Assembly: GCF_000478195.2 (NCBI RefSeq) | Contig: NZ_AUZM01000013.1 | Coordinates: 1-64,000 of the forward strand | Source of the DNA: Lyngbya aestuarii BL J | GTDB taxonomy: Bacteria > Cyanobacteriota > Cyanobacteriia > Cyanobacteriales > Microcoleaceae | Reading direction: 5' to 3' | Length of the DNA: 64,000 bases | Shown: positions 1 to 64,000 of the stretch, one piece after another | Layout of the letters: each line of letters starts with the position of its first letter | How positions within the stretch are numbered: position 1 is the first letter of the stretch | Notes under the pieces: model-generated | Told to the model about the DNA's origin: nothing | The model's database searches: none | The model's input: the letters and a program-made list of their open reading frames with translations, nothing else | Position numbers and translations under genes: made by a program

Positions 1-1284
1 CTTCTTGATGATCTTCCGAATGTATTTTTAAATCAAGAATTAATTGATGCAGCTAAAAAGCGCCTTGAATCTCCAGAAAAGTATCCCTTAACTCATCGGG
101 CTTACCGAGATATTCAAGCAAAAGCTGAGGATTTTTATGAGAACGTTTCGTTATCAGATTTTCCCGTTTATACGGGTAAAAATAGGAGTGAATATCGTTC
201 TAGGGTATACAATGGACTGGCTCAAACTTTATATCCAGCAATCGTTTGTGCATTTGAAGATAAACAGGAATATTGTCAAAAGGCGATTGATTTTATATTA
301 GCTTGGGCTGAAAAAAAAGGAGGAACTCAGTTAACTGAAGCCAGTCGAAGTAATCTTTCATCAGCCGGATTAGATATCAGTCGGTATTTCGCTCGGTATG
401 CTCAGGCGTTTCAACTGGTTTCTCCCTATATGTCTGAAGAAGAAAAAGAAACCGTCAAACAGTGGTTTTTAGAACTGGGATATGAAATCAAAAAAGGTCA
501 TAAATATTGGATTAAAAATCTTGAAAGAGAAGGTGCAAATAATCATTTAAGTTGGCACAATTCAGGGATGCTTATTGCTGCTTTATATGGTGAAGATAGA
601 CGTCTGTTAGCCTACATGATGAATGGCAATCGGTGGAGTTATCAAAATCTGGTTAGAGATGCCATCTATGAACAAGATAATCCTGAAAATCTATTTCGCG
701 TAGGTCGTGACTTTGTTCATCTTCCCACTCAAGCGAGAACAGGAGAAATTTATGATCGTCATCGTAGTCTTCCCCATCCTCCAGCCAGAGGAAATATTTA
801 TGATCGTCAAAGATGGTGGAATGAAGAAGTGAGGCAGAGAGCGGGTTTTGCGTATAGTAAATTTAATCTAGAAGCACTGATGATCACTGCTCATATGGCT
901 CAGTTAAATGGATTAGAGTATGGTGGAAGCAAAAATTTTATAAATCTTCATAACAGGTCAATTCGTAATGCACTTCGCTTCTATGGACAATATTATATTG
1001 ATTTTCCCGCAGGAAGAGCAGATTGTCGGAAGATATCAGAAATGGAGCCATCACCAAAACCATATGACGGTCAGTGTCCTATTGCGTATGAACCCTACTT
1101 TGGGGAACGCCCTAGCTATCACACTGTGTATCTTTTTGCATTAGCAAAGAAGTATTATCCCGAAGATAAAGCTTTGTATACAAAAATTCTTTCTGCTAAT
1201 CGAAAAGAGTTGATTCCCGTTAGCAATTTTCATCCGTTACACGCACCAGTTAGTGTGTTTACGCTTTTCTTTGCTGAAGAATGA
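1..1284 (+). CDS. Alginate-lyase-like polysaccharide lyase (5' truncated by window edge)
   Basis: The reading frame is open from the first base, so the gene begins before the window; 427 residues are visible. An in-frame ATG at 430 is internal, because the upstream codons give equally protein-like sequence. The motif Asn-Asn-His-x-x-Trp (bases 538-555), followed by a helix-rich region with Tyr, Trp and His clusters, resembles the (alpha/alpha) toroid of the alginate lyase family (PF05426), whose NNH motif lines the active site. Members cleave uronic-acid polysaccharides by beta-elimination. The N-terminus is missing, so a signal peptide cannot be judged. The next genes are glycosyl-, methyl- and sulfotransferases, so a role in trimming or releasing an extracellular glycan is likely. 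The exact substrate is unknown, and alginate itself is not implied. Confidence 0.65.
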   Translation, partial: LLDDLPNVFLNQELIDAAKKRLESPEKYPLTHRAYRDIQAKAEDFYENVSLSDFPVYTGKNRSEYRSRVYNGLAQTLYPAIVCAFEDKQEYCQKAIDFILAWAEKKGGTQLTEASRSNLSSAGLDISRYFARYAQAFQLVSPYMSEEEKETVKQWFLELGYEIKKGHKYWIKNLEREGANNHLSWHNSGMLIAALYGEDRRLLAYMMNGNRWSYQNLVRDAIYEQDNPENLFRVGRDFVHLPTQARTGEIYDRHRSLPHPPARGNIYDRQRWWNEEVRQRAGFAYSKFNLEALMITAHMAQLNGLEYGGSKNFINLHNRSIRNALRFYGQYYIDFPAGRADCRKISEMEPSPKPYDGQCPIAYEPYFGERPSYHTVYLFALAKKYYPEDKALYTKILSANRKELIPVSNFHPLHAPVSVFTLFFAEE

Positions 1285-1352
1285 TCATCAACGCCGAAAG
1301 TGTTCATGTACTTTTTGGGAACAAATTTATGAGAAATCGACAGGAATAGGTG

Positions 1353-1358
1353 TATAAT
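1353..1358 (+). promoter_or_regulatory. Candidate -10 box for the GT61/methyltransferase gene
   Basis: A perfect TATAAT hexamer lies 75 bases before the ATG at 1434. No convincing TTGACA-like -35 box is seen at normal spacing, so this is a tentative call. Confidence 0.3.
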
Positions 1359-1433
1359 CAGTTCGGCCGGAGCGATTAAGCTTAATAGACTGATATTTAA
1401 TTGAGTTTAGTATTGATAACTAGAAAGAAGTAG

Positions 1434-3872
1434 ATGAAAAAGATGACAACAGCAATAGAACAAGAACTAGAGGAAGTTAAGGTCAAATGGCAACAGACTC
1501 AAAGCGAGTTAGCTCAAACCAAGTCGGAGTTACATGATGTCAGAGAAGAGTTGACGCGCTCGCAATCTCAGTTAGATGAGGTCTTGGGGGAGTTAGAGCA
1601 AACCCACTGGGAGTTACATCAGCTTAAAGAAAAGGGAGAACAAAAGCAGTCAGAGTCGCAAGTTAAGCAGGAATTGCAGGAAACTAAGTCCAAGTTGCGG
1701 GAGACTGAGCAGTTATTAGAGCAGTCGCAGTCGCAATTAAGTCAGACAATGGAAGTATTGGAGCAATATAAGTCTCAGACAGAGCAGATGATGGAGATGT
1801 TAGAGGAGTCGCAGGAAAAATTACAGCAGCAGAAAGAGTTGCAGCAGGTTAAGGCTCAGTTAGCACAACAGCAGTCAGAACCGGCTTTAGAAGTACAGAA
1901 AAAGTTGAAGGAAACTGAAGCCCAGTTCCGACGAGAGCCTGAGCAATTGTTGGAGCAATCAGATGAACAGAATCGATTATTCAAGATACAGAATGCTGTT
2001 GTCAAACCCATTAAAATTCAAGGGGGTAAGTGGTTTGGAGGAGTTGTTTTTCCTGAGCATATGCCTGAAATATTCCGTCATCGACGTGGCGGGAGTCTAG
2101 ATCAAGAAATAGTATACATGGATCAGCTAATGCAAGTTGGTCAGCATAACAATATTGACAATAATAGCCTTGATGAGAGTCAGATTAACAGTTTAAGAAC
2201 TCATCGGGGTACATATATATATGGAGGCCCTTTTCATCCACACTTTGGGCACAGTTTAACGGAAAGTATTCATCGTCTTTGGGCATTTAAGACTAGCATC
2301 CATGATGGCATTGTTTTCGCTGTATCACTGCGACCAAATCTTAACCGTACTAACTACACTCCTCCTCAATGGTTTATTCAAACTTTAGAAATTCTAGAAA
2401 TACCTCTAGCCAAGTGTATTTGGGTGACTAATGATTGTATTTTTGAAAATCTCATCATCCCCGAACCGGGTAGTGAGCTATCGTTAGGACTCAAGAAATG
2501 GTATCCTTTTTATCTGGAAAAGCAACAGGAGAGGATTTTGGCTCTAACAGAAAGCCGAAGAAAAGACAAGCCAGAGAAGCTTTTTCTAGGCAGAAATCAT
2601 ATTCCTTTTAATGGAAATCTAGCGGGTGAGAAGTATTTTGAAACTTTATTGGTGGATGAGGGTTATATTTCCTTGAAACCCGAAAATTATGACTTGCTAG
2701 AACAACTCGCTTACATAATCAGTGCAAAAAAAATTATATTTAGCGAAGGAAGTTCTATATATATTACCGAATTAATTAATGATTTAGATGCTGAAATTGC
2801 GTGTATCCCTCGAAGACCAAGTAATAAACCTTTTTATCCACATATCAGCAGTAAGACTCGAAATTATATAGTTGCCGGAAATGTTGCTGATATTCTACCT
2901 TTAGGTAATTGGGAAAAACAAGGAATCAGAAGTATTCCAATCTGTAAACACCCATCCCCAATTGTTGAATCCCTGAGAAAACATGATTTTGCCTTACTGA
3001 AAAATTGGGATGAAAATAAGTTCTTCTCTGATGAAAAGCGTGATTTTATGACCTATGTAGATGCAGTATACAATTTCTTGCCCAATCAAAATTCTGTTCA
3101 TCGTGCAGGTGTTGTGGAAAAGTATTTACAGATTCGGGGTCTCACTGTAGAAAACTCAACTTCTCAAGCTTCTGAAAGTATGCCAATTAGAAGCCGTAGC
3201 GATCGCCTCAATAAGCTGGCGAGTATAAACCAGTCATGTAGGTATCTAGAAATAGGGGTTTCTAAGGGTATAACTTTCAACGCCATCAAGATCGATAATA
3301 AAGTTGCCGTCGATCCAAAGTTTGGATTTAATACGGGTCAATATGCTACTGACAAAGTGGTTTTCTTAGAAGTTTCCAGCGATGAGTTTTTCAGAAGTTA
3401 TGCCAAAGAGTTGAAGTCATTTGATTTAATTTACTTGGATGGTCTCCATACTTTTGAACAGACTTTTCGAGACTTTTGTGCTTCCCTCGCTTGGGGACAT
3501 TCAAAAACTATTTGGTTGATTGATGATACTTGTCCTGGAAGTTATGCTCAAGCACAACCATCAGTAAAGCGTTGCCGAGAGGTTCAGAAATTTTCCGGAG
3601 AGAAAGATAATAGTTGGATGGGTGATGTGTTTAAGGTAGTTGCTGCCATTCATGACTTTTTTCCCCAGTACAGTTTCGCTACTTTCCCCGATCACGGACA
3701 AACAGTAGTATGGAATCATCCGAGAGCAGATTTTCAGCCGAAATGGAATAACTTGAAAATTATCAGTCAACTGCAATACGCTGATTTTGTGGAACTACAA
3801 AACACATTATTCAAAAGAGAGTCATATGAAAATATTTTTGCAAGAATTAGGCACGATCTTGGTCTATCCTAA
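1434..3872 (+). CDS. Coiled-coil / GT61 glycosyltransferase / class I methyltransferase fusion
   Basis: This 812-residue protein has three parts. Residues 1-190 are a Gln/Glu-rich heptad coiled coil. Residues about 195-500 match glycosyltransferase family 61: GGPFHPHFGHSLTES near the start and a FSEGSSIY motif near the end, the usual GT61 nucleotide-sugar site. Residues about 590-740 form a Rossmann-type SAM methyltransferase: YLEIGVSKG is motif I and LIYLDGLHTFE is the acidic strand-4 motif. The coiled coil suggests oligomerisation or docking on other glycan enzymes. It precedes the FkbM methyltransferase and sulfotransferase genes on the same strand, so it probably adds a sugar and a methyl group to an exported glycan (inference). 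The ATG at 1434 follows a purine-rich GAAAGAAG. Family identity is solid; acceptor and sugar are unknown. Confidence 0.8.
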   Translation: MKKMTTAIEQELEEVKVKWQQTQSELAQTKSELHDVREELTRSQSQLDEVLGELEQTHWELHQLKEKGEQKQSESQVKQELQETKSKLRETEQLLEQSQSQLSQTMEVLEQYKSQTEQMMEMLEESQEKLQQQKELQQVKAQLAQQQSEPALEVQKKLKETEAQFRREPEQLLEQSDEQNRLFKIQNAVVKPIKIQGGKWFGGVVFPEHMPEIFRHRRGGSLDQEIVYMDQLMQVGQHNNIDNNSLDESQINSLRTHRGTYIYGGPFHPHFGHSLTESIHRLWAFKTSIHDGIVFAVSLRPNLNRTNYTPPQWFIQTLEILEIPLAKCIWVTNDCIFENLIIPEPGSELSLGLKKWYPFYLEKQQERILALTESRRKDKPEKLFLGRNHIPFNGNLAGEKYFETLLVDEGYISLKPENYDLLEQLAYIISAKKIIFSEGSSIYITELINDLDAEIACIPRRPSNKPFYPHISSKTRNYIVAGNVADILPLGNWEKQGIRSIPICKHPSPIVESLRKHDFALLKNWDENKFFSDEKRDFMTYVDAVYNFLPNQNSVHRAGVVEKYLQIRGLTVENSTSQASESMPIRSRSDRLNKLASINQSCRYLEIGVSKGITFNAIKIDNKVAVDPKFGFNTGQYATDKVVFLEVSSDEFFRSYAKELKSFDLIYLDGLHTFEQTFRDFCASLAWGHSKTIWLIDDTCPGSYAQAQPSVKRCREVQKFSGEKDNSWMGDVFKVVAAIHDFFPQYSFATFPDHGQTVVWNHPRADFQPKWNNLKIISQLQYADFVELQNTLFKRESYENIFARIRHDLGLS

Positions 3873-3937
3873 ACTTGCATTTCCAAGATGAGAGTTCATA
3901 AAATCAACTTGATAAGCTGTGATAATCTTAAAATACA

Positions 3938-5050
3938 ATGAGTTATATAAGAATAGGAAATGAATACTTACGTCAAGGTAAATTGGATGAAGCGATTGAA
4001 GCTTACCAAACCTCAATTCGACTCAATCCTAGCTTTCACTGGGCTTATTATAAGTTAGGAGATGCTTTCAAAAGAAAAGGTCAGACACAGAAAGCAGAGG
4101 AAGCTTATCAGAAAGCAAATCTGATCAAAAGTCAACTCAAAAATAATCAATTTAATACTGACATTAATTCTATAGAAAGCTATGAAAAGCAGATTCAGGA
4201 AATCTCTCAACAAAATAGTATTTTGAAAATAGAAATAGAGGAAATAAAATGGATGTTATCTCAAATCGTAAATATTTCACTGAGTCAACTTTCGGTTTCT
4301 TTTGATATTTCAAAAAAACAGGATAGAGTTTTATCGAATCAGATTCTGGTAGAGTTTTTCCTGGATGCTGCAAAACTCTTAAGACCTAATTATTTTTTTG
4401 ACATTGGTTCTCGTGATGGGAGTGCGAGTATCGCAGTCAAAAAAGCAGTTCATACAGTCAAGTGTTATGCTTTTGAAGGGAATATCAACAATTATGAAAC
4501 TTTTAAAGATAAGGAAGAGTTAGAGCAACTATCTATTGATTATAGATATCTAGCGGTGACTAATTATAATGGGACTACTGATTTTCATATTCCTACGGAG
4601 ATTGATGGAAATAAACTACCTAAAAACATAGGAAATGCTTCAGTAATGATTAGAGAAACAAAAGATTGTCAATATCAAACGACCAGAGTTAATTGTACAA
4701 AACTTGATGATTTTTGTCTGAAAAACAACATTGAATTAGATGAAAATCAAAACTTAGCACTATGGATTGACGTTGAGGGAGCAGCATTACAAGTTCTTGA
4801 AGGTGCTAAAAAGTGTCTGGCTCAAACCTCATTAATATTAATAGAAGTTGAAGAATATCAATACTGGAATAATTCGGCACTGGCAGATCGGATAATTAAT
4901 GAACTTATTTTCAATAATTTTATTCCTGTTACTAGAGATTTTGAACGGTTAATGCAATATAATTTACTCTTTGTCCACTCCAAATACTTGAATCCGTGTA
5001 AAGGACTAATCTATAAATATTTTAGTAAATTTAAGAGATCGCCAATTTGA
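3938..5050 (+). CDS. TPR / FkbM-family methyltransferase
   Basis: This 370-residue protein starts with about two tetratricopeptide repeats (residues 1-62, with the YxxxGxxxxxxGxxxxAxxAYxxA pattern). A short coiled coil (75-105) follows, then an FkbM-type SAM-dependent methyltransferase (about 140-340). FDIGSRDGSASIA is the glycine-rich SAM loop, YAFEG is the motif II acidic residue and WIDVEGAALQVLEGA is the diagnostic FkbM C-terminal motif. FkbM enzymes usually O-methylate sugars or polyketides. It lies 65 bases after the GT61/methyltransferase gene, probably cotranscribed, which points to capping or decorating a surface glycan. The target hydroxyl cannot be read from sequence. Confidence 0.85.
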   Translation: MSYIRIGNEYLRQGKLDEAIEAYQTSIRLNPSFHWAYYKLGDAFKRKGQTQKAEEAYQKANLIKSQLKNNQFNTDINSIESYEKQIQEISQQNSILKIEIEEIKWMLSQIVNISLSQLSVSFDISKKQDRVLSNQILVEFFLDAAKLLRPNYFFDIGSRDGSASIAVKKAVHTVKCYAFEGNINNYETFKDKEELEQLSIDYRYLAVTNYNGTTDFHIPTEIDGNKLPKNIGNASVMIRETKDCQYQTTRVNCTKLDDFCLKNNIELDENQNLALWIDVEGAALQVLEGAKKCLAQTSLILIEVEEYQYWNNSALADRIINELIFNNFIPVTRDFERLMQYNLLFVHSKYLNPCKGLIYKYFSKFKRSPI

Positions 5051-5276
5051 TTAATGTTTGGGTAATGATGCCGCCATGAATTTAATCATAAAATTAGATA
5101 TTTTTAAAGCTGACTTTAAATTGCGAGCCAAAAAACCTTATGAATGATATTATATAGAATTAGGCTATAGAAGTAACCAGTATTTTAGAGTGATTCTAAA
5201 CTTAGTTGTATTACAGTGAAAATTAAAACGGTCGGTATTAATTTCTGTTCTCCTATTAATAAATTAATCAAAATAA

Positions 5277-6782
5277 ATGAGTGAAAACGGTAGAGTTGAA
5301 ATTTTAGAGATCCATCGTGCCGAAGTTGATACAGAGGCATTATGGGGTTTTGCCATAGACCAACCTAAACAAAGAAGCAAAACTAATACCTATACAATTT
5401 ACGTTGCAGGTTGGATACTGGGTAAACAGTCCAAAGTCATAGAAGTCGAGTTACTCGATAGTGGCAGACCTCTGCGTAAAGCCATTGTTGGTCGAAGTCG
5501 TCCGGATGTAGCTAAACAGTATCCACAAGTCTCTGAGGCTGCAAACTCTGGTTTTCAAATAGAAGTAGGGGTTATTGGACTACCACTAGAGGGTGAGTTA
5601 AGTATACAAGCTATATTTGAAAATCAAAGTTCTGTTGCAGTGGGAGTAATCAAATATCGTCGTCAGCGACTACACTCAAACTATAAATCTAGGGTGCAAC
5701 CTTTATTAATGACCTCTTCTGGGCGATCAGGAAGCACTTGGATTATGCGGTTACTTTCACATCACCCAAAAATTGTTACCAGTCAAATTCACCCGTATGA
5801 AATTCGAGTATCTCAGTATTGGATGCAAATGTTAGCTATTCTTTCACAACCGCATAACCCAGTTGATTTTCCTCCTGACTACTTTTATAATGAGTTTCGT
5901 TGCACAGGGCAAAATCCCTATCACAACTACAATATTAGTCATTGTTTAGATTCTTCGTGGCTAGGAAGGGAATACATAGAAAATTTAGCAGATTTTTGTC
6001 GTCAAAATATAGATAACTTCTATGAAGATATAGCTACTCAACAAGGCAAAGCGTTGACCCAAACATCAGATAGTAGCTCTAATTGTTACTTTGTAGAAAA
6101 ATTTCTCCTGAAATTAAATAGAACAGTATTGCTTGAACTTTATCCCCAAGCACGAGAAATAATCTTAGTTCGTGACTTTCGTGATATGGCTTGCTCAATA
6201 ACAGCTTTCAATACAAAGAGAGGATATGTTGATTTTGGTCGTCAACGGTTTAAGAGCGATCGCGAATATATTCAAAAAGGAGTTAGATCTGCTGCTCATA
6301 ACATACTTCAGTTATGGAAACAAAGAAAAGAACAAGCACATCTAGTACGCTATGAAGATTTAATTTTAGCTCCTCAAGAAACTTTAAGTTCTATTTTTGA
6401 GTATTTGAATCTAGACAATAGCAGTTCAACTATTTCTAAAATTTTGGAAAAAGCGTCTGAAGATACACCTCAGTTGAAAAGACATCGCACTTCTGCTAAC
6501 CCTCAAGAATCAATTGGACGTTGGCGACATGACTTAGAACCATCTCTACAAGATTTATGTACTGAAGTTTGCAAAGAAGCTTTACAAGAATTTGGTTATA
6601 GTCTCAGTGGAGAAGAAAAACCATCTCCTTTGCCAAAAACTATCAAGCCTCAAATTGAAACTGAAGCCTCATTAACACCAACTCGTTCTAATGTAATGAA
6701 TCAAACCGAATCAGCACGAAAATATCTAAAGCAAATCAAGTCTCAGCTTCAAAATATCAAAAATTCTCTAGAACAGTGTTAG
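5277..6782 (+). CDS. Sulfotransferase with N-terminal beta-sandwich module
   Basis: This 501-residue protein contains a PAPS-dependent sulfotransferase domain from about 140 to 445. The 5'-phosphosulfate loop SSGRSGSTW is at 147-155 and the 3'-phosphate motif ILVRDFRDMACS is near 294-305. Residues 40-130 form a separate beta-rich module (GWxxxxxxxVIEVEL, then R-x-DVA). A similar module occurs in the 2,123-residue glycosyltransferase on the opposite strand, which suggests a shared carbohydrate or partner-binding role. The C-terminal 50 residues are low-complexity and end in a short coiled coil. The gene lies 226 bases after the FkbM gene. Predicted role: transfer of sulfate to a cell-surface polysaccharide or protein-linked glycan; sulfated exopolysaccharides are well known in cyanobacteria. 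The acceptor is unknown. Confidence 0.85.
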   Translation: MSENGRVEILEIHRAEVDTEALWGFAIDQPKQRSKTNTYTIYVAGWILGKQSKVIEVELLDSGRPLRKAIVGRSRPDVAKQYPQVSEAANSGFQIEVGVIGLPLEGELSIQAIFENQSSVAVGVIKYRRQRLHSNYKSRVQPLLMTSSGRSGSTWIMRLLSHHPKIVTSQIHPYEIRVSQYWMQMLAILSQPHNPVDFPPDYFYNEFRCTGQNPYHNYNISHCLDSSWLGREYIENLADFCRQNIDNFYEDIATQQGKALTQTSDSSSNCYFVEKFLLKLNRTVLLELYPQAREIILVRDFRDMACSITAFNTKRGYVDFGRQRFKSDREYIQKGVRSAAHNILQLWKQRKEQAHLVRYEDLILAPQETLSSIFEYLNLDNSSSTISKILEKASEDTPQLKRHRTSANPQESIGRWRHDLEPSLQDLCTEVCKEALQEFGYSLSGEEKPSPLPKTIKPQIETEASLTPTRSNVMNQTESARKYLKQIKSQLQNIKNSLEQC

Positions 6783-6832
6783 AATTCTATTCTATAATTT
6801 GTTTTAAAATGGTTGATAGTTTTGACTGTAAA

Positions 6833-7822
6833 TTATGGAGTCCTGTTGAACTGAGCAGATAGTTTTTGATGGACGACTTCTGGAGGAGCAGAACAGTATA
6901 ACTCCTCCTGATTTTCTCTAATCAATAAAAATCCCGAGTATCTATCGTGATACCACGGATTGTTAGTTGTTTCTCCGAGAGATTTTTTAACTGTAAGGTA
7001 TTCAGAATCAGCATAGTCCCAGGTTAAGTGATATGATTTTGAGTTGAGGGTAAGCACTGACTTTTTATGTTTGTAGAGTTTTCCATAGTCATAAGCAGAG
7101 CGATCGTGAAAGAAAATGTTGTGTTTTTTTCTAAAATCAATAAAATCTTTCCAATCTGAGTTTCTAAATGTTTTTAACACCCATCCAGCAATACATTCTT
7201 GATAGAAACTGTTTTTAGATTGTATAGGTATTGTTTGGGCTTTTTCCCTTTGCTTTGGAGGAGCATTATCGTAATATAGTGGTGTACTCACAGAAAAAAC
7301 TTCCGGACATTGATTGAGAATAGTAATCTGTTCATCCAGCCAACTTTTATCAGGAATCAAGTCTCCATCTGTGACCGTTATAAATGGATAGTTAAGGTCT
7401 AGTAGATTACTATCAAAAGTAATTTCAAAAGCATTAGCTCCTATGTTTTCATTAAAAATAAAATGATTTTTAATTAAACCTTTATCTCTATATTTATCTA
7501 CAACTTTTCTAATAGCATCAGAATTCATACTACGATTTTCTATAACACTTATATCCATTCTATCTCTTTCTAAAAATAAACTTTCTAAACAGCGTTCCAA
7601 AATTTCACTAAAATAAAATGTCAAGAGTATACAATGAACTATCTTATTAGTCGTCGGGATTTCTACTTGATCAAGTTTATGAGATGTAAAAATTGATAAA
7701 TATTTTAATTTGATCTGAATTTCTTGTAAATATTTTTTATAGTGCTGTGTAGACTTAGCATAATCCTCCAACTCTAATTTAATAGCTTGAATATCCTGTG
7801 CTGATTTTTCTGATTCTAACAT
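6833..7822 (-). CDS. GT-A-fold glycosyltransferase-like protein
   Basis: This 329-residue protein has a short N-terminal coiled coil (1-45), then a GT-A-like domain (about 55-200). HCILLTFYFSEILERCLESL resembles the opening strand-helix of family 2 enzymes. A DISVIENRS segment and the TDGDLIP motif (a DxD-like metal and sugar-nucleotide site) follow. The C-terminal half has conserved aromatic and His residues (HDRSAYDYGKLYKHKK) and no membrane span. It is the last gene of a four-gene minus-strand run, 70 bases after the methyltransferase gene. Its end converges on the sulfotransferase gene with a 50-base spacer. Family-level assignment is reasonable but specificity is not visible. Confidence 0.65.
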   Translation of the reverse strand: MLESEKSAQDIQAIKLELEDYAKSTQHYKKYLQEIQIKLKYLSIFTSHKLDQVEIPTTNKIVHCILLTFYFSEILERCLESLFLERDRMDISVIENRSMNSDAIRKVVDKYRDKGLIKNHFIFNENIGANAFEITFDSNLLDLNYPFITVTDGDLIPDKSWLDEQITILNQCPEVFSVSTPLYYDNAPPKQREKAQTIPIQSKNSFYQECIAGWVLKTFRNSDWKDFIDFRKKHNIFFHDRSAYDYGKLYKHKKSVLTLNSKSYHLTWDYADSEYLTVKKSLGETTNNPWYHDRYSGFLLIRENQEELYCSAPPEVVHQKLSAQFNRTP

Positions 7823-7892
7823 GGCTAATTTTGTTTAATATTGATGAAAGATGATAGTAATTAAACCGAAAAATATTTTAGAAAAGCATTAT

Positions 7893-8528
7893 TTAGTGAC
7901 CCGATCTCACATAACTTAGATAAGACTTATCTAGTAACTTTTTATAAGATAAAATACGAGACTCAGAACGAGTATTGCCTCGTGTAGCTTCTACGATCCA
8001 AACATTTGGGTATCCTTGAGCTATAGTGTATTTTCCATGACGTTCAAGATTGGATAATTGTGGATGCTTACTTTTTCCATATTCACAAAACTCAATCTTT
8101 TGCCATCCCAAATTTTCTAACAACGAAGCAAGCATTTCTTTAGAGTAGAGGAACTGATGACCCCATCCATGAAAAGCTCTATTCATTGCAAAAGTTGAAG
8201 AAATTCGCTGATCTCGATTAGACTCAGAAAGATTAAAATGCGTAGATAAAACCCACTCTAGAGAGGGAGTAGAGAGTCGAATTACTCCATCGGGCTTGAG
8301 ACTATTCCATGAATGATTTAAAAAAGCAACGGCACCCTCTAAAGAAAGATGTTCTAGAAAATGTTCTCCGTAAATATACTTCAATCCTTCAAAGGGCCAG
8401 GGTTGGGTGACATCCATCACTTGATCAATGCCCGGGAAGGGTCGTATGTCTACATTCCACCAATCAGGTAAAATATTATGGGGGCCGCATCCAACCTGCA
8501 CTCTACAAATTGTTTCAATAGATTTCAT
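7893..8528 (-). CDS. SAM-dependent methyltransferase (type 11-like)
   Basis: This 211-residue class I methyltransferase is short but complete. Motif I is VQVGCGPHNILPDWWNVDIRP, with the acidic end of strand 2 in the DI pair. DVTQPWPF and EHFLEHLSLEGA follow, and LKPDGVIRLSTPS is the strand-5 post motif. This arrangement, with the E-H-x-x-E-H centre, is typical of small stand-alone methyltransferases found inside glycosylation clusters. It lies 30 bases after the giant TPR-glycosyltransferase gene and is almost certainly cotranscribed with it. The acceptor is probably a sugar of the same glycan, by context only. Confidence 0.8.
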   Translation of the reverse strand: MKSIETICRVQVGCGPHNILPDWWNVDIRPFPGIDQVMDVTQPWPFEGLKYIYGEHFLEHLSLEGAVAFLNHSWNSLKPDGVIRLSTPSLEWVLSTHFNLSESNRDQRISSTFAMNRAFHGWGHQFLYSKEMLASLLENLGWQKIEFCEYGKSKHPQLSNLERHGKYTIAQGYPNVWIVEATRGNTRSESRILSYKKLLDKSYLSYVRSGH

Positions 8529-8558
8529 ATTGAGAGAATTTATGTGAACATTATTAAC

Positions 8559-11500
8559 TTATTGTTGATGTTGCGAAACTAGAGAGTTCTCATCTGTTAG
8601 AGTTTTCAAGTTAGTCTTTTTTTCAAGCATATTTTGAACATTCAACTCTTCAATAACCTTTAACATCTCATCAACACGCTGTTCAAACGAGTGATTTTCT
8701 CTAACATATTTTGCTAATTCTAACTGATTAGAAGTCTGATGATGACTATTTTGCAAACATTCTTTGACTTTGCTGACTAACTCTTTCGCCTCCCGATAAA
8801 CTGTAATTTTGTCTCCAAACACTATCTCCAACCCCGGAACTTCATCAGAGATAATCATAGCACCACAAGCGCCCGCATCAAACAAACGATTGGAAATAAA
8901 TCCTTTTTCTCGCATCGTATCCCAATGATCATTTAAGAGTACCCCACAGCGGGTGTAATAGCGCCGCAAAATTTCATTGGGGATGTACTCTCCTTTGAGA
9001 TATCCGGGGGGAAGTAAAGGTTCCCAGTTGGTGCCGTAAACATCAACTTTTAACCCGCTTTCTACCGCATCTTTGACGATTTGGCGATAGACTTTGCGAG
9101 AATTTCCAACAAACAAAATCTCTCCGACTTCTTCATCGCCCGTTTCATCGGGATAGAATAATTCAGGATCGGTACATTGTAATAAAGTTTGAACCGGAAC
9201 TTTGACCTTTTTATGCAATTCTTCTGCATAGGAATAGGAGGCTACAAAAACATGGTCATACTGCTCATATTCTTCTAAAGATACTTTATCGGGATGACTA
9301 ATATTCCACATCAAATTAATCTGATCAGGTTTGGGTTGATATTGACTCAATCCCCGAATAACAAGGGCGACATCATCCCCATAACTTTGAGAATTTTCCC
9401 ACTCTGATAAAATATCAATTCGCACTGAATGTCCCTGACGTTCAAAAGCTCGTTTCAAGGCTTTAGCAAAGTGATAATCGCCCCACTCATTCGCCTGTTT
9501 CCACTCCGGTACCCCGATTTTAATTCCAATGCGATACTTGAGCGTCATTTTCTCTCGCAAGTTGGTAAAAACCGTTTGGGCGCGATGGTTATAAGTATGT
9601 TTTTCTCGAATAATTTGCTGCAACTGTTCGACTCGCTGACGCCGCAAAGATTCGTCTGTTAAATAGGTCCATAAAACCTGTTCTAAAGACTCAGCAGAAT
9701 CATAAGTGGGTAACAACCCATCAAACGCTTCTTGATTTCCTAATTTACCATTTGTTACGACTAACGCCCCCGCTGCGATCGCATCAAATACCCGAGAATT
9801 TGTGGAACCCCACTCTTTTGTCACCGCATTCGCATCATCAATGACAATTTTTGTAGAAGCATAAACCTGGGGTAACTTCGTGTAAGATATTGCCCCCCGA
9901 TTAAATTTTTCAAACTTACTAAACTGCTCCCAATTATGCCCGTAGAGCGCAAACTCAAACGGCAGATTTTCCGGGTTTAAGTAGTTGATAATCTCTCGGG
10001 GAGAGTTCCAAAAACTGCCCGTAAAACAGTAGTCTGACTTCAAATCAGGATTGTATTCTGCCTGCTGATAAAATCGTTCTAAGTTCGTGGCAATCCGCAG
10101 TAAAGTTACAGGTTTAGATAACTTTTGGGAAACATAATCGGCAGCTTTTTGAGAGGAACACCAGAAACAATCATAATGTTGTGCTGACTCACTAGAAGCC
10201 CAAACTTCAAACCAATTTCGCGCCCAAGCCACCTTAACGAGTGTGGGTTTAGCATTTTCAATTAAGCGTAAATCATACTCATGGCGCATCACCACAATCA
10301 CATCTAATTGATGTAAATTGTACCACTGTGGCCCTTCGGATAAATAGAAGACTTCCCATCCATATTCTTGAACGAGTTGTTCACCTAACTCTACTGCGGT
10401 AAAATAATCGCCTGCTGCGGCTTCTAAATCTGCATCAGTAACTACAAACCCAATTCGCAAAGGATGGGAAGTCCAGTACATTCCTTTTTCAAAGAAATCT
10501 TGGAGATGACGGCGACGAACATAGTAGCCAAAACGTTTTTCTAATATATCTTTATTGTTAACCAGTCGTTTTTGAAAGGACTCGGAAGGCTTCCCACTAA
10601 ATCGAGAAAAACCTCGATGATGAAATGCGGTTAAATGATTCGCACAAATAATTTCACGACCTAATTTTTGTCCAAAATCTAAACATAAATCTACATCTTC
10701 ATAACCGTAGAAATATTCCTCACAAAAGCCTTTGGCTTCGAGAAAATCTTGGCGGCGACACATCATTAACGCACCCGTTACCACCGGAACTCGCCAAGGA
10801 ACCGACTGAAAACTTAACATCTGCGGTGCATATCGCACTTCAAAAGGATAGAAGGGTTCAAATTGAGTATAGAAATTAAACTGAACCCCCAAATGTTGAG
10901 TGGGAGGTTGAGCAAGCGATTGCTCTGATACAATATCTAATAGCTTCACCCCGACTATTCCTATGGTTTCATCCCGCATCAAATCTACCAATCCGGGAAT
11001 AATATCTTGACACAGGGTAATATCATTATTCATAAATAGGAGTAGGGGTGCTGTTGTTTGATTAACTCCTAAATTATTAGACTCGGAGAACGAATAATTT
11101 TCTCCTCTGGGGATCAGTTTAATCGGTAACTGTTTTGACCATTGCTGACACACCGATACACTCTCATCGGTTGAACCATGATCGATAACAATCAGTTCAA
11201 TATCTTGATAGGAATTGTACAGCAAGAATGACTCAAATAAATTCTCAAGTAGTTTAGCCCCGTTGAGATTTAAAATAACAATTCCCACCAAAGGTTTTGT
11301 AGAAGCTGGCAAATTTAAAGGGGGTCGATAAACCAGTTGGTTCGCCACCGAAACTTTACTTTTTTGAGAACTTTGATGTTTCTTTCCATCGGTTCCAACT
11401 AAAACTTTAACCGGAGATTTTTTCAGATGTTGACCCGTTTCACTAATTTTAACGCTGACTTCTACCAAACCATCACTATTCAGCGAAGGCGGGATTTTCA

Positions 11501-14500
11501 GTTCAAATTTGTGACATCCATGAGTTTGAAAAGCATCTGCTAAATCCTGACGAAACTTATTAGCCGGATAAATTCCGATTAAATTATTACCGACGAAAAC
11601 ATCCACAAATATGACTTTATCGGGGTTAGATTTTTGGCGTACCCATCCATAGACAAACTCACTAGAAACCGCATCTAAACAGCCTTCATAATCGGTTTCG
11701 GGTGCTGTTAACTCATTTTTACGATGGAGATAAGCCGCATCCGCAGCAGCTTGTTTTATGCGAGTTTCTTCGAGTCTTTTAATTGCTTTTGTAAATTTTG
11801 GATTCAGTTCAACTGCTTTCTGATATGAACGAATTGCCTGCTTAAGTTTTCCCGTTTGTTCGAGTGCTTCTGCCAAATTATAATGATAATTGGCATAATT
11901 TGGGTCTAATTCTATGGCTTTTTGATAAGAGGCGATCGCTTCTTTCCAGAGTCTTAATTTCGCCTGGGCTTCTCCCAAATGATTATAGATTCTGGGGGAT
12001 TGATCGTACAAGTCTAGGGCTTTTGTATATTCTACAATTGCCTGATTCCATCGTTGAACGACGGCTAAAGCTGCGCCCAAATGATGATGTAGATCGGCGG
12101 AATCTGGAGACAATTGAACAGCAGTAAAATAGGCTTCTATTGCCTCATTAATACTCCCTTTTTTCTGAAGCAATTGTCCTAACTTCTTATATAAATCAAA
12201 ACCGTTAGGATTCTTTTCAACTTCTTGACGATATTTTAAAATTGCATCATCTAGAAGTTCTAATGCTTCATAATCTTGAGAAGTAATTGCTGTCAACAAT
12301 TGGGGAGCATTAGGAGATAGAGGATTTATCTGATTTTTTTTTTTCAAAACCTCCTCTAGCTGTTGAGCAATTGATGTATCCTCCGGTTCTAATTGTTGTG
12401 CCATCTGATAGAATACAATTGCCCCATCTAACTGATTAAATCGGACTAAAGTATCGGCTAACTGACAGTATAATTGAGCATCATCGGGTTTAATTTCTAA
12501 CGCCTTGTGATAGATGGCAACGTGATCGGGATTTTGCTGAATAACTTGGCGATAATAACCCAACGCTTCGTTTAAGTCTATCATCGCCCGTTCCCGCAAC
12601 GCATCGGCTAATTTTTCTTCTATTGCGGGTAAGTCTGACTGCAATTTTTGGGCGTTTCTATAGGCAACAACGGCTTCTTCCCAGTTTTCTAACTTAACCA
12701 ATACTTCGCCTAAATTGTAGTGTGACCAGGGAAATTCGGCGTTTAATTGAGTGGCTTTACGATAGGAAATAACGGCTTCTTGCCAACGTTCCAACTTAAC
12801 GAGTGCATCGGCTAAACTGTTGTGTGACCAAGAAAAATCCGGGTTTAATTCTATCGCTTTCTGATAAAATTCTATCGCTTCTTCCCACCGTTCTAACTTG
12901 AATAAAACATCGGCTAATCCGTTATGAACCCACCACACATCTGCTTTTAATTCGATTGCCCGATGATAAGCCGAAATCGCTTCTTCAAATTGTTCTTTAT
13001 CCCGTAATAAATTAGCGAGTTTCTGATAGGCTTCTCCGAAATTAGCATCGAGTTCAGTTGCTTTTTGATAACAGTTAATCGCTTCTTCTGTTTCTCCCGC
13101 TTGTACGAGGGCATCGGCTAAATATTTATAGGCTTCTGCATCTGCATTTTCGTCTAATTCCATTGCCTGACGCAACACAGAAGCCGCTTCTTGCCATTGT
13201 TCTTGTTGGGCTAATACTTTTCCTAAACTGTAGTAAGAGGCGGCAAAATTGGGATTGAGTTGAATCGCTTTCTGGTAGGCTGCTACTGCTTCTTTTAACT
13301 GCCATTGTTGCTTAAAAATCTCCCCAACTTGATGATAAGCTAAAGCATTATTGGGGTTTAACTCTAACAGTTTTTTATAGATTTCAAGCGCTTCTTGAGA
13401 CTGTTCCTGTTGAGCTAATAGTTGAGCTAAACTCTGATAAAATTTAGGTTGTTTGGGTGCAACTTCTATCGCCTTGCGGTAAGATTGTAGGGCGTTAACA
13501 GCATCTCCTTGTATGCGTTGAATTTCACCAATTCCGTGATAAGCCCCTGCTAAGTTGGAGTTTAATTGCAAAGCATGACGATAACAAGTCATTGCCGCTT
13601 GCAATTGCCCTTGCTGTAGACGAGTATTTCCCAGTTTCAGATGATCTTCTGCGGAGGCTTTTTCGGGTTCTAACTCGTAGGCTTTTTCTAAACAGTGAGA
13701 GGCTTTTTGATGATCTCCTATGTCCGTAAATATTTTGGCAACGTTGCGATAAGCCCCAGCAAAATCAGGTTTTTGAGTAATCGCTTGTTGATAGTAAGAA
13801 ATGGCTTTTTCTAAGCGTTCCTGTTGGGCGTATAAACTCCCTAAATTAGCATGAACTTCGGGATAATTGGGTTGAATGACTAAGGCTTTTTCATAGGAAC
13901 GAATCGCCGCTGAAATCTCCCCCAACAGATGTAAAGCATTGCCTTGAATTTTATAAGCAACGGCTAAATTGGGCTGAATTTTTAACACTTGTTGACAAGT
14001 ATTAATTGCGGCTTCCCATTTATGAATTGCACAAAATGCTGTGGCTTTTGCGATTAATTCTTCGGGTTGAGGCGATTTGGATTTTAAAGGAGGCTGAACG
14101 GAATTTGCAGTACCATTTTGAGTTGAACTTACTGCTGCGGCTAAGGTATCTTCGGGGGAAATTTCTTGGGGTTTCTGGGCGGGGGTTAAGGTATCGGCTG
14201 GCGTGTTAAATACTGTAGGTTGTTGTTGATTGGGTTGTACATTTTGTTGTAGATTTGGTGAGGAATTTAGTTCAATTGCCTTACGATAATAGGGCGTTGC
14301 CTCGCGCATATTCCCCTGTTTTTTCAACGCATCTGCTAAACTTTGATAAGCACCGGATAGATTGGGATCACTCGAAATTGCATTCCGGTAACAGGTGATC
14401 GATTCTTCGATTTGCCCCTGCTGTTTTAAGGTATCTGCTAGTTTTAAATGTTCAGTTGCCGTTACGTGTTGCGGTTCTAGAGTATACGCTTTATACAAAC

Positions 14501-14930
14501 ATTGATTCACCTTTTGCGGTTGATTGAGTTGTGTCCAAACTCGTGCTACATTACGGTAAGCTCCGGCAAAATCGGGCTTGATTGTGATTGCTTTTTGATA
14601 ACATTCTAGAGCCTGTTGCCACTGTTGAGCTTGAGCGTGGATGCTCCCAATATTTGCGTGAACTTCTGCCCAATTCGGCTGCAACTGTAACGCCTGAGTA
14701 TAATAACGTTGCGCTTCTTCTAACTGACCTTGACGCAACAACACATCCCCAATTAACTTATACCCTGGGGCGTGTTTTGGCTGAATTTTCAACAGTTGCT
14801 CGGCTGCTTTGCGGGCATCCTCAAATTGACTTTGCTTCAAGTAGGCTTCAGCCTGTTGCTGTAGGAAAGCAACGCTTTTACGCAGGATATCTTCGGCTCG
14901 CATCGGTTGATTTTGTTTAGACACATTCAT
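8559..14930 (-). CDS. Giant TPR / GT2 / double CgeB-like glycosyltransferase
   Basis: This is a 2,123-residue protein. Residues 1-1080 are almost entirely tetratricopeptide repeats, more than twenty 34-residue units such as YxxAIxxxPxxxxAYxxLGxxxxxxGxxxxA, interrupted by a Gln/Pro-rich linker near 225-290. Residues about 1110-1200 form a beta-rich module shared with the nearby sulfotransferase. Residues about 1215-1450 are a family 2 glycosyltransferase (VGIVILNLNG, VIDHGSTDES, MNNDI as DxD-like motif, YGYEDVDLC). Two tandem CgeB/GT1-like units follow: about 1610-1800 (CFTGSFWNSPRE, STNSRVFDAIAAGALVV) and 1820-2090 (ILFVGNSRKVYR, SNRLFDAGACGAMIIS). It follows the TPR-GT61 gene by 95 bases. 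The upstream GGGGAA supports the ATG at 14930. It likely builds glycan on a protein or lipid acceptor held by the TPR superhelix (inference). Confidence 0.85.
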   Translation of the reverse strand: MNVSKQNQPMRAEDILRKSVAFLQQQAEAYLKQSQFEDARKAAEQLLKIQPKHAPGYKLIGDVLLRQGQLEEAQRYYTQALQLQPNWAEVHANIGSIHAQAQQWQQALECYQKAITIKPDFAGAYRNVARVWTQLNQPQKVNQCLYKAYTLEPQHVTATEHLKLADTLKQQGQIEESITCYRNAISSDPNLSGAYQSLADALKKQGNMREATPYYRKAIELNSSPNLQQNVQPNQQQPTVFNTPADTLTPAQKPQEISPEDTLAAAVSSTQNGTANSVQPPLKSKSPQPEELIAKATAFCAIHKWEAAINTCQQVLKIQPNLAVAYKIQGNALHLLGEISAAIRSYEKALVIQPNYPEVHANLGSLYAQQERLEKAISYYQQAITQKPDFAGAYRNVAKIFTDIGDHQKASHCLEKAYELEPEKASAEDHLKLGNTRLQQGQLQAAMTCYRHALQLNSNLAGAYHGIGEIQRIQGDAVNALQSYRKAIEVAPKQPKFYQSLAQLLAQQEQSQEALEIYKKLLELNPNNALAYHQVGEIFKQQWQLKEAVAAYQKAIQLNPNFAASYYSLGKVLAQQEQWQEAASVLRQAMELDENADAEAYKYLADALVQAGETEEAINCYQKATELDANFGEAYQKLANLLRDKEQFEEAISAYHRAIELKADVWWVHNGLADVLFKLERWEEAIEFYQKAIELNPDFSWSHNSLADALVKLERWQEAVISYRKATQLNAEFPWSHYNLGEVLVKLENWEEAVVAYRNAQKLQSDLPAIEEKLADALRERAMIDLNEALGYYRQVIQQNPDHVAIYHKALEIKPDDAQLYCQLADTLVRFNQLDGAIVFYQMAQQLEPEDTSIAQQLEEVLKKKNQINPLSPNAPQLLTAITSQDYEALELLDDAILKYRQEVEKNPNGFDLYKKLGQLLQKKGSINEAIEAYFTAVQLSPDSADLHHHLGAALAVVQRWNQAIVEYTKALDLYDQSPRIYNHLGEAQAKLRLWKEAIASYQKAIELDPNYANYHYNLAEALEQTGKLKQAIRSYQKAVELNPKFTKAIKRLEETRIKQAAADAAYLHRKNELTAPETDYEGCLDAVSSEFVYGWVRQKSNPDKVIFVDVFVGNNLIGIYPANKFRQDLADAFQTHGCHKFELKIPPSLNSDGLVEVSVKISETGQHLKKSPVKVLVGTDGKKHQSSQKSKVSVANQLVYRPPLNLPASTKPLVGIVILNLNGAKLLENLFESFLLYNSYQDIELIVIDHGSTDESVSVCQQWSKQLPIKLIPRGENYSFSESNNLGVNQTTAPLLLFMNNDITLCQDIIPGLVDLMRDETIGIVGVKLLDIVSEQSLAQPPTQHLGVQFNFYTQFEPFYPFEVRYAPQMLSFQSVPWRVPVVTGALMMCRRQDFLEAKGFCEEYFYGYEDVDLCLDFGQKLGREIICANHLTAFHHRGFSRFSGKPSESFQKRLVNNKDILEKRFGYYVRRRHLQDFFEKGMYWTSHPLRIGFVVTDADLEAAAGDYFTAVELGEQLVQEYGWEVFYLSEGPQWYNLHQLDVIVVMRHEYDLRLIENAKPTLVKVAWARNWFEVWASSESAQHYDCFWCSSQKAADYVSQKLSKPVTLLRIATNLERFYQQAEYNPDLKSDYCFTGSFWNSPREIINYLNPENLPFEFALYGHNWEQFSKFEKFNRGAISYTKLPQVYASTKIVIDDANAVTKEWGSTNSRVFDAIAAGALVVTNGKLGNQEAFDGLLPTYDSAESLEQVLWTYLTDESLRRQRVEQLQQIIREKHTYNHRAQTVFTNLREKMTLKYRIGIKIGVPEWKQANEWGDYHFAKALKRAFERQGHSVRIDILSEWENSQSYGDDVALVIRGLSQYQPKPDQINLMWNISHPDKVSLEEYEQYDHVFVASYSYAEELHKKVKVPVQTLLQCTDPELFYPDETGDEEVGEILFVGNSRKVYRQIVKDAVESGLKVDVYGTNWEPLLPPGYLKGEYIPNEILRRYYTRCGVLLNDHWDTMREKGFISNRLFDAGACGAMIISDEVPGLEIVFGDKITVYREAKELVSKVKECLQNSHHQTSNQLELAKYVRENHSFEQRVDEMLKVIEELNVQNMLEKKTNLKTLTDENSLVSQHQQ

Positions 14931-15025
14931 GGGAATTCCCCACAGTTTATTGTAGTATTTTTGATGTCACAAATAAAAAAATATTTTTTTACTCTGTGTA
15001 GATGTACCCTCGCCCCTCTTTTGGG

Positions 15026-17758
15026 TTAATCCTTGAGTCCAATTTGCTGAATTAACCGCTTGAGAGTGCTGATATTCACCCAAATATCTTCAATTAGCGG
15101 GTTCGGATACATCAGACTCCGAATGGGATAACAAACAAATCCAACTCCTGTTAACGAGTAATGTTCCAACCCCAGATATTGACTAATGACCCGATAATAA
15201 TATCGTTCGTAATGGGGTGATATAAATTCTATCACTTTAACTTCTTTACTACAAAAAATCATATTTGTCAAACCGCTGCCATGAGCCGCAACAATCACTT
15301 TCGCCTGGGCAAACAAATGAACTTGCTCAGAAAATGACATCGACTCCAAAAAAACTTCTACAAACCCCAACGGCTGTAACACCTCCATCACTTCAGTTTC
15401 ATTCATCACTTGTCGGTGTCTCGCCTTCGCCCGACTGATGTAAATTCGTTCCGGATTTTTGGCTTTTTTCTGAACGGTTAACGGCAAAAATGTGTCTCGT
15501 AGAAAGTCAATTGCCCAGGGATGTAACCACCCCAAATATCCGGCAAATGAAGGTACAATTAACTGTTCGGCTTGAATATAACAATTGCGATCACTTTCTA
15601 AGATTTTTTCAGGGGGTATTCCCAATAGATTTAACGTTTCTCGCTGAAAGGAAAGTTGATAACTATTCACCAAAAACCAGTCAATCTCCTCTGATTTTAT
15701 CTGGCTTTGACGCAAGAGTTCAATCCGAGGTAAAACATCAACCATCCAATGAAAATAAATATGCCCTGAGAGTCCAGATAATACTGCAACCGATCCTTTT
15801 ACTAATTTTATGGGTGGTAACTTTTCCTGTTGAAAAATTTGATGATTCTGAGGATTATACCTTTGACATCCCGGAAGTTCACCCGGATATTCCCGAGAAA
15901 CATCCGCTAATAATTGGTTATCGGGTGTAAGAATAGCGATAGCTTTACACACCATCCAATAATTTTCTTGAGGAACAATCCAAGCCCGTCCATTGGGTAT
16001 AACAGCAACAAAGGTTTCAAAATCAGGAATTGGAACCTTTTTTTCGGGTGAATTTCTATAAATTCCTTGTCCTAAATGAATTAATTCTAACTGTTGAAAA
16101 ATCTGCTTTAAACAGGGTTGACATTCCAAACCTCCACAGTCTTTTGGCGAAGCGGAGGGGATGGGGAGATGAGGAGAGGGGGAAGAAACTGTTCTCTGTT
16201 CTTTGAAAAGACTGCTAACAGCCAACTGTTTTTCTAGCCATTTTTTTGTAGACAAACAAACCTGTCGAGGCGGTTGTTGGTGCGGTGGAATTTCCTCACA
16301 GGAATCCGGGAGTTTAGTGATTAGATTGGCGGTATAAGTTTGACTTGTATGCAACACTTTGGTATAATAATTAATCGCTGTTTCCCAATGGTTTTGTTTT
16401 TCAGCAATATAGCCTAAAAGTATATCAAGTTCGGCAACAAACTGATGAGTTTTATCACATCTTGCTTGGGCTAAATGACAAATTGCGATCGCTAGATTCC
16501 ACTGTTTTTGTTGAATCAAACAATAAGCTAACCGCCAGTAGATTTCAACTCGCTGCGGCTGAATTTGTAAGGCATTCTGATAATGTCTTGCGGCTTGATC
16601 AAATTTACCATATTGCGTTAAAGCATTTCCTAAATGCACGTTAAACTGAATTAAATTATCATAGAGGTCTAGAGACTTCTTAGACGGATTGGATGCGCTA
16701 AAGTTCCCGGAATTAAAGTTAATTTTTTGTAAACTGCGGAGGAAACGAACACAAGCATTTTTGGCGAGTTGCCATTCATCTGTTTCGGTTTCTAAAATCG
16801 GCATAGACTCCAACCGACGACAATAGGCTTCTACAAATTTAGGATCTAAAGCAATTGCTTTTTGATAGTAAACCATCGCCTGATCAAATTGACCTTGTTT
16901 TTGGAGAGAATAACCGCAGTCACTATAGGCGAGAATATTTTCGGGAGTTTGTTCGATAGCTTTTTGAAAATAATCAACGGCTATTTTATAATGATTATGC
17001 TGTTGGTAAAGTTTTGCTAAATTGAGGTAAGCTATCGTTAAACTGGGTTGAAGTTCTAGGGCGCGATGATAAGCTTTAATCGCTTGACCTTTTTTTTCGA
17101 GTGCAAGCCAAGCCTGACCTAGATTATTATAAAGTATTGCCCATTCTGGTTTTTGAGTAATTGCTTTTTGGAAAATTTCAACAGCTTCTAAAAATTGTTT
17201 TTTCTCAATTAGTAGACAGCCTAAACTATTGTAAGCTTCTATATAGCTTGAATCAATATTAATCGCTTTTTTAAGGAGTTCAATAGCCCGATAAACTTGA
17301 GATTGACTATTAAAAACCAGGGCTAAACCCAGATAAGCTTTAACAAATTTAGGGTTTTTTGTAATTACTTTTTTATAGATCGTAATGGATGAGGTAAAAT
17401 TTCCTTGTTGATATAAAGCTTCTCCGAGATGGTAATATAGATCTATCCAGTTTGTTTGGAGTTGAATCGCTGTTTGATAAAGTAGCACTGCATCGTCAAT
17501 CCATCCAGCATTGCGATAAAGTTGGGCAAGATGAGCATAAGCTACCGCATCGTCGGGTTGGAGTTCAATAGCTTTTGCATAGGCTAAAGCAGCTTCAGTT
17601 AACTGTTCTTGAACTTCCCGGATATTGCCTAAAATTCGATAGGCAACTGCACAACGGGGAGATTGACGGAGAACTTGTTGACAAATTTCTATAGAACTCT
17701 CAATTTTTCCCTGTTCTAAATGGGAAAGAGCAAGTTGAAGTTGTAGTTCAATCTTCAT
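15026..17758 (-). CDS. TPR / GT61 glycosyltransferase
   Basis: This 910-residue protein has about nine tandem TPR units in residues 1-320 and more around 365-480. The C-terminal GT61 domain covers about 630-890: SGLSGHIYFHWMVDVLPRIE at its start, RIYISRAKARHR in the middle, and VIVAAHGSGLTNMIFC with a following VIEFISP as the classical GT61 end motifs. Its eukaryotic relatives include plant xylosyl-/arabinosyltransferases and EOGT. It is the first gene of the four-gene minus-strand block. Residues 525-560 are Ser/Pro-rich and are encoded by a purine-skewed stretch that looks like inserted intergenic repeat DNA. Fusion of TPR and glycosyltransferase domains recalls O-GlcNAc transferase, but the catalytic family differs. 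Confidence 0.85.
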   Translation of the reverse strand: MKIELQLQLALSHLEQGKIESSIEICQQVLRQSPRCAVAYRILGNIREVQEQLTEAALAYAKAIELQPDDAVAYAHLAQLYRNAGWIDDAVLLYQTAIQLQTNWIDLYYHLGEALYQQGNFTSSITIYKKVITKNPKFVKAYLGLALVFNSQSQVYRAIELLKKAINIDSSYIEAYNSLGCLLIEKKQFLEAVEIFQKAITQKPEWAILYNNLGQAWLALEKKGQAIKAYHRALELQPSLTIAYLNLAKLYQQHNHYKIAVDYFQKAIEQTPENILAYSDCGYSLQKQGQFDQAMVYYQKAIALDPKFVEAYCRRLESMPILETETDEWQLAKNACVRFLRSLQKINFNSGNFSASNPSKKSLDLYDNLIQFNVHLGNALTQYGKFDQAARHYQNALQIQPQRVEIYWRLAYCLIQQKQWNLAIAICHLAQARCDKTHQFVAELDILLGYIAEKQNHWETAINYYTKVLHTSQTYTANLITKLPDSCEEIPPHQQPPRQVCLSTKKWLEKQLAVSSLFKEQRTVSSPSPHLPIPSASPKDCGGLECQPCLKQIFQQLELIHLGQGIYRNSPEKKVPIPDFETFVAVIPNGRAWIVPQENYWMVCKAIAILTPDNQLLADVSREYPGELPGCQRYNPQNHQIFQQEKLPPIKLVKGSVAVLSGLSGHIYFHWMVDVLPRIELLRQSQIKSEEIDWFLVNSYQLSFQRETLNLLGIPPEKILESDRNCYIQAEQLIVPSFAGYLGWLHPWAIDFLRDTFLPLTVQKKAKNPERIYISRAKARHRQVMNETEVMEVLQPLGFVEVFLESMSFSEQVHLFAQAKVIVAAHGSGLTNMIFCSKEVKVIEFISPHYERYYYRVISQYLGLEHYSLTGVGFVCYPIRSLMYPNPLIEDIWVNISTLKRLIQQIGLKD
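16131..16185. repeat. G-rich low-complexity segment inside the TPR-GT61 gene
   Basis: CCTCC and GGAGG flank a short loop, followed by GGGGATGGGGAGATGAGG-like sequence. This base composition is unlike the rest of the gene and is typical of cyanobacterial intergenic repeats. On the coding strand it gives the Ser/Pro-rich linker between the TPR and GT61 domains. Confidence 0.45.
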
Positions 17759-18089
17759 TTTTAACCCTAGACGAATAATAAACAGGTTCTTGGAGACTTA
17801 ATAAATATCAACTTAGGAGGGTTTTTTCCGGATCAAATAAATTGTACCATTTTCAATCAATTCATCAATTCTGAATTCACTGCCTTTGAATCGTAAAGAA
17901 TCATAAAAAAATATAAATTTTATATAAATCAAGTTTTTCAATTCACTAAAAATAATATACTATATAAGCAATAAAACAACTAAAACTTCAAAAAAAAATT
18001 AAGTTTAGTTTAAATTAATAAAATGAAAATTTATGATTAAAATCATCTCTTACCTCCATAGTATAGAATAAAAAAGTCAAGCAAAAAGC
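17759..18089. other. AT-rich divergent intergenic region
   Basis: 331 bases lie between the divergent TPR-GT61 gene and the first LOV-GGDEF-EAL gene. The half next to the latter is strongly AT-rich, with runs of A and T and several TATA-like hexamers. Promoters for both genes must lie here, but no single -35/-10 pair stands out. No RNA gene or repeat was recognised. Confidence 0.4.
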
Positions 18090-21062
18090 ATGAAATTCTG
18101 GAAATTTATTCAAAAAAAATTAGCTCGTTATCAAATTAAATCCTCTAAAATCCCCAAAGAAAAATCGATTAATGAAATCCCAAAAAGCTTGTTTATGCTC
18201 TCACCAGATTTAGTAGGGATAGCGGATTATAATGGCTATTTTAAGCAAGTTAACCCCGCTTTTGAAAGCATATTAGGCTATACAGCCGGACAACTACTCG
18301 CTCAACCTTGGATTGAATTTGTTCATCCAGACGATCAAAACGTAACACTTCTAATATTTGAACAGCTTCTCAATCAAGAGTCTATCATAAATTTTGAAAA
18401 TCGTTATCGCTGTCAGGATAATTCCTATAAATACTTATCTTGGACTGCAAAAGCCGACCTCGAAAACAATTTAGTTTATGCTGTCGCTCGGGATATAACC
18501 ACGCAAAAACAAACCGAAACTCAATTGCGATGGCGAGTTCGCCAACAAGCGGCGGTTGCTCAACTCGGTCAACTCGCTTTAGAAAAAACTATCGATGTAG
18601 ACAAAACTAATTTTCTTGAGCAATTATTTCAGCAATCGGTCACGATGATTGCCGAGATTTTAGATGTTGAATATAGCAAAATTTTACAACTTCTACCAGA
18701 CAATCACCACTTCTTAATCATAGCAGCTTTGGGTTGGGAAGCGGGTCTAATTGAAACCACAACTGTTGAGATGGGACAGAACACCCATGTTGGTTATACC
18801 TTACTTAAAAATGAACCTGTGATTCTCGAAAATTTACAAGCTGAAACCCGTTTTCAGGGGTCATATTTGCTGCATGAAAATGAGATTATCAGTGGGATTA
18901 GTGTGGTGATCTGTTCGAGAGAAAAACCCTTTGGAGTCCTCGCTGTTCATAGTAAAAAACAACGTCAATTTAGCACAGATGATATCAATTTCCTGCAAGC
19001 GATCGCTAATATTCTAGCAATGGCTGTAGAACGACACCAATCTGAAGAACATCTTCACCTACTAGAACGAGCTATCAATTCAGCCAATAATGGCATCATT
19101 ATCACTGATCCCAATCAACCCGATAACCCGATTATTTATTTCAATACAGCCGTCGAGCGTAGCACGGGTTATTCCGCATCTGAAATCATAGGTAGAAACT
19201 GTCGCTTCTTACAGGAAAAAGACCGAAATCAACCCGAAATTAATATCATTCGAGCAGCGATTAAAGCAAAAAAAGAATGCAATGTTGTATTGCGGAACTA
19301 TCGCAAAGATGGGAGTTTATTTTGGAACGAATTGTTTATTTCCCCGGTTTTTAATAATCAAGGAAAACTCACAAACTTTATTGGGATTCAAAAAGATATT
19401 AGCGATCGCAAACACTCAGAAGCCAATCTCAACAAGTCTGAAGAACGTCTCAAAAAGATCGTGTCAGCGATTTCTGATGCGTTGATGGTTGTTAACAGCA
19501 ATGGTGTGATTCAGTTTGTCAACCCGGCGGCTGAAATTTTGTGTGATCGATCAGAGTCTGTACTGATCGGTTATCAGATTGGTAATTTTTTACTCGAAGA
19601 AGATAAAACTGAGTTAACAATTTTACAACCAACAGGAAAGCAAGTCTTTGTAGAAATGCGATCGTTTGAGATTGATTGGGAAGGAGAAAAAGCGACTCTA
19701 GTTTCCCTGCGAGATATCACTGAACGCAAGCAAGCAGAAGAACAACTGCGACACAGTGCTTTTTATGATGCGCTGACTAACTTACCCAACCGGGCTTTAT
19801 TTATGGATCAGTTGGAACAAGCAATTGATCAAACCCAAACCTCAAATCAGACTTCATTTGCTGTGATCTTTTTAGATCTCGATAGCTTCAAGTTTGTCAA
19901 TGAAAGTTTAGGACATATTATCGGTGATCAACTACTCATTGCCATCGCTGCTCGTTTGGAAACTTGTCTACGTTCAGGAGATATCCTGGCGCGTTTAGGC
20001 GGAGATGAATTTACTTTTCTTCTCAAAGATATTGAACAAGTTAGTCAAGCGATTACAGTTGTGCAGAATATCCAGCAGAAATTAACCTTTCCATTTGATC
20101 TAAGTAGTCATCAATTGTTTAGTAATGCCAGTCTAGGAATCGCACTGATCAGCCCCGATTATACCTATCCAGAAGAAGTATTACGGGATGCAGATATTGC
20201 TATGTATTCAGCCAAACAACAAGGAAAAAATTGTTATGCTATTTTCAACTCGCAAATGCGCCAAAAAAGTCAAAACCGACTTCAGTTAGAAACCGATTTG
20301 CGTTATGCTTGGGAGCAGCAAGATTTTTTAGTCTACTATCAACCCGTTGTCTGTTTGCAAACCCATCAAATTGTCGGCTTTGAGGCTTTAATTCGTTGGC
20401 AACATCCGACTAAAGGTTGGATTTCGCCCTATCAATTTATACCAGTTACAGAAGAAACGGGATTAATTATCCCACTGGGTTACTGGGTGCTAAAAACAGC
20501 TTGTAATCAACTTAAAGCTTGGACTCAAATCTCTCCCAAAATGCAGCATTTAATGATGAGTGTCAACCTCTCAAGTCGCCAAATTCAAGACTATAATTTT
20601 GTCGAAAAGATTAATCAAGTTCTGACTGAAACTCAGATCAATCCTCAAAATCTAAAATTAGAAATAACAGAAACTATATTAATGGAAAAGCCTGAAGATG
20701 TTAAAGAAAAATTAATCCAAATCAGAGCGCAAAATATTCAACTCAGTCTAGATGATTTTGGCACAGGATATTCCTCATTAAGCTATTTACATAACTTCCC
20801 CATCAATACCCTAAAAATTGATCGATCTTTTATTACGCGGATGAATTTTAACCCTGAAAATGCTGCCGTTGTTCAGGCGATTATCACTTTAGCACACACT
20901 TTAGGCATGGATGTAATCGCCGAAGGGATAGAAAAAGCTGAACATTTAGAACGTCTTCAAGCGTTAGAATGTGAATACGGACAGGGTTATTTATTTTCTA
21001 AACCCGTCAGTGCCATTAAAGCCGAGCAGTTACTCGGATCTCAACAGTTTTGGATGGAATAA
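18090..21062 (+). CDS. PAS-GAF-LOV-PAS-GGDEF-EAL cyclic-di-GMP enzyme (soluble)
   Basis: This 990-residue protein has no membrane span. Domains in order: PAS (about 32-145), GAF (165-315), LOV-type PAS (325-440), PAS (445-555), GGDEF (560-720) and EAL (740-985). The LOV motif is GRNCRFLQ with Cys371 at the flavin-adduct position, followed by NYRKDGSLFWN and FIGIQ, the usual flavin contacts, so blue-light sensing through FMN is predicted. The cyclase has GGDEF at 637-641 with RSGD five residues upstream as an inhibitory I-site. The phosphodiesterase has EAL at 765-767, the DDFGTGYSS loop and AEGIE. Both output sites look intact, so net activity cannot be predicted. LOV-GGDEF-EAL proteins are known in cyanobacteria (SL2 of Synechococcus elongatus). 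Two paralogues lie downstream, beyond the suf genes. Confidence 0.9.
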   Translation: MKFWKFIQKKLARYQIKSSKIPKEKSINEIPKSLFMLSPDLVGIADYNGYFKQVNPAFESILGYTAGQLLAQPWIEFVHPDDQNVTLLIFEQLLNQESIINFENRYRCQDNSYKYLSWTAKADLENNLVYAVARDITTQKQTETQLRWRVRQQAAVAQLGQLALEKTIDVDKTNFLEQLFQQSVTMIAEILDVEYSKILQLLPDNHHFLIIAALGWEAGLIETTTVEMGQNTHVGYTLLKNEPVILENLQAETRFQGSYLLHENEIISGISVVICSREKPFGVLAVHSKKQRQFSTDDINFLQAIANILAMAVERHQSEEHLHLLERAINSANNGIIITDPNQPDNPIIYFNTAVERSTGYSASEIIGRNCRFLQEKDRNQPEINIIRAAIKAKKECNVVLRNYRKDGSLFWNELFISPVFNNQGKLTNFIGIQKDISDRKHSEANLNKSEERLKKIVSAISDALMVVNSNGVIQFVNPAAEILCDRSESVLIGYQIGNFLLEEDKTELTILQPTGKQVFVEMRSFEIDWEGEKATLVSLRDITERKQAEEQLRHSAFYDALTNLPNRALFMDQLEQAIDQTQTSNQTSFAVIFLDLDSFKFVNESLGHIIGDQLLIAIAARLETCLRSGDILARLGGDEFTFLLKDIEQVSQAITVVQNIQQKLTFPFDLSSHQLFSNASLGIALISPDYTYPEEVLRDADIAMYSAKQQGKNCYAIFNSQMRQKSQNRLQLETDLRYAWEQQDFLVYYQPVVCLQTHQIVGFEALIRWQHPTKGWISPYQFIPVTEETGLIIPLGYWVLKTACNQLKAWTQISPKMQHLMMSVNLSSRQIQDYNFVEKINQVLTETQINPQNLKLEITETILMEKPEDVKEKLIQIRAQNIQLSLDDFGTGYSSLSYLHNFPINTLKIDRSFITRMNFNPENAAVVQAIITLAHTLGMDVIAEGIEKAEHLERLQALECEYGQGYLFSKPVSAIKAEQLLGSQQFWME

Positions 21063-21154
21063 TTACGGTTTAAATCTTTAACTCTTTAACTCTTTAAATC
21101 TTTATAGCAGGTCGCGCTGGTATGTTTACAAATCCCCGGAAATAAAGAATTGTG

Positions 21155-21180
21155 AAAAGCCTTACTGGACTAGGCTTTTT
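21155..21180 (+). terminator. Rho-independent terminator
   Basis: AAAAGCCT and AGGCTTTT form an 8-bp stem with a 9-base loop, and the 3' arm runs on into one more T. It sits 92 bases after the LOV-GGDEF-EAL stop codon and before the convergent hypothetical gene, so it may serve both strands. Confidence 0.7.
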
Positions 21181-21243
21181 CCTCCCTTTTGCCTCTTGCC
21201 ATATGAGCTCTTGCCTTGTGCGAAGCACTATAACATCAATTCT

Positions 21244-21621
21244 TTATTCTTGTCTAATTTTACTTTCTTGTTCAAACCAACTGACAACCTGTTTTAGTGT
21301 CAGGTTTTCTATCGGTTGCTGTTCTGACTGAGCGATTTGTTTTAAAGGCTTCAACGACGACAAGACTAAACGAGTAAAAAACAGTTCAAAATTACTATCG
21401 AGTTCAAGTTGTTGTTGAATATTTTCGTCTTTTTTAATCCAGTCAGAGACTTGTTGAGCGGTAACGGCTTCGACTGAAATTTCTTTTTCAGCCGCAATTT
21501 GTTTTAAACACCTCAACGCATAAATCGCTAATCGAGTCGAGAATTTTTCTTTAGAGGACAATAAAGCCGCATCGACTTGAATGGCTTCTTCCGAGGTCAA
21601 AAATTCCATTGTGGGTTGCAT
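21244..21621 (-). CDS. Hypothetical protein with internal duplication, next to sufR
   Basis: This 125-residue, helix-rich, charged protein has no recognised family. It consists of two similar units of about 47 residues. Both carry the pattern F-x-TRL, then L-K-x-L/C-K-QIA, a ten-residue spacer, Q-V-S/V-x-W and a charged tail, at about residues 26-72 and 79-125. There is no signal peptide, Cys pair or catalytic motif. It follows sufR by 72 bases in the same direction and may be cotranscribed with it, so a link to Fe-S or stress physiology is possible. No function is claimed. The second Met (residue 5) is an alternative start. Confidence 0.65.
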   Translation of the reverse strand: MQPTMEFLTSEEAIQVDAALLSSKEKFSTRLAIYALRCLKQIAAEKEISVEAVTAQQVSDWIKKDENIQQQLELDSNFELFFTRLVLSSLKPLKQIAQSEQQPIENLTLKQVVSWFEQESKIRQE

Positions 21622-21693
21622 AGCTTAATTAAAAATTTAACATTAAATCTACGTCATCCTGAGTAGAACGAAGGACTCTTAGCCGTCTTTTTA

Positions 21694-22341
21694 CTACTGG
21701 TTAATAATTAAATATCCACACCGATGTTCGCCATTAACAATCCAGTGTGTTCGTTCCACAGTACAATCAAACAGAACTGCACTAAACATCTCTAATTCGT
21801 GGCCGCAAACACTCGGAAACGATTCCGCCACATTAGAAATAGCGCAGTTATGCTCCGTTAACACATACTGTTCAGTTTCCGGACTCGAAGACTCCATCGC
21901 ATACCATTCCGCCATGTAGCCTTCTGCTTTGCGAAGTTCCACTAACCGAGCAACTCGTTCTTGAACTGAACCTGTTCCTACTTGTTGACGATATTCTAAG
22001 GCTTTACGTTGCCACTGTTTTTGTAAAATTTGACTGACTTGTTCATGTCCAACCGTTTCCGCTAACGTATCGAGGAACGAAATCGCAAACTCATCATATC
22101 GTTTAGGAAAGCGATCGCGCCCCTGACTGGTAAGCTGATAAATATGCTGCGGTCTTCCCATCCCCGCCTGGACAGACTCGTATTGAATAGCACCTTCAGC
22201 TTCTAGATCTTTGAGATGACGTCGAATCGCTTGGGGACTGATATCAAGGAACCCTGCCAACTCTAGTGCTGTGGCTTGACCCCGCTTGATGAGTTGTTGC
22301 ACGATATCACGCTTGGTGGAATGCTGCTGAGTAATGGTCAT
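21694..22341 (-). CDS. sufR: SufR, Fe-S-sensing repressor of the suf operon
   Basis: This 215-residue protein has a DeoR/ArsR-like winged helix at residues 8-70 (TALELAGFLDISPQAIRRHL is the recognition region). Four cysteines, Cys166, Cys179, Cys193 and Cys208, are spaced C-x12-C-x13-C-x14-C, the spacing described for cyanobacterial SufR. SufR holds a [4Fe-4S] cluster; the holo-form represses sufBCDS and sufR, and cluster loss under iron or oxidative stress lifts repression. Here the gene is divergent from sufB across a 229-base spacer with two palindromes, as in Synechocystis. Length and context match the family. Confidence 0.95.
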   Translation of the reverse strand: MTITQQHSTKRDIVQQLIKRGQATALELAGFLDISPQAIRRHLKDLEAEGAIQYESVQAGMGRPQHIYQLTSQGRDRFPKRYDEFAISFLDTLAETVGHEQVSQILQKQWQRKALEYRQQVGTGSVQERVARLVELRKAEGYMAEWYAMESSSPETEQYVLTEHNCAISNVAESFPSVCGHELEMFSAVLFDCTVERTHWIVNGEHRCGYLIINQ

Positions 22342-22375
22342 CGGTATTTTTTATAAAAATTTACAAAATTAGACT

Positions 22376-22405
22376 TTGACAATGCACTTATTGTTAATGT
22401 AGCTT
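22376..22405 (+). promoter_or_regulatory. Candidate sufB promoter overlapping SufR operator 1
   Basis: TTGACA (22376-22381) is followed, after 18 bases, by TAGCTT (22400-22405), which keeps the TAxxxT frame of a -10 box. The first SufR palindrome fills the spacer, so bound repressor would block RNA polymerase. On the opposite strand, TTGTTA-N18-TACATT could serve sufR. Both calls rest on motif matching alone. Confidence 0.45.
22377..22396. promoter_or_regulatory. SufR operator candidate 1
   Basis: Inverted repeat ACAAT-N6-ATTGT, extendable with one mismatch to TGACAAT/ATTGTTA. Published Synechocystis SufR sites have the form CAAC-N6-GTTG, so arm length and spacer agree. It lies between sufR and sufB. 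Confidence 0.6.
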
Positions 22406-22420
22406 AAAATAGACTTAAGT

Positions 22421-22435
22421 AACAAACCTGTTGTT
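22421..22435. promoter_or_regulatory. SufR operator candidate 2
   Basis: Inverted repeat AACAA-N5-TTGTT, flanked by ACTTAA on the left and TTAAGT on the right, which makes a longer imperfect palindrome. Its centre is about 41.5 bases from that of operator 1, close to four turns of B-DNA, so two dimers would sit on the same face of the helix. Confidence 0.55.
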
Positions 22436-22570
22436 TAAGTTCGGAGATTAGGGACGGAAGGCTGAAAGCAAAAAACACTTGTCGTTAACAACCCAGTTCC
22501 GTCACTGGTCTACCATCGGTCAACAACTGACTATCAACTATCCCAGAAGAACCCTAACCCTATTAAACCT

Positions 22571-24007
22571 ATGACTGCTTCAGTTAAAACCCTAGTCAAC
22601 GAACCCTATAAGTACGGCTTTGTCACCGATATCGAGTCGGACTCGATCCCCGCCGGACTGAATGAAGACGTCGTGCGCCTGATCTCCGCCAAGAAAAACG
22701 AGCCAGAATTTCTGTTAAACTTTCGACTCAAAGCCTATCGGCAATGGCTGAAAATGAGCGAACCGACTTGGCCCCACGTTGACTATCCCGCAATCAATTA
22801 CCAAAATATTGTTTACTATTCTGCGCCGAAAGTAAATGAAAAGAAAGGCAGCCTCGACGAAGTAGACCCGACACTACTCGAAACTTTCGAGAAACTGGGG
22901 ATTTCCCTCTCTGAACAAAAACGTTTAGCCAATGTCGCCGTTGATGCGGTATTTGATAGCGTTTCCATTGGAACAACCTTCAAAGAAAAACTCGCCGAAG
23001 ATGGAGTCATTTTCTGTTCCATTACAGAGGCCGTCAAAGAACATCCTGAACTGATCGAAAAATACTTAGGAAGCGTGGTTCCCGTTGGCGATAACTTCTT
23101 CGCCGCCCTCAACTCCGCCGTCTTTAGTGATGGTTCTTTTGTCTACATCCCCAAAGGCGTCAAATGTCCGATGGACTTGTCAACCTACTTCCGAATTAAT
23201 AACGGCGACTCAGGCCAATTTGAACGCACGTTAATTGTCGCTGAAGAAGGCAGTTCCGTCACCTACCTCGAAGGCTGTACCGCCCCGATGTTTGACACCA
23301 ACCAACTCCACGCGGCTGTCGTTGAATTAGTCACCCTCGATAACGCCGAAATCAAATATTCCACCGTCCAAAACTGGTTTGCTGGAGACGAAAACGGCAA
23401 AGGCGGAATCTACAACTTTGTCACCAAACGCGGACTCTGTAAAGGAGTGAATTCCAAGATTTCTTGGACACAAGTTGAAACGGGTTCGGCTATTACTTGG
23501 AAATATCCCAGTTGCGTCTTAATTGGAGATAATTCCGTCGGAGAATTTTACTCTGTCGCCCTCACGAATAACAAACAACAAGCCGATACCGGAACCAAAA
23601 TGGTTCATATTGGCAAAAATACCCGTAGCACGATTATTTCTAAAGGAATTTCTGCGGGAAATTCATCCAATAGTTATCGCGGTTTAGTGAAAATGGGGCC
23701 AAAAGCAAAAGGCGCTCGCAACTATTCTCAATGTGATTCAATGTTAATCGGGGATAGAGGTCAAGCCAATACATTCCCCTACATTCAAGTCGATAACAAC
23801 ACCGCTAAAGTTGAACATGAAGCCTCGACTTCAAAAATTGGAGAAGATCAACTGTTCTACCTCACTCAACGGGGAATTTCTCCAGAAGATGCCGTCTCTC
23901 TAATTATTAGCGGATTCTGTAAAGATGTCTTCAACGAACTCCCGATGGAATTTGCCGTTGAAGCCGATAAATTACTCAGTCTGAAATTAGAAGGAAGTGT
24001 GGGTTAG
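22571..24007 (+). CDS. sufB: SufB, Fe-S cluster scaffold subunit
   Basis: This 478-residue SufB is the scaffold of the SufBCD complex, where sulfur from SufS and iron are assembled into a cluster in the cytosol. The family core is clear: [55 protein letters not shown] and the C-terminal [15 protein letters not shown]. Cys450 in SGFC corresponds to the essential cluster-building cysteine described in E. coli SufB. It heads sufBCDS and is divergent from sufR. The ATG at 22571 opens the conserved cyanobacterial N-terminus. Length is normal. Confidence 0.97.
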
Positions 24008-24064
24008 TTCTTCGTCAATTAACCTCAAACCGAAGAAACAGATGTCGAGTAGCCAGAACCGATT

Positions 24065-24092
24065 GTAGAGATGTTGAATGCAGCGTCTCTAC
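24065..24092. repeat. Palindromic repeat in the sufB-sufC spacer
   Basis: GTAGAGA and TCTCTAC are perfect 7-base arms of a 28-base hairpin whose inner bases also pair partly. This looks like the GTAGAGACGTTGCATGCAACGTCTCTAC class of dispersed cyanobacterial palindromes. It could trim or attenuate the message between sufB and sufC. Confidence 0.65.
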
Positions 24093-24140
24093 TCAATAAA
24101 CTTGTATCCATTGTTCATTTTTCTGTGACTAGAAACCAAA

Positions 24141-24923
24141 ATGATTCGAGAAAATAGCGAAGTGATTTTGTCTGTCCGAGATTTAACCGCCAATGTTGAC
24201 GGAACACAGATTCTTAAAGGCTTAAACTTAGAGATTAAAGCCGGAGAAATTCATGCGGTGATGGGTCAAAATGGCTCGGGAAAAAGTACCTTTTCCAAAG
24301 TATTAGCAGGTCATCCGGCTTATGAAGTCACAGGCGGAGAAGTGACATTTTTAGGGCAGAATTTGTTAGAACTAGAACCCAATGAACGGGCAATAGCGGG
24401 GATATTTTTAGCGTTTCAATATCCTCTAGAAATCCCCGGTTTAACTAACTTAGATTTTCTGCGAGCGGCTTATAATGCCCGTTTGAAAAGTCAAGGAAAA
24501 GAAGAAATAGATGCCTTTGATTTTGATGACCTAATTCGCGATAAATTAGACGTTGTTAAAATGAAGCCCGAATTTCTCGAACGCAGTGTCAATGAAGGCT
24601 TTTCAGGCGGCGAGAAAAAGCGGAATGAAATCCTACAAATGGCATTACTCGAACCCAAACTCGCCATTTTGGATGAAACTGATTCGGGTTTGGATATTGA
24701 TGCCCTCAGAATTGTTGCAGGTGGCGTGAACCAGTTAGCAAACGCTGATAATTCTATGTTAGTGATTACCCACTATCAACGATTATTAGACTATATTGTG
24801 CCGGATTTTGTTCATGTCATGCAAGCCGGACAAATTATCAAAACCGGAAGCAAAGAATTAGCCTTAGAACTCGAAGAAAAAGGCTACGATGAAGTGATTG
24901 AAGCTGCAAAAGTGGGAGTTTAA
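24141..24923 (+). CDS. sufC: SufC, ATPase of the SufBCD complex
   Basis: This 260-residue ABC-type ATPase has Walker [10 protein letters not shown] at 42-50, a Q-loop in [12 protein letters not shown], the SufC-specific signature [14 protein letters not shown], Walker [15 protein letters not shown] and H-loop VITHY. SufC is a soluble, non-transporting ABC protein that drives conformational change of SufB-SufD during cluster assembly. Its stop overlaps the sufD start by one base (TAATG), implying translational coupling. A 133-base spacer with a palindrome separates it from sufB. Confidence 0.97.
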
Positions 24924-26263
24924 TGGTTACACAAGTTCAAGATAAACCCGAAGTTTCTTATTTGCAGCAATTGTTAAACTTGGCGAAAACCCAAACAATT
25001 GTTCCTCAAAATTCGCATCTGCAAGATCTTCGCGATCGCGCCGCAACAGAACTACAAGACAAAGCCATTCCAACTCAAAAAGAAGAAGATTGGCGGTTTA
25101 CAGATTTGTCAGGTTTGTTGCAGGTGAATTTTCAGGCAGCAAAACCAGTTCAGCTAACAAAAGAAGATATTTCACCCCTGACTTTACCCGAAGCCGAAAA
25201 TAGCCGCTTAGTATTTGTTGATGGTGAGTATGCACCGCATTTATCAACCGTCTCCCAAACCGACGGCATCTTTGCCGGAAACTTAGGAAATCTACCTGCA
25301 TCTTTCAGCGATCGCTATGATCATTATCTCGACAAACAACAAGGCAATTCCGAGATTTTTACCGCCCTCAATACAGCCTCACTAACGGATGTTGCGATCA
25401 TTTGGGTGGGGAAAAATAAAGCGGTAGAAACCCCCCTGCATTTACTCTTTATTTCGACGGCTGATGATACTCCGAGAATGAGTCAACCTCGGGCATTAGT
25501 TGTCGCAGAAGCGGGGAGTTCTTGCACCTTAATCGAACACTATGCCAGTTTAGAAGATTGTTCGGGTTTCTCCACTCATCATCCCTATTTCGTGAATACC
25601 GTTACCGAAATTTGGGTCGAAGAAAACGCCGAAATTAAACATACCCGAGTTCAACGGGATGCCCCCCAAGCCTTTCATATTGGTCGAACTGCAATTTCTC
25701 AAGCCCGTACTAGCCGTTATACCCTCAATACTATCAGTTTAGGGGCGAAATTATCCCGTCATAATCTCGATCTTAATCAAACTGGAGAAGGAACCGAAAC
25801 CACACTCAATGGGTTAACTTTAATTAGAGAAGAACAGTTAGCCGATACTCACAGTGCGACCTTTTTTAACCACCAGCACGGGATCTATAATCAAGTCCAT
25901 AAATGTATTCTAGATGATCGCGCCCGAGGTGTCTTTAATGGCCGAGTGGTGGTGTCGCAAGCCGCCCAATTAACCAATGCGAACCAACTCAGTCAAAATT
26001 TGTTACTCTCATCCCAAGCTAGAATTAATACTAAACCGCAATTAGAAATTGTTGCCGATGATGTTAAATGTTCTCATGGGGCAACAGTGAGTCAGTTAGA
26101 AGATGATGAAATCTTCTATTTGCGAAGTCGTGGCTTGGATGATCGCATGAGTCGTCATTTATTAATTGATGCTTTTGCGTCAGAAATTTTGCAGAAGTTA
26201 CCCTTAGACTCTTTACGACAAATACTCAGTCGTTGTGTCGCTTGTCGCACCGAATTAAGCTAA
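24923..26263 (+). CDS. sufD: SufD, Fe-S cluster assembly subunit
   Basis: This 446-residue SufD is the SufB paralogue that completes the SufBC2D complex and is linked to iron entry. Residues 60-75 (PTQKEEDWRFTDLS) and the C-terminal half (EENAEIKHTRVQRD, LADTHSATFFNHQHGIYNQVHKCI, DVKCSHGATVSQLEDDEIFYLRSRGL) are family hallmarks. The KCSHGAT His matches the key C-terminal histidine of SufD proteins. It ends in CVACRTELS. It is coupled to sufC by a one-base overlap. A 153-base spacer with a REP-like palindrome precedes sufS. Confidence 0.96.
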   Translation: MVTQVQDKPEVSYLQQLLNLAKTQTIVPQNSHLQDLRDRAATELQDKAIPTQKEEDWRFTDLSGLLQVNFQAAKPVQLTKEDISPLTLPEAENSRLVFVDGEYAPHLSTVSQTDGIFAGNLGNLPASFSDRYDHYLDKQQGNSEIFTALNTASLTDVAIIWVGKNKAVETPLHLLFISTADDTPRMSQPRALVVAEAGSSCTLIEHYASLEDCSGFSTHHPYFVNTVTEIWVEENAEIKHTRVQRDAPQAFHIGRTAISQARTSRYTLNTISLGAKLSRHNLDLNQTGEGTETTLNGLTLIREEQLADTHSATFFNHQHGIYNQVHKCILDDRARGVFNGRVVVSQAAQLTNANQLSQNLLLSSQARINTKPQLEIVADDVKCSHGATVSQLEDDEIFYLRSRGLDDRMSRHLLIDAFASEILQKLPLDSLRQILSRCVACRTELS

Positions 26264-26328
26264 CACGTTACAGGTTTGTCGTTGTGCTAACGGCACACAT
26301 CCAATCGTGATTTCTAAAAAACGGATAA

Positions 26329-26347
26329 GGGCGTATGCCATGCGCCC
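26329..26347. repeat. REP-like palindrome between sufD and sufS
   Basis: GGGCGTA and TGCGCCC form a 7-bp stem with one G-T pair and a 5-base loop, followed by another C. It resembles the GGGCGCAA-ACC-TTGCGCCC hairpins in the REP array at 55.9-56.3 kb, so the same transposase family may have placed it. Confidence 0.6.
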
Positions 26348-26416
26348 CGACAGAGAATTATTCTGTAATATTGAGTTCCTTAATTTTGAACATACAGCAG
26401 AAAAAGGATAGAAAAA

Positions 26417-27679
26417 ATGACTTTAATTCAAGAAAAAACATTAGGTGATAAAGTTCGTTCCGATTTTCCGATCTTACATCAAGAAGTTAACGGTCATCCG
26501 TTAGTTTATCTCGATAACGCTGCCACCTCTCAAAAGCCTCAAGTGGTGATTGATGCCCTACGAAACTATTACGAAGGTTATAACTCCAATGTGCATCGAG
26601 GTGTGCATACATTGAGTGCCAAAGCTACCGATGAATATGAAGCCGCTCGTCAAAAAGTGGTAAAATTTGTCAATGCTGCTTCCTATCAGGAAATTATTTA
26701 TACTCGTAATGCGAGCGAAGCCGTTAATTTAGTTGCTTATTCTTGGGGATTAAATAATATTAAAGCCGGAGATGAAATCATCCTCTCTGTGATGGAACAT
26801 CATAGTAACTTAGTGCCTTGGCAGATGCTCGCTCAACGCACGGGTGCCGTGTTAAAGTTTGTTGAACTGACGGAAACACAAACCTTTGATTTAGAGCAGT
26901 TTAAGAGCTTGATTTCGACCCAGACAAAGCTGGTTTCTGTGGTTCATGTTTCTAACGTTTTGGGTTGTATCAATCCCGTTGAAGATATTTGCAAGATTGC
27001 CCACGAAAACGGCGCAAAAGTCTTAATTGATGCTTGCCAAAGTTTGCCCCATATGCCTGTAGATGTGCAAGCAATGGACTGTGATTGGTTAGTGGGTTCG
27101 GGTCATAAAATGTGCGCTCCGACGGGAATTGGCTTTTTGTATGGAAAGTTAGAAATATTGAACGCCATGTCACCCTTTTTAGGCGGGGGAGAAATGATTG
27201 ATGAGGTGTATTTAGATCGATTTACCTATGGAGAACTTCCCCATAAATTTGAAGCGGGAACCCCGGCGATTGGAGAAGCAATTGCATTAGGAGCAGCAGT
27301 GGATTATTTGATGGGAATAGGCATGGATAAAATTCATGCTTATGAACAAGAAATGACCGCTTATTTATTTGAGAAGTTGAAAGATATTCCCGAACTTACA
27401 ATCTACGGGCCAAAACCTCAAGCGGATGGTTCCGGACGAGCGGCTTTAGCGAGTTTTACCGCCGGAGAAATTCATGCCAATGATTTATCAACCTTACTCA
27501 ATGATGTAGGAATAGCTATTCGTTCTGGACATCATTGTACTCAACCCTTACATCAATATCTGAATGTAAATGGTTCTGCTCGGGTGAGTTTTTATTTTTA
27601 CAATACTCGGGAAGAAGTTGATGTGTTTGTCACTCAGCTCAAAGAAACAATCGCCTTTTTCAACCAGATGTTTTCCTGA
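26417..27679 (+). CDS. sufS: SufS, group II cysteine desulfurase
   Basis: This 420-residue PLP enzyme removes sulfur from cysteine and hands it to SufE or directly to Suf[13 protein letters not shown] and [10 protein letters not shown] lie near the N-terminus. Lys231 in [16 protein letters not shown] is the PLP-binding lysine. Cys374 in [11 protein letters not shown] is the persulfide cysteine, with the RxGHHCxQP context diagnostic of the SufS type rather than IscS. It is the last gene of the suf operon and no sufE is seen here. AAAAAGGATAGAAAAA precedes the ATG as a likely ribosome binding site. Confidence 0.97.
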
Positions 27680-28120
27680 GTTGATCAAAACTTATCACAG
27701 TTATTCATTCAATCTTATCAATTCCCCTGTCACGAGATGGGGGATTTCTCATTCAAGCTCGATGTGATTGCCTGTATCACAGGTGAGATAGCATTGATCC
27801 TAAAACATTGGTACGATACCAGACTAAGTTTTTATCGGTTTTCATCTAAAATAAAACTTTAACTCAATTTCGTGCCATTGGAGCCACCCCAAGAGTTGCG
27901 GTTGCTGAAAATGGGCTTGGGTTGAGAGCCTGAAACCAATCGTCGGCTTTGTCTATTTAGAATCCTCTTTCCTTTAGGGAGAGGAGACATCAACTAAAGC
28001 GATGAGATCAAAGCGCTGAGAACGATTAACTCATCAATACCTCGATCAAGCCAAACCTATAAAAGAGCATCTACTGATCAAAATTAGGAATTTAGTCGGT
28101 TAATCATTAACCTCATAACA
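27680..28120. other. Intergenic region between sufS and the second LOV gene
   Basis: 441 bases without a supported gene. It holds a weak hairpin after sufS and a second small hairpin (CCTCTTTCC-TTTA-GGGAGAGG, about 27964-27984). No RNA gene was recognised, and no clear promoter pair was found for the downstream gene. Confidence 0.4.
27721..27745 (+). terminator. Weak terminator candidate after sufS
   Basis: ATTCCCC pairs with GGGGGAT (one G-T pair) around an 11-base loop, followed by TTCTC. The T-run is poor, so this is tentative, but its position 41 bases after the sufS stop is appropriate. Confidence 0.4.
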
Positions 28121-31100
28121 ATGCAAATTTTACGTCAGGTGAAAAAATATTTCCCTAGAAACTCTCTAAAAACTGAAACTATTTTGGGTCAAGCCGGGCT
28201 GGCGATGGTTGTCGGTTCGGGAATTTTGGGAACAACATTAATCCTATGGCAATTCATCCTCATTCAAGAGCCAATCACCCAGAGGGTACAATTGAGCTTA
28301 ACAAGCTTAACATTGGGACTCGGAATATTACTCGGAGCGATCGCCACTCGATTCATCTCTCAGCGAAAAGTTAACGCGGAATTAGAGACTCACTCCGAGA
28401 TCGATCCCGAACTTTCGACCACCCCGCCTCAGTGTCAACCTTTCATACAAGAACGCGATCGGTTTTTTAGCCTTTCCCTCGACTTACTCTGTATCACCAG
28501 TTTTGAGGGGTATTTTCAACGGGTCAATCCCGCTTTTGTCACCACACTGGGCTATACTGAAGCCGAACTCTTATCGGTTCCTCTGTGGGAATTTGTACAC
28601 CCAGACGATCAAGGCGCTACAAAAGCCGAACTTGCAAAGCTCGCTCAAGGTAAACCCTCATTTAACTTTGAAAACCGCTATCGTTGTCGCGATGGTGATT
28701 ATCGCTGGTTATCTTGGACTTCAGCGCCGTTTTTACAAGAAGGATTGTTGTATGCGGTTGCTCGGGATATCACTGAATATAAGCGTTCTGTGGCTCAATT
28801 ACAATCGCAGATCGCCCAACAAGCAACCGTTGCTGAACTGGGTCAATATGCACTTAGTCAAACCAACGTTGATCAATTATTGACTGAAATTGCCACTTTA
28901 ATTGCTCAGACTTTAAACGTTCACTTTGTCAAAATCTTAGAACTGTTACCCAATGGGTCTGCGTTACTGTTAAAAGCGGGAGTCGGTTGGTCGTCTGGAC
29001 TGGTGGGTTATGCTCATATTAGTACCGCTTCTCACTCTCACGCGGGCTACACTCTGGCTCAAAAGCAGCCTGTGGTGGTTGAAGATCTACGAGTTGAAAC
29101 CCGCTTTAAAGGTGAACCTCTGCTTCACAACCATCGCATCGTCAGTGGAATAAGCGTCATTATCGGTGAAGAAGACGAACCCTACGGCGTTTTAAGTATT
29201 TACAGTCGGACTCAACGCAGATTTAGTGGTGATGATATCCATTTTATTCAAGCGATCGCCAATATTATCGCCACTGCGATCGCCCGCCAGCAATCTACAG
29301 AAAGTCTGTATTTAATGGAACGGGCGATTAATGCCAGTAGCAACGGAATTATCATTACTGATGCGACGGAAATAGATAATCCGATTATTTATGTCAACGC
29401 GGGTTTTGAACAGATCACAGGCTACAGTTCAAAAGATGTTTTGGGGCGCAACTGTCGTTTGTTGCAGGGGCCAAAAACAGACTCCTCGGAAGTTGAACGC
29501 TTGAGAACCGCTCTTTTACAAGGTCGAGAATGTCGAGTGGTGATCCAAAATTATCGTCAAGATGGCCGTCTATTCTGGAATGATCTGCAAGTCGCTCCTG
29601 TTTTTAATGATCGCGGACATCTGACTCATTTTATTGGTATCCAGAACGATATCACTGAACGCTATGAAGCTCAAGAAGAAGTTCGTCAAACTCGTAATTT
29701 CCTCCAGACGATGATTGACCATTTACCTGTGGCGGTATTTGTCAAAGAAACTCATCGGGATCAGTTGGGGCGGTTTCGGTTGTGGAATAAAGCCTGTGAA
29801 CAGTTATTTGGCTTGAGTGCGGTTGAGGTTTTGGGAAAAACGGTTTATGATGTGTTTCCATCTGAACAAGCTGAATCTTTTCACCAACAAGATCAAGCGG
29901 TATTAGAAGCGGGTACGGTGTTGGATATTCCAGAAGAACGGGTGGAGACTCAAACCCTCGGCCAACGGATTTTGCATACGGTGAAGGTACCTTTACTCAA
30001 TCACTATCCTGATACTGAATATCTGCTTTGTATTGGTGAAGATATTACTAAACGCAAGCAAGCCGAAGACCAACTTCGTCATCATGCTTTTTATGATACT
30101 TTGACTGATCTTCCCAACCGGGCTTTGTTTTTGAATCGTTTGGCTCATTCTATCAAGCAGGTTCAACAGGCTTCTGGGGAATTGTTTGCGGTTTTGTTTT
30201 TGGATTTGGATAATTTTAAGCGTGTTAATGATAGTTTAGGACATCAGATTGGAGATCAATTATTGATTGCGATCGCTCGTCGGTTAGAAGGGTGTCTACG
30301 TTCAAGAGATACTCTGGCTCGACTCGGAGGCGATGAGTTTACGATTTTACTGGAACAGATAGAGGGTGTTACGGATGCGATCAAAGTCGCTCGTCATATT
30401 CATCAACAATTGATGCTTCCGTTTAATTTGAGTGGGAATGAGGTGTTTACCAATGTCAGTATTGGGATTGCTTTTAGTTGTTCTCGTCACGAACAGCATC
30501 CTGAAGAATTGCTGCGAAATGCAGACTTAGCGATGTATCGGGCGAAGGAGATGGGAAAAGGGGCTTATGCGGTGTTTGATACTAGAATGCACCGACAGGC
30601 GGTAGAACGGTTGCAGCTTGAAACTCAACTCAGACGAGCATTGGAACTCAACGAGTTTCAAGTTTATTATCAACCGATTGTCTCGATTACAACCGGGGAG
30701 GTGATCGGTTTTGAAGCGCTGATTCGTTGGTTGAATCCCTATAAGGGTTTTATTTCTCCGGCTTTGTTTATTCCGGTGGCTGAAGAAATGGGGTTAATTG
30801 GTAAGATTGGTCAGTGGGTACTCGCATCAGCCTGTGAACAATTGCAGGTTTGGCGCCAACAGTTTCCTCGGTTAAAGAATCTGACTGTGAGTGTTAATCT
30901 GTCGAGTAAACAGTTACGAGAACCGGATTTATTAGAGCAGATTGATCGGGTTTTAACCCAAACCGGTTTACCGAGTCATTGTCTCAAGTTGGAGATTACT
31001 GAAAGTTTGTTGATCGACAATTATGATCAGGCTCTGAAGATTCTTCGTCAAATTAAAGCTCGGAATATTCAGTTGAGTTTGGATGATTTTGGGACGGGTT

Positions 31101-31411
31101 ATTCGTCTTTGAGTTATTTACATCGTTTCCCGATTAATACTTTGAAAATTGATCGTTCTTTTGTAAAAAGGCTTAAGCCCAATTCTGAAAATACCGCGAT
31201 TATTAAAGCGATTTTGCGGCTTGCTAATGCCTTAGAAATGAATACGATTGCTGAAGGGATTGAAACTGTTTTTCAGTTGGAAAAGCTCAAGGGTTTGGGC
31301 TGTGAATATGGACAGGGACATTTGTTTTCTAAAGCTTTAGATGCTCAAAATATTACTCATCTTCTCAGTATTATTCAACGTTCATTGACTGAGGCAAATT
31401 CTGCTCATTGA
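28121..31411 (+). CDS. Membrane PAS-GAF-LOV-PAS-GGDEF-EAL cyclic-di-GMP enzyme
   Basis: This 1,096-residue protein has two N-terminal membrane spans (about 25-48 and 60-80) with almost no external loop. PAS (115-215), GAF (235-390), LOV (395-515), PAS (525-645), GGDEF (650-810) and EAL (840-1085) domains follow. The LOV motif GRNCRLLQ contains Cys445, with NYRQDGRLFWN and FIGIQ downstream, so a functional flavin photoreceptor is predicted. GGDEF is at 736-740 with RSRD as I-site; EAL is at 865-867 with DDFGTGYSS and AEGIE intact. The last EAL motif is QGHLFSKA rather than QGYLFSKP. It is a close paralogue of the genes at 18.1 and 31.9 kb; membrane anchoring is its main difference from the former. 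Confidence 0.9.
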   Translation: MQILRQVKKYFPRNSLKTETILGQAGLAMVVGSGILGTTLILWQFILIQEPITQRVQLSLTSLTLGLGILLGAIATRFISQRKVNAELETHSEIDPELSTTPPQCQPFIQERDRFFSLSLDLLCITSFEGYFQRVNPAFVTTLGYTEAELLSVPLWEFVHPDDQGATKAELAKLAQGKPSFNFENRYRCRDGDYRWLSWTSAPFLQEGLLYAVARDITEYKRSVAQLQSQIAQQATVAELGQYALSQTNVDQLLTEIATLIAQTLNVHFVKILELLPNGSALLLKAGVGWSSGLVGYAHISTASHSHAGYTLAQKQPVVVEDLRVETRFKGEPLLHNHRIVSGISVIIGEEDEPYGVLSIYSRTQRRFSGDDIHFIQAIANIIATAIARQQSTESLYLMERAINASSNGIIITDATEIDNPIIYVNAGFEQITGYSSKDVLGRNCRLLQGPKTDSSEVERLRTALLQGRECRVVIQNYRQDGRLFWNDLQVAPVFNDRGHLTHFIGIQNDITERYEAQEEVRQTRNFLQTMIDHLPVAVFVKETHRDQLGRFRLWNKACEQLFGLSAVEVLGKTVYDVFPSEQAESFHQQDQAVLEAGTVLDIPEERVETQTLGQRILHTVKVPLLNHYPDTEYLLCIGEDITKRKQAEDQLRHHAFYDTLTDLPNRALFLNRLAHSIKQVQQASGELFAVLFLDLDNFKRVNDSLGHQIGDQLLIAIARRLEGCLRSRDTLARLGGDEFTILLEQIEGVTDAIKVARHIHQQLMLPFNLSGNEVFTNVSIGIAFSCSRHEQHPEELLRNADLAMYRAKEMGKGAYAVFDTRMHRQAVERLQLETQLRRALELNEFQVYYQPIVSITTGEVIGFEALIRWLNPYKGFISPALFIPVAEEMGLIGKIGQWVLASACEQLQVWRQQFPRLKNLTVSVNLSSKQLREPDLLEQIDRVLTQTGLPSHCLKLEITESLLIDNYDQALKILRQIKARNIQLSLDDFGTGYSSLSYLHRFPINTLKIDRSFVKRLKPNSENTAIIKAILRLANALEMNTIAEGIETVFQLEKLKGLGCEYGQGHLFSKALDAQNITHLLSIIQRSLTEANSAH

Positions 31412-31869
31412 TGAATGGTTTTTATTGAATTTTGTAAATTTTGATTACAAAGTATCAACTTATTGATCTTGATCTCTCTCTGGGCTTTAAATAAGTTTTG
31501 TTGATTCGTTGATCGTTTCAATTGGAGTCAGAGTACCGATTTTCTCTCATCTCTTATCCGGGTGACACAGGAGTTCTTTCTACTTCCTAAAAGTTTAATT
31601 TATTCGACAAACTCTATTTATATGTTACAATATTAGAAGTAGATCTTAGGGGTAATCTTTAACCTTTAAGCAAATTAAATTTGATTGAGACAGTTGGATA
31701 CAACCGTTTAAACTCTATACTTCTCTATTGCTTCAGTCTGTATAAATCAATTTTATTTATTCGTTAATTTCAATTAACAAGTCTATTCTAATCTATAATT
31801 AAGTTAATATTCAGATTGGGTAAGATCAAAAACTATAGTCTCCTAAATTCAGGTCAGGGGTTAATTAAT
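31412..31869. other. AT-rich intergenic region between the second and third LOV-type genes
   Basis: 458 AT-rich bases separate two paralogous signalling genes on the same strand. No gene, palindrome or clear promoter was recognised. The size suggests the third gene has its own promoter. The frame also opens at a TTG at 31816, but the ATG at 31870 is preferred. Confidence 0.4.
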
Positions 31870-34800
31870 ATGTCAGATTTGAATTTTCTAAAATCGGTAA
31901 AAAAAATATTGTCTTCTGCTTTAGCAGCTAGTTTGATTCTCGGTGCAACGTTGATCTTCTGGCAAAATTTAAAGCAAGAGAAAAAAGCAGAATTTGAATA
32001 CAATACTCAACTCACGAAAATACATCTAAAAATAGAACTCCAAGATAAAATTAAAGATCGAGTTCTTCTCCTCAATCAAATCAGCAAACAATGGCATTTT
32101 AATCCTCCCTCCCGTCTAGAGCGAGAAGCTCAAGCCCGTTTGTTTTTAACAAATACTACAGGCTATCAAGCCATAATTTGGACGGAGAAAGATACAAATA
32201 AAAATAATAATCTGATTATCTCGAAGGCCAACAGTGAAATTCCTCCAAAAGACTTAGAATTAGCGGTAGCTGAAGGGGGAAAAATTGCTCAAATAAGCAT
32301 ACAACAATCTGATCAGTTGATTGTTAAACCTCTAATTGATACTCTTTTTAAAGAGCAGTTATTACTGGTTATTATTCCTGATTTTGAGCAAGATGAACTG
32401 CAAGAAACAACTCTTGGTATTTTAAGTGTAAATGATTGTTTGAATGAGATAAAAATACAAACGATTGATGAATATATCAACTTCCCTTTTACTGCAACTG
32501 ATCACAATGATCAGACGGTGATTTGGACATTTGTTAATCCCAACCAAACGGAATGGATTCAAGACATTGATCAAGAGCTAGATCAACAAGTTCAGGAATT
32601 GCAGATCGCCTCAAATCTAACCCGACTCACCACTCAAAACACGCCTCTTTCTGATCTGTTATTAGGAGGTGGAATGACGATTTCTTTATTAGCAGGAATC
32701 AGTACGTTTCTGGCTCAAACCTCTAGAGAAAAAAACAAACAACTCAATCAAATCAATCAAGATTTATCTGAGGAAATTCACCTAAGAGAAGCTGCCCTTC
32801 ATCAATATCAAAAAGTCGAACAAGAACGGGATTGCTTATTTTTACTCTCCCCAGATTTATTGTGTATAGCCGGATTCGATAGCTGCTTCAAGCGAATTAA
32901 CCCCTGTTTTGAAACCACACTGGGCTACACGCAAGCTCAACTTTTAGCTCAACCTCTGGTCACATGGGTACATCCAGAAGATCGAGCAGAAACCCTGATC
33001 AAATGGCAAGAATTATTAACCGGAAAATCCATTCAATTTGAAAACCGCTATCGCTGTCAAGATGATTCCTATATCTGGTTATCATGGAAAGCAACTCCCA
33101 GTCTAGAAACGAATTTAGTCTATGCAGTCGCTCGCAATATTACTCACCGTAAACAAGTTGAAGCCTTACTTCGTAGTCGAGTTCATCAACAGGCGAGTGT
33201 GGCTCAATTGGGTCAATCTGCTTTAACTCAAACCTCACTCAATGAGTTATTTACCGAAGCGGTGACTCTGATGGCGGAAGTTCTCGAAGTCGAGTATACC
33301 AAAGTCCTAGAGCTATTACCCGACGGTCAAACCTTGCGATTACGGGCGGGAGTCGGTTGGTTAGAGGGACTGGTGGGAACCGCAACAGTGGGGACGGAAA
33401 TAAACTCTCAAGCGGGTTATACTTTGCTCAGTCGTGAACCTATAATTGTTGAAGATTTACGCACAGAAACTCGGTTTAACGGGCCTGCTTTACTGCGCGA
33501 TCATCACGTGATTAGCGGAATGAGTGTGATGATTCGCCTCAAAGATCGAATTTTTGGAGTTTTGGGAGCGCATACCCGCAGCAAACAATTCTTTAGTCAA
33601 GATGATGTTAACTTTCTACAAGCGATCGCCAATATTCTAGCAACAGCGGTAGAACAGGTTCAGTCTACTGAACGTTTACAGCTATTAGAACGGGCGATTA
33701 ATTCTGCTAGTAATGGGATTATTATTACCGATCCAAACCAACCTGATAATCCGATTATTTATGCGAATTCTGCTGTTGAAAGGATCACAGGCTTTGCTAC
33801 TTCAGAAATTATTGGTCGTAACCCTCGGTTTTTTCAGCAAAATAACCGTAATCAACCGGGGATTGATGAATTAAGAAAAGCGATTGAACAGGCTCGCGAA
33901 TGTAATGTCATTTTACAAAATTACCGTCTTGATGGAACTCTGATTTGGATTGAACTTTATATCTCGCCTGTATTTAATGATGTTGGAGAGCTAACTCATT
34001 TTATTGGGGTTCAAAATAATATTACCGAACGCCGACAAACAGAAGTAGCTTTACAAGCTTCAGAGGCTCGTTTGCGGGGAATTTTAGATATTGCTCAAGA
34101 TGGGATTATTTCGATTGATCAACAAGATAGAATTCAACTGTTTAATCAAGGTGCGGAACAAATTTTTGGATATTCCTCAGAAACAGTGATTGGTCAGCCT
34201 TTAGACCTTTTAATTCCTCAACAGTATCTTCAAACGTATTATTCAGAAAATCTTGATCAGTCTTTGAATAAACCATTAGAAATTATCGGTCGTCGTCAAA
34301 ATGGAACTGAGTTTCCGGCAGAGGCTTCTGTTTCTAAATTGGAGTTAGCAGAGGGAATATTTTTTACTATTATTTTGCGTGATATTAGCAACCGCAAGCA
34401 AGCTGAGATAGATCTGTTAGAGAGTCAAAACCGTCTGAGTACAATTGTTACGGCAATATCTGATGCGTTAATTGTGGTTGATTCTGATGGAATTATTCGT
34501 TTTATTAATCCGGCGGCGGAGTCTTTGTTTAACCGTTCTCATTCAGAGCTATTGGGCTACTGGTTTGGTTCGTTATATGGGAAACTGGGTGAAGCAACGG
34601 AAGTTAATATTGTAGATATTAAAGGAAACTTGAGCATGGCAGAAATGCAAGTGGTGAACATTATTTGGGAGGGTAAACCTGCAACTTTAGCTTCTCTGCG
34701 AAATGTCACTGAACGTTATCAAGCGATGCAACAAGTTCAGCAAACTCGTAATTTTCTCCAAACTTTAATTGATCACTTACCTGTTGCAGTCTTTGTGAAA

Positions 34801-36840
34801 GAAGGGAAATCTGAACAATTTGGGCAGTTCACATTTTGGAATAAAACCAGTGAAAAATTATTTGGGTTAACCAGCGAACAAGTAATCGGAAAAACGGTAC
34901 ATGAGTTGTTTCCGCCTGAGCAAGCTACACGGATGATTCAACAAGATCAAGAAGCGTTTAACTGGGGATTGATGCTTGATATTTCCGAAGAAATTGTTCA
35001 GAGTAATAGTTTAGGAAATCGTATTTTACATACGGTGAAAGTACCGCTTTATGATGATGAAATGGAACCGGAACATTTGCTGTGTATTTGTGAAGATATC
35101 ACCGAACGTCAGCAAGCGGAAGCTCAATTACGAGAAAATGAACAGTTTTTACAAAGTATTTATCAAGGGGCGGCTGTTTCTATTTTTGTGGTTGATGTTT
35201 TAGAAAATGGAGACTTTCGTTATGTCGGTTTAAATCCGATTCACGAACAGCTTACCCAATTCACAACTACACAACTGAAAGGAAAAACACCCGAACAGAT
35301 TTTACCGCCTTCCTATGCTAAAGTTGTACGTCAACACTATATCGATTGCGTCACAGCTAAAAAGACAATTAGCTACGAAGAAATGATGCCCTTTCAAGAG
35401 AGTATTTCTTATTGGCTGACTCAGCTTACCCCGATTTGCGATCGCAATGATCACATTTTTAGAATTGTAGGAACCAGTATTAATATTACAGAACGCAAGT
35501 TAGCCGAAGAAAAACTGCGTCATAATGCCTATCACGATTCTTTAACCAACTTACCCAATCGAGCCTTTTTTATGGAGCGTTTGCAGGAAGCAATTCACCA
35601 AGTTAAAATTCAAGAAGAATATTTATTTGCCGTTTTGTTTTTTGATTTAGATGATTTCAAATATATTAATGATAGCCTCGGACACGCCGTTGGAGATCAA
35701 CTATTAATCGCTCTCACCTCTCGCCTCAAAAGCTGCTTACGAAAAACTGATATTTTAGCCCGTTTTGGGGGAGATGAATTTACAATTTTGTTAGGAGGAA
35801 TTCAACAAATTGATCAAGTTATTAAAGTTGCTCAAAGTATTCAACAGGAATTAAACTTACCGTTTGTGTTAGGGAGTCATCAAGTTTTTACCAATGCTAG
35901 TATTGGGATTGCGTTAGTCACGGCTGACTATCAACACCCTGAAGAAATATTACGGGATGCTGATATTGCGATGTATTCAGCAAAAGCGCAAGGACAAGGA
36001 AAATCAGCAATTTTTAATCGTCAGATGCACTTAAAAATGCTTGAACGCCTCCAACTTGAAACTGATTTACGTCAAGCAATTGAACAAAAACAATTTCAGG
36101 TTTATTATCAACCGATAGTTTGTTTAAAAACTCATAAAATCACTGGATTTGAAGCCTTAATTCGCTGGCAACATCCCGATGGTAATTGGATTTCTCCTGC
36201 TAAGTTTATTCCGATTACTGAGATCACTGGACTGATTGTAGAAATTGGTCAATGGGTGTTATATCAGGCTTGTTTACAAATGAAAACTTGGCACGAACAG
36301 TTTCCTGATTTCCCGAATTTAACAATCAGTGTGAATTTATCAGGGCGTCAGTTGCGAGAACCCGATTTAGTCGATAAAATTGATGATATTCTCCAAGAAA
36401 CAGGTTTAAAACATGACTGTCTCAAGCTAGAAATTACTGAAAGTATGTTAATGGATAATCCATCTGCGGTTAAAACTCTATTGAAGCAGATCAAATATCG
36501 TCAAATCAAACTCAGTTTAGATGATTTTGGCACAGGTTATTCTTCATTAAGTTATTTACATAGTTTTCCGATTGATACACTCAAAATTGATCGGGCGTTT
36601 GTGGTTCATGCTAATTCGGAATTTAAAAATAAAGCCATTACCCAAGCGATTGTTACTCTCGCCCAGAGTTTAGGAATGGAAGTCATTGCCGAAGGAATTG
36701 AAACCACAGATCAATTAGAACAACTCAAACAGTTAAAATGTGAATTTGGACAAGGTTACTTTTTCTCCAAACCCCTCGCCCAAGCTGACATTGAAAAGTT
36801 GCTTCAATCTACTCAAAAACTCCCCATAGAAAAACAATAA
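31870..36840 (+). CDS. Membrane multi-PAS GGDEF-EAL protein with cysteine-less LOV-like domain
   Basis: This 1,656-residue protein starts at the ATG preceded by TCAGGGG; an upstream TTG at 31816 lies before the first membrane helix and is less likely. Two membrane spans (about 15-35 and 260-280) enclose a 225-residue external CHASE-like sensor. A PAS (about 320-420), GAF (440-590), LOV-like domain (600-720), four further PAS domains (to about 1210), GGDEF (1215-1380) and EAL (1405-1650) follow. In the LOV-like domain the motif reads GRNPRFFQ: Pro652 replaces the photoactive Cys. The FWN Asn is also lost (reads WIEL), while the NYRLDG Asn and FIGVQ Gln remain. GGDEF 1300-1304, RKTD I-site, EAL 1428-1430 and DDFGTGYSS are intact. 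It is the largest of three paralogues here. Confidence 0.9.
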   Translation: MSDLNFLKSVKKILSSALAASLILGATLIFWQNLKQEKKAEFEYNTQLTKIHLKIELQDKIKDRVLLLNQISKQWHFNPPSRLEREAQARLFLTNTTGYQAIIWTEKDTNKNNNLIISKANSEIPPKDLELAVAEGGKIAQISIQQSDQLIVKPLIDTLFKEQLLLVIIPDFEQDELQETTLGILSVNDCLNEIKIQTIDEYINFPFTATDHNDQTVIWTFVNPNQTEWIQDIDQELDQQVQELQIASNLTRLTTQNTPLSDLLLGGGMTISLLAGISTFLAQTSREKNKQLNQINQDLSEEIHLREAALHQYQKVEQERDCLFLLSPDLLCIAGFDSCFKRINPCFETTLGYTQAQLLAQPLVTWVHPEDRAETLIKWQELLTGKSIQFENRYRCQDDSYIWLSWKATPSLETNLVYAVARNITHRKQVEALLRSRVHQQASVAQLGQSALTQTSLNELFTEAVTLMAEVLEVEYTKVLELLPDGQTLRLRAGVGWLEGLVGTATVGTEINSQAGYTLLSREPIIVEDLRTETRFNGPALLRDHHVISGMSVMIRLKDRIFGVLGAHTRSKQFFSQDDVNFLQAIANILATAVEQVQSTERLQLLERAINSASNGIIITDPNQPDNPIIYANSAVERITGFATSEIIGRNPRFFQQNNRNQPGIDELRKAIEQARECNVILQNYRLDGTLIWIELYISPVFNDVGELTHFIGVQNNITERRQTEVALQASEARLRGILDIAQDGIISIDQQDRIQLFNQGAEQIFGYSSETVIGQPLDLLIPQQYLQTYYSENLDQSLNKPLEIIGRRQNGTEFPAEASVSKLELAEGIFFTIILRDISNRKQAEIDLLESQNRLSTIVTAISDALIVVDSDGIIRFINPAAESLFNRSHSELLGYWFGSLYGKLGEATEVNIVDIKGNLSMAEMQVVNIIWEGKPATLASLRNVTERYQAMQQVQQTRNFLQTLIDHLPVAVFVKEGKSEQFGQFTFWNKTSEKLFGLTSEQVIGKTVHELFPPEQATRMIQQDQEAFNWGLMLDISEEIVQSNSLGNRILHTVKVPLYDDEMEPEHLLCICEDITERQQAEAQLRENEQFLQSIYQGAAVSIFVVDVLENGDFRYVGLNPIHEQLTQFTTTQLKGKTPEQILPPSYAKVVRQHYIDCVTAKKTISYEEMMPFQESISYWLTQLTPICDRNDHIFRIVGTSINITERKLAEEKLRHNAYHDSLTNLPNRAFFMERLQEAIHQVKIQEEYLFAVLFFDLDDFKYINDSLGHAVGDQLLIALTSRLKSCLRKTDILARFGGDEFTILLGGIQQIDQVIKVAQSIQQELNLPFVLGSHQVFTNASIGIALVTADYQHPEEILRDADIAMYSAKAQGQGKSAIFNRQMHLKMLERLQLETDLRQAIEQKQFQVYYQPIVCLKTHKITGFEALIRWQHPDGNWISPAKFIPITEITGLIVEIGQWVLYQACLQMKTWHEQFPDFPNLTISVNLSGRQLREPDLVDKIDDILQETGLKHDCLKLEITESMLMDNPSAVKTLLKQIKYRQIKLSLDDFGTGYSSLSYLHSFPIDTLKIDRAFVVHANSEFKNKAITQAIVTLAQSLGMEVIAEGIETTDQLEQLKQLKCEFGQGYFFSKPLAQADIEKLLQSTQKLPIEKQ

Positions 36841-37204
36841 ACTCAAAAAACAGAATCAACTTTAGCCGCCTAAATTCCAATCTGTTCAACAGCAAAGCAT
36901 CCGCTAATTCACCCCATAAATTCCAGCAGAGCGGGGAGTTTGAGAGTTTAGTTCCACCCAAAGTTAGGAAGTTAGGGGGTAAAATCATACCCATAATCAA
37001 CAACACCTGATATTTAAAGTTTTGTGTATTATTGACAATTTTGGCATGGCATAGGGTAGGATTTGAGCCAGAACAAGAGATCAGGTGCAAACTCAGAAAT
37101 ATAGAGCAAAAACAGTTAATCTTTCTTCTCATTTTCTGCGTTGAAAGGTGATATTGCTTGTTACTGAAAACCATTGTCTGTTGTCATTGTGGGGGAGTGT
37201 AATC
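36841..37204. other. Intergenic region upstream of the haemagglutinin-CHAT gene
   Basis: 364 bases. It contains one candidate promoter and no recognisable RNA gene. An open frame on the minus strand across this region is not supported: it overlaps the end of the GGDEF-EAL gene and has no family features. Confidence 0.4.
37031..37061 (+). promoter_or_regulatory. Candidate promoter of the haemagglutinin-CHAT gene
   Basis: A perfect TTGACA (37031-37036) is followed after 19 bases by TAGGAT (37056-37061). The spacer is longer than ideal. It would give a leader of roughly 135 bases before the ATG at 37205. Confidence 0.35.
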
Positions 37205-40200
37205 ATGATTTTAATTCGCTTTTTTTCTCCAGTTTTATCCGTATTACCTATTACACTTTTTAGCAGTTTACCCGCTTTTGCAGTTCCCTCCCAACCCACA
37301 GAAAATTTTGCTGAAAATTCTGATACTTTTTATCCATTTTCTACTGTTCCGGGTTCTGAAATTCTCCTCGCCCAAGCCATTACCCCCGCAAATGATGGTA
37401 CGGGAACGGTGGTTACGCCCGAAGGAAATCACTTCAATATTGAGGGGGGAACACGTTCGGGAGATGGAGAGAATTTATTTCATAGTTTTGAGAAGTTTGG
37501 ACTTGATGAAAGTCAAATTGCTAACTTTTTATCTAACCCTGAAATTCGTAATATTTTAGGTCGAGTTATTGGGGGTGATGCCTCTTTTATTAACGGTTTA
37601 ATTGAGATGACAGGAGGCAGTTCAAACCTGTTTTTAATTAATCCATCGGGGATTTTATTCGGGCCGAACTCTCAGTTAAATCTTCCCGGTGATTTTACCG
37701 CAACTACAGCCAACGGTGTACAGTTTGGTACTGAATGGTTCAACGCCGAAGGGTTAAATAACTATGAAATATTAATCGGAAATCCAACGGGGTTTGCCTT
37801 TACAATGGCGACTCCGGGGAGTGTGATTAATTTAGGAACGTTAGCGGTTGAACGGGGAAATAATTTAACGTTATTAGGTGGAACTGTTGTTAACGCTGGA
37901 CAACTTTCAGCCCCCGAAGGACAAGTAATTATTACTTCCGTTCCCGGTGAAAATTTTGTTAGAATTAGTCAACCCGGACAACTTTTAAGTTTAGAAATTA
38001 AACCCCTAATTCCGGGTAGCAGTCAACCGAATAATGGGTCGATTCCAATTACCAGTTTACCCGATTTATTAACCCGAGGCGTTAGCGGCTACGACATGGC
38101 GGCAAAAGTCAACCCCGATGGAAGTGTAGAGTTAACCGTTTCAGAGACAACAATTCCCGTCAATTCTGGGACAACTATTGCGTCTGGAGAGGTGGATGTT
38201 TCCGGGGAAACAGGCGGAACCGTTGGGGTTTTTGGGGAAAGAATTGGGGTAGTTGATGCTAATATTAACGCCTCTGGAACCAATGGGGGCGGTACGGTTT
38301 TAATAGGCGGAGAGTATAAAGGACAGGGAGATGTTCCCAATGCGTTGAGGACGTTTGTTAATCGCAATACGATTATTAATGCGGATGGTTTATTAACAGG
38401 AGATGGCGGACGGGTTATCGTTTGGGCGGATGAAGTAACGGGGTTTTATGGGAATGTTAATGTTCGGGGTGGGAGTGAGTTAGGAAACGGGGGATTTATA
38501 GAAGTTTCAGGGAAAGAAACGTTAATTTTTGATGGTATTGTTGATACTTCAGCAGTCAATGGAAGTTTTGGGACACTGTTACTTGATCCAAGAAATATTA
38601 CAATTAATCAAGACCAAACTGCTAATCTAGGTGATGCTGAACTACCTGATATTTTGACAGGAGACTTTGGAGACACAGACATAACAGTTAGTAAAAATGT
38701 ACTTGAAAGTCAAACGGGAACAGTTATTTTAGAAGCCACAGAAAATATAACAGTTGAAGATGGAATTTCTCTCAATTTTGCAGCAGGGGAAGGTTCCATT
38801 ACTTTTACAGCAGATGCCGACAATAATAACACTGGTAACTTCTTAATGGATCAAACTCAATTCATTAATACTTCGGGACGAGATCTCACGATTTCAGGAG
38901 TAGAAATTAGAACTGGAGGGTTATTTACTCAGGGGGGAAATATTATTCTAACTGCGGGAAATGACACAGCAACTCAAGGCGGTTCTATTCAAATTAATCG
39001 TCAAATCAACACATCGGCTGAAGAAGGAACGAATAATATTGGGGGAAATGTTGAACTAAATGCTTTGGGAAATCAAGCCTCAATTAATGTTGATGAGCAA
39101 GATTTGGCTGCTATCTTTACAGGAGGAGGAGAGGTTAATATTACTGCGGGAAATAATACAGCAGAACAAGGGGGTTCTATTCGAGTTAATGAGGGAATTA
39201 ACACAAGACGACTTGAAGAAGAGACTGATAATAATATTGGGGGAAACGTTAATCTAACTGCTTTGGGAAATCAAGCCTTAATTAATCTTGATGGTCAAGG
39301 ATTTGCTGCTATCTTTACACCAGGAGGAGAGGTTAATATTACTGCGGGAAATGAGACGGCAGAACAAGGGGGTTCTATTCAAGTTAATGATGGAATTCGC
39401 ACGGATGCTGATAATAATATTGGGGGAAATGTTAATCTAACTGCTTTGGGAAATCAAGCCTCAATTAATCTTGACTCAATTAATCTTGATGATCCAGGAG
39501 TTGCTGCTATCCTTACAGGAGGAGGAGATGTTACTCTAGAGTCTTTAGGAAATAATAGCAGAATTCAGATTCAAGTCGATGATGATGGCAACCCTATTAA
39601 TACAGATAGTGCTGCTATAGATACAGAAGGAGGTAATATTACCTTTAGTAGTCGCCAAAACTCAACAGCTTCTTCTAACGGTGCAACACTAATTATTGAG
39701 AGTAATCAAACCTTTAATGCAGGTACGGGTACGATAGAATTTAATAATGTTGGAGTCAATGCTGGTCGAAATAACACTCTCACTCTAACAGCAGATGAAA
39801 TTAACTTTGATATTAGTGGTAATAATCGATTAGTTTCAGGAAGTGGAAATTTCATCTTAGAACCCTCTACTTTAGATCAAGAAATTACTCTCGGAACAAA
39901 TAACGACTCTGATAATACTAGCCTCAATTTATCTGAAAATGACCTCATCAGCTTAATTAAAAATGGCTTTAGTTCGATTACAATTGGACGGGAAGACCTT
40001 AATGCTAATATTAATATTCAAGGAGATATTGAGTTTTCCGACCCTGTAATCTTAGAAGCGGGTAACGGTTCAATTTTATCTCTTAATAATAGTGGAATTA
40101 CCGGAACAGATAATGCTTCAATTACATTAAATGCAAACCGTGAAATTAATATTGGAAACCTTCAAACAGATGGAGAAATTATTGAGTTAAATGTCAATAA

Positions 40201-43200
40201 TGGTGCAATTATAACAGGAAATATTTTAACCAATGGTCAAGACTTTACTCTCTCAGTTGGTGATGGGTTTACAACTGAATCAACTCTAGTTCAAACCGGG
40301 AATATTAACACTTCATCAACAACAACAAACGGTGGAAATATTACCCTAGATGTTCAGTCGGGGAGTGGAACAGCCACCCTAGAAACAGGTAATTTAATCT
40401 CGACTTCTACGAATAGCCAGACAGGAACAATTAATATTAATGCAGGTTCTAATCCTGGAAGTAGTACAATTACAATTGGTAATATTAATCCTTCAATTCA
40501 AACAGGTCAGGATGCTGATATTTCTTTCACCAGTATTACTGCAAATGATGGTACTATAACTCAGACTGCGAATGGTTCAACAATTACGTTAAATAACAAT
40601 CAAACTTTTAACGCTGGAACCGGAAACATTACCCTTGATAATGTTGGTATTGCTACGGGAAATAATAGCCTAAATCTCACCGCAGATGAAATTAACTTTG
40701 ATGTTGATAATAATCGCACAATTTCAGGAACAGGAAATTTAACCCTACAACCCTTTACCGAAGAACGAGGAATTAATGTCGCCAATTCTGACAATAGCGA
40801 TACTACAACCCTGAATATAACTCAAGCTGAAATTAACTTAATTCAACAAGCTGAAATTAACTTAATTCAAAATGGGTTTAACTCGATTATTATTGGACGT
40901 GATAACAGTAGCGGAACCATTACGGTTGTTAATCCCGTTACTTTTAATGACCCTTTAACCCTACAAACCCCACTGGGTGATATTACCGTTGATGGAACGT
41001 TAACCGGACTTGATAATGCTTCGATAACTTTAATCGGTTTAGGCGAAACCACCACACTCAATGCTGATATTATTACGGCTGGAAATCCCATTACAATTAA
41101 TGATAGCGTTGTTGTTGGAGCAAATACTGTTAATCTTGATACGACTAATTTGAATCAACCGGGTGCTAATATTACCATTCTTGGAACCGTTAACGGAAGC
41201 AATCCCAATACAGAAACATTAAATCTCACCGCAGGGGTTGGAGATGTTAACTTTAATAATTCAATTGGTAATTTAGTTCTCCTCTCTCAACTGCAAATTA
41301 ATAGTGCAGCTAATGTGACATTTAGCAATGCGTTAACCACAGATAATATTACTTTAACGAGCGATGAAATCAACTTCTTGGGAGGAGAAAATTCAGTTAC
41401 CGGAAACTCTATCACTCTACAACCGAATACTGTTAATAATATTGCCATTGCAGGTTCAACCGATACCGAAACAGCAACACTCAATCTGACAACTACTGAC
41501 TTAGCCGCGTTAAATAATTTCGATTCTATCTTTATTGGACGGTTTGATTTTAGTGGAAATATTACAATTGAAAACAATGTAGAATTTTCTGACCCAATTA
41601 CTCTTGAAGCGGGAACAGGTATCATTAGTTCAATTAATAATGGGGGAATTATTGGAACAGATGATGCTTCAATTACCCTAAATGCAGATAGTGAAATTAA
41701 TGTCGGTCAACTCTCAACTGAAGGCGAAGCAATTAACTTAACTTCTATTGGAGAAACTGGACAAGTCTCCACAGGAAATATTACCACAAATGGCGGTAAT
41801 CTTAATATTTTAGCGGGGAACAACTCTACAGAAAATTTAACCCCAAATTCGATTACAACCGGAACAATTAATACATCTTCTAATACTGAAAATGGCGGAA
41901 ATATTAATCTAGATGTTCAGTCAGGAAGTGGAACAGCGACTCTAGAAACAGGTGAAATTAACTCAAATTCTATTAGTGGAAGTGGAGGAGTTGTTAATCT
42001 GAATGCGGGTACAAATACGGGAGTGAGTAACATCACCGTCGGAAATATTAATTCATCGGTTAATAACGGTCTCGGCGGAAATATTACTTTCAGTAGCTTT
42101 ATCGGACGTGAACAGCAAGAGTTGAGTTTAGATGGTGCAAATTTAACTTTAAATAGCAACCAAACTATTAACGCCGGAACCGAAACCATTACCTTTAATA
42201 ATGTGGGTGGGGTCGCCGGAAACAATAATTTAACTCTCACCGCAGATGAAATTAATTTTGACATTAGTGGCAATAATCGCACCATTTCGGGAAGCGGAAA
42301 TTTAATTCTACAACCCTTTACCGTTAATCAAAATATTGTGATTGATGGAACAGACAGCGAAGCGTCTACAACCCTAGATTTAACCTCAAATGAACTTGCA
42401 TTACTTGAAAATGGTTTGAGTTCAATTACCATCGGAAGAATCGACTCATCGGGTACAATTACGGTTGCAAATAGCGTGACATTTAATGACCCGATAACCT
42501 TACAGTCTCCCAACGGTTCTATTGATATTGGCGGGATAATCACCGGAATTGATGACGCTTCTATTACTCTCAATGCTAACTTAATTAATCTCAGCGAAGC
42601 GATTACAACGAATAACCAAAATATTACCATTCAAGGTAATGAAATTAACCTCAGTGGAAACACAACACTGGATACTGATAATACAGGTGGCGGCGATATT
42701 TCAATTAACGGAAATGTTAACGGAAATTCAGATATTAGCCTAACAACTGGAACCGGAAATATTAGTTTTTTAGGGACAATAGGGGAAACTCAACCCGTTG
42801 GAAATATTACCGCGAATAGTAGCGGAATTACTGACTTTAGCGGAACAGTTAACGCCAATAGTTTGACAACAAATACAGGCGGTTCTACTCAACTTAACGG
42901 AAATGTAACTACAACAAATAACCAAACTTATAACGATGCGGTGAACTTGTTGGGTGATGTGACATTAGATAGTAGTAATGGGAATGGAAATCTAAACTTT
43001 ACATCAACAATTGACGGAAATTTTAACTTACAACTCAACTCTGGTACAGGTAATATCACGCTCGGAACTATCGGAGAGAATCAAGCTTTATCTTCTCTAA
43101 CCGTTAATAGTCAAGGTGAAACTAATTTAGGTGGAAATATTACCACAAATGGTTCCGATGGTGTTGACTTTGAAAACGCTGCAACTGTTCAATTAAGTGA

Positions 43201-46200
43201 TAATATTACTATTGATACAAGTTCAGGAAATGGAATAATTAACTTTAGTCAAGCAAGCATTAATGGAAATTTTGACCTAGAACTTAATGCAGGTAGCGGT
43301 GAGATAAACTTAGGAACAGTCGGAAATAATACCCCGCTTAATTCTTTGACTCTTACAACCACTGGTTTAACGACTTTAAATAATAATCTAACAACAAACA
43401 ATAATATTGACTTCACTCAAGCAACAGGGGGAACTCAACTCAATGCTGATGTTATTATTACCAGCAATAACGGGAATATCTCATTTGAAAATAGTCCGAT
43501 AACCGGAATAGGAAATCGCTTAACTCTGGATACAACCGGAGAAATTTTTATGGATAATGTTGGCGAAAATAATAATGAAATAAGAGGAATTACCATCACC
43601 AATGCGAACATTGTTAATCTATTCGGTAATATCTATACAGATGGCGGTATTAACTTTCCCAGTGTAACAACAATTAACCTCAATAGTGATACAGTTACTC
43701 TCGAAACCGATAGCGATAATGGAAATATTAACCTTTCGGATGCTTCTGTTGAAGGAAGTGGCGGATTAATTATTAATGCAGGAAATGGTCAAGTTAATTT
43801 AGGTACTTTTGGTAATAGTATTCCCCCTGAAAGTTTAACTATTAATACATCTGGCTTAACCACTCTCAATGGTAATCTCACAATTAATAATAATATTGAT
43901 TTCACTCAAGCTACAGGTGGAACACAACTTAATGCTGATGTGCTAATTAATAGCAACACCGGAAATATTTTGTTTGAAAACAGTCCAATCACTGGCACCG
44001 GAAATAACTTAACTCTAGATACATCAGGGAATATTTCACTTGATAATGTTGGTCAAACAGGTAATGAATTAGGAGAATTAACGATTAGTAACGCCAATAT
44101 CGTTGATTTATTTGGCGATATTTTTACGATTAATAATCTAGATTTTACGGGTGCATCAACTGTTAATATTGCGGAGAGTTCAGTAACACTGCAAACCAAT
44201 AGCGGAAATGGAAATATTAACTTTTCAGGTGTTCCAATTGAAGCCACCGAACCTGAAAACCAACTCATTCTTAACGCCGGAAGTGGTAACATTACTTTCA
44301 ACAGAGTAGGAACTAATATTCCTCTAAATTCTTTATTGATTAACACCGACGGTCAAACGAATTTAGGCGGAAATATTAATCTCAGTGGCGTTGATGGGAT
44401 TACCTTTGAAAATGCGACCAATATTGTTTTAATTAATGATGTAATTATCAATACAACTTTAGGAAATGGAAGCATAAACTTTAATAATGCTACCATTAAT
44501 GGTAATTATAACTTGGAACTCAATGCGGGAACGGGTAATATTACATTGGGAACAGTCGGAAATAATATTCCTTTAAATCTTTTATCCATTAACACCAGTG
44601 GATTAACGAATTTAGGCGGTAATATTACAATCAGTGGAACTGATGGAATTACCTTTGAAAATGCAACAAATGTGGTTTTAACCAATGACGTTCAGATTGA
44701 TACAAGTTTTGGAAATGGAATTATTAATTTTGGAAATGGAACAGTTGATGGTAATTTTAATTTACAACTGAGTGCGGGTAATGGTAATATTATCTTGAGT
44801 ACATTCGGAGACAATGAGAGTCTGAATTTACTCGATATTCAAACCACAGGAATAACAACCCTTAACGGTAATCTCACAACAAACGAGAGTATTAACTTTA
44901 CTCAAGCAACGGGTGGAACTGAACTTAATACTGATGTTATCATTAATAGTAATAATGGCAATATTGATTTTAATAATAGTCCAATCTCAGGAACAGGTAA
45001 TAATTTAATCCTGAATGCACCCAACGGAAATATTATTTTAGATGCAGTCGGAAGTTCAGGGAATGGGTTAGGTGAAATTACAGTTAATAGCAGTGGAATT
45101 ACTCAATTTAACGCCACGGTAAACGCCAGTAGCTTAACCACCGATACAGCAGGAATAACTGAACTCAACGCTGATATAACGACAACAGGAGAGAATGGTC
45201 AAAACTACGGTGATGCAGTGAACATCTTAAATAATATTACTTTAACAGGTGACGAAATTAACTTTAATAATAATGTCTCCGGTGAGAATACCAGCTTAAC
45301 GTTACAGCCTTTTAGTTCAAGTTTTCCTGTTGAAATTGGAGGAAATAGCAATAACAACTTGAGTGTTTTAAATTTAACAAATACTGAACTAAACTTTTTA
45401 CAAAATGGCTTCAACTTAATCACAGTTGGGAGCAATAACACCGGAACAATTACTGCTGCTGGAAATGTATCATTCCGCGACCCCGTTATCTTGCAGTCGG
45501 GAACAAGTTTTATTGAAACAACCGGATTTACAATTACAGGAACGGATAACGCAGCCATTACTCTCAACGCCAATCAAAATATTAATGTCAGTAATATTAT
45601 TAATCCTAACGGTAATATTAACTTCACGACAAATAATGGTTCAATCAATGCTAATAATTTATTGGGTCGTTCGGTTAATTTAACCACAGGAGGAGGTAAT
45701 ATTACTCTCAATTTGAATCAAAATTTTTCTTTAAATAATCCCAACGTTCAGACCAATGGGGGGAATTTTAGTATTAATAGTCCGGCTTTAATTCAACTGT
45801 TAGGAAGTGGAAATATTCAAACAACAGGAGGAAATATTACCCTATCGGCAACTAATATTAATAGTGAAATTGATTTTAATTCTAATAATTATCAAGGTCA
45901 AGGCGGTAACATTAATTTAACTGCAACAGAGGGAACAATTTCTACAGCAAATTTGAATAGTTCTGGCTTAACAGGAGGTGATATTACGGTTGTCGCTCCG
46001 ACTGCAATTATTACCGGAGAAATCAATAGTAGTGGTAGTATTGATGATGGTGGAAACGTAATTATTGACCCGGTTGGTGATGTTGAAGTTGAGTTGATTA
46101 ACGCTCAAGGTGGGCCGAATGGTCAAGGGGGAGATGTACTTCTTGAATCAACAGGTGGATTTGTTCGAGTAACTCGATCTTTTATCGATCAAAATAACAT

Positions 46201-47914
46201 CAATGCCAGTATTTCTACAGCAGGTGGACAGGGAGGAGGTTCGATTACAATTCGACATCAAGGGGGGTTAGCAAATGAACCAATTGCTAGCTTTGAAGTG
46301 GGAAATACCAACCTAACTGAGAATGATAATGGTACAGCCGCAGCTATTACAACAGGTGAATTTACGATTAATTCTGACAACTCTTTTCCTGAATCTTTTA
46401 CAGTGGGAAATATCGCAATTCAAACTGATGATATAGATGTAACACCAACCCCAACACCAACCCCAACACCAACCCCAACACCAACCCCAACACCAACCCC
46501 AACACCAACCCCAACACCAACCCCAATTGAACCCACTCAACCCGAATTTCCTGGCGATATTTTACCGCGTCAAGACCCTGTTAACCCTCTACCCATTTCT
46601 GCTAGTCTTCCTTGTAGTCCGGTGGATGCAGGAGTTTTAGCAGTTGAACAGGGATATACTCAAGATTTTGAAGAATATTGGGGAATATCTGCGAGTAAAT
46701 CGGCAAAAGGTTTACTAGAAACTTGTGATGCTTTGAGTCAAATTGCCGGAATTACAGGGATTAAACCTGCTGTTATTTATGTTAACTTTGTTCCGGTTGA
46801 ATATGACATAGAAGCTCAAGAAAATCAGGTCAATGTGATTGATTCTCCCTCAGAAAAACCCGCTCAAAATGGTCGTTATCAGCTCGAATTAGTAATGATT
46901 ACTGCCGAAGGTCAACCGATTCGGAAACGAATTGCGGGGATCACTCGCGATCAAGTTTTAAAACAACGAAACTTTTTCTTTAGAGAAATTTTTCCAACGA
47001 GTCGTAGAGGTAGTTTTTTACCCTATGCTCAACAATTTTATCAATGGTTGATTGCTCCATTACAAGCTGAGTTAGAGGCACAAGAAATTAATAATCTAGT
47101 CTTTATTATGGACGAAGGATTACGTTCTTTACCTTTAGCCGCTTTACATGATGGTGAACAATTTTTAATTGAAAAATATAGTGTGGGACTTGCACCGAGT
47201 TTGACATTAACTGAAACTCGTTATAGTGATGTTAAACAAGCTCGTGTTTTGGCGATGGGTTCAACTGAGTTTCCCGCAGATTCTAGATTAAATGACTTAC
47301 CTGCGGTATCAGCAGAAGTCAATATTATTACGGATAATTTATGGAATGGAGAATCATTTTTAAATGAAAACTTTACAATTGAAAATTTAAAACAAGAACG
47401 AGAGGCGACACCTTTTGGTATTGTTCACTTAGCAACTCATGCAGAATTTAGGGCGGGACAACCGAATAATTCTTACATTCAATTTTGGGATAATAAACTA
47501 AGACTTGATCAAGTCCGAGATTTAGGATGGAATCAACCTCCCGTGAAATTATTAGTCTTAAGCGCTTGTCAAACGGCTTTAGGAGATCGTGAAGCAGAGT
47601 TAGGTTTTGCAGGTTTTGCGGCGCAAGCAGGAGTAGAATCTGTGATCGCAAGTTTATGGAAAGTCAATGATCAAGCCACATTTGCACTCATGGTTGATTT
47701 TTATCAACAATTAACCCAAGCGCCAATTAAAGCCGAAGCCTTAAGACAAACTCAAATTGCTTTATTAAGAGGAGAAGTTCGGATCGAAGGTTCACGTCTA
47801 ATTTTACCGGATCGAGAAATAACTTTACCTCCAAAATTTGCTAACTCTGGAATTGAAATATTTTCTGACCCTCAATACTGGGCTGCATTTACAATTATCG
47901 GTAGCCCTTGGTAG
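37205..47914 (+). CDS. Secreted haemagglutinin-type exoprotein with C-terminal CHAT protease
   Basis: The 3,569-residue product begins at the ATG at 37205. A GTG 57 bases upstream opens the same frame but would bury the signal peptide. Residues 1-26 are a signal peptide ending in PAFA. Residues about 55-350 form the two-partner-secretion/haemagglutinin N-domain (VVTPEGNHFNIEGG, SNLFLINPSGILFGPN at about 139-154). A beta-helix-like region of Asn/Gly/Thr-rich repeats extends to about 3,070, then a Thr-Pro linker (about 3,080-3,108). The C-terminal 350 residues are a CHAT domain of the caspase-like clan, with His3412 in LATHAEF and Cys3455 in LSACQTALG as the dyad and GFAAQAGVESVIASLW after it. 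It is presumably exported through a TpsB pore that is not in this window. Haemagglutinin-CHAT fusions occur in cyanobacteria; targets are unknown. Confidence 0.9.
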   Translation: MILIRFFSPVLSVLPITLFSSLPAFAVPSQPTENFAENSDTFYPFSTVPGSEILLAQAITPANDGTGTVVTPEGNHFNIEGGTRSGDGENLFHSFEKFGLDESQIANFLSNPEIRNILGRVIGGDASFINGLIEMTGGSSNLFLINPSGILFGPNSQLNLPGDFTATTANGVQFGTEWFNAEGLNNYEILIGNPTGFAFTMATPGSVINLGTLAVERGNNLTLLGGTVVNAGQLSAPEGQVIITSVPGENFVRISQPGQLLSLEIKPLIPGSSQPNNGSIPITSLPDLLTRGVSGYDMAAKVNPDGSVELTVSETTIPVNSGTTIASGEVDVSGETGGTVGVFGERIGVVDANINASGTNGGGTVLIGGEYKGQGDVPNALRTFVNRNTIINADGLLTGDGGRVIVWADEVTGFYGNVNVRGGSELGNGGFIEVSGKETLIFDGIVDTSAVNGSFGTLLLDPRNITINQDQTANLGDAELPDILTGDFGDTDITVSKNVLESQTGTVILEATENITVEDGISLNFAAGEGSITFTADADNNNTGNFLMDQTQFINTSGRDLTISGVEIRTGGLFTQGGNIILTAGNDTATQGGSIQINRQINTSAEEGTNNIGGNVELNALGNQASINVDEQDLAAIFTGGGEVNITAGNNTAEQGGSIRVNEGINTRRLEEETDNNIGGNVNLTALGNQALINLDGQGFAAIFTPGGEVNITAGNETAEQGGSIQVNDGIRTDADNNIGGNVNLTALGNQASINLDSINLDDPGVAAILTGGGDVTLESLGNNSRIQIQVDDDGNPINTDSAAIDTEGGNITFSSRQNSTASSNGATLIIESNQTFNAGTGTIEFNNVGVNAGRNNTLTLTADEINFDISGNNRLVSGSGNFILEPSTLDQEITLGTNNDSDNTSLNLSENDLISLIKNGFSSITIGREDLNANINIQGDIEFSDPVILEAGNGSILSLNNSGITGTDNASITLNANREINIGNLQTDGEIIELNVNNGAIITGNILTNGQDFTLSVGDGFTTESTLVQTGNINTSSTTTNGGNITLDVQSGSGTATLETGNLISTSTNSQTGTININAGSNPGSSTITIGNINPSIQTGQDADISFTSITANDGTITQTANGSTITLNNNQTFNAGTGNITLDNVGIATGNNSLNLTADEINFDVDNNRTISGTGNLTLQPFTEERGINVANSDNSDTTTLNITQAEINLIQQAEINLIQNGFNSIIIGRDNSSGTITVVNPVTFNDPLTLQTPLGDITVDGTLTGLDNASITLIGLGETTTLNADIITAGNPITINDSVVVGANTVNLDTTNLNQPGANITILGTVNGSNPNTETLNLTAGVGDVNFNNSIGNLVLLSQLQINSAANVTFSNALTTDNITLTSDEINFLGGENSVTGNSITLQPNTVNNIAIAGSTDTETATLNLTTTDLAALNNFDSIFIGRFDFSGNITIENNVEFSDPITLEAGTGIISSINNGGIIGTDDASITLNADSEINVGQLSTEGEAINLTSIGETGQVSTGNITTNGGNLNILAGNNSTENLTPNSITTGTINTSSNTENGGNINLDVQSGSGTATLETGEINSNSISGSGGVVNLNAGTNTGVSNITVGNINSSVNNGLGGNITFSSFIGREQQELSLDGANLTLNSNQTINAGTETITFNNVGGVAGNNNLTLTADEINFDISGNNRTISGSGNLILQPFTVNQNIVIDGTDSEASTTLDLTSNELALLENGLSSITIGRIDSSGTITVANSVTFNDPITLQSPNGSIDIGGIITGIDDASITLNANLINLSEAITTNNQNITIQGNEINLSGNTTLDTDNTGGGDISINGNVNGNSDISLTTGTGNISFLGTIGETQPVGNITANSSGITDFSGTVNANSLTTNTGGSTQLNGNVTTTNNQTYNDAVNLLGDVTLDSSNGNGNLNFTSTIDGNFNLQLNSGTGNITLGTIGENQALSSLTVNSQGETNLGGNITTNGSDGVDFENAATVQLSDNITIDTSSGNGIINFSQASINGNFDLELNAGSGEINLGTVGNNTPLNSLTLTTTGLTTLNNNLTTNNNIDFTQATGGTQLNADVIITSNNGNISFENSPITGIGNRLTLDTTGEIFMDNVGENNNEIRGITITNANIVNLFGNIYTDGGINFPSVTTINLNSDTVTLETDSDNGNINLSDASVEGSGGLIINAGNGQVNLGTFGNSIPPESLTINTSGLTTLNGNLTINNNIDFTQATGGTQLNADVLINSNTGNILFENSPITGTGNNLTLDTSGNISLDNVGQTGNELGELTISNANIVDLFGDIFTINNLDFTGASTVNIAESSVTLQTNSGNGNINFSGVPIEATEPENQLILNAGSGNITFNRVGTNIPLNSLLINTDGQTNLGGNINLSGVDGITFENATNIVLINDVIINTTLGNGSINFNNATINGNYNLELNAGTGNITLGTVGNNIPLNLLSINTSGLTNLGGNITISGTDGITFENATNVVLTNDVQIDTSFGNGIINFGNGTVDGNFNLQLSAGNGNIILSTFGDNESLNLLDIQTTGITTLNGNLTTNESINFTQATGGTELNTDVIINSNNGNIDFNNSPISGTGNNLILNAPNGNIILDAVGSSGNGLGEITVNSSGITQFNATVNASSLTTDTAGITELNADITTTGENGQNYGDAVNILNNITLTGDEINFNNNVSGENTSLTLQPFSSSFPVEIGGNSNNNLSVLNLTNTELNFLQNGFNLITVGSNNTGTITAAGNVSFRDPVILQSGTSFIETTGFTITGTDNAAITLNANQNINVSNIINPNGNINFTTNNGSINANNLLGRSVNLTTGGGNITLNLNQNFSLNNPNVQTNGGNFSINSPALIQLLGSGNIQTTGGNITLSATNINSEIDFNSNNYQGQGGNINLTATEGTISTANLNSSGLTGGDITVVAPTAIITGEINSSGSIDDGGNVIIDPVGDVEVELINAQGGPNGQGGDVLLESTGGFVRVTRSFIDQNNINASISTAGGQGGGSITIRHQGGLANEPIASFEVGNTNLTENDNGTAAAITTGEFTINSDNSFPESFTVGNIAIQTDDIDVTPTPTPTPTPTPTPTPTPTPTPTPTPTPIEPTQPEFPGDILPRQDPVNPLPISASLPCSPVDAGVLAVEQGYTQDFEEYWGISASKSAKGLLETCDALSQIAGITGIKPAVIYVNFVPVEYDIEAQENQVNVIDSPSEKPAQNGRYQLELVMITAEGQPIRKRIAGITRDQVLKQRNFFFREIFPTSRRGSFLPYAQQFYQWLIAPLQAELEAQEINNLVFIMDEGLRSLPLAALHDGEQFLIEKYSVGLAPSLTLTETRYSDVKQARVLAMGSTEFPADSRLNDLPAVSAEVNIITDNLWNGESFLNENFTIENLKQEREATPFGIVHLATHAEFRAGQPNNSYIQFWDNKLRLDQVRDLGWNQPPVKLLVLSACQTALGDREAELGFAGFAAQAGVESVIASLWKVNDQATFALMVDFYQQLTQAPIKAEALRQTQIALLRGEVRIEGSRLILPDREITLPPKFANSGIEIFSDPQYWAAFTIIGSPW
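38951..39535 (+). repeat. Three tandem ~195-base repeats in the exoprotein gene
   Basis: Units starting ACTGCGGGAAAT at 38951, 39143 and 39341 (periods 192 and 198) encode near-identical segments with ITAGN, QGGSI, NNIGGN, ALGNQA and GGGEVN blocks. High DNA identity points to recent unequal recombination. Confidence 0.8.
43120..45000 (+). repeat. Second group of long repeats in the exoprotein gene
   Basis: The block FTQATGGTQLNADV with its downstream NSPITGTGN segment recurs near 43400, 43890 and 44890. An interleaved block (NLGGNI, DGITFENA, LNAGTGNITLGTVGNN) recurs near 43125, 44355 and 44615. These are higher-order repeats built from two alternating modules of the beta-helix. Confidence 0.75.
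46441..46525 (+). repeat. Microsatellite encoding a Thr-Pro linker
   Basis: About seven copies of a 12-base unit (CCAACACCAACC) encode a run of Thr-Pro dipeptides between the repeat region and the CHAT domain. Loss or gain of units keeps the frame, so the linker length can vary by slippage. Confidence 0.85.
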
Positions 47915-47915
47915 T

Positions 47916-49040
47916 TTATAAGCCTTTCATACACTCAGAATTAGGCTGTTGATTTGAAGACTGACTTCTTTTAATTTGTTCCTGTTCCATTGCTTCAAAT
48001 AAGGCTTGAAAATTACCTTCTCCAAATCCTTCGGCTTCAACAAAATTTCCATTCACCCAACTGGTTCTACGTTCTATAAACTCAAAAAAGAATGTGGGTT
48101 CATCAAAAATAGGCTGTGTGAAAATTTGTAATAACATTGCGTCTGAATCTGACATATCAATCAGGATTTCATACTCTTGAATAGTTTTCCAATCGGCGGG
48201 TGATAACTCATTTTTATTTAACTGTTTTTGTAACTGACTATAATAGAAAGGAGACACGGAAATAAACGGTAATCCCTGCTGTCTCAACTGACCAACGACT
48301 TGAATAATATTTTTAGTTTTCAACGCAATATGTTGAATTCCGGCACCGCGATTAACATCTATAAATTCCTGAATCTGTGATTTTTCTGATGTGGGTTCAT
48401 TAATGGGAAACTGCACATTTTTATGTTCATCGACTAAGACTTGACTATGCAAACCAGAACGCTTTGTTTGAATATCAAATGTCTGTTGAGATTTAAATCC
48501 AAGAACCTGTTTATACCAGTTCACAGCCGCTTGTAAATCTCCTGAATTGACATTTAAAACTACATGATCAATACCGACAATGTGAGAATAAACTTGAGAA
48601 TAGGGAATAGGAAAAGGAACAGAAGGAAGCAATTTCCAGTGAGGATGATTTGGTCGTTCTACTAAAGTATGATGTAACCCACCCCAGCCCACAATAGTAA
48701 ACCATTTGAGGACACTATTATCAACAGAATATTGTTGAATCGGTTGCATCATTTTAACCCCTTCAACTTTCATTCGTTGAGCCACAGAGTCTATATCTTC
48801 AACTTGAAACCCTACATCGACAATACCAGATGGATGTTGATGCAAATATTGAGCCACCGGACTCGCATCTGTGACCGGAGAAGATAACAGAAAATACACC
48901 GATCCCTGTTGTATAATTTCTGTATGAGTATCAGAATTTGTCACGCATCCCTGAGCTTGAAACCCTAATTTCTGAATAAACCAATCCCGTGATGCCTTAG
49001 CATTGGTGACATAAAAATGTAGATGATCAAACTGCATCAT
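47916..49040 (-). CDS. hppD: 4-hydroxyphenylpyruvate dioxygenase
   Basis: This 374-residue protein has two vicinal-oxygen-chelate halves. The Fe(II) ligands are predicted as His159 (VGIDHVVLN), His237 (GAGIQHIAL) and Glu320 (FFFEFIERR). The C-terminal GFGEGNFQALFEAMEQEQ is the conserved gating helix of HPPD. The enzyme converts 4-hydroxyphenylpyruvate to homogentisate, which in cyanobacteria feeds tocopherol and, in some, plastoquinone-related pathways. It is 61 bases downstream of an SDR gene and probably cotranscribed; its end nearly touches the convergent exoprotein gene (one base between). The related 4-hydroxymandelate synthase is an alternative, but the C-terminus fits HPPD better. GGGAG precedes the ATG. 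Confidence 0.85.
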   Translation of the reverse strand: MMQFDHLHFYVTNAKASRDWFIQKLGFQAQGCVTNSDTHTEIIQQGSVYFLLSSPVTDASPVAQYLHQHPSGIVDVGFQVEDIDSVAQRMKVEGVKMMQPIQQYSVDNSVLKWFTIVGWGGLHHTLVERPNHPHWKLLPSVPFPIPYSQVYSHIVGIDHVVLNVNSGDLQAAVNWYKQVLGFKSQQTFDIQTKRSGLHSQVLVDEHKNVQFPINEPTSEKSQIQEFIDVNRGAGIQHIALKTKNIIQVVGQLRQQGLPFISVSPFYYSQLQKQLNKNELSPADWKTIQEYEILIDMSDSDAMLLQIFTQPIFDEPTFFFEFIERRTSWVNGNFVEAEGFGEGNFQALFEAMEQEQIKRSQSSNQQPNSECMKGL

Positions 49041-49101
49041 AAACTCCCACTATTTGGTATTTGGAATTAACGTTCAATTCCTCATTCCCTATTCTTTATC
49101 A

Positions 49102-49809
49102 CTAAAAGAATAAATGACTATCGGGTTGAATATTAATCTCCATTGGAACAGCCTGAGGTTCGGCTGAGAGTGCAAATAAAATTGCATCGGCTGCCGTTTC
49201 AGAACTGAGCATTTTTGAACGATCAACCTTTAAACTAACACTATCCCAAAAAGGAGTATCAACCCCCCCAAGATAGAATAATGTAAATTTAATTCCATAT
49301 CGGCGCATTTCATCAGCCATACACTTACTAAAGCCAACCACTCCAAATTTAGAAGCACAATAAGCACTTCCCATTGCCATCGAATGTTTTCCTAAAATCC
49401 CAATTACATTACAAATATGACCGGATTTTTGCTGTTTCATGATATGAGCGGCAGCTTGAGTCGTATAAAAACTCCCCTTGAGATTCAAGTCCAACATTCT
49501 ATCAAGGTCAGAGGGTTCGATTTTATTCCACTGTTTGAGAATTCCGGCGCCGGCTGCATTGACCAAAATATCAATCTGGCCGAAGTGACTTTCGGCTTTT
49601 TGCATCAATCCTTCAACTTGCTGCGGGTCAGTGATATCAGTCGAAACCGTCAACACGTCTGGTGTTCCCAATTCTGAAGCTAAGGTTTCCAATTTATGGC
49701 TGTCTCTGGCGGCCAACACCAGTTTGACCCCGGACTGGACTAACTTTCGGGCGACGGCTGAACCGATTCCACCTGTTCCCCCAACGATTACCGCTACTTT
49801 GTCTTGCAT
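49102..49809 (-). CDS. Short-chain dehydrogenase/reductase lacking the usual catalytic Ser
   Basis: This 235-residue classical SDR has cofactor motif GGTGGIG (residues 10-16), DI at 59-60, NAAG at 84-87, Asn109 and the YxxxK pair Tyr150/Lys154 in AYCASK. Arg35 after the second strand suggests NADP(H). Thirteen residues before the Tyr, where SDRs place the catalytic Ser, the residue is Gly137 (NVIGILG instead of NISSxxG), so either another residue such as Ser143 substitutes or activity is altered. It is the first gene of an apparent two-gene unit with hppD. The substrate is unknown. Confidence 0.85.
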   Translation of the reverse strand: MQDKVAVIVGGTGGIGSAVARKLVQSGVKLVLAARDSHKLETLASELGTPDVLTVSTDITDPQQVEGLMQKAESHFGQIDILVNAAGAGILKQWNKIEPSDLDRMLDLNLKGSFYTTQAAAHIMKQQKSGHICNVIGILGKHSMAMGSAYCASKFGVVGFSKCMADEMRRYGIKFTLFYLGGVDTPFWDSVSLKVDRSKMLSSETAADAILFALSAEPQAVPMEINIQPDSHLFF

Positions 49810-49966
49810 TTCGTTACATTTCTTAAAACTCTTTTCTTAGTATAGTCACAACCGCCCGAGTCGGGGAAAGACAAAAGATAAATTTCTTCAACTTCTGAAA
49901 AATAAACCCCATCTGTCCCTCAAATTAATGACAATATTCTGATTTTGCAAAGATTCACTCAAAAAA

Positions 49967-50008
49967 GTGACTGTGCAATGGATAAGCCAATGATTAGATT
50001 AGAACTAT
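49967..50008 (+). promoter_or_regulatory. Upstream element of PG-binding gene 1, shared with gene 2
   Basis: A 42-base block begins GTGACT, has CAAT nine bases in, and ends ATTAGAACTAT. A block of the same length and order stands at 50657-50698. Both end 27 bases (here) or 26 bases (second copy) before their ATG, so this is probably a duplicated promoter. Confidence 0.45.
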
Positions 50009-50035
50009 GAATATAAATCCATAGGAAGGTTAAAG

Positions 50036-50515
50036 ATGCAAACCACAGCTTTTTATCCGAAAACGATTCAATCTCTACCGATTTTGCGTCGGGGGAGTCA
50101 AGGAAAAACGATTAAAAACTTGCAAGAACGCCTCAGTATTTTGGGATATCAAATCTTGATTGACGGAGTTTTTGGTTTGAGGACTGAAGCAACTGTCAAA
50201 AAATTTCAAACAGAAAATCGATTACTAGTAGATGGTATTGTTGGGGCGGAAACTTGGAATACTTTATTGAAAGCGACTCGCGTTCCTTTTGAGGCTCTAC
50301 AATCTTTACCGATTCTCAATTTTGGAAGTGTCGGAAATGATGTCATTCGCTTACAAAATCGTCTGAATGATTTTGAGATTAATTTGCTGGTTAATGGTAT
50401 TTTTGCCTCAAAAACAGAAGGAGCTGTTAAACAATTTCAACGCCGTTTTGGGTTGGCTGCTGATGGAATTGTTGGGCCTTTGACATGGAATGCTTTACTG
50501 CATGAATTCTTTTAG
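50036..50515 (+). CDS. Tandem peptidoglycan-binding-domain protein 1
   Basis: This 159-residue protein is almost entirely two PG_binding_1 domains (about 15-78 and 92-156). Each has the pattern LRxGSxGxxIxxLQxRL, then DGxFGxxTExxVKxFQ and DGIVGxxTWNxLL. These three-helix domains bind cell-wall peptide stems and usually anchor hydrolases, but no enzyme domain is present. There is no recognisable signal peptide, so export is uncertain. AGGAAGG precedes the ATG at 7 bases. The next gene is a paralogue with the same architecture and a related upstream block. Confidence 0.85.
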   Translation: MQTTAFYPKTIQSLPILRRGSQGKTIKNLQERLSILGYQILIDGVFGLRTEATVKKFQTENRLLVDGIVGAETWNTLLKATRVPFEALQSLPILNFGSVGNDVIRLQNRLNDFEINLLVNGIFASKTEGAVKQFQRRFGLAADGIVGPLTWNALLHEFF

Positions 50516-50656
50516 TTATGAATTAATTTCGCTTAAAGTAATCCTCTAAAATAGCTTTTTTCTTCCTTTTATCTATCTTATCTGGTAGAGATGAAGGAAG
50601 ATTTTTGTTTTTAGAGAGGAGTTCAGAGTGAACTCAAAAAACAATTACATAAATGA

Positions 50657-50698
50657 GTGACTACCCAATCCTTTTAAGATTAACTATATTAAAACTAT
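50657..50698 (+). promoter_or_regulatory. Upstream element of PG-binding gene 2, shared with gene 1
   Basis: GTGACT, CAAT and ATTAAAACTAT occur at the same relative positions as in the 42-base block at 49967-50008. This supports a gene-plus-promoter duplication. Confidence 0.45.
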
Positions 50699-50724
50699 AC
50701 AAATAATTTCAGGAAAGATTAATC

Positions 50725-51219
50725 ATGCAAACATTCAGTATTTCTTCTGCAACCGTTAAGTCTTTACCTATTTTACGGTTAGGTCAAACGGGAGATGATG
50801 TCACCTATCTACAAAATCGCCTTAATATTGTGGGTTCAAATCTCAGAATGGATGGAATTTTTGGTTCTGATACTGAAATAGCAGTGAAGCGGTTTCAAAG
50901 AGATAATGAGTTAATCATTGATGGAATTGTAGGGTCGCAAACTTGGAGAACTTTATTAGAAATTACAACCGCCCCGTTAGATAATCCTGATGATGATTTC
51001 CCTATTTTAAAAGTAGGAAATACTGGAAAAAGTGTTTTTGAGTTGCAAACTCGTCTGAATAATATTGAGGCTAATTTAGTTGTTGATGGGGTTTTCGGGC
51101 TGAAAACATTAGAAGCTGTTCAGCAATTTCAACGTAAATATGGATTAGTAGCAGATGGAATTGTTGAGTCTAATACTTGGAAAGAAATTCTGAATCAAGA
51201 GTTTTTATATATGGATTAA
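50725..51219 (+). CDS. Tandem peptidoglycan-binding-domain protein 2
   Basis: This 164-residue paralogue of the preceding gene has two PG_binding_1 domains (about 15-78 and 92-156) separated by a short acidic linker (DNPDDDFP). The repeats show LRLGQTGDDVTYLQNRL with DGIFGSDTEIAVKRFQ, and LKVGNTGKSVFELQTRL with DGVFGLKTLEAVQQFQ. No catalytic domain or clear signal peptide is present. CAGGAAAGA precedes the ATG. The two genes are 209 bases apart. They may be wall-associated adaptors, by domain content only. Confidence 0.85.
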   Translation: MQTFSISSATVKSLPILRLGQTGDDVTYLQNRLNIVGSNLRMDGIFGSDTEIAVKRFQRDNELIIDGIVGSQTWRTLLEITTAPLDNPDDDFPILKVGNTGKSVFELQTRLNNIEANLVVDGVFGLKTLEAVQQFQRKYGLVADGIVESNTWKEILNQEFLYMD

Positions 51220-51248
51220 GTCAACAGATTTTTTACCGATTTTTTCCT

Positions 51249-52673
51249 TTATTCTTCTTCTGAAGATGAGGGAAAATTTGGCGTTAGTAAACACACAGTC
51301 CAGCCTCTTTCTGTTTGTTCTAACTCAAAAGAACTACACATATCAATAAATTTGGGGAACTTACCTCCCGGCTGAAGTTGTTTAATCACTTGGGTAATGG
51401 CTTGACCGTACTTTTTATTAAAATAACTTCCTAAGATTGATAACGAAATGCAACGACTGGTGGTTTTAGCTGTGAGTTCTTTAACAATCTCAACGAGAGC
51501 AATTTCTAACTGTTCAATTGATTGAATGGTAACTAAACCATTGGTTGAATTTTCGTCCGCAGGTGTTAACTCATCTTTCGGATATGCGAGTTCAAATAAG
51601 GTGACATAGGTTTGGGACTTTTCGGAAGGCTGATGAATGGCAAAAATCTGCGGGTTATTAATAAAGATGTCTCTGGCTTTGGATTCGGGAAAATGGGCAG
51701 AAACAACTTGACTAATTGTCATTTTGTAGGTATCTTTATAGAGGGAAGAAAGACGCGAGAGTTTAATCCATTGGCAATGAATGCGCTTTTGTTCAGAGCG
51801 GGTTAAGTCCTGTAATTGCACCAAAAATTTATCTAACGAGGGAATATCGCTAGAGGATGTTAAATCAAATTGTTGAGTTTCCCCGGTTCGATTGTCAAAC
51901 ACCAAAATTTTATCTTTTTTCTTCTTGACTTGATAAACTGTTAACCCATGAGCTTGTAGCGTATTGCACAGATGAGTTAACGCCCGATCAGACGAACAAA
52001 CTAAAACTTCTTGAGCTGTGGGATAATAGACGAAAATAGAAGAACCAACTGTCGCCATTTTTAAATCAGCACTATCTTTTCCAGGCGGAACATGAATGAG
52101 TTGATACCCTCGCTGATGCAACTCAACATCTTTTTTTCCCATGCTACGCCAATTGGCAAAAGCCACTTTAATTTGCAACGGACAAGTACAAACACTTTCT
52201 AAAAATTTCTCGGTTTCGATATCCAATTGGAGATTTTCCACATCCAACAACAGAATACTAATTCCACTGGTTGAAAAACTGCGCCCATTGAAATAGAGTT
52301 GTTGAGGGTTAATTTCCCCAGGATGTGGATAAGGAGTCAGTTTAGGGTTTGGATAAATCAGTTGTTCGAGTTGGGCAATGACAACCTGATATTCCGAGGA
52401 CTGAATAAATTCCGAACTCAGCAAAACCTTGAGAAAATTTTGAACTTTAGCCCGTAATTTCTCAGGCGGCTTGACCTGACTCAACCCTTGAGAAATCTTC
52501 TGGAAAAAGATAGACTCATAGCGCGGTTGATGCCAGGGAATATTTTGGTAGCGAGGATTCAGCCATTGAGGATGCTGCTTCTGGAGTGAAACCAGAGTTT
52601 GATAAAGGAAATGGCAAACTGTATCGACTACAGTAGAATCATTAGTCCCAAGTTGGTGATTTGGATGGGGCAT
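51249..52673 (-). CDS. NYN (PIN-like) RNase domain with LOTUS/OST-HTH-like C-terminus
   Basis: The 474-residue protein has an N-terminal helical part (1-130). A NYN domain (about 133-270) follows with spaced acidic residues typical of the PIN-like nuclease fold: ILLLDVEN on strand 1, GKDSADLKM in the middle and VLVCSSDRALTHL near the end. The C-terminal part carries two winged-helix-like segments. The second (about 405-465: ISLSILGSYFNKKYG, IDMCSSFELEQ) reads well as an OST-HTH/LOTUS domain, an RNA-binding module; the first (about 305-350) is weaker. NYN-LOTUS proteins are thought to bind and cut RNA, like eukaryotic MARF1. It ends 29 bases after the convergent PG-binding gene. The RNA target is unknown. 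Confidence 0.75.
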   Translation of the reverse strand: MPHPNHQLGTNDSTVVDTVCHFLYQTLVSLQKQHPQWLNPRYQNIPWHQPRYESIFFQKISQGLSQVKPPEKLRAKVQNFLKVLLSSEFIQSSEYQVVIAQLEQLIYPNPKLTPYPHPGEINPQQLYFNGRSFSTSGISILLLDVENLQLDIETEKFLESVCTCPLQIKVAFANWRSMGKKDVELHQRGYQLIHVPPGKDSADLKMATVGSSIFVYYPTAQEVLVCSSDRALTHLCNTLQAHGLTVYQVKKKKDKILVFDNRTGETQQFDLTSSSDIPSLDKFLVQLQDLTRSEQKRIHCQWIKLSRLSSLYKDTYKMTISQVVSAHFPESKARDIFINNPQIFAIHQPSEKSQTYVTLFELAYPKDELTPADENSTNGLVTIQSIEQLEIALVEIVKELTAKTTSRCISLSILGSYFNKKYGQAITQVIKQLQPGGKFPKFIDMCSSFELEQTERGWTVCLLTPNFPSSSEEE

Positions 52674-52778
52674 GACCCTGCAAGTCCGATCAAGATATCT
52701 GATGCTCTATTCTTTAAGAGTAGCACGTTGGGCGACGGGAATGCGATCATGTCCAAAAAACTCACCCCACTTTCGGGC

Positions 52779-54068
52779 TTATTGAGGCTGAAACCCCTGA
52801 AAAATAATGCGCCACAACCAGCCAACCGCAACTAATCCTAACCCGACTAACCAAATTTGCCACTCTACCCAAAATGCCAGAAAAAAGCACGACACTAGCC
52901 CAATCACTGCTATCGGCTTCGGATAAAGACGTCCTTCCGGCGGAATTTTTAACGCGGCAAAATTCGTAATGGCATAGTAAATCAAAACATTAAACGCACT
53001 AAATGACCATGTTGTTTTCACATTCCCAATCAACACCAACACCCCAATAATCACCGCAACAACAATCACCGCAATCGTCGGAGTCGTTTGAGAAGGGTTG
53101 AGTCGGGCTACTTGACGAGGCATATCCCCCCGTCTCCCCATCGCCAACAACACCCGCGATAACCCCAAAATCAAATTCAGCAACACCCCCAACATCGCCG
53201 TTATCGCCCCAACTGCGACAACTTGAGGAATTCCCGGTATTCCAAACTGACTCGCCGCCACTTCCAACGGCGCCACCTTTTGCGTCGCATCACTCAAGCC
53301 TTCAACCCCAACTGCGGCGACTCCCACGACAGCCACCGTCAAATACAACAACATCGTGACAATCATCGTGGTGATCATCGCTTTGGGAATAGTCACTCGG
53401 GGTTCACGCACTTCTTCTCCTAAAGTAGCAATACGTCCATATCCGGTGTAGGCAACAAACATTAATGCAGTGGCTTGTAATAAAGCGGCGATGGGATTTT
53501 CCGCCGTAAAAAAAGGCATTAAATTATTAGCTGCCGTTGGAGATAATGCCGTTGGTAAACCCGTAAAAACAAACACCAATAAGGAAAATAATGTCAACGA
53601 AACAATCCCTAAATTGGCTAGATTAGAACGACGAATACCATTTAAAACAATGATGGTAATCGCCAAAACTGCAATTAAAGCCGTCGGTATCAATAACCTA
53701 TTATCCAAACCCAAAGCGTTGAGAAAATACCCTGCAAATCCTAACGCCGCCGTCGCCGCCGAGGCACTTTTTGCCAGCAAAAACATCCAACCTGCGGTAA
53801 AACCAAAAATAGGATTGAGATATTTGTAACCATATTCATAAGTTCCGCCACTCACGGAATGATTAGCCGCAAGTTGGGCGCTGCTTAACCCATTACATAA
53901 AGCAACCATTGCCCCAATTGCTACTGCTAAAATAACAGACGGCCCGGCAATTCCCGTTGCAATTCCAATACTGACAAATACCCCCGTTCCAATAATTGAA
54001 CCTAACCCCATTAAAGTGGCACCAAAAACCCCAAGTTCTCGTTGTAGGGATGGCATTTGACCTGACAT
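52779..54068 (-). CDS. APC-superfamily amino-acid permease
   Basis: This 429-residue, very hydrophobic protein has about 11-12 predicted membrane helices. The first, with GLGSIIGTGVFVSIG, is the substrate- and ion-binding helix 1 motif of the APC superfamily. GGTYEYGYKYLNPIFGFTAGW is the helix 3 region, and the cytoplasmic loop GEEVREPRVTIPKA is typical of amino-acid permeases. It is likely a secondary transporter for amino acids in the plasma membrane. The gene starts 294 bases from the divergent ubiD and ends 105 bases before the NYN gene. Substrate is not predictable. Confidence 0.9.
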   Translation of the reverse strand: MSGQMPSLQRELGVFGATLMGLGSIIGTGVFVSIGIATGIAGPSVILAVAIGAMVALCNGLSSAQLAANHSVSGGTYEYGYKYLNPIFGFTAGWMFLLAKSASAATAALGFAGYFLNALGLDNRLLIPTALIAVLAITIIVLNGIRRSNLANLGIVSLTLFSLLVFVFTGLPTALSPTAANNLMPFFTAENPIAALLQATALMFVAYTGYGRIATLGEEVREPRVTIPKAMITTMIVTMLLYLTVAVVGVAAVGVEGLSDATQKVAPLEVAASQFGIPGIPQVVAVGAITAMLGVLLNLILGLSRVLLAMGRRGDMPRQVARLNPSQTTPTIAVIVVAVIIGVLVLIGNVKTTWSFSAFNVLIYYAITNFAALKIPPEGRLYPKPIAVIGLVSCFFLAFWVEWQIWLVGLGLVAVGWLWRIIFQGFQPQ

Positions 54069-54322
54069 TTAGCAACCTCTCCCAAAAATCATTAATTGAT
54101 TATAATCTCATTTCATTAACAGCAGGTTAACACTGACAATTTTTGAGGGAGTCGAGAGGAGTCTAATTATAATTTAATAATTTTGATTATATAATTTTAA
54201 AAATTTATTTTAAGATAAAAAACTATAATTAATAAGCTAAATTCTGTAACAATTATAGGGAAAAAGAAACAGTTAACGGAGAATTTAACCTCTTTCGTAA
54301 CCAATTTTATCCGTTTATTCAT

Positions 54323-54328
54323 TATAAT
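54323..54328 (+). promoter_or_regulatory. Candidate -10 box for ubiD
   Basis: TATAAT lies 35 bases before the ATG at 54363 in an AT-rich spacer. No matching -35 box is clear. Confidence 0.35.
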
Positions 54329-54362
54329 AGATTAAACAGACGACCATCACTCTAGAAAAATA

Positions 54363-55871
54363 ATGGCGAGAGATTTACGGGGATTCCTCAAACGGCTAGA
54401 AGAACGGGGGCAATTACGACGCATTAATGCTTTAGTTGACCCCGACTTAGAAATTGCAGAAATTTCCAACCGAATGTTACAATCCGGTGGCCCCGGTTTA
54501 TTGTTTGAGAACGTCAAAGGGTCGCCTCATCCTGTCGCTATCAACTTACTCGGAACCGAACAACGAGTCTGTTTAGCGATGAACAGGTCAAACCCCCAAG
54601 AATTAGAAGAATTGGGAAAAAAACTCGGAATGCTACAACAACCCAAACCCCCGAAAAAAATCTCGCAAGCCGTAGATTTTGGTAAAGTATTATTTGATGT
54701 CGTTAAAGCCAAACCCAGCCGAAATTTCTTTCCCCCTTGTCAACAAGTCATCCTCGAAGGAGAAGACCTAGATTTAAACAAAATTCCGATGATTCGCCCC
54801 TATCCCAAAGATGCGGGTAAGATTATTACCTTGGGATTAGTGATTACAAAAGACTGTGAAACTGGAACTCCAAATGTGGGCGTTTATCGCTTACAATTGC
54901 AGTCAAAAAACACCATGACTGTGCATTGGTTATCGGTTCGGGGAGGGGCAAGACACCTGCGAAAAGCCGCAGAAAACGGCAAAAAACTAGAAATTGCGAT
55001 CGCATTAGGCGTTGATCCGTTAATCATAATGGCGGCCGCTACACCCATTCCCGTTGATTTATCTGAATGGTTATTTGCCGGATTATATGGCGATTCAGGT
55101 GTACAACTTGCTAAGTGTAAAACCGTTGATTTAGAAGTTCCCGCCGACTCGGAATTTGTACTCGAAGGAACCATGACTCCCGGCGAAATGTTACCCGACG
55201 GGCCGTTTGGAGATCACATGGGATATTACGGGGGCGTTGAAGATTCGCCGTTAATTCGATTTCACTGCATGACCCACCGCAAAGACCCGATTTATTTAAC
55301 CACATTTAGCGGTCGTCCCCCCAAAGAAGAAGCGATGATGGCGATTGCTTTAAACCGCATTTATACCCCAATTTTACGACAACAAGTTTCTGAAATTGTT
55401 GACTTTTTCTTACCCATGGAAGCGTTAAGTTATAAAGCAGCAATTATCTCCATTGATAAAGCATATCCCGGTCAAGCTAGGCGGGCAGCGTTGGCATTTT
55501 GGAGTGCATTACCCCAGTTTACTTATACCAAATTTGTAATTGTTGTGGATAAAACGATTAATATTCGTGATCCGCGTCAAGTCGTCTGGGCAATTTCGTC
55601 TAAAGTTGACCCCTCTCGGGATGTGTTTATTCTTCCCAATACGCCCTTTGATACCTTAGATTTTGCTAGCGAAAAAATTGGTTTAGGTGGACGGATGGGA
55701 ATAGATGCAACCACCAAAATTCCTCCCGAAACCGACCATGAATGGGGCGAAGCATTGGAGTCTGATGTTGATGTCGCGGCGATGGTTTCTCGACGTTGGG
55801 CGGAATATGGGTTAGGAGATTTGAATTTAACCGAAGTTGACGCCAATAAATTCGGTTACGACATTCAATAA
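54363..55871 (+). CDS. ubiD: UbiD-family prenylated-FMN decarboxylase
   Basis: This 502-residue protein matches UbiD along its whole length: MARDLRGFLKRLEERGQL at the start, GGPGLLFENVKG, the central NVGVYRLQLQSKNTMTVHW strand with metal and phosphate ligands, FVLEGTMTPGEMLPDGPFGDHMGYYGG, and LSYKAAIISIDKAYPGQ. The family uses prenylated FMN for reversible decarboxylation. In quinone pathways it acts on 4-hydroxy-3-polyprenylbenzoate, so a role in plastoquinone synthesis is likely. No ubiX (the prenyl-FMN synthase) is nearby. A REP array follows the stop codon. Confidence 0.93.
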   Translation: MARDLRGFLKRLEERGQLRRINALVDPDLEIAEISNRMLQSGGPGLLFENVKGSPHPVAINLLGTEQRVCLAMNRSNPQELEELGKKLGMLQQPKPPKKISQAVDFGKVLFDVVKAKPSRNFFPPCQQVILEGEDLDLNKIPMIRPYPKDAGKIITLGLVITKDCETGTPNVGVYRLQLQSKNTMTVHWLSVRGGARHLRKAAENGKKLEIAIALGVDPLIIMAAATPIPVDLSEWLFAGLYGDSGVQLAKCKTVDLEVPADSEFVLEGTMTPGEMLPDGPFGDHMGYYGGVEDSPLIRFHCMTHRKDPIYLTTFSGRPPKEEAMMAIALNRIYTPILRQQVSEIVDFFLPMEALSYKAAIISIDKAYPGQARRAALAFWSALPQFTYTKFVIVVDKTINIRDPRQVVWAISSKVDPSRDVFILPNTPFDTLDFASEKIGLGGRMGIDATTKIPPETDHEWGEALESDVDVAAMVSRRWAEYGLGDLNLTEVDANKFGYDIQ

Positions 55872-55942
55872 TTCAATTTCCTATCGTTCAACTATTATCC
55901 CATACTGTTGGGCGTTGTCTGGGCGTTATCTGGGCGTTATCT

Positions 55943-55961
55943 GGGCGCAAACCTTGCGCCC
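55943..55961. repeat. REP hairpin 1
   Basis: GGGCGCAA-ACC-TTGCGCCC, a perfect 8-bp stem with a 3-base loop. Confidence 0.85.
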
Positions 55962-56097
55962 CTACGGTTGGATTATCCAATACCAAATATCAATTAATAT
56001 TATTCCTAATCTCTTGGAAAAATGTTAGATTGGGCGCTGTCTGGGCGTTGTCTGGGCGTTGTATGGGCGTTCTATTGGCATTCTCTGGGCATTCTCT

Positions 56098-56116
56098 GGG
56101 CGCAAACCTTGCGCCC
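56098..56116. repeat. REP hairpin 2
   Basis: Identical to hairpin 1 (GGGCGCAA-ACC-TTGCGCCC), 155 bases further on, with the same downstream sequence. Confidence 0.85.
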
Positions 56117-56230
56117 CTACGGTTGGATTATCCAATAGCAAATATGAATCAATGTCATTCCTAATCTCTTGGAAAAATGTTAGATTGGGCGTTGTCTGGG
56201 CGTTGTCTGGGCGTTGTCTGGGCGATGTAG

Positions 56231-56249
56231 GGGCGCAAGGCTTGCGCCC
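56231..56249. repeat. REP hairpin 3
   Basis: GGGCGCAA-GGC-TTGCGCCC, same stem with a changed loop. It stands 76 bases before the RAYT start codon. Confidence 0.85.
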
Positions 56250-56324
56250 TCCTGCTTAATATTATTCCTAATCTCTCGGAAAAATGTTAGATTGGGCGCT
56301 GTTGGACTATCCCCAATACCAAAT

Positions 56325-56897
56325 ATGAATCAATATCATTCCCAATATCATCGCCGTTCTATTCGTCTTCAGGGGTATGATTATTCTCAAGCTGGTTTTT
56401 ATTTTATCACCTTATGTACTCGCGATCGCCAATGTTGGTTCGGCGAAATAAAAAACGGAAAAATGCACCTCAATTCTATTGGTTCTATTGTCGCTGAAGA
56501 ATGGTTAAAATCTGCCGAAATCCGATCAGAAATTGAATTAGATGAATGGATTATTATGCCGAATCATTTTCACGCGATGGTGATTATTAAAACAGAAATT
56601 AAAAACGGTTTTGGCGAACAGTTAGAAAACAATCCCGGCACCAGAAAACCCCGATCTTTATCTACATTAATTTCAGGGTTTAAAGCCGGAGTAACAAAAC
56701 GAATTAGTGAAATTCGTCAAGTTTCAGGCGTTTCGATTTGGCAGCGCAACTATTATGAACATATTATTCGAGATGAATTATCATTGTATAATATCCGAAA
56801 ATATATCCTCGAAAATCCATTATCTTGGTCGGAAGATCCAGAAAACCCTCAAAAATATTCCCATTATCAAACGATTGAATTAGATTTACCCTTTTGA
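56325..56897 (+). CDS. REP-associated tyrosine transposase (RAYT, Y1 family)
   Basis: This 190-residue Y1/HUH-type enzyme starts at the ATG at 56325; an upstream TTG at 56214 opens the same frame but only translates repeat DNA. The metal-binding HUH motif is in IMPNHFHAMVII. The catalytic Tyr lies in WQRNYYEHIIRDE, followed by IRKYILENPLSW, the usual RAYT end. FYFITLCTRDRQCWFG is the typical N-terminal strand. RAYTs are single-copy, domesticated relatives of IS200/IS605 transposases that act on REP hairpins, and this gene is flanked by them. Its first codons are homologous to part of the repeat unit. Length is normal and the frame is intact. Confidence 0.93.
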   Translation: MNQYHSQYHRRSIRLQGYDYSQAGFYFITLCTRDRQCWFGEIKNGKMHLNSIGSIVAEEWLKSAEIRSEIELDEWIIMPNHFHAMVIIKTEIKNGFGEQLENNPGTRKPRSLSTLISGFKAGVTKRISEIRQVSGVSIWQRNYYEHIIRDELSLYNIRKYILENPLSWSEDPENPQKYSHYQTIELDLPF

Positions 56898-57198
56898 TCG
56901 CTATCTATTTAACGTTTTTCAAAAATTGTAGGGGTGCTTCATCCTGCGCCCTCTGAGTTGCTTCACAGGAAAACTGCCAACCAAAAATGATCGGCAGCTC
57001 CGGATTACTCCAGATTATTTGTAGAATCCCGCATTCTTAGACTGCAAACGCCTTGATTTTGCTCCCCATTTCTGAGAAAACGACTAAAATACGCTCTCAT
57101 TCAGCCATTGGAGAGAGGAGATTAACCCAATCGGCAGATAACAATACCCACTAGACCTGTGTTATAAGTATTTATATTTCTTAACCTTTTTTTACCAA
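56898..57198. other. Intergenic region after the RAYT gene
   Basis: 301 bases holding a degenerate REP near its start and otherwise no recognised gene or RNA. The promoter of the BT1 transporter gene should lie here but is not obvious. Confidence 0.4.
56930..56951. repeat. Degenerate REP hairpin after the RAYT gene
   Basis: AGGGGTGC and GCGCCCT are imperfect arms with an eroded centre, related to hairpin 3 (AGGGGCGC and GCGCCCT). REPs therefore flank the transposase on both sides. Confidence 0.55.
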
Positions 57199-58611
57199 AT
57201 GCTTATATCTTCGACGAGGCTAGCCAATATCAAAGCCAATATCAAGAAGAATATATTTTTCGGTAAGAAGCCCACCCCAGAACTGATTGCAATTTTACTT
57301 GTATACTTCGTTCAGGGCATCTTAGGACTGGCGCGACTTGCTGTAAGCTTCTTTCTCAAAGACGACTTGGGAATGACGCCCGCAGAAGTCTCAGCAATGT
57401 TGGGAATCGTCGTCTTACCTTGGGTAATCAAACCTTTATTTGGCTTTCTTTCCGACGGTTTACCCCTATTTGGCTATCGTCGCCGACCTTATCTGATTTT
57501 ATCAGGTTTTTTGGGTGCGATCGCCTGGATTGGGATGGCCACAGTCGTAGATAGTCCCCTAACCGCCACTCTCGTCATCACCCTGAGTTCGTTGTCTGTC
57601 GCCATCAGCGATGTGATTGTAGACTCATTAGTGGTTGAACGGGCGCGAAAAGAATCCCTGAGTGATGTCGGTTCCTTGCAATCTTTGTGTTGGGGAAGTT
57701 CAGCTTTAGGGGGATTAATTACGGCTTATCTCAGTGGTTTTTTATTAGAAATCGTCACCGTAAAAACCGTATTTTTAATAACTGCGAGTTTTCCTTTAAT
57801 TGTTTGTGGTGTGGCGTGGCTAATCACAGAAGAAAAAGTGGGTGATCGCTCAAATCTAGATACCGTAAAACAACAAATCAGTCAACTCCGTCAGGCTGTT
57901 TCTCAAAAAACAATCTGGCTACCGATGGCTTTTTTATTCATCTGGCAAGCGACCCCAACAGCCGATTCAGCTTTCTTTTATTTCACCACAAACGAACTCG
58001 GATTTCAACCCGAATTTTTAGGGCGAGTTCGCCTGGTTACGAGTATCGCCTCTTTAGTGGGTGTATTGCTGTTTCAACGCTTTTTTAAAACCATTCCCTT
58101 TCGCAAAATCTTCACTTGGTCTACAATTTTATCAACAGTTTTGGGCATGACAATGTTGTTGCTTGTCACCCATGCTAACCGTGCATTAGGAATAGATGAT
58201 CATTGGTTTAGTTTAGGTGATAGTCTAATTTTAACAGTCATGGGACAAATCGCCTATATGCCTGTTTTAGTATTAGCAGCGCGTTTGTGTCCGCCCGGAG
58301 TAGAAGCCACTTTATTTGCCTTGTTAATGTCGGTGTATAACCTAGCAGGACTCTTATCTCACGAATCTGGGGCATTGTTAACTCACCTATTAGGGGTAAC
58401 AGAACATCAATTTGAAAACCTCTGGATACTGGTGATTATTACGAATATTTCCACATTGCTTCCCCTTCTTTTTCTTAACTGGTTGCCCAATCTTAGCGCA
58501 AAAGCAGAGGGAGAAGATTCTGATTCTAAAATGCCAATCTCTCAACGAACTGGACATCATCATGTGCCGGAATTTGTACCAGAATATGAGGGAATTGGGA
58601 TTCGAGACTAA
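57199..58611 (+). CDS. BT1-family folate/biopterin transporter
   Basis: This 470-residue membrane protein has about 12 predicted helices and a short charged C-terminus. Family signatures include YFVQGILGLARLAVSFFLKDD in helix 1, VLPWVIKPLFGFLSDGLPLFGYRRRPYLI (the MFS-like loop 2-3), and SDVIVDSLVVERAR in helix 4-5. BT1 proteins of cyanobacteria and chloroplasts (such as Slr0642) carry folates or pteridines across the inner membrane. The carotenoid oxygenase gene follows after 72 bases on the same strand and may be cotranscribed. Confidence 0.9.
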   Translation: MLISSTRLANIKANIKKNIFFGKKPTPELIAILLVYFVQGILGLARLAVSFFLKDDLGMTPAEVSAMLGIVVLPWVIKPLFGFLSDGLPLFGYRRRPYLILSGFLGAIAWIGMATVVDSPLTATLVITLSSLSVAISDVIVDSLVVERARKESLSDVGSLQSLCWGSSALGGLITAYLSGFLLEIVTVKTVFLITASFPLIVCGVAWLITEEKVGDRSNLDTVKQQISQLRQAVSQKTIWLPMAFLFIWQATPTADSAFFYFTTNELGFQPEFLGRVRLVTSIASLVGVLLFQRFFKTIPFRKIFTWSTILSTVLGMTMLLLVTHANRALGIDDHWFSLGDSLILTVMGQIAYMPVLVLAARLCPPGVEATLFALLMSVYNLAGLLSHESGALLTHLLGVTEHQFENLWILVIITNISTLLPLLFLNWLPNLSAKAEGEDSDSKMPISQRTGHHHVPEFVPEYEGIGIRD

Positions 58612-58683
58612 AGTTTAGATCACGAATTTTCAACCCAATTTTTGCATAGACTTTTATTACACTACTCACACTAAAAAAAGCAA

Positions 58684-60168
58684 ATGACTAACCTACAAAT
58701 GCCGAAACCTTTCGCGAATAAAGGATTATCCTACAATACCGAAGACTGGCAAAAAGGCTATCAATCTCAACCCCATGAATATGACTATCCGATAGAAGAT
58801 ATCGAAGGAAAAATCCCCCCCGAATTAGCAGGAACTCTGTATAGGAACGGCCCTGGTTTATTAGATATTAACGGTTATCCTGTTCATCATCCTTTTGATG
58901 GCGATGGGATGATTTCAGCGATTCAATTTTCCCAAGGTCGCGCCCATTATCGTAACCGTTATGTTAGAACTAAAGGATTTGTTGAAGAACAACTTGCCGG
59001 AAAACCCCTCTATAGAGGTGTATTTGGGACTCAAAAATCGGGCGGTTTGTTAGCAAATGCGTTTGATTTGCGTTTAAAAAATATTGCCAATACTCAAGTA
59101 ATTTATTGGGGCGATAAACTGTTAGCCTTGTGGGAAGCAGCCGAACCTCATCAACTCCATCCCCAAACCTTAGAAACCATTGGAATTGATTATTTAGATG
59201 GAATTTTAGAACCTGGCGATGCGTTTTCAGCCCATCCTTGTATCGATCCCCATTGTGAGTTAGACGGGGGAGAACAATGTCTAGTGAACTTCTCCATTAA
59301 ACCCGGACTTTCTACCACATTTACCATTTATGAACTGAGTCCCCAAGGCAAACTTTTACGCAAACACGCCCATTCAGTACCCGGATTTGCCTTTGTTCAC
59401 GATTTCGCGATTACTCCCAATTATTGTATTTTCTTCCAAAATGCAGTAAGTTTTAATCCTTTACCCTTTCTTTTCGGCTTTTCTGGGGCGGGAGAATGTG
59501 TGGAATTTAAACCCAAACAACCGACTCGGATATTAGTCATTCCTCGCAATCAAAAAGAACAACCCGGAATTAAATGTTTTGAAACTCAATCAGGGTTTGT
59601 TTTCCATCACGCCAACGCCTACGAACAAGGGGATAAAATTTGTGTAGATTCAATTTGTTATCAATCCCTTCCCGGTGTTGATCCGCAAGCCGATTTTCAC
59701 GATACAGATTTTACCGCATTAGATCCGGGGCAATTGTGGCATTTTGAGATTAATCTAAAAACAGGTAAAGTCGAACGTCAGCAAATAGACAACCGTTGTT
59801 GTGAGTTTCCCACCCTCCATCCCGAATGGGTTGGACGTCCCTATCGTTATGTCTACCTCGGCGCCGCCCATGATGCGGAGGGAAATGCACCGTTACAGGG
59901 AGTTCTCAAGCTAGACTTGCAAACGGGAGAACGTCAACTCTGGAGTGCAGCCCCTCACGGGTTTTCCGGCGAACCTGTGTTTGTTCCCCATCCCAACGGT
60001 GTTAATGAAGACGATGGCTGGCTCTTGACATTGGTGTATGATGCACGTTATCATCGCTCAGATATTGTGATTTTAGATGCAAAAGATATTAGTCAGGGGC
60101 CAGTTGCCCAATTGCATCTTAAGCATCACATTCCCTACGGTCTACACGGGACGTTTGCTCATATTTAA
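58684..60168 (+). CDS. Carotenoid oxygenase (apocarotenoid-cleaving type)
   Basis: This 494-residue member of the RPE65/CCD family is a seven-bladed beta-propeller enzyme with Fe(II) held by four histidines. The candidates are His184 (FSAHPC), His239 (FVHDFAITPNY), His308 or His309 (GFVFHHANAYE) and His488 (GLHGTF). This spacing is very close to that of Synechocystis apocarotenoid-15,15'-oxygenase (about 183, 238, 304, 484). ELAGTLYRNGPG at the start is also typical. It probably cleaves apocarotenoids to retinal-type products or related carotenoids; exact regiospecificity is uncertain. It follows the BT1 transporter gene closely. Confidence 0.92.
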   Translation: MTNLQMPKPFANKGLSYNTEDWQKGYQSQPHEYDYPIEDIEGKIPPELAGTLYRNGPGLLDINGYPVHHPFDGDGMISAIQFSQGRAHYRNRYVRTKGFVEEQLAGKPLYRGVFGTQKSGGLLANAFDLRLKNIANTQVIYWGDKLLALWEAAEPHQLHPQTLETIGIDYLDGILEPGDAFSAHPCIDPHCELDGGEQCLVNFSIKPGLSTTFTIYELSPQGKLLRKHAHSVPGFAFVHDFAITPNYCIFFQNAVSFNPLPFLFGFSGAGECVEFKPKQPTRILVIPRNQKEQPGIKCFETQSGFVFHHANAYEQGDKICVDSICYQSLPGVDPQADFHDTDFTALDPGQLWHFEINLKTGKVERQQIDNRCCEFPTLHPEWVGRPYRYVYLGAAHDAEGNAPLQGVLKLDLQTGERQLWSAAPHGFSGEPVFVPHPNGVNEDDGWLLTLVYDARYHRSDIVILDAKDISQGPVAQLHLKHHIPYGLHGTFAHI

Positions 60169-60195
60169 AGATTAAAGCTGTCTCCGCTACATCAG

Positions 60196-60235
60196 ATTCC
60201 ATGCCTTTTCCTAAACAGGAGGGCGTGGAATTTTA
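60196..60235 (+). terminator. Rho-independent terminator after the carotenoid oxygenase gene
   Basis: ATTCCATGCC pairs with GGCGTGGAAT (one G-T pair) around a 16-base loop, followed by TTTT. It is 27 bases after the stop codon. Confidence 0.6.
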
Positions 60236-60395
60236 GTGAGTTTTGGGGTTGAGTGAGTTGTGAGTTGACTGCAAAAATAGATCTGGCCGATCTTCCTCGG
60301 TAATGCTACTGTGGAATCAAACTTCTACCTGAGATTGACTCAGGTCGGTATGGCGAGATTCTAGGACAACCTTACTCATCTACTCTTATTCAACA

Positions 60396-61649
60396 ATGCC
60401 TCAAGAAGCGTCAACAGTGGCAATCCGGTTTAGTATCGTCATCACCACTTATAACCGCTTAAATTTGTTGAAACGGGCGATCGATTCCGCCTTAAAACAA
60501 ACGGTTCCCTGTGAGGTGGTCATTGCTGATGATTGTTCCTCCGATGGGACTGAAGAATATGTCAAAAATTTGTGTCAATCTCAACTTCAACAGAGCGATC
60601 GCCGTCTAATTTACCATCGTAATGAGCGCAATAGTGGTCATTCCCAAACAATGAATATGGGGGTGAGTGTTGCATCGGGAGAGTGGATTAAACCTGTTGA
60701 TGATGATGATTATCTCGCTCCAAATTGTATCGAAGAAATGGCACAGGCGATCGCAATTCATCACACGACAATCACCCCTGAAACAAACTCTAAAGCCGTG
60801 ATTTGTTCGGCTCAAGCAGCACAGGTTGATCCCAACGGACGAGAACTTAGCCGCACTCGAATTATTGGGCCTGGAAAAGCATTTTATATTCCTCAATCAG
60901 ACATTCATTATGGAATGTTACTCGAACAAGTTCCCTTTGGAACTCCGGTACAAGTTGCTTATCGCCGAGATGCCTTTCTTAAATCTGGAGGGTGGGATTC
61001 GAGTTTAGATGTGAATTTTGATGATATAGATTCTTGGATTAAAATTGCTCAGTTTGGAGATGCTATTTTTATTAATCGTTGTCTAGCTTACCGAACTGTT
61101 TGGCCGGGCGCTTATAATCAAAAGTTGTCTCTAGAAAAGCGACTGAGAACGAATATTTTAATTAAAGAAAAAATTTATCCTCTGATTCATCAAAAGCATC
61201 ATCATCGGCTTCCTGACCTGGCACAAATTCGTAATTATTTGAGATTACATTGGGGCTTAGTTGCCTTGAAAGCAGCGAAAATCAATCCAGCATTTAAGAT
61301 GGCTTCTTCTGCTGTTTTATCACAGAAAGCTTGGAAAATTTTGTTGTTATCAATGGCAACTCGCAATCAACCCAAACTCTCAGAAGTCAGTTTTTCGGAG
61401 TTAGAAAATAATAGGTCTACAGTTCATCCAGATGTAGAAGCCGACATTCATAATCCTCAGCAGCTTAAAACCTATCTCAAACTTCGGAGTGGTTTAACAG
61501 CCGTGCAACGAGGAAAGCTCAATAAAGCCTATAAAAACTTATTTCCATCTTTATTCTCTCCCGCCAATTTCAAGGTTTTTATGAACCTCTTAATTTTAGA
61601 AAACTCTAAAGACATCGTTACCATTCAGAAACATATTTTGATTCAGTAA
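60396..61649 (+). CDS. Family 2 glycosyltransferase
   Basis: This 417-residue protein has a GT-A domain at about 8-230: FSIVITTYNRLNLLKRAIDS, VVIADDCSSDGTEE, NSGHSQTMNMGV and the metal-binding VDDDDYL. The middle shows the acceptor-side pattern GGWDSSLDVNFDDIDSWIKIAQFGD. The C-terminal 180 residues are helical and rich in Lys, with no membrane span and no named family. It is followed after 24 bases by an ABC-2 permease gene, which suggests a glycan synthesis and export pair. Sugar donor and acceptor are unknown. Confidence 0.85.
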   Translation: MPQEASTVAIRFSIVITTYNRLNLLKRAIDSALKQTVPCEVVIADDCSSDGTEEYVKNLCQSQLQQSDRRLIYHRNERNSGHSQTMNMGVSVASGEWIKPVDDDDYLAPNCIEEMAQAIAIHHTTITPETNSKAVICSAQAAQVDPNGRELSRTRIIGPGKAFYIPQSDIHYGMLLEQVPFGTPVQVAYRRDAFLKSGGWDSSLDVNFDDIDSWIKIAQFGDAIFINRCLAYRTVWPGAYNQKLSLEKRLRTNILIKEKIYPLIHQKHHHRLPDLAQIRNYLRLHWGLVALKAAKINPAFKMASSAVLSQKAWKILLLSMATRNQPKLSEVSFSELENNRSTVHPDVEADIHNPQQLKTYLKLRSGLTAVQRGKLNKAYKNLFPSLFSPANFKVFMNLLILENSKDIVTIQKHILIQ

Positions 61650-61673
61650 TATCACTCAAGATTAGCTTTAAAA

Positions 61674-62453
61674 ATGTGGAAAACTGCCAAAACTTTACTC
61701 ACGACTTATTATGCCTATATGTTAGAGTATCGGGCTGAACTCTTTTTATGGGTATTATCAGGTTCATTACCTTTTATTGTCATGGGAATTTGGGTCAAAG
61801 CGGCTCAATCTCAGGAACTCGCCCTAGAACCGGTTCAGTTTGCGCGTTATTTTCTTGCTGCTTTTTTAGTTCGACAATCGAATGTAGTTTGGGTGATTTG
61901 GGATTTTGAGCGAGAAGTCATTCAAGGGAAACTTTCACCGCGATTACTTCAACCCATCGATCCCGTTTGGCATCATTTTTTCTCGCATATCGCCGAACGA
62001 TTTGCCCGATTTCCCTTTATTATCGGACTGATATTACTATTTTTTACCCTCTATCCCCAAGCCTTTTGGCTACCGAGTTTGGGTACCACTTTAATCTTTC
62101 TTTTAATTCTTTTAGTTGCTTTTTGCTTACGATTTTTAATTCAATATACCTTAGCCTTAGCTGCATTTTGGACTGAACGAGCATCCGCCTTAGAGGAACT
62201 CTGGTTTTTACCCTATTTGTTCCTATCTGGAGTCATCGCCCCTTTAGAAATGTTTCCCCCAACCCTGCGAGAAATTGTTCTGTGGACACCGTTTCCCTAC
62301 TTAGTCAATTTTCCAGCTTCGGTGTTAGTGGGACTACCAACCAACATTGGGCGAGGGTTAATAGTAATGTTAGGTTGGGGGATTGTAATATTTATCTTGA
62401 ATCGTTGGTTATGGCGAAAAGGATTAAGACAATACTCAGGAATGGGTGCTTGA
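61674..62453 (+). CDS. ABC-2-type membrane permease
   Basis: This 259-residue integral membrane protein has six predicted helices and no ATP-binding domain. The order of helices, the conserved RQSNVVWVIWDFEREVIQGKLSPRLLQP cytoplasmic loop and the late LPYLFLSGVIAPLEMFP segment match the ABC-2 family of COG4587. Such permeases normally pair with a second permease and an ATPase encoded next to them, but here the next gene is a convergent chemoreceptor and no ATPase is in the window. It is 24 bases after the GT2 gene. Substrate is unknown. Confidence 0.85.
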   Translation: MWKTAKTLLTTYYAYMLEYRAELFLWVLSGSLPFIVMGIWVKAAQSQELALEPVQFARYFLAAFLVRQSNVVWVIWDFEREVIQGKLSPRLLQPIDPVWHHFFSHIAERFARFPFIIGLILLFFTLYPQAFWLPSLGTTLIFLLILLVAFCLRFLIQYTLALAAFWTERASALEELWFLPYLFLSGVIAPLEMFPPTLREIVLWTPFPYLVNFPASVLVGLPTNIGRGLIVMLGWGIVIFILNRWLWRKGLRQYSGMGA

Positions 62454-62471
62454 TGGCGATGAGTTTCAGAC

Positions 62472-63914
62472 TCAAACAATCGTTTTAAGTTGCTCGGCAA
62501 CCTGCTTTAAATTTTCAGTTCCAATTCGAGTTTGACGAATACCCAGTGCAGTTTCTTTCGCTCCTTGATTAATACTTTCCATTGCTTCTACGACTTGTTT
62601 AATAGCGATGACTTCCTGTTGAACATTGAGAGAAATTTGTTGATTGTACATCACAACTGTATTAATCGTATCCGTAATACCGACAAAGGCTTGAGTTGTA
62701 TTTTGGGTCATGCTCATACTCCAGTTTACTGTTTTTTTACCTTCATCTGCTGCCATTACTGTAGAACGAATTGAATTTTGAATCTCATCAACCAAAGTAT
62801 TAATTTCTTCAGTGGATTTTTTACTTTTATCTGCTAATTTTTGAATTTCTGAAGCAACAATCGAAAAACCTCGACCCTGTTCTCCTGCTCTAACTGCTTC
62901 TACCGCAGCATTGAGTGCTAACATATTAGTTTGACTCGCCAAGTTACTAACAATCAGAGAAATATTACCAATTTGATTGGTTCTTTCACTCAATCTAGTA
63001 ATTTTGTCTGCAATTTCTTTAACGCTTTGTGTTACTTGATCCATACCTTCTAATGTTTGGGAAACGGTACGATTTCCATTTTCTGCTGCTTGAAGGGCAA
63101 GTTGTGCCTGATCAGATGCCGCATCTGCTTGTTCGGCAGATTGACGTGAAGATGCCTCTAATTCATCCATTGTTGTCGTGGTTGTATTAACCGAAGCCGC
63201 TTGTCCTAAAGCCGTGCGTTCTTGTTGTTCAATAGCTGTAGCAATCTCATGAGCGGAAATTGCAATTGTATTGGCAACGGTATTAATCGGTTGAATTGCG
63301 AGTTTATTAATCAAAAGCAAGACGAGGAGACCGACGATAAAAATAGTGATTAATCCTATCCAAGAGACTAAATTTACTAATTGATAATCGAGTTGAGTCC
63401 GTTCTTGTCTTTGGCTGAGAAGATCACTTTCAACTGCAATCATCTCCGCTAATTTTATCCGAATATTATCCATAATTTGTTTACCTTGACTGGAAAGCAC
63501 AATATTTAAAACTATTTCATCTTGTCCGGCTTTCTTTAAATTAATCGTCTGTTGCAGTTCCGCGAGTTTTTCTTGAGCTAATTCTTCAAGTTTAGCCAGT
63601 CTTTCAAGTTGTTCAGGATTATCTGAGATTTCGTCACTGAGCTGATCAAAGTCATCATCTAAATTCTGTTCGGTCTGATTATAGGGTTCGAGAAATTCAT
63701 CCTCTCCTGTAATAATAAAACCTCGTTGTCCGGTTTCAGCATCAACTAAACTTTTTTCTAAACCTCTTAACATCGATTGCACTTGATAAGTATGAGCAAC
63801 CCAGTCTGAAGACTCTTTTAAAGTTGAGGTACTATTCAGTGTAATTAAGCTACTCAGACTCACGATTAAAATAATAACTCCAAATCCTAACGGTAAAATT
63901 TGTTTGATATTCAT
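62472..63914 (-). CDS. Methyl-accepting chemotaxis protein with CHASE3 sensor
   Basis: This 480-residue receptor starts at the ATG at 63914; a GTG 18 bases upstream (63932) is an alternative that adds six residues. Membrane spans at about 8-28 and 182-204 enclose a CHASE3-type helical sensor (AETGQRGFIITGEDEFLEPY is diagnostic). The cytoplasmic part is a long coiled coil with signalling tip SQTNMLALNAAVEAVRAGEQ and GFSIVASEIQKLADKSKKST, which differs slightly from the usual LLALNAAIEAARAGE. It probably feeds CheA/CheW to control phototactic gliding or pilus motility. No che genes are in the window. Its end is 18 bases from the convergent ABC-2 gene. Confidence 0.9.
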   Translation of the reverse strand: MNIKQILPLGFGVIILIVSLSSLITLNSTSTLKESSDWVAHTYQVQSMLRGLEKSLVDAETGQRGFIITGEDEFLEPYNQTEQNLDDDFDQLSDEISDNPEQLERLAKLEELAQEKLAELQQTINLKKAGQDEIVLNIVLSSQGKQIMDNIRIKLAEMIAVESDLLSQRQERTQLDYQLVNLVSWIGLITIFIVGLLVLLLINKLAIQPINTVANTIAISAHEIATAIEQQERTALGQAASVNTTTTTMDELEASSRQSAEQADAASDQAQLALQAAENGNRTVSQTLEGMDQVTQSVKEIADKITRLSERTNQIGNISLIVSNLASQTNMLALNAAVEAVRAGEQGRGFSIVASEIQKLADKSKKSTEEINTLVDEIQNSIRSTVMAADEGKKTVNWSMSMTQNTTQAFVGITDTINTVVMYNQQISLNVQQEVIAIKQVVEAMESINQGAKETALGIRQTRIGTENLKQVAEQLKTIV

Positions 63915-63955
63915 GGTTTTTGCTGTTTTCACTTCTATGATTCTCGAATAAAGTG

Positions 63956-63961
63956 ATTATA
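63956..63961 (-). promoter_or_regulatory. Candidate -10 box of the chemoreceptor gene
   Basis: TATAAT on the minus strand lies 42 bases before the preferred ATG and 24 before the GTG. A TTGACT further upstream is 22 bases away, too far for a standard -35 box. Confidence 0.4.
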
Positions 63962-64000
63962 TAAACAGTCCTATCTCAGTTGTAGTCAATTAGTGATCTT

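What the first reader, a model, noticed from the sequence alone, without database searches (positions are those of the whole stretch)
37205..47914. Giant two-partner-secretion adhesin ending in a caspase-like CHAT protease
One 10.7-kb gene joins a signal peptide, TPS domain, roughly 2,700 residues of repeats, a Thr-Pro linker and a CHAT domain with an intact His3412/Cys3455 dyad. In two-partner systems the C-terminus often carries the effector, so the protease may act on the cell surface, on neighbours or in self-release. No TpsB pore or immunity-like gene is adjacent. This is a strong candidate for an uncharacterised contact-dependent or self-processing system.
Basis: partly seen in the sequence, partly recalled or inferred. 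Interest (0 to 1): 0.75.

Follow-up and report, generated by a model that had tools for sequence, protein, structure and literature searches.

The report
Secreted cyanobacterial adhesin with built-in protease
A giant surface protein of a filamentous-type cyanobacterium ends in a caspase-like protease, and it belongs to a widespread, apparently undescribed class of two-partner secretion systems in which such a protease, fused to the secreted protein or encoded beside it, probably trims or releases it.

Summary
Window 37205-47914 encodes one intact 3569-aa protein: Sec-type signal peptide, TPS domain, long beta-solenoid repeats, conserved cap, Thr-Pro linker and a CHAT protease with His3412/Cys3455. 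It is not a one-off. The genome holds three such fusions; 60 intact ones were collected from cyanobacteria, and the dyad is invariant in 88/88 relatives.

No TpsB is adjacent, but a cognate type can be assigned. TpsB pores split into two clades. One holds every pore linked to a TPS-CHAT fusion; all 12 sampled genomes with a fusion have that pore type, and the three genomes that have TPS proteins but no fusion lack it. The window's genome has two such pores (contigs C10 and C52).

Unfused TpsA proteins of the second class end in a two-cysteine tail and often sit beside a separate, mostly signal-peptide-bearing TPR-CHAT gene (11 of 21 within 10 kb, 0.8 expected), with DUF928 and CHASE2 genes. 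CHAT therefore looks like a peptidase dedicated to the TPS pathway, in cis or in trans.

Most likely function: maturation or self-release of the adhesin (inferred, about 0.5). Surface protease is the main rival. Contact-dependent toxin is unlikely. Cleavage and localisation are untested.

The parts
37191..37197 (+). Shine-Dalgarno-like gggggag before the ATG
   Evidence: sequence
37205..47914 (+). tpsA-chat gene, 3569 aa
   Evidence: open frame
37205..37282 (+). Sec-type signal peptide, residues 1-26 (...SSLPAFA|VP)
   Evidence: sequence pattern only; no SignalP available
37397..37981 (+). TPS domain, residues 65-259
   Evidence: PF05860 2.3e-43, TIGR01901 5.9e-22; Foldseek ranks 1-23 are all TpsA proteins: EtpA, HMW1, HxuA, FHA, HpmA
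37982..46045 (+). long beta-solenoid-type repeat stalk, residues 260 to about 2947
   Evidence: self-similarity; predicted all-beta for the first part
44305..44792 (+). best-preserved pair of the roughly 82-83-residue repeat unit
   Evidence: TRF period 249, 76% matches; protein repeat spacing
46046..46426 (+). conserved cap at the end of the stalk, residues 2948-3074
   Evidence: profile hit in 54 of 58 fusions
46441..46526 (+). Thr-Pro linker, 12-bp tandem repeat
   Evidence: linkers in relatives are TP-, DP-, EP- or P-rich
46598..47020 (+). conserved segment before CHAT, residues 3132-3272, aligned with the first half (CHAT1-like) of the Csx29 protease region
   Evidence: alignment A3; model aligned along residues 1-438 with TPR-CHAT
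47021..47905 (+). CHAT peptidase domain, residues 3273-3567
   Evidence: PF12770 3.7e-74; AlphaFold2 pLDDT 92, Craspase/separase fold
47438..47440 (+). catalytic His3412
   Evidence: 88/88 conserved
47567..47569 (+). catalytic Cys3455
   Evidence: 88/88 conserved

Best explanation
The gene encodes a type Vb (two-partner) secreted fibre with its own caspase-like peptidase. Proposed pathway: Sec export; recognition of the TPS domain by a TpsB of the fusion-specific type (contig C10 or C52 of the same genome); threading of the repeat stalk to the cell surface up to the cap and the proline-rich linker; folding of the C-terminal CHAT module, most likely on the periplasmic side, where it holds the fibre in the pore. 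When activated, CHAT cuts its own linker or a neighbouring copy and releases or matures the adhesin. Relatives of the second class would do the same in trans: their TpsA ends in a two-cysteine tail and an exported TPR-CHAT protein is encoded beside it. Membrane CHASE2 proteins and exported DUF928 proteins, often in the same clusters, would supply the signal. Shown by sequence: domain order, intact and conserved dyad, the two matched TpsA/TpsB classes, the recurrent CHAT-TPS linkage. Inferred: secretion, periplasmic location of CHAT, the cleavage target, and the regulatory role of CHASE2/DUF928.
For: TPS domain by Pfam, NCBIfam and fold. CHAT fold and invariant dyad. TpsB tree: all 9 fusion-linked pores plus window-genome C10 and C52 on one side of a 100/100 branch. 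Test on further genomes: all 12 genomes with a fusion have that pore type; G005, G030 and G042, which have TPS proteins but no fusion, do not. G056 has a single TPS protein, a fusion, and a single ShlB. Fused TPS domains form one clade, SH-aLRT 99. TpsB lies next to fusions in L062, L069, L070, L072, L114, L136, L138 and L139. Unfused TPS genes lie within 10 kb of CHAT genes in 11 of 21 cases against 0.83 expected, p<=5e-5. TPR-CHAT proteins of these clusters carry signal peptides, 11 of 16 against 51 of 589 other genes. Class S tails hold two cysteines, like the periplasmic disulfide anchor of HMW1/HxuA; CdrA is released by periplasmic LapG cutting its C-terminal tail (PMC5422565, PMC6156197).
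Against: No cleavage, localisation or expression data. The window gene is not beside its predicted TpsB. Linkers share no conserved cleavage motif. CHAT has few cysteines and could be threaded through TpsB and act outside. The link to CHASE2/DUF928 is shown for unfused loci and some fusions (L058, L062, L069, L070, L075, L138), not for the window locus. The class-F collection was gathered with a CHAT query; only the TPS search is free of that bias.
Confidence: 0.5

Rival explanations
1. Surface-displayed protease: the whole protein, CHAT included, is threaded out, and CHAT works at the end of a long stalk on extracellular or neighbouring-cell substrates (LepA- or gingipain-like).
For: TpsA proteases exist (LepA; PMC5422565). 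The gingipain fold is among the matches (Z 18.6 for RgpB). A long stalk with a flexible linker suits a displayed enzyme.
Against: The same CHAT type also occurs alone with its own signal peptide and no TPS domain, and related TPR-CHAT proteins beside unfused TpsA have no TPS route out, which favours a periplasmic site.
Confidence: 0.3
2. Polymorphic toxin / contact-dependent inhibition system whose C-terminus is delivered into neighbours.
For: Caspase-like domains occur as C-terminal toxins in polymorphic toxin systems (PMC3482391); CdiA proteins use the same secretion pathway.
Against: C-terminal module is conserved, 42-54% identity to the window protein over the whole family; no VENN motif in the window protein or near the C-terminus of the 60 fusions; no conserved immunity-like neighbour. 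The coaE-linked copy keeps its place across Microcoleus, Planktothrix and the window genome.
Confidence: 0.07
3. CHAT cuts other envelope proteins in the periplasm (stress or differentiation signalling, as proposed for HetF) and the adhesin part only anchors it.
For: The CHAT protein HetF is needed for heterocyst formation and takes part in cell division in Nostoc/Anabaena (PMC8406250); 46 CHAT matches in this genome.
Against: Stalk, cap and linker, and the matched TpsB class, are conserved with CHAT, so secretion matters to it.
Confidence: 0.1

Closest known systems
Type Vb TpsA adhesins: EtpA, HMW1, FHA, HxuA
   Same: Signal peptide, TPS domain with the same fold, long beta-solenoid, ShlB/POTRA_2 partner in the genome
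   Different: C-terminus is a caspase-fold peptidase instead of a disulfide anchor or prodomain; TpsB not adjacent here
CdrA/LapG of Pseudomonas aeruginosa
   Same: Works-like comparison: a peptidase cutting the C-terminal part of a TpsA would release a surface fibre (PMC6156197)
   Different: LapG is a separate protease of another fold (own knowledge); here the peptidase is fused or next door
Craspase TPR-CHAT (Csx29) and separase
   Same: Closest solved folds, Z 27.6 and 24.6 over about 310-325 residues; same dyad and spacing close to Csx29
   Different: Those are cytosolic or nuclear and RNA- or cell-cycle-controlled; no secretion domains; only 12-15% identity
HetF and other cyanobacterial TPR-CHAT proteins
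   Same: Same Pfam family PF12770
   Different: HetF is not known as a TPS protein; it localises to midcell and cell-cell junctions (PMC8406250)
Polymorphic toxin proteins with caspase-like domains (PMC3482391)
   Same: Secreted repeat protein with a caspase-like domain
   Different: No variable toxin tip, immunity gene or pretoxin motif

Membership tests
Type Vb two-partner secretion TpsA | Sec signal peptide | tested here: met
   MILIRFFSPVLSVLPITLFSSLPAFA|VP by inspection; no SignalP
Type Vb two-partner secretion TpsA | N-terminal TPS domain | tested here: met
   PF05860 2.3e-43, TIGR01901 5.9e-22, fold matches to TpsA structures only in the top ranks
Type Vb two-partner secretion TpsA | TpsB encoded next to tpsA | tested here: not met
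   None in the window; adjacency is usual but not strictly required for TPS
Type Vb two-partner secretion TpsA | Cognate TpsB (POTRA_2 + ShlB barrel) in the genome | tested here: met
   C10 and C52 of the fusion-linked TpsB clade; physical pairing not tested
Type Vb two-partner secretion TpsA | Translocation across the outer membrane | not testable with these tools
   Needs cells
CHAT peptidases (caspase/separase fold) | Caspase-like fold | tested here: met
   AlphaFold2 pLDDT 92; Craspase and separase matches
CHAT peptidases (caspase/separase fold) | His-Cys dyad in HxATH and SACxT motifs | tested here: met
   H3412, C3455; 88/88 relatives
CHAT peptidases (caspase/separase fold) | Proteolytic activity | not testable with these tools
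   Needs protein
CDI / polymorphic toxin TpsA | Immunity gene directly downstream | tested here: not met
   Convergent housekeeping gene 1 bp away; no conserved downstream family
CDI / polymorphic toxin TpsA | Variable C-terminal toxin behind a conserved stem | tested here: not met
   C-terminal module conserved in all relatives, though most relatives were found by that module; the unbiased TPS search agrees
CDI / polymorphic toxin TpsA | VENN pretoxin motif | tested here: not met
   No VENN in P0001
LapG-type adhesin release | LapG peptidase and c-di-GMP receptor controlling cleavage | not tested
   c-di-GMP enzymes lie upstream in the window; related GGDEF/EAL proteins turned up in only a couple of other loci

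The most novel reading that the evidence does not exclude
Cyanobacteria possess a signal-controlled, self-shedding form of two-partner secretion. Each TpsA class carries a dedicated caspase-like peptidase (fused in one class, an exported TPR-CHAT neighbour in the other), kept silent until a CHASE2/DUF928 sensor pair triggers it, so that fibres can be released from the filament on cue.
Probability: 0.3. Interest if true: 0.82.

Novelty: new variant of a known kind. Interest (0 to 1): 0.62.

Why it matters
Maturation proteases of known TPS systems are generally not encoded with them (PMC5422565). Here a caspase/separase-fold peptidase is built into, or encoded beside, TPS systems across a phylum, with a matching TpsB class and recurrent DUF928 and CHASE2 partners. 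It gives CHAT proteases, often discussed with cell death and defence, a plausible housekeeping role in surface-protein release, and makes adhesion and dispersal of mat- and bloom-forming cyanobacteria directly testable with one active-site mutant.

Tried and rejected
(1) Whole-protein hmmscan missed TPS; slicing solved it. (2) CDI/polymorphic toxin reading: rejected on conserved C-terminus, no immunity neighbour, no VENN. (3) Link to the neighbouring c-di-GMP genes: related proteins turned up in only two other loci, L056 and L102; treated as chance. (4) Conserved cleavage site in the linker: none found. (5) Sequence search of PDB with the CHAT profile gave no true hit; the fold search was needed. 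(6) Disulfide anchor in the window protein: C3137 and C3174 are not conserved. (7) Adding test genomes makes the group-shuffle statistics uninformative, because the labels mix both clades; only the position of each pore on the 100% branch is used. (9) Literature searches found no description of TPS-CHAT; the library holds only CC-licensed PMC papers.

Full report
1. Observation. Domain order: Sec-type signal peptide (1-26), TPS domain (65-259; PF05860 2.3e-43; TIGR01901), repeats with about 82-residue units and larger duplicated blocks, a cap (2948-3074), a Thr-Pro linker, a conserved pre-CHAT segment and CHAT (3273-3567; 3.7e-74). His3412 and Cys3455 are as stated. The TPS model (pLDDT 88) matches EtpA, HMW1, HxuA, FHA and HpmA structures in the top 23 Foldseek rows. 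The C-terminal model (pLDDT 92) matches Craspase TPR-CHAT (Z 27.6, 325 residues) and separase (Z 24.6). Dyad geometry was not measured; motif, spacing (43 residues; 43 in Csx29 and 42 in Scalindua TPR-CHAT, from residue numbers in PMC10028731 and PMC9729208) and fold agree.

2. Not unique. The same genome (6.86 Mb, 437 contigs) has 46 CHAT matches, 9 TPS matches and 5 ShlB matches; two of the ShlB rows are the same gene on overlapping contig ends (C42, C117). Three proteins are TPS-CHAT fusions: this one, C27 (1351 aa) and C90 (1799 aa), with 49% identity in the C-terminal module. A scan of species genomes gave at least 468 related loci; the best 80 all come from cyanobacteria. Sixty intact fusions (888-3947 aa) were collected. 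H and C are conserved in 88 of 88 aligned modules, so catalysis is under selection.

3. Two classes of cyanobacterial TPS. In a TPS search not biased by CHAT (59 genomes), the TPS domains of the fusion type are almost always in one frame with CHAT (my count: 25 of 28). The other three were G039 genes: one is split by an ambiguous base inside its linker repeat, one stops at a contig end and one is unresolved. Fused TPS domains form one clade (SH-aLRT 99); the three rows labelled unfused inside it are genes cut by contig ends or split frames. The cap is found in 54 of 58 fusions, and outside them almost only in broken fusions. Unfused, class S, TpsA proteins end instead in about 100 residues bracketed by two cysteines, most with a TGRGG-type motif, like the disulfide-bearing periplasmic anchor described for HMW1 and HxuA (PMC5422565).

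4. The missing TpsB. TpsB proteins split into two groups on a 100/100 branch: one with all pores adjacent to fusions (L062, L069, L070, L072, L114, L136, L138, L139) plus the only ShlB of G056, whose only TPS protein is a fusion; the other with pores adjacent to unfused TpsA. The window genome's C10 and C52 pores fall in the first, C24 and C117 in the second. I then predicted that every genome with a fusion should have a pore of the first type and genomes with TPS but no fusion should not, and fetched the other TpsB genes. Result: 12 of 12 genomes with a fusion have it, 0 of 3 without (G005, G030, G042). Both C10 and C52 proteins have POTRA_2 and ShlB domains. Each has a DUF928 gene nearby; C52 also has a CHAT-CHASE2 protein.

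5. CHAT belongs to TPS loci in trans as well. In five chromosomes (four single-contig, one large contig; two lengths approximate in the test; coordinates transcribed), 11 of 21 unfused TPS genes lie within 10 kb of a CHAT gene against 0.83 expected in circular shifts (p<=5e-5), and 7 of 14 ShlB genes within 15 kb against 0.78. Neighbouring TPS genes in one cluster are not independent, which the circular shift keeps. Typical clusters: TPS-ShlB-CHAT with DUF928 and CHASE2 (L147, L149, L152, L153, L154), or ShlB, CHASE2 and DUF928 around a fusion (L069, L070, L138). The cluster examples were chosen for display; the statistics were not. TPR-CHAT proteins there carry predicted signal peptides in 11 of 16 cases, against 51 of 589 other genes (simple rule). 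Stand-alone modules of the fused CHAT type also occur with signal peptides (L078, L098, L102, L108, L116, L142).

6. Mechanism. A peptidase that is fused to one TpsA class and encoded beside the other most simply acts on TpsA. Exported TPR-CHAT proteins without a TPS domain should stay in the periplasm, where the C-termini of HMW1 and HxuA stay (PMC5422565) and where LapG cuts CdrA to release it (PMC6156197). So I favour a C-terminal CHAT latch that releases or matures the stalk by cutting the linker. This step is inference. The surface-protease rival stays open, since nothing here fixes the side of the membrane.

7. Other evidence. A peptide SLSLLGGTVV assigned to a Nostoc NIES-2111 CHAT-domain protein was reported from a water extract (PMC9895726). 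That string lies in the TPS domain of a fusion (L138), so a TPS-CHAT protein was probably detected; this is weak, single-peptide evidence. A phage-resistant Nostoc 7120 mutant maps to a protein with a filamentous-haemagglutinin N-terminal domain, listed by the authors under cell surface (PMC10811720); its class is unknown.

8. Known or new. The domains are known and public annotation shows them, but I found no paper describing TPS-CHAT or the CHAT/DUF928/CHASE2/TPS linkage (only CC-licensed PMC papers). I rate it a new variant of type Vb secretion.

Noticed in passing
L153:2767-7119 and L154:4895-9322: Single open frames that join a TPS domain and a ShlB barrel (TpsA-TpsB fusions, 1451 and 1476 aa) followed by TPR-CHAT, DUF928 and CHASE2 genes.
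   Followed up: partly
L144-L164, C-termini of unfused TpsA proteins: About 100-residue tail bracketed by two cysteines, mostly with a TGRGG motif; possible periplasmic anchor and candidate CHAT cleavage site.
   Followed up: partly
window 18090-21062, 28121-31411, 31816-36840: Three related PAS/GAF-GGDEF-EAL proteins flank the suf genes, the last one just upstream of the TPS-CHAT gene; not conserved near other TPS-CHAT genes.
   Followed up: partly
L046 and 22 other loci: The C90-type TPS-CHAT gene sits near coaE across Microcoleus and Planktothrix relatives and the window genome: old, stable position.
   Followed up: no
L110:6427-7617 and 18 other loci: Exported trypsin-like serine protease gene often found near TPS-CHAT, mostly in Microcoleus relatives; may be plain synteny.
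   Followed up: no
L046:10178-12145: Radical-SAM-type protein with what looks like an internal intein.
   Followed up: no
window 8559-17758: Very large TPR-glycosyltransferase genes (2123 and 910 aa).
   Followed up: no
L054:14883-17927: TPS gene of contig C1 is interrupted by a stop inside the TPS domain, next to a split TPR-CHAT gene: possibly a decaying locus or sequencing error.
   Followed up: no

Follow-up and report, generated by a model that had tools for sequence, protein, structure and literature searches.

Tandem clusters of REPs and BIMEs in which the repeated unit takes in flanking DNA have been described by Di Nocera et al. (2013; PMC3733652), and Bertels and Rainey (2011; PMC3116915) report ordered REPIN clusters, that is, tandem repeats that include their flanks, three of which lie beside RAYT genes. 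REPtrons of TnpAREP subclass 2.4 (RAYT group 4) are abundant in cyanobacteria according to Quentin et al. (2018; PMC6006769), whose account of this subclass also presents a REP within the transposase gene, between the HUH and Y motifs, as a common but not universal feature. Here, we describe a RAYT gene of Lyngbya aestuarii BL J that is preceded by a tandem array whose units combine a REP hairpin with a copy of the start of that same gene. The window, i.e., the whole stretch of DNA analyzed, comprises 64,000 nucleotides (positions 1 to 64,000 of contig NZ_AUZM01000013.1 in assembly GCF_000478195.2) and is part of the draft genome of a cyanobacterium (6.86 Mb, 437 contigs).

The RAYT gene and its setting

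The best family for the transposase is NCBIfam REP_Tyr_transpos (NF047646; E = 9.2e-19), albeit at 67.8 bits versus a curated cutoff of 80, and its Y1/HUH transposase domain is recognized by Pfam Y1_Tnp (25.2 bits, cutoff 23), with YYEH also present. When solved structures were searched by sequence, chain 4er8 of E. coli TnpAREP matched only weakly (E = 0.3). When the protein is read directly, NHFH is found at residue 80, WQRNYYEH begins at residue 139, and YILENP lies at residue 160; these agree with the motif set of subclass 2.4 (NH[IFV]H / WQ / YIxNNP), save that YILENP has E, not N, at its fourth letter. The gene is flanked by REPs that recur elsewhere in the genome, three upstream and one degenerate copy downstream (Table 1). 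Its coding sequence has no REP between HUH and Y, a position at which a REP palindrome is present in 74 of the 110 RAYT loci examined (L035 to L145), including the other RAYT locus of the source genome.

Table 1. Features of the RAYT locus and the array preceding it (positions are those of the window)
Feature	Position	Strand	Description
UbiD-type decarboxylase gene	54363-55871		Upstream neighbor of the array and RAYT gene
Unit 1 (partial)	55909..56006	+	11-mers TGGGCGTTRTC, then REP hairpin and a leader copy having ATC for ATG; without the left end
REP hairpin GGGCGCAAACCTTGCGCCCCTAC	55943..55965	-	GTAG foot on minus strand
Unit 2 (complete)	56007..56161	+	Left end TAATCTCTTGGAAAAATGTTAGAT, then 11-mers, REP hairpin, and a leader copy whose ATG is at 56144
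REP hairpin, second copy	56098..56120	-	GTAG foot on minus strand
Unit 3	56162..56268	+	Left end as in unit 2, 11-mers, inverted REP, leader tail only (TTAATATTATTCC, no ATG)
REP hairpin GTAGGGGCGCAAGGCTTGCGCCC	56227..56249	+	GTAG foot on plus strand
Unit 4	56269..56349	+	Left end as in unit 2, a single 11-mer, hairpin absent; continues as the leader, start codon, and first 8 codons of the RAYT gene itself
RAYT (TnpAREP) gene	56325..56897	+	190 aa; start codon at 56325
Degenerate REP GTAGGGGTGCTTCATCCTGCGCCC	56928..56951	+	3′ of the RAYT gene
BT1-family transporter gene	57199-58611		Downstream neighbor of the RAYT gene

Anatomy of the array

The array runs from position 55909 to about 56349 with a period of 155 bp, and two of its periods are identical at 141 of 155 positions (91%). 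In each unit, the left end (TAATCTCTTGGAAAAATGTTAGAT) is followed by the 11-mers (TGGGCGTTGTC) and then by the GTAG-footed REP hairpin, which reads GGGCGCAAACCTTGCGCCCCTAC or is inverted; last comes a copy of the start of RAYT, comprising the leader, the start codon, and the first 6 to 8 codons. Four units are traceable, the last of which is the 5′ end of the RAYT gene itself and continues directly into it. Such head-to-tail reiteration of a REP together with adjacent DNA is what characterizes a tandem REP cluster with flanking DNA.

A sequence-only reading of this locus had claimed that the repeat unit includes the 5′ end of the RAYT gene as well as the hairpin, and both the claim and the letters and coordinates behind it prove correct: ATG AAT CAA TGT CAT TCC TAA stands at 56144 and ATC AAT TAA at 55989, within a period of 155 bp whose last unit enters the gene. 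The leader sequence CCAATACCAAAT occurs at 55977 and again ahead of the RAYT gene, with the second copy reading CCAATAGCAAAT. Beyond the two copies already recognized, a third, partial one lies at 56256-56268. The three upstream leader copies differ at the start codon: ATG is kept in one, where it opens a frame of six codons before TAA; in another, ATC stands in its place; and the third does not include that position. The resemblance to the gene is well above background. Bases -24 to +25 of the RAYT region match the two longer copies at 84 to 86% (E = 3e-8 and 3e-9), and the ungapped score of the start-region copy is 29, versus a maximum of 13 among 1,500 random stretches of the window and of 16 among 500 dinucleotide shuffles. 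The array copies also differ from one another, which argues against an assembly error.

Distribution of the leader and hairpin

Querying the source genome with 89 bases spanning the leader and the unit end (E up to 10) recovered the four places in the array and otherwise only matches of 14 to 24 bases, and pairs of the 11-mer are likewise limited to the array. The hairpin in its strict (perfect) form occurs at 10 places in the genome, 3 of them in the array; the other 7 have unrelated flanks and no leader. Relaxing the search to a GTAG-footed REP pattern with at most one mismatch yielded 28 genomic sites (3 in the array and ~25 elsewhere), compared with 1 for a reversed control pattern. Across the order, the RAYT leader was not found in the 290 other genomes. 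This search covered 291 genomes, 36 of which had matches at E values up to 0.01: one is the source genome, and the remaining 35 are weak. We rejected these weak matches as RAYT leaders, as the 14 loci viewed consist of AT-rich or heptamer-like (CAATTATC) runs or of coding sequence. The neighborhood of the UbiD gene was compared using loci from 30 of 57 family genomes having this gene (the window being one of the 30), and in none of the 29 relatives, some of whose loci are cut by contig ends, does a RAYT or transporter gene lie within 1.5 kb of it.

The proposal that the leader was copied along with dispersed REPs is thus unsupported: it is present at this locus only, and the seven perfect hairpins outside the array lack it. 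Dispersed REPs without the segment, together with relatives that lack the array, are the very outcome that the sequence-only reading had linked to a purely local tandem duplication.

RAYT start copies at other loci

A precise independent parallel exists in Anaerolineaceae bacterium 4572_78 (L090, positions 1 to 345), in which a 135-bp tandem unit (2.6 copies, 93%) contains a GTAG REP and the first 17 codons of RAYT, and the last copy of the unit continues into the intact gene. This unit, too, is found at its own locus only, aside from two short matches of weak significance (E = 0.003 and 0.07). At L123 (positions about 300 to 537), a decayed 5′ fragment of RAYT of about 126 nt is followed by a REP and lies directly upstream of the intact gene, perhaps as a relic of a duplication event between two REPs, one upstream and one internal. 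Less clear is a partial upstream copy of the RAYT start in an Azoarcus MAG (L120), where the piece following the copy matches the 3′ end of the gene with its REP, a match made up mostly of REP. This case is ambiguous: the “start copy” is also similar to the beginning of the DNA downstream (ATGGCGGGTGA).

We surveyed the recurrence of gene ends near RAYT genes after masking REP palindromes and keeping only ends with 200 bp or more of flanking sequence on either side, a filter that reduced the RAYT 5′ ends from 111 to 105 and their controls from 240 to 170, and the 3′ ends from 110 to 105 and their controls from 270 to 170 (one locus is counted twice, as L037 and L067 on the same Okeania contig). 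Recurrence of a RAYT 5′ end within 900 bp was seen at 5 of 105 loci, versus 8 of 170 for neighboring ORFs (Fisher P = 1.0). One of the five matches, that at L058, is limited to bases -25 to about -5 and leaves the start codon outside, and two control matches (at L113) are paralogous genes. RAYT starts are, then, captured no more than expected. For RAYT 3′ ends, nearby recurrence was seen at 17 of 105 loci, versus 9 of 170 for control ORFs (Fisher P = 0.005); these ends are perhaps captured more than expected, although some of these matches hold imperfect REP pieces that were missed by masking and contribute to the excess, which is therefore not clean. Other cyanobacterial RAYT genes with repeats lying at their 3′ ends or spanning them are those of L063, L046, L043, L048, L061, and L109.

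Origin of the array

We interpret the array as a tandemly amplified REP cluster beside a RAYT gene, derived from a duplication whose right breakpoint lay inside the RAYT start and which was later amplified, and we assign this reading a probability of roughly 0.85. It looks like an ordinary local duplication, rather than a new mobile or regulatory device. A stretch of ~80 to 155 bp, reaching from intergenic DNA (TAATCTCTTGG...) to codons 6 to 8 of RAYT, would have been duplicated in tandem; with the duplicated stretch ending inside the RAYT codons, each upstream unit would carry a truncated gene start, and the last unit would be the intact gene. Slippage or unequal recombination among the repeats would then, we infer, have altered the copy number of the unit, the number of 11-mers, and the hairpin, and the array copies would be free to decay. 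The anatomy of the array, its confinement to the locus, and the loss of ATG are observed directly.

The direction of copying, from gene to array, we infer from the N termini of related proteins. Among 111 RAYT loci, 87 could be parsed for a conserved H-R-R-S block, which is preceded by exactly 8 residues (MNQYHSQY in the window) in 58 of the 87. Conservation of an 8-residue N terminus in relatives suggests that the RAYT start is probably ancestral and, hence, that the array copies were most likely derived from the gene, making the latter their likely source. Two features count against the duplication account. At its left end (TAATCTCTTGG...), the unit resembles neither RAYT nor UbiD beyond chance, so the first duplication cannot be reconstructed, and the gene-proximal unit has no hairpin, so a purely tandem duplication calls for its later gain or loss. 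Nor did the genomes compared, in which the genus is represented by this species alone, show an intermediate state.

As a separate candidate, we considered descent from a RAYT copy with an internal deletion (its start fused to its 3′ end) and rejected it: beyond the start copy, the remainder of the unit aligns no better than shuffles, scoring 9 versus a null mean of 9.1 against the RAYT coding sequence and 8 versus 8.3 against its 3′ part. The same test was negative for the Anaerolineaceae array.

The strongest competing explanation, which we nonetheless judge unlikely, is that RAYT itself drives the amplification: it would nick GTAG-footed REPs next to its gene, and strand rejoining or re-replication would multiply the REP and the adjacent gene start locally. 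Published work shows TnpAREP to cleave REPs, and REP multiplication near its own gene is discussed for Marinomonas (PMC8266576); moreover, Nunvar et al. (PMC2817692) proposed a model of BIME formation by RAYT cleavage, and GTAG-footed REPs occur in both orientations within the present array. Against this, the unit boundaries fall at TAATCTC and inside codons 6 to 8, not at the GTAG foot, the last unit has no hairpin, and the activity of this RAYT is putative. Much less probable is a general version in which REP arrays repeatedly capture the RAYT start through nicking by RAYT beside its own gene, with the truncated starts feeding back on RAYT expression or serving as donors that rewrite its 5′ end; the cases cited for it are the full tandem arrays of the window and Anaerolineaceae bacterium 4572_78 and the partial copies in two other lineages.

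The sequence-only reading had also raised decoy initiation sites that tune expression. In the form considered here, copies of the start region would titrate ribosomes or form a leader structure. One upstream copy does have an ATG and six codons before a stop, and the 160-nt leader contains a strong hairpin, but the ATG is gone from two of the three array copies, and the leader fold is unexceptional (56186-56345; -52 kcal/mol, z = -1.65, with 12 of 200 shuffles as good). Furthermore, a consensus scan for one promoter type detected no plus-strand promoter-like site in 55872-56400, and RAYT starts recur near the gene no more often than control starts. Nothing in the array sequence points to a selected decoy, and we hold such a role to be very improbable. 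Least credible of all is that the leader truly belongs to a mobile REP unit, a miniature element of RAYT start plus REP that spreads through the genome. Units of this composition exist in two unrelated lineages, but one that moves should be found at several loci, and the unit is dispersed neither in the source genome nor in Anaerolineaceae bacterium 4572_78; the flanks of the seven perfect hairpins outside the array are also different.

Comparison with known systems

Local tandem duplication, our preferred reading, places the array among systems already described: published tandem REP clusters include flanking DNA, so the array belongs to a known kind. The assertion that the arrangement has no named precedent consequently fails for tandem REP clusters with flanking DNA (PMC3733652, PMC3116915) but stands for copies of a RAYT start within REP arrays, on which a literature search (subscription papers and supplements lay outside its scope) found no paper. 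What is new is the identity of the captured flanking DNA, which is the RAYT start, a modest twist. As the two distant lineages show, a transposase gene flanked by a tandem REP cluster can have its start absorbed into that cluster. This gives a small hint about the growth of REP arrays around RAYTs, and a new mechanism is not needed for it.

Set against the clusters in PMC3733652 and PMC3116915, the array is distinguished by flanking DNA that is RAYT's own start and by an 11-mer minisatellite within the unit. The locus resembles the subclass 2.4 REPtrons of PMC6006769 in having a cyanobacterial RAYT with NHFH, WQ, and YIxxNP motifs that is flanked by long GTAG REPs, but, unlike many relatives in that subclass, this RAYT has no REP in its coding sequence. 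It is also like the “5′ov” class, as defined in the legend to Figure 8 of PMC3733652, in that the transposase gene has a flanking repeat that overlaps its 5′ end; there, however, the REP or inverted repeat itself forms the overlap, whereas here, the overlap is formed by the nonpalindromic part of a tandem unit.
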